Positions 1 through 25,711 of a stretch of DNA of 25,711 nucleotides are shown here, piece by piece; the first letter of the stretch is position 1; each line of letters starts with the position of its first letter. The DNA lies in NCBI RefSeq assembly GCF_000003605.2, contig NW_003151781.1, positions 8,408-34,118 of the forward strand. The letters are read 5' to 3'. Under the pieces are notes generated by a model. It was not told where the DNA came from and ran no database searches. It worked only from the letters and a program-made list of their open reading frames with translations. The stretch comes from Saccoglossus kowalevskii (Eukaryota; Hemichordata; Enteropneusta; Harrimaniidae). The translations under genes and the position numbers were made by a program.

Positions 1-331
1 ATGCAAATAGCAAATTTTTGTTTGTACACAATAATCGTTTTGCAGCTGTCTAGATGTGTTTGTACAGGTATACACATCACATGTACTCCTTATTAAACAT
101 GTTACTCTGTGTGTATGACCTTGCCACCACAATGGTCAGTCAATAATACATAGATTAACAAATAAGAAAAAAAAAACGCATTCAAATGCAGCTTTAAATT
201 ATAACATGAAAATCACACATACTTTTTTTTGCACATTATACATAATTATGTAAATTTAGCACAACAGACAAGGTATTTTATTGATATCGTTTATTGATGT
301 TTATTTTTTAACTTTTTTTTTGAATTTTTAG
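1..331 (+). other. COG6 intron (3' part)
   Basis: This AT-rich stretch ends in a T-rich tract and AG at 330-331, just before the first recognisable COG6 exon. I see no coding segment of COG6 in it, so the preceding exon lies outside the window. Confidence 0.7.
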
Positions 332-3300
332 ACTGGAAATAATGGAATCTATGGCCTTACACCAGGAGACTGCATATGAACGACTATACAGGTGGACGCA
401 AGGTAAATGACTTCTATATTTATCATCAGATGTCTTCTCTGCTGGCTGCCATCAGACAATCTGGTTTTTCAGAATTTTTTTTTATTTTTTTATATTCAGA
501 ATATTGAAGGAATATATTACAGGGGGAATGTCTATCTTATCTTATGTGCCTACGATTGTGATTGTGTTTCTAAAGTTGATATGACTCACAGAACGTACAG
601 AGATTGTCACCCTATAGAAATTTGTGATTTGGTAAAATGTTATTCAAATCTTTTATAAACTTACTTCTAAAGTAAGTGAAAATAAAAACAAAAGAAATCT
701 TCTTTTCCCAGCAGTCAACAGTTGACCCAACTTGATTATTTTATTAAGATTTAGAGAAGTGGTTCAATTAATAAAAGTAGAAGGAGAAACTCTAATTCAA
801 TTTATTAATTTCAGATTTCAGGTCAATTACCTACTTCTGATGAGCTCTTAGACCTAGACTAGTATCATGTTAGTTAACCCAATAAATTCCTTTTCAGGTG
901 AATGTCGTTTACTGAGTAGCGACTCTGTAGAGGTATCACCACTGCTGTGTCAAGCAGTGCAAGCACTGCAGGACAGACCTGTATTGTTTAGGTAAGTTAG
1001 TTTACCCTCAGGGCTATAACCTTGTAACTGACCAATAATATTTCTTGAGAATTTGTTTTCTTTTAAAGTTGTGGGAGGTATGACAATTGTTATATTTCTC
1101 ATTCCATATTAGGTATTCTTTAGATGAATTTGGTACAGCTAGAAGAACAGCTGTGGTTAGAGGATTTATTGATGCCCTTACTCGTGGAGGTGAGTCTAGA
1201 TATAGATTACACATTACAGTTTACACACCAAATTAAACTACAATATCATTACTGTGTTGCTTATCATCACTTCACGACCTTTATATTTTCCTATACATAC
1301 CAATTCGAAAAAAATCTGGTGTAGGCACAGGCTGTGATCACTTTTAATTTACACTCACTGATGTACATTGCCACAAACTACCTCTGATCAACTACCTGTA
1401 TAACTCATGCTGAGGGAGCATGCATTCTTCTGAAGGTATCCATCCACCAATAATGAGTATAAAGTATGTCTAACTACAGAGCGTGGTCTGTATTATAAAT
1501 TCTGATTGCGTGATGAACTTTAAAGACCTGAATATGATTTACGTACTATATATGTTTTGTTCAGATGATGTTAGAAGCAATGTATGTGACCGTAAATTAA
1601 AAAAGGTCAGCCCATCTACTTTAATCTGATTTTAATCAGATTAGATACCAGCGATTTGAGTACTTATTCAGACATTTTGCTGACAACAGCACTTTCAAAA
1701 ATGTTTGAGGTTTTATGTTTATCACTGTGTTAATTATCATATACTTATACATACATGTGTGTGTGTGCACTACAGGTCCTGGGGGAACTCCACGTCCCAT
1801 AGAGCTCCATTCCCATGATCCATTGCGATATGTTGGCGATATGCTGGCATGGTTACATCAGGCTTCGGCCTCAGAAAAAGAACATTTGCAAGGTTTAGTT
1901 AAACTAGCCACACAGCAAGGTCAGTATGTTCTCATTTTGCTGCTGTTCTTTTGTATCAGAAAAATATGAGAACTTGTCTTTATAGTGATACAAAAAGTTG
2001 GATCATAGAAATTAAATTAGGTAATTTGTCAGATGGAAACCCTGCATAATCTGGAACTGGATGTCGATTCAACATAACATAATAAATACAAAGTTTGTAA
2101 CTAATTGATTCCTGTCTATTTCAGCTGGGGCACTGCAGATATATGAAATTTTAGGTCACATCACGGAAGGTGTTTGCAGACCATTTAAGGTGATAGAATG
2201 TACATTTCATTATATCAGCTCAGTCATCGCATGCATACAACTCGTGCAACACATTGTAACTTGTAACATTTAAACGTGTTTTAAGTGTTGACTGTTTTGG
2301 TTTACATTTCTTGAATGTGGTTATTTTAATTTCAATTTAACTATTGTGTTATTGCAGGTGAGAGTGGAGCAGGTATTGGTTTCAGAACCAGGTCCTGTTA
2401 TTTTGTATAAATTAGCCAATCTCTTGAAGTTCTATCATCACACAATAGGGTAAGTCATCATGTTTCTGTTGCATAATTAATTACTTAATTTGCATAATTA
2501 TTTGTAAGTGATTCCATGATTCCTATAGAGTATGCAGTAATAGTTGTTAGGTGTTCATATCCATACATCTAGTGGGAATGTACATGTATTTCTAACTATC
2601 TTTCACTGATTGGAGAAATGTTATGATGACGACAACTGAAACCTTTTGGTATGGCCAACTGGTGGCCATTCCATTTGAAGAAAAATAATGCTATTCATGT
2701 ATTGAGTGTTTTTTTGACACTTTAGGTTTACAATAAACCAACGTTAAATATAATATCAACAAACCATCTTCCCTTGCCATCTTGTTGAAGCTTTCTGTTA
2801 AAAAATAACACAATCTGTTTTTCTTATTACCTACTTTTTAAATATGTGTTTGATAGTGGGATTACACATACATTGTAATAGTCATAGTTTGTTTTATTTA
2901 TTTCAGACAACTACTTGGGTCAGATGCTGTGTTGTTGACTACTTTAGCTGAAGTTCATGAATTAAGTCAAAGAATGTTCTATGCTGCTCTTAATGCTCAT
3001 GCACAAAGGCTTATGGAAAAGGTAAGTACCTTATAACTGTCATTATGTTTATACCGTACTCATGTGACTTAGCGACCATGCCAAACTAAGTGCCCCCCCC
3101 CACTTGTGGGGGATTTCTATTTTTAGGGTCTATTTTGACCAAGCACCCACCCCTTTCAACACACATTAACTTGAATATATACTAAAGTCAAATTATCCCT
3201 GAACCCCTGGCCAATATTCATTCAATTATAGATGTACATGTATAAGGAATTTTAAAGCATTTCATTCAGTTTTAAGTGTATTCACTTTAGTGTTTTGTCA

Positions 3301-6174
3301 CTTTTCAAAAGTCAACCATAGAGCATACTTTTCCAAGAGAATTTTTGCCATCACAAACGTTCCTGCATGAGGAAAAAGCAAATAAGATGCAGCATATTTT
3401 TAGTGGATCAGTGGCTTATTTAAAATGAATTGATAGATGGTAGTGTGTTGAAACAGTTTGATTTGATGTCAGGTTAATATGTGTCATCTCACGATTCCTT
3501 TTACAGGTAGAGTTACCTCCAGCGGATCTTGGCGCGACTCAGTCCTTGAATCAATCTTTGGCATTATTAAGGGAAGTTCTTGCATCGCATGATTCATCAG
3601 TAGTACCGCTTGATGCCCGACAGGAAGACTTTGCCAAGGTATTCATGAAGCATTGTAGTTGTATTGTTCTGAATAAGAACAATAATAATAGCAAAACTTT
3701 CAATTTAGTTTCAAGTTTAGTTATGCTGATGTTGGCGAAAGATGTGAAAAAGAATAAATATAAAATTTAGTAAATATAAATTTACTAAAGATGTCATTAT
3801 GTCATGAAATCTCTGCAAATGATTTAGTCTTGAGTTGATATGTGGTATTGAATATTCATGATATGCATAATTTATGCAAATGAAGGTTGATTGCTTGTTG
3901 TGTCAGTTGATAATAACAATATTTGACTCCTCTTCGTATAGGTGTTGTCTTGTGTATTAGATCCACTGTTACAAATGTGTGCAGTGTCTGCCAGTAAACT
4001 GAATCCAGCTGATATGGGTGTTTATATGGTGAATTGTATTTATGCAATGCAGTCCACCTTGGCCCTATATGAATTCACTGATCAAAGACTGGAAATGCTA
4101 GCTGGACAGGTAAGTGCAGCTCAACGTAGAGTAGTGTATATTCTGGAAAGAGATCATTAAATAATGTACATGAATCCACAGCTGCCTGAAACATATACTG
4201 ACTGGAAACATATCCAAACCAAACCTTTTTGTACTGGAAATACATTTTTCCAATCTTTCTCGTAAAACTGTGTGCATTTTGTCAGTTTTTTTAGTCTGTG
4301 GTTTAGTTGGGTGTCTCAGAATCTTCTGTCACTAGGCAAATCAGTTTTGAATATTTATGTCACAGTAATTTGCACTCTTGGATTTGGTGTACCATTTAAC
4401 ACAATGTTGGACTAGTGAAATAACTGAAAATAGATGCAGTACTGTACCCATACATTCAATACTAATATACAATAAAACCTAACTTTCTCCAGTCACCACT
4501 CTATAGAAAACAGTTGCATCATTTTCTTTGTTGTTCAATTTACTCTGTAGTACATTGTATGTTTGTATAACTAGTGTAAGCAAAGAGCAACATTTGCACT
4601 AAGTTGGTTGTTAGATGCTGACCATTATTCATTCTATCAATAGATTGAAGCTCACCTTGATACTATAGTTAGTGAACAGGCTTCCTATGTTTTATCACGA
4701 ACTGGGTTATCACACATCTACAGTATTATACAACAACATCAGTTGAAAGAGGTAACATTGATTTTTATAAGGAGATATGTTTTAATTTATTCACTCAGTG
4801 AAAAAATGACGAGAAACTGCCGAATCAAACGCGTGTTCTAAGTGGGATTCAAACTCGTACATGTGACAATGAAGTCTCATACTATCGGCTGGGTCATTTG
4901 ACATTACTAAAAAAGGTGTTTGTGTCTAATTGGTTACAAATTAACAGACATAATTTGAATTCTATTTGTAGGGTCCTTTAGCGTCAATACATGGTATGGA
5001 TGCCACTACAGTCAGATCTGCCATGGTAAGTTAATTACCACTGCATTATTTTACATTACATCACAAGTACATTATTTATATCCAATAAAGTTGGAAATTT
5101 GCGTAATTATTGGACTCTGTGTCCTTATTTGCATAGCTATTTGATGCCGATACTAGAAATTATTGTATTCTAAAACTCCATAGCTTATAGTAGTACATCT
5201 ATAATTAAACATTTTTTTCTTTAACTTTCATTTTTCATTTAACAGAGCAAATTTGACTCGTATCTATCATCACCAGATAGTTTAACAATGCCACAGTTGA
5301 ATTTCCTACAGAGCACTTCATTAAGGTATGTGTTTTATTTTCGGTTGCCAGGCTACCATAATATTGATATCATATGTCAAAAGGGTTGCTATATTTGTGG
5401 CCACCATAAACACATGTATTTTGTTTATGGGGATGGTTGATGTAGGCATCTAAATTGCCTTTCAATGCTAGTTGAAGTTGTACAAATAACATACATTACT
5501 ACAATGAGATATTACAAGAATGCAACACAGTCAGTATTGTGTAACTGTGTAATGGAAGTCAAAGTATTTCCTGATTGCATACTTTGTAATTTTCTCATGA
5601 GCCCCATAGAAATAGAAATATAATTACTGTATGTGTTAGCATCTGCAAGCCTCCAAATAAAGGAGGCGTCCATCTTGTATTCAAATGCCTCTGCATGTAT
5701 ATTGCATAAACATGTGGTTTTCATACACGTTACTGATGCCATAAATGCATAAGGAAACAAGTACATTTACCTATTGTCAGTAGTGCTTGTCTTAGTTTAT
5801 ATAAAAACCTGTATGAACGCATTATATTGTTCTCACTATGAGGTGTATATCACATTCTACTGGGTATATATTATTTACTTCACAGTGCAACATAATTTGC
5901 ATATGACTGGCATATGTTTGAAACCATGATGCCAATTCACATTTCAGAAGGTCATGCCATTTTAAGGCACAATATAAAAGTATAATATTAAAATTTGTGT
6001 TATTTCACTACTTTTTTTTCAAACAGGAGAACTGTACATAAAAGGTCCACAGAGCTTGTATCAGCTGCTTATGACTTCCTGTATCAAGCCATCACCAATC
6101 CTAGCAACGGTTACAAAGAACCAAGATCCATTGTTATTAGAACTCCACAACAAGTGAAAACGTTACTATCATAA
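332..6174 (+). CDS. COG6: COG6, conserved oligomeric Golgi complex subunit 6 (13 exons, 5' partial)
   Basis: COG6 is a lobe B subunit of the COG complex, which tethers retrograde vesicles at the Golgi and so maintains glycosylation enzymes; it is a peripheral membrane protein on the cytosolic face. Exons, read from conserved peptide and GT-AG borders: 332-402, 898-991, 1113-1189, 1776-1919, 2125-2189, 2358-2449, 2907-3021, 3507-3638, 3942-4109, 4644-4751, 4972-5025, 5246-5325 and 6027-6174, ending in TAA at 6172-6174. The joined frame is open for 448 residues. Diagnostic stretches are [71 protein letters not shown] and a C-terminal PQQVKTLLS. The human protein has about 657 residues, so roughly 200 N-terminal residues are missing upstream; bases 1-331 look like intron. 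No stop or frameshift is visible, so the gene looks functional. The identification is near certain from recalled similarity to vertebrate COG6. Confidence 0.97.
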
Positions 6175-7894
6175 TTTAACACTGTAGATATTCATTTGAA
6201 GCGCTAAATTATATATAAATTTAATGTTTAACAATGTTGCTAAGGATGTACTTCGACCTAGCATTTATTGTATTCATACAATATACCAATATTTATTGCC
6301 ATTTTGATAATTCCTGCAACAAGTATTGGGTACATGGACATTTTCCAGTAAATATTTGTGGACGATTGTAGCATATGGGATTCAAAGTTTTGATTTGTCT
6401 GTGGTTATATTAATCATTCATTGGTCAGCTTACACACTTCATGGATTGCACATACATTTTGTTGGGGGGTGATCAGCTGCATGAATGCTTTAGATGGCTT
6501 TGTTTGAATGGTCAGTGATCAGCAGTTTACATGCTTCATACTTTTTAGGCAAACATGTTTGTGTTAACTGCAGATAATTTGACAATTCCGCATGATAAGT
6601 TAAAATATTTGGCTACATCATCAGTATTTTGAGCTTTAGCATCACTGTCAAGCAGTCATGCACATTTTGCAACATTGTTCTTTACCATATTCTCTGCAAA
6701 TTTCGATCAAGATAGTTAATGAAAACTTTAAATGCAGTTTCCACTAACTGCAATATCAGCTGCCTGTATTAAACTTCTTGTGGACGAAATATGGTATACA
6801 TACATTTGACTGGTACATGCATGAGACAACTTTCAATGTATTTAATTTACAATTTAAGAAAGAAAAACTAAAAATATATGAGATGGGCATATGTAACAGA
6901 AGTTTATGTTAACGTATATGTGCTGTGCTACATAATAATGTTCTTATGTGAAACATTACGTTTCTCCTTCCCAAAAACTGTTGACTACTAATCTAGTTTC
7001 AGATAAATCATATTTTGTTTTATTATGTATGAAGTTCTTGCATCTGAGCTTTATCAGATCACAAACTGCATGTTGGAAACATTTTCTGCATATGTTTTCA
7101 GTAATCTGATTAAAATTTATTTTGTGGGCGAGTTGACTTTCATTTTGATGTACATATCTGGGAATATCTTACATGGAATTAAAAATGAATTATTAAACAA
7201 ACTGATGAAGAGTTATTGCATAATTGTGGGTATTCTACTTTAAAGACTGGGACTAATGGTCATGTTTACATGAATTGGGACAGACTTGTATTCTTAAAAC
7301 TACACAGGCAGTACGAGTTTGCATATGGACACATGTTTAGTAAGTTAAGTCACGATCAAATTCAAGATGACCAATCGACTGATGTTTTGACTTCTTTCTC
7401 TAGCGTTATATGTATAAGCATTGACAAATTTTGTTCAAATTGGCTTATTCTAACGCCCAGTTTTTGGCTTACATCTCAAACCTGTGTTGACCAATTTTCT
7501 TGACATTTTTGGCTCACAACTCGAAAATCACGGTGAGTTGGAGTAACTTAAGTGAAAATATTTTTTGTTTCCACCTATCCCTTACTGCGAAGCTCTAGTT
7601 TATTTGATGTTTACGTTATAGATTTACAACTCTTGACTTGATGCAAATTTTAATCCTTGATTACACATCGTGAATGACCCCTAATGAATAAGCTAAGTAT
7701 GCAGAGTGATTAGACACACCATAATAAACTGATTACACTTCTGATAAACAAAAATAATAAGGTTTTAGATATTTAGAATAAATTTAGAATATAAGACACT
7801 ATACGCTCATTTAGCTGATTCGTTTTTAGTTGTTGTGAACTTTGATCAGTTTTAAATGACATAAGCAAAATCAATCTGGGTGTTTGCTTTTTGA
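6175..7894. other. COG6 3' UTR and intergenic stretch
   Basis: After the COG6 stop there are about 1.7 kb of AT-rich DNA without a recognisable gene. Short open stretches here (for example 7025-7243 and 7216-7503) resemble no family I know and show no coding bias. ATTAAA-type hexamers occur near 7108 and 7180, and an AATAAA lies at 7723-7728. The real cleavage site cannot be chosen by eye. Confidence 0.5.
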
Positions 7895-8058
7895 TTAAAG
7901 CGGGGTAGTCATCACCTGCGCATGTGTCAGATGGCCATAGCGTGTCATTGATTACAAACAAGCGTCTACCCCTGAGCCTTTGCGTTTTAGCGTGTGTTGT
8001 TATCGTCGCTTTTGACTCAATTACCGCGCGTGCGCAGGTGACGACCCTCCCGCTTTAA
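7895..8058. mobile_element. MITE with TTAA flanks, copy 1
   Basis: This is a 164-bp non-coding element bounded by TTAA at 7895-7898 and 8055-8058. Inside these are terminal inverted repeats beginning AGCGGGgtaGTCaTCACCTGCGCA on the left; the reverse complement of the right end begins AGCGGGaggGTCgTCACC. TTAA target duplications are typical of piggyBac-type transposition, so it may be mobilised by such a transposase in trans. The interior matches 15401-15524 in the opposite orientation, and a short derivative lies at 9249-9303. The family assignment is inferred from the ends only. Confidence 0.75.
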
Positions 8059-8572
8059 GGGCTTGCTTTATATAAAGTGCGCTTGATTCCATGTCATGTG
8101 TTCATTATATTTTGTTACATCCGTATCATCCAAACCACAAGGTACTGATGTTAGAGTGGAGCTGAATATACATTTGTCAATTCAGTGCAATATGTGCGAC
8201 TCCCATATGTACATGAGAAATATCGAGGCGTAGACGAGGTGATATAAATTTTATTTATTTGTTAAAGTTGTATAAGACATAATTTAAACTATACGAGTAC
8301 ATATTCTTCCACACAATAATTGACATTAATTATCAGCATTTTGTTCAGTTGATTTAGTAAGTGTGTATTGGCAGCTTGTCACCAACAATTTCCAGAAACG
8401 CATTTGTTAGGATAACTTTAACACGCTGGTATTTTCTCTATTAAAATAAAAATTCATAAACCGAGGTAGCTAAATTGTTTAATCATTTGGATATCTTGGA
8501 CACAAAATTAAAATTGTAAAGTAAAGTTGATACAAGATTTATCATTAATTATGCGCAGTCAGCATTCTTTAT
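8059..8572. other. Downstream region of cGLR copy A
   Basis: This is AT-rich sequence 3' of the minus-strand cGLR gene. Apart from the poly(A) signal next to the stop codon I recognise nothing in it. Confidence 0.4.
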
Positions 8573-8573
8573 T
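8568..8573 (-). terminator. AATAAA poly(A) signal of cGLR copy A
   Basis: On the minus strand AATAAA overlaps the last base of the TAA stop codon (8575-8573). A signal this close to the stop implies a very short 3' UTR if it is used. The duplicate gene C has lost this hexamer at the same place, and none is visible down to about 20340. Confidence 0.5.
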
Positions 8574-10991
8574 TAGTTGCCGTCCTTCCATTCACCAATA
8601 AAACCACATGGATTCTCGTAAAACTCTTGAACTTTGTCCGCAATCAATAACAAGTTTTCGGGTTCTTTCAGTTTGCTGTTCTCTTTATTCCGAAAAAGAT
8701 TGATACTTGGAATGAAGTAATGCGGGCAATTCTGTCCACGGAGGCATTTCAACAGACTTCCAACCAATCCAACGAAACGTTGTCCAAGCATATCACGTGA
8801 CCAGTCATGGCTGTTTGGATATTTCTCACACTCCCACAAAAGCAAATTCTGAAACAGAAATGATATTCAAAGTATTAGTGTAGAATCAAATGGACTACAG
8901 GGAATTAAAAATATGTTCATCCACTGAAAGTACAAAATTAACTTATGTCAAAGTAGACCATCGACGAGATCACATGCAATCACACGCGAATATGCTAATA
9001 ATATTCAAGTTACCATTGCACTAGTATATACAGGCATGTTTAGTTAATTCACCTTTAAATGGTAGGATGACAGTGCTGGTGATTGCCAGTGGTCTTCACG
9101 AATTTTCTTCAGTAAACGTAAACACTGTTTACGACACCCTTCATCGCTGTCAATTCCGTCCAGCAAGGCTATTTCACATCGGCTGAATGACGTAAGCCTG
9201 TCGGAATACAGAAATATAGGCGTTTAACTAAAACAAGTGAGTATGCTGTTAAAACTACCCAACCTGCGCACGCGTGGGAATTGAGTAACGACACCCCGCT
9301 TCAAACTACCTAAAAGATGTAATTCTTATGTCTATTTCCCTACGTAGTTATATGTCATAAAAATGTAGAGCTAAACTCACCAATACAAATTGTCTTTGGC
9401 TACAGAGTCTGTGCCAATCTTCCGTACTTCTTCAACTTTGTGCTTTGGCGGCCAGACAGGCGAACGAGGCCAGCTATTGAGAACATTTGGCGGAAGACCA
9501 CGCCCATTGGCAGGAACTAATGGCACGAGATCTACAGATATCCTCTCTTCGCCGGATGACACCATCAATGTTATGGCTGGACCATGAGTTTTTTTCAACA
9601 CTCGGACTGACTCTGTTAATAGAAAATACACACCGACTTTACACATACTGTTAAGAAAAATTAATGTGTTATCTTGAAACGAGTGTAAAGCTAGAATTAA
9701 ATTAAAATAAAATTACGTTAATCAATGTGACATTATAGGATGGCAAATATCCCCGTTTATTACACGTACAAATCAAACCGAATATCGATATCGTAGTTCA
9801 GTGACCATGCAGTTTATACAATATATGTTACCAATATTTTGATTGTCAGCCGATGACGTTACATTTTCTAACCCCTTGCAAGAATCCAATCCCTGCCAGG
9901 GATTGTGTTCCATATATAGGAATGTGTTAAATGACGTCCATGACACATGGCTTGAATAGTGACGAATGGATGTCTCATCGAATAATAACAGAATTGCGAA
10001 AACTATATTTATTTATTTAAAGTATCGCACGTGTTACAGCACACTCAACATTATTAAGTTAGAGGTTGTGATAATTAAAATATGCAGACAGTAAGTCTAA
10101 TTTTGTTGTGACATTCCCGCTTCCCCGTGAAAAAACTATATAACAACACAGTGAAATCGTACGCACAGTAATTGAAACCACCTTCGATCTCGCCCCCTCC
10201 CCGTGAACTTAAATATTACGTTTGATGTGTGCATGCTTCATTTATCTGAGGACCCCCTAAGCGGCAGCAATCAGAATGCTTACACAGCGCATTTACTTTA
10301 GGCTGACATCAGTATAAAGATCACTCTGAGACGTTGTGATATTATAACCAACGCAAGTACAAATTTCTTCCATATAATTTTGTCTCGAATGAAATAATTA
10401 TTTGTTTTCACTCACACAATCTCCAGCTTATCCCTAGTTTTAAAACGATTGAAGCTATTATACAACATATATATTTTGTATCAGTACGTTACCTCGCAGT
10501 TTGCACTCTCTGACGGCGTTTTTAACAAGGACTTTGAATATAGTCTTCACCTTGAACGGCACGACGTAATCGCCCATTTTCATATTATTTTCCGGTTTCC
10601 AAATATCGGAAACTGTGTCTATTGTCACATTATGGTATCCATTGGGCGGATTTGGAAGTGGAACCTTCGTTTCAACCAACTGACCGTCTACGTCTATGGT
10701 GTAGTAGGCTGGCTTGTCAGCAGTTTTCCAAATCAAATTCGGCAAACCTTCCATAGGGACATTGAAGTCAAACTCGTTCGGTTCAGTGACTTTCAATCCC
10801 GAGGCGTAACTTCCCGAGTTCCACGTCTGATGACTGAATCGTGGATCTTTGTCGTGAACATATTTCAGAATAGGGTCGACCACACTGTGTACGGCATTCA
10901 CGGCAGCTTTCACCTTTTCCCGGCGCATTTTTATCTGCGTGTCTGTGTAATAATTTAGGTCACCGACCAAACCATTTTGCGTCGCCAACAT
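8573..10991 (-). CDS. cGAS-like receptor (cGLR), Mab-21 family nucleotidyltransferase, copy A (intact)
   Basis: The four minus-strand exons are 10991-10493, 9612-9381, 9197-9053 and 8848-8573, with intron phases 1, 2 and 0; together they encode 383 residues. Relatives use ATP/GTP to make cyclic dinucleotides after sensing foreign nucleic acid in the cytosol and signal through STING. The visible motifs are a helical N-terminus (about residues 15-45), G60-S61 followed by NEFDF with catalytic E73 and D75, a third acidic residue D194 in ISVDLVPLV, and the Mab-21 C-terminal signature CPHYFIPSINLF. The cGAS zinc-thumb insertion is missing: the corresponding segment is GCRKQCLRLLKK without the extra His/Cys cluster. 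There is no signal peptide or membrane segment. The ATG at 10991 is preceded by a TATA box and conserved in copy C. The alternative is a non-catalytic MAB21L-type protein, but the complete triad argues for a cGLR. The activating ligand and the product are unknown. Confidence 0.9.
9249..9303. mobile_element. Miniature derivative of the TTAA MITE, copy 3
   Basis: Within intron 2 of cGLR copy A, a segment of about 55 bp starts TTAAAAC, continues ACCTGCGCACGCG and gGGAATTGAGT, and ends cgacACCCCGCTT. It looks like the left end of the MITE at 15401 fused to the right end of the MITE at 7895, with the middle deleted. The ends are diverged, so the borders are approximate. Confidence 0.5.
9938..9972 (-). 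repeat. 35-bp segment shared with the loop of the hairpin at 12983-13048
   Basis: The reverse complement of 9938-9972 is identical over 35 bases to 12999-13033. It lies in intron 1 of cGLR copy A. The corresponding intron of copy C lacks it, although flanking bases such as gacgttacatt are conserved there. It is therefore a later insertion in A or a deletion in C. Confidence 0.8.
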
Positions 10992-11059
10992 GTCGATAAT
11001 CGTTTTGTACGTATTGAGGACGTTGCGTGAAGCCTGGTAGTTGGTTTAATATTGACCCC

Positions 11060-11109
11060 TTTATATAATGGGGACGATTATATTGTACAAATAAATACTG
11101 GAAATCCCC
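11060..11109 (-). promoter_or_regulatory. Proximal promoter of cGLR copy A: TATA box and kappaB-type site
   Basis: Read in gene direction, TATATAAA lies at 11067-11060, about 70 bp before the start codon. GGGGATTTCC lies at 11109-11100, about 33 bp further upstream. The second matches the NF-kappaB/Rel consensus GGGRNNYYCC. The same 10-mer occurs upstream of copies B and C. An inverted CCAAT (AGCCAATGAAA on the plus strand near 11137) is also shared with the copy C upstream region. Confidence 0.6.
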
Positions 11110-11547
11110 CATCTAGCATGATTAATGCGGCTCAACAGCCAATGAAATATCAATATTGACAATTACATCAGCACGACTGGAAAATACCTGACGCATACAT
11201 TCAGAGAATCAGTAAGCATGGGAGACGTCACCGTTATCTGCATTTGAATAATTACGGTTTACAACCCACAATAACAATTTGACCTATATAAGGGTTGGAA
11301 TGGGGTGTCAAAGGGGTATTTCCTCGCAACCTCGTGTGAACTAAATGGGCGTACGCGATGTCATTGATAACACCACTCTTAGATTTCAAAGATGACATTC
11401 GTCGTTCATTTGTTCGGGCTCAGTGAGCCAATGATTTTTGCTCTCAATACGATTCACTGCTGTGCAGTTTGTTAATTTATATTGCCGACCTCCCCACTAA
11501 TAAGATCACACATGTGTTTATACGCCAGTCACGTGTCCGTCACAGTA

Positions 11548-11602
11548 ATGCGCACACTCATCATATTTACGCGTATTTATCACACGGGTTTTCCCCATGA
11601 CG
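11548..11602 (+). repeat. Intergenic module, copy 1
   Basis: The pattern GCACACTCATCATATTT, then gTATTTATCAC, then CGGGTTTTCCCCAT recurs in diverged form at 23858-23913 and 24654-24700. All three copies lie between divergent cGLR genes. Confidence 0.5.
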
Positions 11603-11740
11603 TGATTTTATACAAGATGGAATTTGACACGCAAAGCTGTTCATATCCAGTGGCCAGGGATTGAACATTAGAAAATCGGGGAGGGGGAAATGACAGAATT
11701 GAAAAACAAATACCGGTATATGAACCGTACATATAGTTAT

Positions 11741-12006
11741 CAGTGGCGGCGGCACAATGGGGGCGGGGGGTGCGCAAAAAATGTTGGGGAGCGCCCCCTA
11801 AAATAAAGCTGAAACCCTTTGTGTCAGCAAAATTTGCCCATCGAAATGCAGGAAATAGCGTTTCAGAGGGTTCAGACTTCAACATTTTTAAGGGGGAGCA
11901 TGCCCCCGGACCCATAGGAAGGTCGCACCTTCGGCGCGAAGGAGGGTGAGCGGATCTCGCCCCCCTCCCAATGCAACATTTCGTGCCGCTGCCTCTGGGG
12001 CCCCTG
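11741..12006. mobile_element. hAT-like MITE relic
   Basis: The left end is CAGTGGCGGCGGCACaaTG. The reverse complement of the right end contains CAGAGGCAGCGGCACgaaATG. The interior is GC-rich and has the GGGGGAGCATGCCCCCGGAC stretch seen in many invertebrate hAT-type MITEs. The right border is either 11997 or 12006, and no clean 8-bp duplication is visible. The open frames inside it are not genes. Confidence 0.6.
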
Positions 12007-12544
12007 GTTATGTTTCGATCGGACGAACTAATGGACACTCGCCTGTTTGTATTATGACACTACTTCCTCGACACACAGTACAGTGCAGTAGTAATTCGAA
12101 TAGACGAGACGAAGGCTACATTGACCGTGGCGTGCAGGGATGATATTTTGTTTTTAAAAATCAGTGCTCAATTGAAGGGGAAATTGATTCCAAATACAGT
12201 CATTACTTAGCGACAACTTAGCAGTGATGTTAATCAGAAAGATTATGAAAGAGAAATTGCCAAACATGTGACAACAATGCATATTTTGTTTTTTACTTCA
12301 GTGTAATTCGGCGTGTTACTTTTTTTTTTTTAGATTTTCTTGGACATCAAAGCTAATTTGAAATTGATGTGCATTTACAAGAATATATTCTGAGAACACA
12401 TTACATTGGTACACCTAATTGGAAAAGTTTGCGTCAGTGAAAAGAAAGTTGTATTATATAGCTTTGTTTATACAAGGTAAAGAATTAGATAGGTATAGTT
12501 GATAACTGTGACATTAGAAGCACATCCAGCAATAAATTAATTGT
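12007..12544. other. Intergenic stretch between A and the relic copy E
   Basis: This is AT-rich sequence with a T10 tract near 12321-12332. No coding or repeat family is recognised. Confidence 0.4.
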
Positions 12545-12920
12545 TCTGCTTCTGGTAATTCAGAAAATATGGATCCTCGTAAAGTATAAACATAATTCAT
12601 AAACGTTTGTTTTCATGATGGTAAATTGACGAAACACTGTTTCGACACCAGTTTCTTGTAAAGCTATATTACAACGCCCGCATGGCGTAAGCCTATTGGG
12701 ATACAATAGTATAACAGTTTTATAACAAAACTGGTTATTCGTTTGATTTGATTTTTATTTAGTCACGTCTATGAATGATTGAATATGTTATTATTATTAT
12801 TTCTATTTCCGCATGCTATCATCAATAGGCACATTCACACAGCTAGATGTTCGAGCGAAACCAATACATTATATCTTTGACAAATATTCCAATCTCCCGT
12901 ACTTTGACGTTTAGAGCCAA
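12545..12920 (-). pseudogene. Decayed cGLR relic, copy E
   Basis: Three short blocks in minus-strand gene order match copy A. Around 12572-12585, ATGGATcCTCGTAAA matches the exon 4 end. Around 12640-12697, AAACACTGTTTcCGACACC and then cGTAAGCCT match exon 3 and its acceptor. Around 12862-12915, ACCAATACA, TCTTTG and CCAATCTcCCGTACTT match the 3' half of exon 2 and its donor. Spacing is strongly compressed, frames are lost, and no exon 1 is seen. This is the oldest cGLR copy recognised here. The match was made by eye, so block borders are approximate. Confidence 0.6.
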
Positions 12921-12982
12921 ACCAAAGATTGAAGCCTCTTAATCAAAAAATAGGGCGGGCTACCACAACCACTGATATGTAG

Positions 12983-13048
12983 CACCGTCCCTCAACACCA
13001 TCCATTCGTCACTATTCAAGCCATGTGTCATGGTGTTGAGGGACGGTG
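12983..13048 (+). repeat. Perfect 19-bp inverted repeat (hairpin) upstream of cGLR copy B
   Basis: The arm CACCGTCCCTCAACACCAT (12983-13001) pairs perfectly with 13030-13048 across a 28-nt loop. The loop is part of the 35-bp segment shared with copy A intron 1. It could be the remnant of a small foldback element or a structured RNA; nothing here decides which. Confidence 0.8.
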
Positions 13049-13242
13049 TATGTAGTAATTGGAATACAGTTGAATATAGTTTGATACGGCGAGTCTTTCA
13101 ATTGACCAAACTATATGGGTCACCGCTTGTGTGAGTCTTAAATTGATTACTGATTTTCTGAATCCATGAGAACGATTTAACCTAACTGAGCACATTGATA
13201 TAGCTGGTGTATTTTGTACTGGCAATAGTTCAGCGTTCATTC

Positions 13243-13267
13243 TATTTATAGAAAATGGGGATTTCCC
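13243..13267 (+). promoter_or_regulatory. TATA-like box and kappaB-type site of cGLR copy B
   Basis: TATTTATA at 13243-13250 is followed by GGGGATTTCCC at 13257-13267, a full NF-kappaB consensus. The coding start at 13297 is 30 bp further on. An upstream in-frame ATG at 13255 overlaps this motif and would add 14 residues. The ATG at 13297 (atcATGGCGG) is preferred because copy D has the same ATGGCGG start. Confidence 0.55.
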
Positions 13268-13798
13268 TACATCCGGGTCTGACATACGTTATCATCATGG
13301 CGGCAGATCTGAATTTTGACACAACAGATTTCAAACAGTATAAGGAAACATGTGTAGTGATTCCAAGACACGACATGAAGACAGCAGCCGACAGGGTGCG
13401 GAATGTCTTAGATACTATATGTCCCTACGTTAATGATCGAAATCCCCTTTTTAGTCGTAAACCGGTGGCCATTGGCAGTTATGCTTCTAAATTGAAGGTT
13501 GGTGAGCCTAACGAATTCGATTATGACGTGGTATTAGTGGGACTATCGGACAATTTATCATGTAGTGCCTCGGAGTTTAGTAGATTTTACTGCATAACGA
13601 AAGATGGCGGCACTAAACGGCTTCAAAGAACGTATGATAGGCAACCCGACCCACCGATGGGATATTATATATTGGCTTTAGAAGAACCAGCCTTGTCTGA
13701 TATGCATGACCTGACCGCAGACACACATCTAGTGCCGCTACTAGTAAAACAAACTTTCAGAGAATTGGTGACAGATGCCATTGAAATATTCTTTCCGG

Positions 13799-15400
13799 GT
13801 ATGTATTCCTGTTTTCAGCGAGTTCGTGTACTAAATAGATTCAATAATCTGGACAAATATCAAGGCCCTTTTTCAAATTAACATATTTTCAACACACACA
13901 TACTTCATTATTCAATGAATTTTCTGTATTAGCTTAAGGCAGTTGATAAAATGCAAACCACCAATTGTAAACTAACTGGAAACTAACTATATGTTATACT
14001 TTTTGAAATATTTTCACAATATCAGGATTCATCTGCATAAATAATATACGATTTCTCATTCTTAATTGTCACCGAGACAAATGTTGAGATATGATATGAA
14101 ATATTACCGTCTCATAGAAAATAGTGTGAAATGCAAATCTCAAACAATTTATAGGAGCCCCCCCCCATTTTTTGTATCCTGTTGTCATGAACGAATAATA
14201 ATGAAGGGTTCCTCATATCATCAATCTGGTTGTTGGATTATCGAATTACCGCTCATTCAATTCAGAGAAACCAGTTTTCAATTGAGTTGATCAACACCAG
14301 CATCTTCTTTGGTGGCATCTCATGATCAATATACTATGTTGTCAATTTCTGTACTTTTCGTCTTACGGGGAATCGCAGCGTTTGGATATTTTAGTTTGAT
14401 ATCATGTGTGCGATTCCCTTCATCATTTGTCTTAACAACTATCTAATTTGCATATACATTCTTCTTATACATACTACGCGTGCGTTCCATAGTTGAGACG
14501 AGATCTTACACGTCATTAATCAATTTCATTCTTGCCTTCATGTTAACCTTACAGTCTATTTTAACCTGTCTCATTTTATTCAGTTTTCCAAATTACCTTG
14601 TGATTCTGCTCATTGTTGCTGAAGATCTGACTAAGATATGTTAACTTAGATACATTCTCAATGATATTTTTGTCGATTGTCAACGGTGATGGTACGGAAT
14701 CGTTCTTAACTTTACTTGTTCTCCACATCTATATTTCACTAATACTCTTACTTTTATTCTAAGAATAGAGACTATCGATCTTTGGTACATTTTGTACTAT
14801 ATATACTTATCAATAGAGAGGTACTTGTTATCATATCCAGCACTTTAATCTCTTGATTAAAGATAATATGCTGCAATCAAATCTACTTAAACTGCGATTA
14901 GAGTTTTGTTGTATTTGCGAATCACTGTTTTCAACACCCATGATAATATTGCGTCAGTAGTTGTTCTATTTCACCGGAAACCATACTGCGACTTATGTAT
15001 ATTTGGTTCGTATGCATCCTTCAGATTTTCGCCAGTATACGACTTATATTAGCGCCCATTGTGAACACTCAGTAGTTTTTAGGCTGATTAAAAACTCATT
15101 TCTTATGCAGGCATGTTATAATTGCCAACATGTCGGTACGCTTGGGTGGTCACAGATTAGATTACAACATATCAGCCGTACTTGTAATTGTTTTATTTCA
15201 AAGGAACAAGGCATGATCTTTAATTCGGTTCGAACATCGATAATAAGTTGTTTTAATTTCATAAACACAAAACTACAACCAAAATGTATAGACCATACAT
15301 TACGGCTTTCATAAAGTGTTTTTAATTGTACCTAGTATTGAAGGCATGACATTGATATTGGAATTGAACAAATATCAATCTAAAATTAATATATAAACCT
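13799..15400 (+). other. cGLR copy B intron 1 (left part)
   Basis: A long AT-rich intron segment follows the GTATGT donor. I see no gene or recognisable element before the MITE at 15401; the open frames within it show no family similarity. Confidence 0.5.
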
Positions 15401-15524
15401 TTAAAGCGGGAGCGTCGTCACCTGCGCACGCGCGGGAATTGAGTCCCAAGTGACGATAACAACACGCCCTAAAAACGCAAGGACTCATGGGTAGACGCTT
15501 GTCCGTAAACAATCCATCGCTTTA
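15401..15524. mobile_element. MITE with TTAA start, copy 2 (internally deleted)
   Basis: TTAAAGCGGGagcGTCgTCACCTG opens the element. Its interior follows the reverse complement of 7895-8058 closely, including gTAGACGCTTGT, and then stops early at cGCTTTA. It sits in intron 1 of copy B, about 115 bp before exon 2. Confidence 0.65.
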
Positions 15525-15867
15525 GGGTATATGGATGTGCTATAAATATAATGTATTCTATCGTATCTTTGTGTTGCATGTCGTACGTACTCAATTTGTC
15601 TTGAATAACAAATGACGTATCCCTTTACTTTACTATAGAAATAAAGATTAAACAAAAAGATAATGGTCCTGCTATTACAATTATTATACCTGACCCAGAT
15701 GGGAAAATATATGTCGATTTAGTTACAGTAATACCCAACATTGGAACTGAAATATTGTCTGATGCATGGGACATTTGGCCTAGAACCAATCGTTGGCCTC
15801 CAGCAGATAAAGTAAAAAAAGTGAAACAAGTTGGAATTTGTTTCGTTCCTAAGCACGACATACACTG

Positions 15868-16616
15868 GTGAGATATATAATTTTTTCATTCATTACGGCT
15901 GCTTTTTAGTGATAGTTATTTCAGACTGCGTTTTTGGCGAAGCGAGTGTGGCGTGGTATTGGAAGTGCTGCCTACAGTGGCGATGCGATTGCCTCTGTTT
16001 CATGTTGTAATATTGGCGATCAACACCACTAGGATCCGCTAAAAAAACAGAAAATAGTTTCATATTTCACAATGCTAATGAAATATTTCGAAAATAAAAA
16101 GAAGGCAGAAAAAAGACAAGCCAGTAGGCTGATTGGCGTTCCGTTTTTGCTGTTATAGTTATTATATTCACGCAAGATCTCCCTCAAACTTGGATTTCGA
16201 TAAGATTACCTACTTTTTATTTCTGACCGTTTTGCGATTGTATTTTCAGATTCTTTGGTTGAATGCAGCATTTACAGTTCATTCAAAGTTCAAAGTTGCG
16301 TTGGGATTACGTTGATACAGTGTAACTTCACTGATTTGTTGCTATAGTTTGTGAGCTTAAAGACTTAATAATATGCGATAACAAACCATACCATGTTTCC
16401 CAACGCTTCACCATTAACATCAATCAATAGCTTTTATACAAAGGATACTATTTTTCGCACACTTAAAATGCAGATATCTGTGCATGAGTTAAATATTAAC
16501 TCGATGATGTAATAACATCGCGTTACAAAATATAAATATTAACATATCAAGGATATAATGCCCAAATTAGGATATTATAATTACACTTCAATCTTACACC
16601 CCAATCATCTCTATAG
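15868..16616 (+). other. cGLR copy B intron 2
   Basis: This is a phase 2 intron between the GTGAG donor and a CTATAG acceptor. Nothing else is recognised in it. Confidence 0.6.
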
Positions 16617-16773
16617 GTATGCGTCATTCAGTCGATGTGAAATGGAATTGATCAAATAGATTGACAAAGATGGCGGCTGTCGAAAAGAGTGCCTACGCAT
16701 ATTAAAACAACTACGTGAAGACTATTGGAAGTTTCCTCCAAATAACCCAGCTCTTACGTCATTCCACTTGAAG

Positions 16774-17322
16774 GTAGTGTATCATTATTTGCAATTCATT
16801 ACATATGCTTTATCAAGTAATCGCTTTACTGGTTTAATTGTAACACAAATATTTTATTTATATACGTTTAGACTTCACTTGTGCCATAAGATTATGTTTC
16901 GCTATAGTCTGACCGCCCCTCGATTTTTTGCACAGCAGTTCACATTCGTTCAATAGTTTTTTATGCGTATTTCCATCTTACCGTGCGACCAAACATATAT
17001 AGCTTGACCGTTCGATTCAAAGGTACAACATTCAATTACATAATTGAATCGAGATGCATTCTGGGAATGTTGTTTTTTTATTTTAATCTGCATACGACTA
17101 TGGAACATGTAGCAATGTAAAACATGTTTAACATGTAGAACAACATGACCTTTTATTATGATACGTAAATTTAAAGCTAGTACGTCAAATGCCATCCAAT
17201 GTGTATTCACGTGGTGGCTTACGCGTCATTTTCTCAGGTATACGTGGATGTATAAATATTAAAAAAAAAACAATATGTTCTTTCCATGAAGTTTCACTAC
17301 AATTTCATTTTTTTCTGAGCAG
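16774..17322 (+). other. cGLR copy B intron 3
   Basis: This is a phase 0 intron ending in a T-rich tract and CTGAGCAG. No other feature is recognised. Confidence 0.6.
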
Positions 17323-17652
17323 ACATTGTGGTTGTGGGAATGTGAAAAGTGTCCGTATTTGTTTCAATGGGACCGTGATTTCCTTCCTGGCTGTGTCATG
17401 AGTATTGTAACAAGGCTGAAGTACTGCCTCGACAAAGGAAAATGCCCACATTATTTCAATGATAAAATTAATCTCTTCGAGGATATATTGGGAAGACGGC
17501 TGAAAAATCCCAATGGTTTGATGGAGACAGCATTCGAAGTTGGTAAATTTTTGAAACACCCAAGATTATTATTGGAAAAAGCCACACGCTCACGATGGTC
17601 TTATCCCAGCTCACGTCCCCTGTCGGGAGGTGAACTATCCATTGCTTGGTGA

Positions 17653-18379
17653 ATTCTGCTTCGCAATGATAAGAAGAGTCGACATTGAAGGATCAAAAAA
17701 CGACGTCGCTGTTGTGATAGAGGGGGTGGATCTCTCTCTCTCTCTTAAACCACGATATTACTTAAATTAAATGTTCTCACAGCTTCCAATAACTAAAATA
17801 ATACAGAAAAGAAAGTTGTAATACATGTTAAGCAACAAGTTTTATTATATTTAAGATGTATTCCTACTTAATGGTGTCCTTTTTAAAGAAATGGAATATA
17901 AAGATTTCTAAAAAATTCCAAAACCCATTTCAGTACTAGCTGCTGTTTAAATACAAAATTCTAGTTGGCGGTTATTACCCTAGATTATTAAACGTACTGT
18001 GATCGTGGTTTATGTATGTACAATATTGTATGGCTTATGATTGATTATTTAATAGCAATGTTCGCCGCCCTACACATCGGAAAAATCCACCATTTACGAT
18101 TTCTTAAACATGTGTTCATTTCCAGTTCACATGCTGAGTACGAGATTTTTGCATTGATTTGTATGGTATTAAACGTTTTGCCACCTGCAATAATGCCTGA
18201 TGAACGCTTTTCGTTGGGTTATTTTCAAAAGTAGGTGCCGAACCCGACTGCCAATACAGCAAAATTTGAAATAGTTGATCATGCCAGTTGGCCTTTTTAA
18301 AGATATTAGTAAGCCATTGCACACCTTAATGCTAGTGAACTATAAGATAACAAAATGTCTTAAAGACTGTGAACCCTTT
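17653..18379. other. Intergenic stretch after cGLR copy B
   Basis: AT-rich sequence with a short (TC)n run at 17731-17745. I see no gene; open frames near 18016-18322 lack any recognisable feature. Confidence 0.4.
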
Positions 18380-18731
18380 CGGCAACCGAGGTTGCTCACA
18401 ACATGGTATTTTATAAAACCATTTTTACAATTCATTTTTATGTTATAATCCTTTTTATTACAAATTTTCGTTTCTGAAATCGATTTTCAAAACTCTCGTT
18501 TCTGAGATGTTTTTATTCTAAAAAACAATTGTTTATATCCGTTTTCATTTTAACAACAATTGATTTACACAATTGGTTTTCAGAATGAAAACAGATCTCA
18601 GAAAAATCAATTTCAGAATCGAAAAATGTTATTAAAAAAGATTATAAAATAAAAAATGAATTGTAAACAATGTAAATGAATTGTAAAAATGGTTTTATAG
18701 AATGCCATGTTGTGAGCCACCTCGGCTGCCG
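18380..18731. repeat. 350-bp foldback palindrome (probable MITE)
   Basis: The left arm begins cGGCAaCCGAGGTtGCTCACAACATGG at 18380. The reverse complement of the right arm begins cGGCAgCCGAGGTgGCTCACAACATGG at 18731. Similarity continues inward through ATAAAACCATTTTTACAATTC almost to a centre near 18555, so nearly the whole segment is self-complementary. No clear target duplication was found. It is non-coding. Confidence 0.8.
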
Positions 18732-19409
18732 TAGCGCACACATTTGTATGGTTTTCCTTAGGTAATGTGAACAATGAGTGAGCCGTGGTTACATGTAGTT
18801 ATTTTTGCATCTACGCTACATTATTATACACAGCGAATACAGAGTCATCACATATAATATTAACAACTTGAGTGTCTAAAACTTACCCTAATGAATTATA
18901 GCATATTAACCCACCGAACACTGTTATTATGTAAAAATTATATCACGGCAAATTATGTCGCCCTTTTATCTTAATGCCATTATAATTTATGTATAACTCT
19001 TATTCTGCTATAACCTCTTTGAATCACGTGCCCAGTCGTTGTTTTTAAAAGTATTGAGAAGTTTACTTGTATACCAAATCCCACATTTTGGAACAATTAT
19101 TGCCAAATCTACAAAACCACGATAACTAAATGCAGCAATCACAAATTACGTTGCTATATATTTACGTTTACGTTTTCGATAAAATCCACATACAGAGTAG
19201 AGACTGCTGATATAATGTTTCGCATATGGAGAAAAAAAGGTAATACTAAAACATTGCCTTAACCTAACTATTAAATATATTTAACCAGGATAATTCATTC
19301 ATTTCCCCCTCACTATGATTTCTAATGGAGTCCTGCATGAAATATACATGAAATATATACATTAACAAATTAAATTAAAAAGATTAAAATTAATAAAATA
19401 ATTACATAC
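18732..19409. other. Intergenic stretch between palindrome and LINE relic
   Basis: AT-rich sequence; no gene, RNA or repeat family recognised. Confidence 0.4.
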
Positions 19410-20000
19410 AATAAAATACAAACATACTACTTTTTAAAATATTTTCTTACAGCAGTTTTAAAATTACAAATATCACCTAGTAATTGTATTTCAATAGGCA
19501 AACTATTCCATAATGAGATGCCTCTATAAAAAAATGTATTTTTTTCTTTTTCTAATCGGGCAAACGTAACATCAAATTATTATCAGCCACAGCTCTAGTA
19601 AAGCGAATGAGTTGTTTACGAATATATGATTCGTGGGAATTTTGATGACAAATACAATGGTACAATATTATGCATGCATTTAAACATCATTATAGCTGAC
19701 TGCATTTCCCATTGTTGGTTAATGGGGTGCCAGTTTAGTATCGACAGTGTTTCAGATGTCGATGTAAACTTTCCCCTACCAAGGACTAACTTGGCAGCTC
19801 TGTTATGTAAACGTTGGATTTGAGTTTGCATCTTACTACCACAGGTCATCCATACTACATCACAGTATGTGATGAGGGGAAATACTAGTGCCTTATCCAT
19901 TAACTCGTATGATTTTTTTATCAAGAAATTTACGAATTCTGCAAATGGCTCCAAGTCGTCTTGAAACAGGAATAGATTGTTTACTTATTGTATTTACTAG
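19410..20000 (-). mobile_element. LINE (non-LTR retrotransposon) 3' end, degenerate
   Basis: Minus-strand fragments in successive frames carry the typical C-terminus of LINE reverse transcriptases. SRRLGAICRIRKFL lies near 19960-19920, LITYCDVVW then IQRLHNRAAKLVLG then LNWHP then MFKCMHNIVPLYLSSKF between about 19890 and 19630, and FFYRGISLWNSLPIEIQ then FKTAVRKYFKK near 19540-19425. The frame changes at least twice and the endonuclease and catalytic domains are absent, so this is a dead, 5'-truncated copy. The clade (CR1/L2/Jockey-like) cannot be fixed from this part. Confidence 0.85.
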
Positions 20001-20109
20001 TGGCGATTTTGCAAGGCTTTAACCGTGAGACATATCCCACGTGATCATGCCAACGACTGCAGTGATTGGCTGGTCGCATGTTTACTCTGCCACGCCATAG
20101 AGATTTATC

Positions 20110-20254
20110 ATGATAGAGTTTGTAAGATTTTGTAACCAGAAGAAGGAAGTGGGCAGCGAGGGGTTACCTCAGCTGACCGTTTGGGTGAATAAAGCTGGAC
20201 TATCTGTACTGAACAATTGTGTATTCCTTTGGGTCGAATCGGATATCTCTACAG
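20110..20254 (+). CDS. Possible unassigned coding exon
   Basis: An ATG with A at -3 opens a frame of 48 codons ending exactly at CTACAG followed by the consensus donor GTAAGT at 20255. Codon use is less AT-rich than the flanks, and the peptide (LTVWVNKAGLSVLNNCVFLW) looks protein-like. I do not recognise the family. No matching downstream exon or acceptor was found before copy C begins antisense. It may be a first exon with distant partners, a fragment of a retrogene or transposon gene, or chance. Confidence 0.3.
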
Positions 20255-20503
20255 GTAAGTGTTATCAACTGAGCGAGTCACAGTTCCTGAACACGACGCT
20301 AGTGTTCACAACACGTATAACATACATTTTTTTTTTTGCAAAAAACGATTAAAGTTGTTTTTGTTGCTACGACTGCACTGTGCAGTAAATTTCGTAGTGT
20401 AACTTCCATATTTCCCAGTGCAGGGATTATTTTGTTATTTATAATAATGTTATATATTTAAAATCCAACTGCTTCTGCCGCCAGCACTGTTTGACGATTT
20501 GAA
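20255..20503. other. Downstream region of cGLR copy C
   Basis: AT-rich sequence. The AATAAA that adjoins the stop of copy A is absent here on the minus strand (CTAATTCAAATCG instead), and I find no AATAAA or ATTAAA in the minus strand of this interval. Confidence 0.5.
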
Positions 20504-23325
20504 TTAGTTGCCGTCTTTCCATTGACCAATAAAATAACATGGTCTCCCGTAAAACTCTTGAACTTTGTCCGCAATCAATAACAAGTTTTCGGGTTCTTTC
20601 AGTTTGCTGTTCTCTTTATTCCGAAAAAGATTGATACTTGGAATGAAGTAATGCGGGCAATTCTGTTCACGGAGGCATTTCAACAGACTTCCAACCAATC
20701 CAAGGAAACGTTGTCCTAGCATCCCACGTGACCAGTCGTGGCTGTTTGGATATTTCTCACACTCCCAAAAAAACAAATTTCAACAAAATTCTGAAACAAA
20801 TGTTATTTGATATAGTTATTGTAACAAAACACATCGACACTGAAAGCAAGTGAAAACGATTACTAACACCAATGACCAATTGTTGAGTAATTGCAGGTGT
20901 CTATGGCGACCACCAACACATTGTTCGTTTGATTGACAGGGGGCGCGTGCCACATATTTTTTGATTCACTACGCGGTGTGCAAAATAGACCGTAGTATGA
21001 GTTAATTCACCAATTTTGTTACCAGTTCGTTACAGCATAAAAGTATTTGAACCTTAGAATTAGGAATGAATATCAAGTACCTAGTTAACTAATGTTAAAG
21101 TGGACATCGACGAGGTCACAGTCATGCACATGTATCTTGACATTCAAGTTTCCAACCTACTAGTACATGCATGTTAATTTACCTTCAAATGGTAGGATGA
21201 TAGTGCTGGTGATTGCCAGTGGTCTTCACGAATTTTCTTCAGTAAACGTAAACACTGTTTACGACACCCCTCATCGCTGTCAATGCCTTCAAGCAGAGCT
21301 ATTTCACATTGCATGAATGATGTAAGCCTGATGGAATACAGAAATATAGTCTTATCACAAGTGGTGGGTAAGGTATTAAAAAGTAAATAAATTTGAGGTT
21401 TTTAACTAAAAGGTTAATTTTTTCATGTCGATTTTCTTACATGTTGTATTAACGCATCAGAACAGAATACACATTACAAATCTGAGAAAAACATAACAGA
21501 ATAGTCACATTGTCATAAATATGTAGAGCTAAACTCACCAATACAAATTGTCTTTGGCAACAGAGCCTGCCCCAATCTTCCTAACTTCTTCAACTTTGTG
21601 CTTTGGCGGCCAGAGCCGCGAACGAGGCCAGTTATTGAGAACTTTCGGTGGGAGCCCACACCCATTGGCAGGAACTAATGGCACAAGATCTACCGATATC
21701 CTCTCCTCGCCGAATGGCACCATCAATGTTATGGCTGGACCATGCGTTCTGTTCAACACTCGGACTGACCCTAGTAATAAAAATACACACCTGTTAACAA
21801 TAAATATATTGAAAGTCGAAAGGATGTAAGGCGAGAAACAAATTATACACAAGTTGCAGAGTGGTGAATATGATATCCCTGTTTCTTCCATGTATTGTAG
21901 GTGTATTTCGAACCTTTTTATATATCGAAATCGTGATTGTATGATTATGCATTCTCTACAACATATGTTACCCACAGCTTGATTGGCAGCCGAGGACGTT
22001 ACATTATCCAACCTATAATCCGATCTCTACCTGGCATTTTATTACACTATATTACACTATATGAATATACTACCCATAATAACGATTGGAGGCCCCGTGT
22101 AATATGGTCGAATATATCAGTAGAATCACGTATTGTTCGTTTTACAGTACACTCAGCAATATGAAGTTAGAGGTTATGATAATTAAAATATACGCACTGC
22201 AAACGTGACCTCAGCGCTAAACATGCCCTCCCCCCTAAAAAAGCGAGTCCAGTACGAAACAAATGTGAAAACTACATACACAACACAGTGTGTTTTTCGG
22301 CACAGTAATATAAATCACTTTCGACCCCCCCCCCCTAAAGGAAGAGGTTCATGATTCACTGTTCATTGCCGTGCCCATGTCCCAAATATCTACGGCCCCT
22401 TAATTGGCAGCAATAACTTAGCGTACAATTCGTCGACCACGTTAACTGAAAATAGCTAAATATACTGATATCCCTTGTCTATTAATTTTTCTTCATGTTA
22501 TTCAAACAACTGATATAGCTCCGGTGATGTATGTAAATTGTCGCCTTACAAAATTACGTTAAAAAATAATATATTAACCCAGACTAAAATATTACCAATA
22601 CATTCGATGTAACCTTATCTGAGGGATTGATTGATTGATTGATTGTTATATTGGATTTAAAATGTTCATACTTATTTTAAATTATCATCGTTCAAGTTTA
22701 ACTTGTAATTATCTCAATCTAGATGATATTGTAACCATTGTGACATTATTATTGTCCTCGCACAATCTCCCGTCCACCCCCTAATTTTCAAATGGGATAT
22801 CCCTTACACAACTGAACTGTGATGGCACTCGTTACCTCGCAGTTTGCACTCTCTGATGGCGTTTGTGACCAGCCCTTTGAATATAGTCTTCGCCTTAAAC
22901 GGTACGAGGAAATCCGCCATCTTCATATCATTATACTCTTTGCAAATATTTGATAATCTCACATTATGGTATCCATTGGGTGGAGTTGGAAGCGGAACCG
23001 TGGTTTCAACCAACTGACCGCGTACGTCTATGGTGTAGTAGGCTGGCTTGTCAGGAGTTGTCCAAATAAAATTCGGTAAACCTTCCATTGGAACAATGAA
23101 GTCAAACTCGTTCGGTTCAGTGACTTTCAACCCCGAGGCGTAGCTTCCCGAGTTCCACGTTTGATGACTGAATCGTGGATCTTCGTCGTGAACATATTTC
23201 AAAATAGGGTCGACCACACTGTGTACGGCATTCACGGCAGCTTTCACCTTTTCCCGGCGCATTTTTATCTGCGTGTCTGTGTAATAATTTAGGTCACCGA
23301 CCAAACCATTTTGTGTCGCCGACAT
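20504..23325 (-). CDS. cGAS-like receptor copy C, duplicate of A with a damaged exon 4 acceptor
   Basis: Exons on the minus strand are 23325-22836, 21770-21539, 21327-21183 and a final exon ending at 20504, with the same phases (1, 2, 0) as copy A. Exons 1-3 are open and most residues equal copy A, including G60-S61, E73, D75 and the third acid (D191, because exon 1 is three codons shorter). In exon 4 an 11-bp insertion lies directly after the ancestral acceptor (exon start 20790). Using that acceptor shifts the frame and reaches a stop within about 25 codons. A second AG at 20763-20762 (TTTTTTTGGGAG) would restore the frame from 20761, dropping only the six residues NLLLWE and giving 374 residues. 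The TATA sequence and poly(A) signal are also weaker than in A. It is either a young pseudogene or a gene using a shifted acceptor; exon 4 downstream is fully open. Confidence 0.75.
22626..22645. repeat. Short (TTGA)n microsatellite
   Basis: About five units of TTGA in intron 1 of copy C. Confidence 0.8.
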
Positions 23326-23380
23326 GTCGAAAATCGTCTGATATTAGTTGTCGTTGGAACGTTGGTTTAATACTGGGTAC

Positions 23381-23469
23381 TTCATATAATGAAGATTGTT
23401 ATCTGACGCACTTTCCAATGATTGTGCAACAATTTCATAATGGAAATTCCCCATTTAATGGAAATCCCC
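23381..23469 (-). promoter_or_regulatory. Promoter region of cGLR copy C: degraded TATA and two kappaB-type sites
   Basis: In gene direction GGGGATTTCC lies at 23469-23460 and GGGGAATTTCC at 23452-23442; both fit the Rel/NF-kappaB consensus. The TATA position that reads TATATAAA in copy A reads TATATGAA here (23388-23381). The order site, TATA, ATG is the same as in A. Confidence 0.5.
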
Positions 23470-24260
23470 TATTTCACATATTTCACGCGGTTCAACAACC
23501 AATGAAATCAATGGACACATACTTATGCGCGGCAGGAATTTACCTGACGCAAATATTCTCAGAACCATTGACCTTGAGAAACGTTATAGGTCACGACCCG
23601 TAACTATTTGTACTATGGGGATGAGTGTGTCATTCGGTAACTCCGGGGTATTTTCTCCATTTCTAAAAATCAAAGACTTCGACCAAGGCTGAGACGCAAT
23701 GCTTATATTTTTAAATAGAACTAGTAGTGCAAACTGAGTTTTCAATCAAGTTTATTTCTGATTTTCGCCTGTACGGTTTGTCTTCTACAGATTCTGAATC
23801 ATGATACCTACCTCCTGGTATTTACACAGTTACGCCAGCCATGAGTCCATTTGTATTTCGCACTCATATCATACTGTATTTATAGAATATTTGTCACGTG
23901 GGTTTTACCCATTATATATTTTTCCCTTCATCGAGTGTTTTTTTTTTTTTTTTTTTGCGATGTTCTCACCATAGCTACAGACAGCATTCATGACATTTAC
24001 AGGCAGCAAAAGCACTTGCCAGGGATTTAGTTCCGGGAGGAGGCATTATCATAGCTAAAGTATACGGATAAGGGCCGTTGTTTTGACCCCAATTTTATTT
24101 GACAAATACGTCAGTGTTACTGGAATATTCGATGTGGAGATTCTGAGTGACTGTGAGTGGTGGTATAGGTTACGAAGGACCAGGGTTATCTCTTACTGAG
24201 TACGTTGCTTGGCGCGGTGATTCTGATAATCAGTGACGGCGTGTATGTATGTATACATTT
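23470..24260. other. Intergenic stretch between cGLR copies C and D
   Basis: The left part resembles the region upstream of copy A (GGGGTATTTtCTC, AAAGActTCG). It contains a long T tract at about 23938-23956 and module copy 2. No gene is seen. Confidence 0.45.
23858..23913 (+). repeat. Intergenic module, copy 2
   Basis: CGCACTCATATCATA, then AATATTTGTCACGTGGG, then TTTTACCCAT. This is related to 11548-11602 and shares the exact AATAGAA/ATAGAATATTTGTCACGTGGG core with 24654-24700. Confidence 0.6.
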
Positions 24261-24429
24261 CAGTGGCGGATCCAGGGGGCAGGGGGGCCATGCCCCCCAC
24301 AAAAAAAACCGCACGACGATTCGTATCTTCTGCATTACGCATAGCTTCTCTGCCATTTACGGTCCGTATATCTTAAGCGTAGCTTGGACCCCCCCCTCCC
24401 CCCAATACATTTTGCTGGATCCGCCACTG
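24261..24429. mobile_element. hAT-type MITE with perfect 8-bp target duplication
   Basis: The terminal inverted repeat CAGTGGCGGATCCAG at 24261 is matched by CTGGATCCGCCACTG ending at 24429. The flanks are identical 8-mers ATACATTT (24253-24260 and 24430-24437). The 169-bp interior has C and G runs and no gene. Eight-base duplications and CAGTGG ends are typical of non-autonomous hAT elements. Confidence 0.9.
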
Positions 24430-24743
24430 ATACATTTAAGGGCTACGTTAAATATTTGAACTAAGGGGTGGGCCAGTAGAAAGGCTATTGGGACGGTTGA
24501 ACCGACAAAAAAACTATTTTATTTTCTCTTGGATACTTTTTTCCGAAAAGATTTCTCGTTCTGGTCTACGCCCGTGTAATTATTCTTGACCGAGTTTACA
24601 AAGTTCGTAAACAACACGCCCGTGCTTTCAGACATGCGTCATGGATCTTTCAGTGTATTGCACACATTCATCATATGTATTAATAGAATATTTGTCACGT
24701 GGGGTAGTAGCCACCGCCTGTTTAGTCTTGCGACATATTCATC
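24430..24743. other. Upstream region of cGLR copy D
   Basis: It contains module copy 3 at 24654-24700, including the E-box CACGTG, 40-90 bp before the D start codon. No kappaB-type site like those of A, B and C was seen here. Confidence 0.4.
24654..24700 (+). repeat. Intergenic module, copy 3
   Basis: GCACACATTCATCATATG followed by ATAGAATATTTGTCACGTGGGG. It lies in the presumed promoter of copy D and is nearly identical in its core to 23858-23913. Confidence 0.6.
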
Positions 24744-25218
24744 ATGGCGGTAGGTTTGAATTCTCGTCGCTTCATAGATGTGACAATTCTCAATAGGTAT
24801 ATGGAGGAGCAGGTGGTAATCCCAAGAAACGAGACATAGATAACATATTGGGGTACGTTCACGATCGAGATCCACGATTCAGTCACCAGCCATGGACATC
24901 CGGAAGTTACGCTGCTAGGTCGAAGGTTAGCGAATCCAACGAGTTTGATTATGACGTGCCATTGGTGGGAATACCGAATCTAATATGGAAACAATGCATC
25001 CCAAGATATTATTCCGTAATTACAGATTCGAAAGGCAACAAACAGATTATAAGAACATCCAATCCACAGCCCGGTCCACCAGCGGGATATCATCAAATTT
25101 CTTTTAATGACCAATGATATGCGTGACATGACTGTCGGCACACACCTGGTTCCACTATTAGTCAAGCAAACTTTCAAGAAACTAGTGGCCGAGGCTATTT
25201 CGCATTTTAACTGGCAAG
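24744..25218 (+). pseudogene. cGAS-like receptor copy D, exon 1, frameshifted
   Basis: This exon is homologous to exon 1 of copy B: ATGGCGG start, then VVIPR, then YVHDRDPRFSHQ, then GSY and NEFDYDVPLVGIPNLIW, then GTHLVPLLVKQTF, ending at the phase-matched donor CAAG/GTGCGT (25219). The frame breaks twice. After PRNE a TAG appears at 24837-24839, where about nine codons present in B are missing and the frame moves by +2. A second shift around 25100-25117 gives a TGA before MRDMTVGTHL. The GS and E/D catalytic residues are still recognisable. Exons 2-4 would lie beyond the window. Two lesions plus a multi-codon deletion make a pseudogene more likely than sequencing error. Confidence 0.8.
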
Positions 25219-25711
25219 GTGCGTACGAATACGTGTACTTTATCTAATGATCTCATATACAAATACAATTGTCAGTTCAATAGAACGAAAGTACAAGAAT
25301 ATGTAGTGCCGTTTGTGCATTTATTGATATAAGCGAATTATATGTAATAATTACACGACTCTTCATTATTGTTAATATATAATAAAATATAGCCCATTAC
25401 CAATTTATATACAATTTTGCTTCCAATATATTCTTTATATAAAATTGTCATGTTGTAATAAAATTTATATATAGTATATTGGAAGCAAAATTGTATATAA
25501 TTAAGTAATGCATTCCCTTTTATTATATACAACTCAATTTATGGTTACTTAATTATATGTTATACTAATATATTGTAATAGCATTTTATTAAGGTAGCGG
25601 GACTATTATTTGCATACTTGTGTTCATCTTCTAATTGTGACTAAATGACTACAAATAGACCCAGGAAAGTATATATTTTTAGAATCGCCAGACTTCAAGC
25701 TTTTCAAAGAT
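25219..25711 (+). other. Start of cGLR copy D intron 1
   Basis: Strongly AT-rich sequence after the donor, with a foldback at 25405-25500. No exon 2 similarity is reached before the window ends. Confidence 0.5.
25405..25500. repeat. 26-bp perfect inverted repeat
   Basis: The left arm (25405-25430, core CAATTTTGCTTCCAATATA) is perfectly complementary to 25475-25500 across a 44-nt AT-rich loop. It may be the core of a small foldback element in copy D intron 1. Confidence 0.85.

Follow-up and report, generated by a model that had tools for sequence, protein, structure and literature searches.

Four Mab21/cGAS-like genes, here called A to D, lie at positions 8573-25218 of the window (the whole stretch of Saccoglossus kowalevskii DNA analysed, 25,711 nucleotides long) in the order A(-) B(+) C(-) D(+). 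This alternation raises the question of whether a divergent gene pair was doubled as a unit, as an earlier note on this DNA had proposed, or whether the copies were made one by one. We favor, at a probability of about 0.7, birth-and-death turnover of cGAS-like genes (Mab21-family nucleotidyltransferases) over a pair doubled in one step, with a single enzyme left that apparently works and is probably inducible. Computation yielded the gene models, the broken frames, the relative ages, the domains, the catalytic residues and the motif enrichment.

Gene models and family membership

The gene order was confirmed at this locus, which lies next to COG6, and membership of all four genes in the Mab21 family was supported by Pfam and tblastn searches. 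With a cut-off of 24.1 bits for both families, spliced A matched Mab-21 (E 3.9e-21, 76.5 bits) and Mab-21_C (E 3.9e-28, 98 bits). Spliced B, with an X placed at its stop, matched the same two families (E 8.9e-17 and 3.5e-22, respectively), and the exon-1 frame of C matched Mab-21 (E 6.3e-8). No Pfam family matched the longest frame of D (24797-25117), which was assigned to the family by tblastn with A and B; the contig continues as N past the window end, and D is seen as exon 1, without later exons. Exons 1-3 measure 499, 232 and 145 bases in A, 502, 229 and 157 in B, and 490, 232 and 145 in C, giving intron phases 1, 2, 0 in each gene, and the first donor of D, after 475 bases, is in the same phase (1). 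Descent of all copies from one four-exon gene, which had been proposed from these phases, holds, as does the head-to-head layout.

Table 1. Positions of genes, promoter elements and flanking homology in the window
Feature	Position	Strand	Remarks
Gene A, cGAS-like (Mab21-family) protein	8573..10991	-	383 aa, GT/AG borders, single terminal stop
Gene A exons (n=4)	10493-10991, 9381-9612, 9053-9197, 8573-8848	-	
TATATAAA box upstream of A	11060-11067		
NF-kappaB-type site GGGGATTTCC	11100..11109	-	109 bases 5' of A ATG
Promoter-block copy	11520..11591	-	529-600 bases 5' of A ATG; inside A-C 5' homology
NF-kappaB-type site GGGGATTTCC	13257..13266	+	31-40 bases 5' of B ATG
Gene B, four-exon relative	13297..17652	+	spliced gene model
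Gene B exons	13297-13798, 15639-15867, 16617-16773, 17323-17652	+	
Gene C, close copy of A	20504..23325	-	spliced gene model
Gene C exons	22836-23325, 21539-21770, 21183-21327, exon 4 ending 20504	-	
Two NF-kappaB-type sites 5' of C	23442..23469	-	GGGGATTTCC 23460-23469, GGGAATTTCC 23442-23451
Promoter-block copy	23830..23905	-	505-580 bases 5' of C ATG
D 5' flank, homologous to E 5' flank (contig C1734)	24071..24713	+	interrupted by a MITE-like insertion
Promoter-block copy	24634..24706	-	38-110 bases 5' of D ATG, pointing away from D
Gene D, exon 1 of clade-II copy	24744..25218	+	five-way exon-1 alignment, translation

The best PDB match of A was 8gjy, cGAS-like receptor 1 (E 9.1e-46), followed among solved structures by 5eog, MAB21L1 (E 1.6e-36), and its best match to a cGAS chain had an E of 6.8e-22. 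The best solved relative of B (spliced frame, X at the stop) was also 8gjy, 'cGAS-like receptor 1'. According to Pfam, A has the Mab21-type nucleotidyltransferase domain and the C-terminal helical lobe that membership among the cGAS-like receptors (cGLRs) asks for, and its catalytic residues are GSY at 60, EFD at 73-75 and a third acidic residue, Asp 194. Counterparts of these residues are present in B, in C and in E, an unlinked gene on contig C1734 whose sequence reads N after exon 3, and exon 1 of D holds the first two. PMC9980059 gives a spacing of 50-90 residues (X50-90) between the second and third acidic residues of cGLRs; this spacing is 118 residues in A and 104, over the part that aligns, in 8gjy, which is itself named a cGLR and is excluded by X50-90 too. 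Because A departs from the stated spacing, we label it cGLR-like, and not a proven cGLR. STING in the same genome is the usual partner of a cGLR, and is not strictly required. A genome search for STING (PF15009) that ignored introns gave no match here and none in 14 control genomes, which were silent for PF03281 too, a family that this genome does have.

Condition of the four copies

A is the sole plainly intact gene among the four. In the one assembly from which the stops and indels of B, C and D were read, without reads, B carries an in-frame TAG in exon 3 (16657-16659, codon 258; stop context compared against E) and is likely either a pseudogene or the source of a 257-aa product lacking the C-terminal lobe. 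In C, exon 4 opens with 11 extra bases, directly behind a TTTCAG acceptor, that shift the frame; with this usual acceptor the first stop falls at codon 314. In the exon-1 alignment, D shows frameshifting deletions of 31 and 8 bases relative to E and B, with a TAG directly after the first gap. The earlier note had not remarked on the broken state of these three genes.

We consider it quite improbable that all or most copies are functional, with the stop of B, the insertion of C and the gaps of D being assembly errors or polymorphisms, or with C being spliced at a downstream acceptor. Such a reading would accommodate a B that is otherwise open across 405 codons and has a dN/dS of 0.42 against E over 270 codons, as well as the retention of NF-kappaB-type sites by three promoters, those of A, B and C. 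In exon 2 of B, however, dN against E (0.43) is about equal to dS (0.44), and the two gaps of D with their immediate stop are hard to understand as sequencing errors. Use of an inner acceptor in C (GGGAG/TGT; exon start 20761), which sits behind a T-rich tract, would keep the frame open to the end at the cost of six residues, but the positions lost are aligned to residues conserved in 8gjy and MAB21L1.

Relative ages and the origin of the cluster

Exon 1 was compared over 132 shared columns (131 codons where D is one of the pair). A and C proved close, as had been claimed, with 84% amino-acid identity and a dS of 0.24, and C groups with A in the tree. The resemblance of B to D claimed in the earlier note stands insofar as both belong to the same old clade, but the two are 52% identical at a dS of 1.21, and D is nearer to E (58%, dS 0.63); for E and B, dS is 1.22. 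Between clades, dS reaches 2.10 (E-C) and 2.95 (E-A), and the other four pairs are saturated. In a 12-row tree built without D, the groupings A+C (99/99), B+E (99/98) and all four together (99/98) were starred. D groups on the side of B and E, apart from A and C, and the tree placing it beside A was rejected. Approximately unbiased (AU) tests rejected none of the arrangements D+B, D+E and B+E (0.82, 0.23 and 0.21 on DNA; 0.64, 0.22 and 0.47 on protein), with D+B nominally but not significantly the best tree on both; by distance and 5' flank, the nearest relative of D is E. Whole-genome protein searches, in which only the best candidates were scored, confined close relatives to this contig and C1734 (E), with identities of at most 43% elsewhere. 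These sequences point to two old clades, I (A and C) and II (B, D and the unlinked E).

The flanks rank the pairs alike. A and C share about 0.6 kb of 5' homology that reaches 11609/23922 and stops short of B, with 154 of 207 bases identical in the promoter pieces, and their intron-1 pieces are identical at 182 of 231 aligned bases. Upstream pieces of D and E are identical at 210 of 263 bases. B had no piece in common with D or E at E 1e-3 in the upstream DNA (1000 bases of B) or in intron 1, as far as these were compared, and a relaxed search returned a match between B and D that spans 24 bases at the start codon (21/24, E 0.015). Duplication of the pair as a unit is not supported, since silent divergence in the same exon is about fivefold lower for A-C than for B-D and the flanks give the same ranking. 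In this assembly the further suggestion, of two sensors run from a single control region, does not hold: neither '+' partner (B or D) is intact, and the upstream DNA of B cannot be aligned to that of D.

A 73-base block, composed of CACGTGAC and an AT-rich stretch, recurs in the promoter of each of A, C, D and E, oriented as descent from a head-to-head ancestor would leave it, and is compatible with an older arrangement of that kind. The copy of E is identical to that of D at 54 of 73 positions, and the copy of C lies 0.8 kb from that of D. Origin of the block as a dispersed repeat was considered; when the genome was searched with the D block and its surroundings (214 bases), D itself and the C-side copy alone were returned, which speaks against near-identical high-copy repeats only, since the E copy was missed. 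Candidate remnants of a clade-II exon 1 past the orphan blocks were taken as not significant: past the A block the match was reached by 2 (E), 7 (B) and 129 (D) of 200 shuffles, and past the C block by 66 to 198 of 200. We entertain as a long shot that both clades stem from a head-to-head cGLR pair with one bidirectional promoter, whose 73-base core would survive beside the D and E starts and would be orphaned 0.5-0.6 kb 5' of A and C. NF-kappaB-type sites would later have made each side separately inducible, and a truncated B, comprising the nucleotidyltransferase core but no C-terminal lobe, could act towards A as a decoy or as a dominant-negative partner.

It is likewise unlikely that the pair was duplicated as a block long ago, that A and C were later rejuvenated by conversion that spared B and D, and that the '+' partners decayed unconstrained. 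The placement of the 73-base block and the nominally best D+B tree would fit this history. Over 379 codons (extra bases of C excluded), A-C dS is 0.19 and dN 0.06, and exon 4 has a dS of 0.067 versus 0.19-0.30 in the other exons, which also favors it; exon 4 may have undergone local gene conversion, and A-C could then look younger than they are. When the introns of A and C are aligned over their whole length, K2P values are 0.47-0.63, above both the divergence of the alignable pieces and the exon dS; this too would fit the block history, and it had prompted the idea of exon-limited conversion. As a general explanation that idea was set aside, although it may apply to exon 4: the alignable intron-1 pieces, which are biased towards similarity, differ at 49 of 231 sites (0.212), much as fourfold sites do (27/137, 0.197). 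Conversion under a block duplication must then also have covered the introns and the 0.6 kb promoter. The missing B-D flank and intron homology further weighs against the block, and C owns a block copy close to that of D, so D does not stand at the position of C's original partner.

Under the birth-and-death reading that we prefer, clade I would have been copied more recently, with about 0.6 kb of 5' flank accompanying the gene, to give A and C, whereas the split between B and D would be far older; in this assembly A is what remains, the other three genes appearing disabled. Copying seems to have taken place on separate occasions, in what would be ordinary gene-family turnover.

Inducibility, function and comparison with known systems

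The exact NF-kappaB-type site GGGGATTTCC occurs three times versus 0.01 expected, each time 31-144 bases 5' of the start codon of A, B or C, and no copy lay in the 68,491 bases of further loci examined, some of which overlap. In B, the site and an upstream in-frame ATG (13255) overlap. Such sites in three promoters are a testable hint that infection induces these sensors themselves. As to receptor role, ligand, activity, product and induction, we infer that A is probably a cytosolic pattern receptor whose nucleotidyltransferase site would be turned on by pathogen-derived nucleic acid and would then make a cyclic dinucleotide, and that NF-kappaB may raise its transcription via the site just 5' of the TATA box.

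Expanded cGLR families are already known, with more than 200 genes in some bivalves according to PMC9980059, and the cluster is one further case. It presents, at one locus, copies of mixed age and decay adjoining an intact gene, and it cautions that gene order and intron phase do not prove pair duplication. Among the literature matches listed, judged by titles and abstract beginnings, none concerned a head-to-head or decayed cGLR cluster.

A resembles the animal cGLRs, as described in PMC9980059, in its Mab21 nucleotidyltransferase domain, helical lobe, GS motif, E-h-D motif and third acidic residue, but its spacing is longer than X50-90, and three of the four copies here look broken. With vertebrate cGAS, A shares the fold family and the catalytic residues. 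In the alignment, however, just the last Cys of the Cys-rich stretch CCESSGAKCC of 5xzb, which forms the zinc thumb of cGAS, has a counterpart in A; A does not show the thumb with its Cys cluster that characterizes cGAS in the strict sense. MAB21L1, MB21D2 and MiD51 have the same fold as A; a frame on contig C263, taken to be MAB21L-like, has no match to G[SG][YHF], whereas A has GS, EFD and the third Asp. Birth-and-death clusters of immune genes combine copies of mixed ages with broken copies, and the locus matches them in its copies of differing ages, its broken copies and its relative on another contig, with nothing essential that differs.

Gene models and catalytic residues

The window is eukaryotic, as shown by its intron-bearing genes. 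Of the four Mab21/cGAS-like genes A(-), B(+), C(-) and D(+), three (A, B and C) could be modelled on GT/AG borders with the four-exon layout and phases 1, 2 and 0 proposed in the earlier note. The whole frame of A is open (383 codons plus stop). B is expected to have 405 codons and carries a TAG at 16657-16659 (codon 258, within exon 3), where the aligned codon of E, an unlinked relative on contig C1734, is GAA; exon 3 could not be skipped in frame, exon 2 ending in phase 2 and exon 4 beginning in phase 0. C has 11 bases absent from A just after its usual TTTCAG acceptor, and reading from that acceptor gives a first stop at codon 314. No upstream acceptor rescues C, since the correct frame is closed by a stop immediately before this site, and a downstream GGGAG/TGT acceptor leaves C open to the end, minus six residues. 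Relative to E and B, exon 1 of D is missing 31 and 8 bases, with a TAG directly after the first gap. With these lesions, A is the one gene of four plainly intact in this assembly, and the best reading of the other three, B, C and D, is that they have decayed. No exon 4 of E was found in the C1734 stretch examined, the next 3001 bases (L044) being N.

Both A and B match Pfam Mab-21 and Mab-21_C, and their closest solved relative is 8gjy, 'cGAS-like receptor 1' (E 9.1e-46 for A, 2.9e-28 for B), which outranks MAB21L1 and cGAS. The GS motif, EFD and third Asp are retained in A, B, C and E, and the first two in exon 1 of D; the pattern G[SG][YHF] had no match in four other Mab21-family frames of the genome (C263, C939, C4225, C3169). 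Exon 2 of B (15639-15867), which bears the third catalytic Asp, has dN close to dS against E (0.43, 0.44), and in B-E comparisons of exons 1 and 3 dN falls well short of dS; the exon 2 values may reflect relaxed or diversifying selection, which are not distinguishable.

Protein searches of the 572-Mb assembly (4830 contigs), counted per exon, reached 31 places with A (E up to 10) and 30 with B (E up to 1). Among the best candidates, which were those scored, close relatives occurred only on C4195, the contig of the window, and C1734, with at most 43% identity elsewhere. A 12-row protein tree built without D, two rows of which were flagged as poorly filled (50%, 21%), starred A+C (99/99), B+E (99/98) and A+B+C+E (99/98); deeper placing, 8gjy included, was weak (75/89).

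Ages of the gene pairs and a shared promoter block

The earlier note explained the gene order by duplication of a head-to-head pair; a duplication in one step predicts equal A-C and B-D ages. Over the 132 exon-1 columns common to the five genes (131 codons where D is in the pair), dS was 0.24 for A-C, 0.63 for D-E, 1.21 for D-B and 1.22 for E-B, and base identity put D closer to E than to B in 1971 of 2000 column resamples. Non-exon DNA ranks the pairs similarly: alignable pieces persist in the promoter and all three introns of A-C, upstream pieces of D-E are identical at 210/263 bases, and at E 1e-3 B-D and B-E have none, whether upstream or within intron 1, nor do D-E have any in intron 1 (the first 493 bases of D's). 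A relaxed search matched B and D over one short stretch, at the start codon (21/24, E 0.015). The 5' homology of A and C extends to 11609/23922, and their 3' flanks are unrelated (identity 0.410 vs a shuffled floor of 0.436). Across all exons, A-C dS was 0.193 and dN 0.062 (379 codons); exon 4 is unusually similar (dS 0.067), and local gene conversion may lie behind this. Exon-1 likelihood tests singled out none of three arrangements, either on DNA (AU 0.82 for D+B, 0.23 for D+E, 0.21 for B+E) or on protein (0.64, 0.22 and 0.47). Weighing dS and flank ranking against the AU ambiguity and the exon 4 likeness, we reject a simple one-step pair duplication; some history containing an old head-to-head pair may still apply. 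The grouping of C with A held in both the tree and exon-1 dS.

A block of about 73 bases is shared upstream of A, C, D and E, with 49/68 to 59/68 positions identical between the copies of clade I (A, C) and those of D and E in clade II (B, D, E); 0/2855 random window stretches reached any of the five tested block scores. It adjoins the ATG in D and E, lies 0.5-0.6 kb upstream in A and C, and is oriented as it would be had the two clades once stood head to head. The 1000 bases upstream of B score 20-33, far below A, C, D and E. A genome search with D's block recovered D and the C-side copy only and missed E's, so its sensitivity is limited. Because a separate copy of the block belongs to C, 0.8 kb from that of D, the original partner of C was probably a gene other than D. 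Beyond the orphan blocks of A and C, no remnants of clade-II exons stand out.

Surroundings of the locus

Contig C4195 has 66,894 bases, with the window at 8408-34118. N's fill the 8,407 bases before it and the 17,656 that follow, which hides exons 2-4 of D from view, along with any additional copies in these stretches. In the readable 15,120 bases past the N stretch, tblastn with A and B gave chance-level matches only (E 1.6 or worse); an open frame there at ~60.5 kb (L012:6496-6921) ends in a stretch that, by its motif, we take to be aldo-keto-reductase-like. COG6 exons upstream of the cGAS-like genes are a useful synteny anchor.

Features of the locus and of gene E (window positions unless a contig is named)
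Feature	Position	Strand	Remarks
COG6 (conserved oligomeric Golgi complex subunit 6) exons	1709-3770	+	Pfam COG6_C E 1.1e-19, 2.7e-5 (second below curated cut-off)
119-base element	7947-8064; 15395-15513		downstream of A's 3' end; B intron 1; inverted copies, 87% identical
35-base inverted copy	9938-9972; 12999-13033		A intron 1; upstream of B; perfect
GGGGATTTCC sites			109 (A), 31 (B), 135 (C) bases upstream of ATG
TATATAAA box	11060-11067		after NF-kappaB-type site of A
Shared block	11520-11591 (A); 23830-23905 (C); 24634-24706 (D)		also in E
Long hairpin	18380-18731		58-base arms, 93% complementary
Open frame	19616-19984	-	no Pfam match; presumably resembles C-terminal end of retroelement reverse transcriptase
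MITE-like insertion	24261-24429		D upstream region; CAGTGGCGGATCC ends, inverted orientation
Gene E (clade II, unlinked)	G000:C1734 ~647,800-651,870 (L022, L025, L031)	-	exons 1-3 open

The MITE-like insertion is absent from E. The 35-base copy upstream of B sits inside a palindrome (19-base arms, 12983-13001/13030-13048), and this sequence looks like a mobile-element end.

NF-kappaB-type sites and comparison with known receptors

The window has exactly three copies of GGGGATTTCC, a form of the NF-kappaB consensus (0.01 expected from shuffles), and 68,491 bases of other loci, some overlapping, have none. Since the A and C sites sit in a common 5' flank, these are two independent cases at most, and B's overlaps an in-frame upstream ATG and thus could be in transcribed sequence. 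The looser GGGRNWTTCC has four matches in the window against 0.33 expected, and three in the background; the loosest, GGGRNNYYCC, has 11 (palindromes counted twice) against 1.25, some outside promoters. No GGGRNWTTCC match was found in the upstream region of D or in the 7-kb stretch of E examined, the latter having one looser match only, far upstream.

A Pfam profile search read per exon had no match to STING; its control genomes gave no match either, and gave none for Mab-21, a family that this genome does carry. By analogy with the enzymes described in PMC9980059, A is probably an NF-kappaB-inducible cGAS-like receptor (cGLR) that would sense a nucleic acid and then make a cyclic dinucleotide. 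Among the matches listed, the open literature held no head-to-head or decayed cGLR cluster, which is weak evidence of absence. Large cGLR radiations in some species are already reported in PMC9980059, and repeated animal-specific duplications in the superfamily in PMC10732462.
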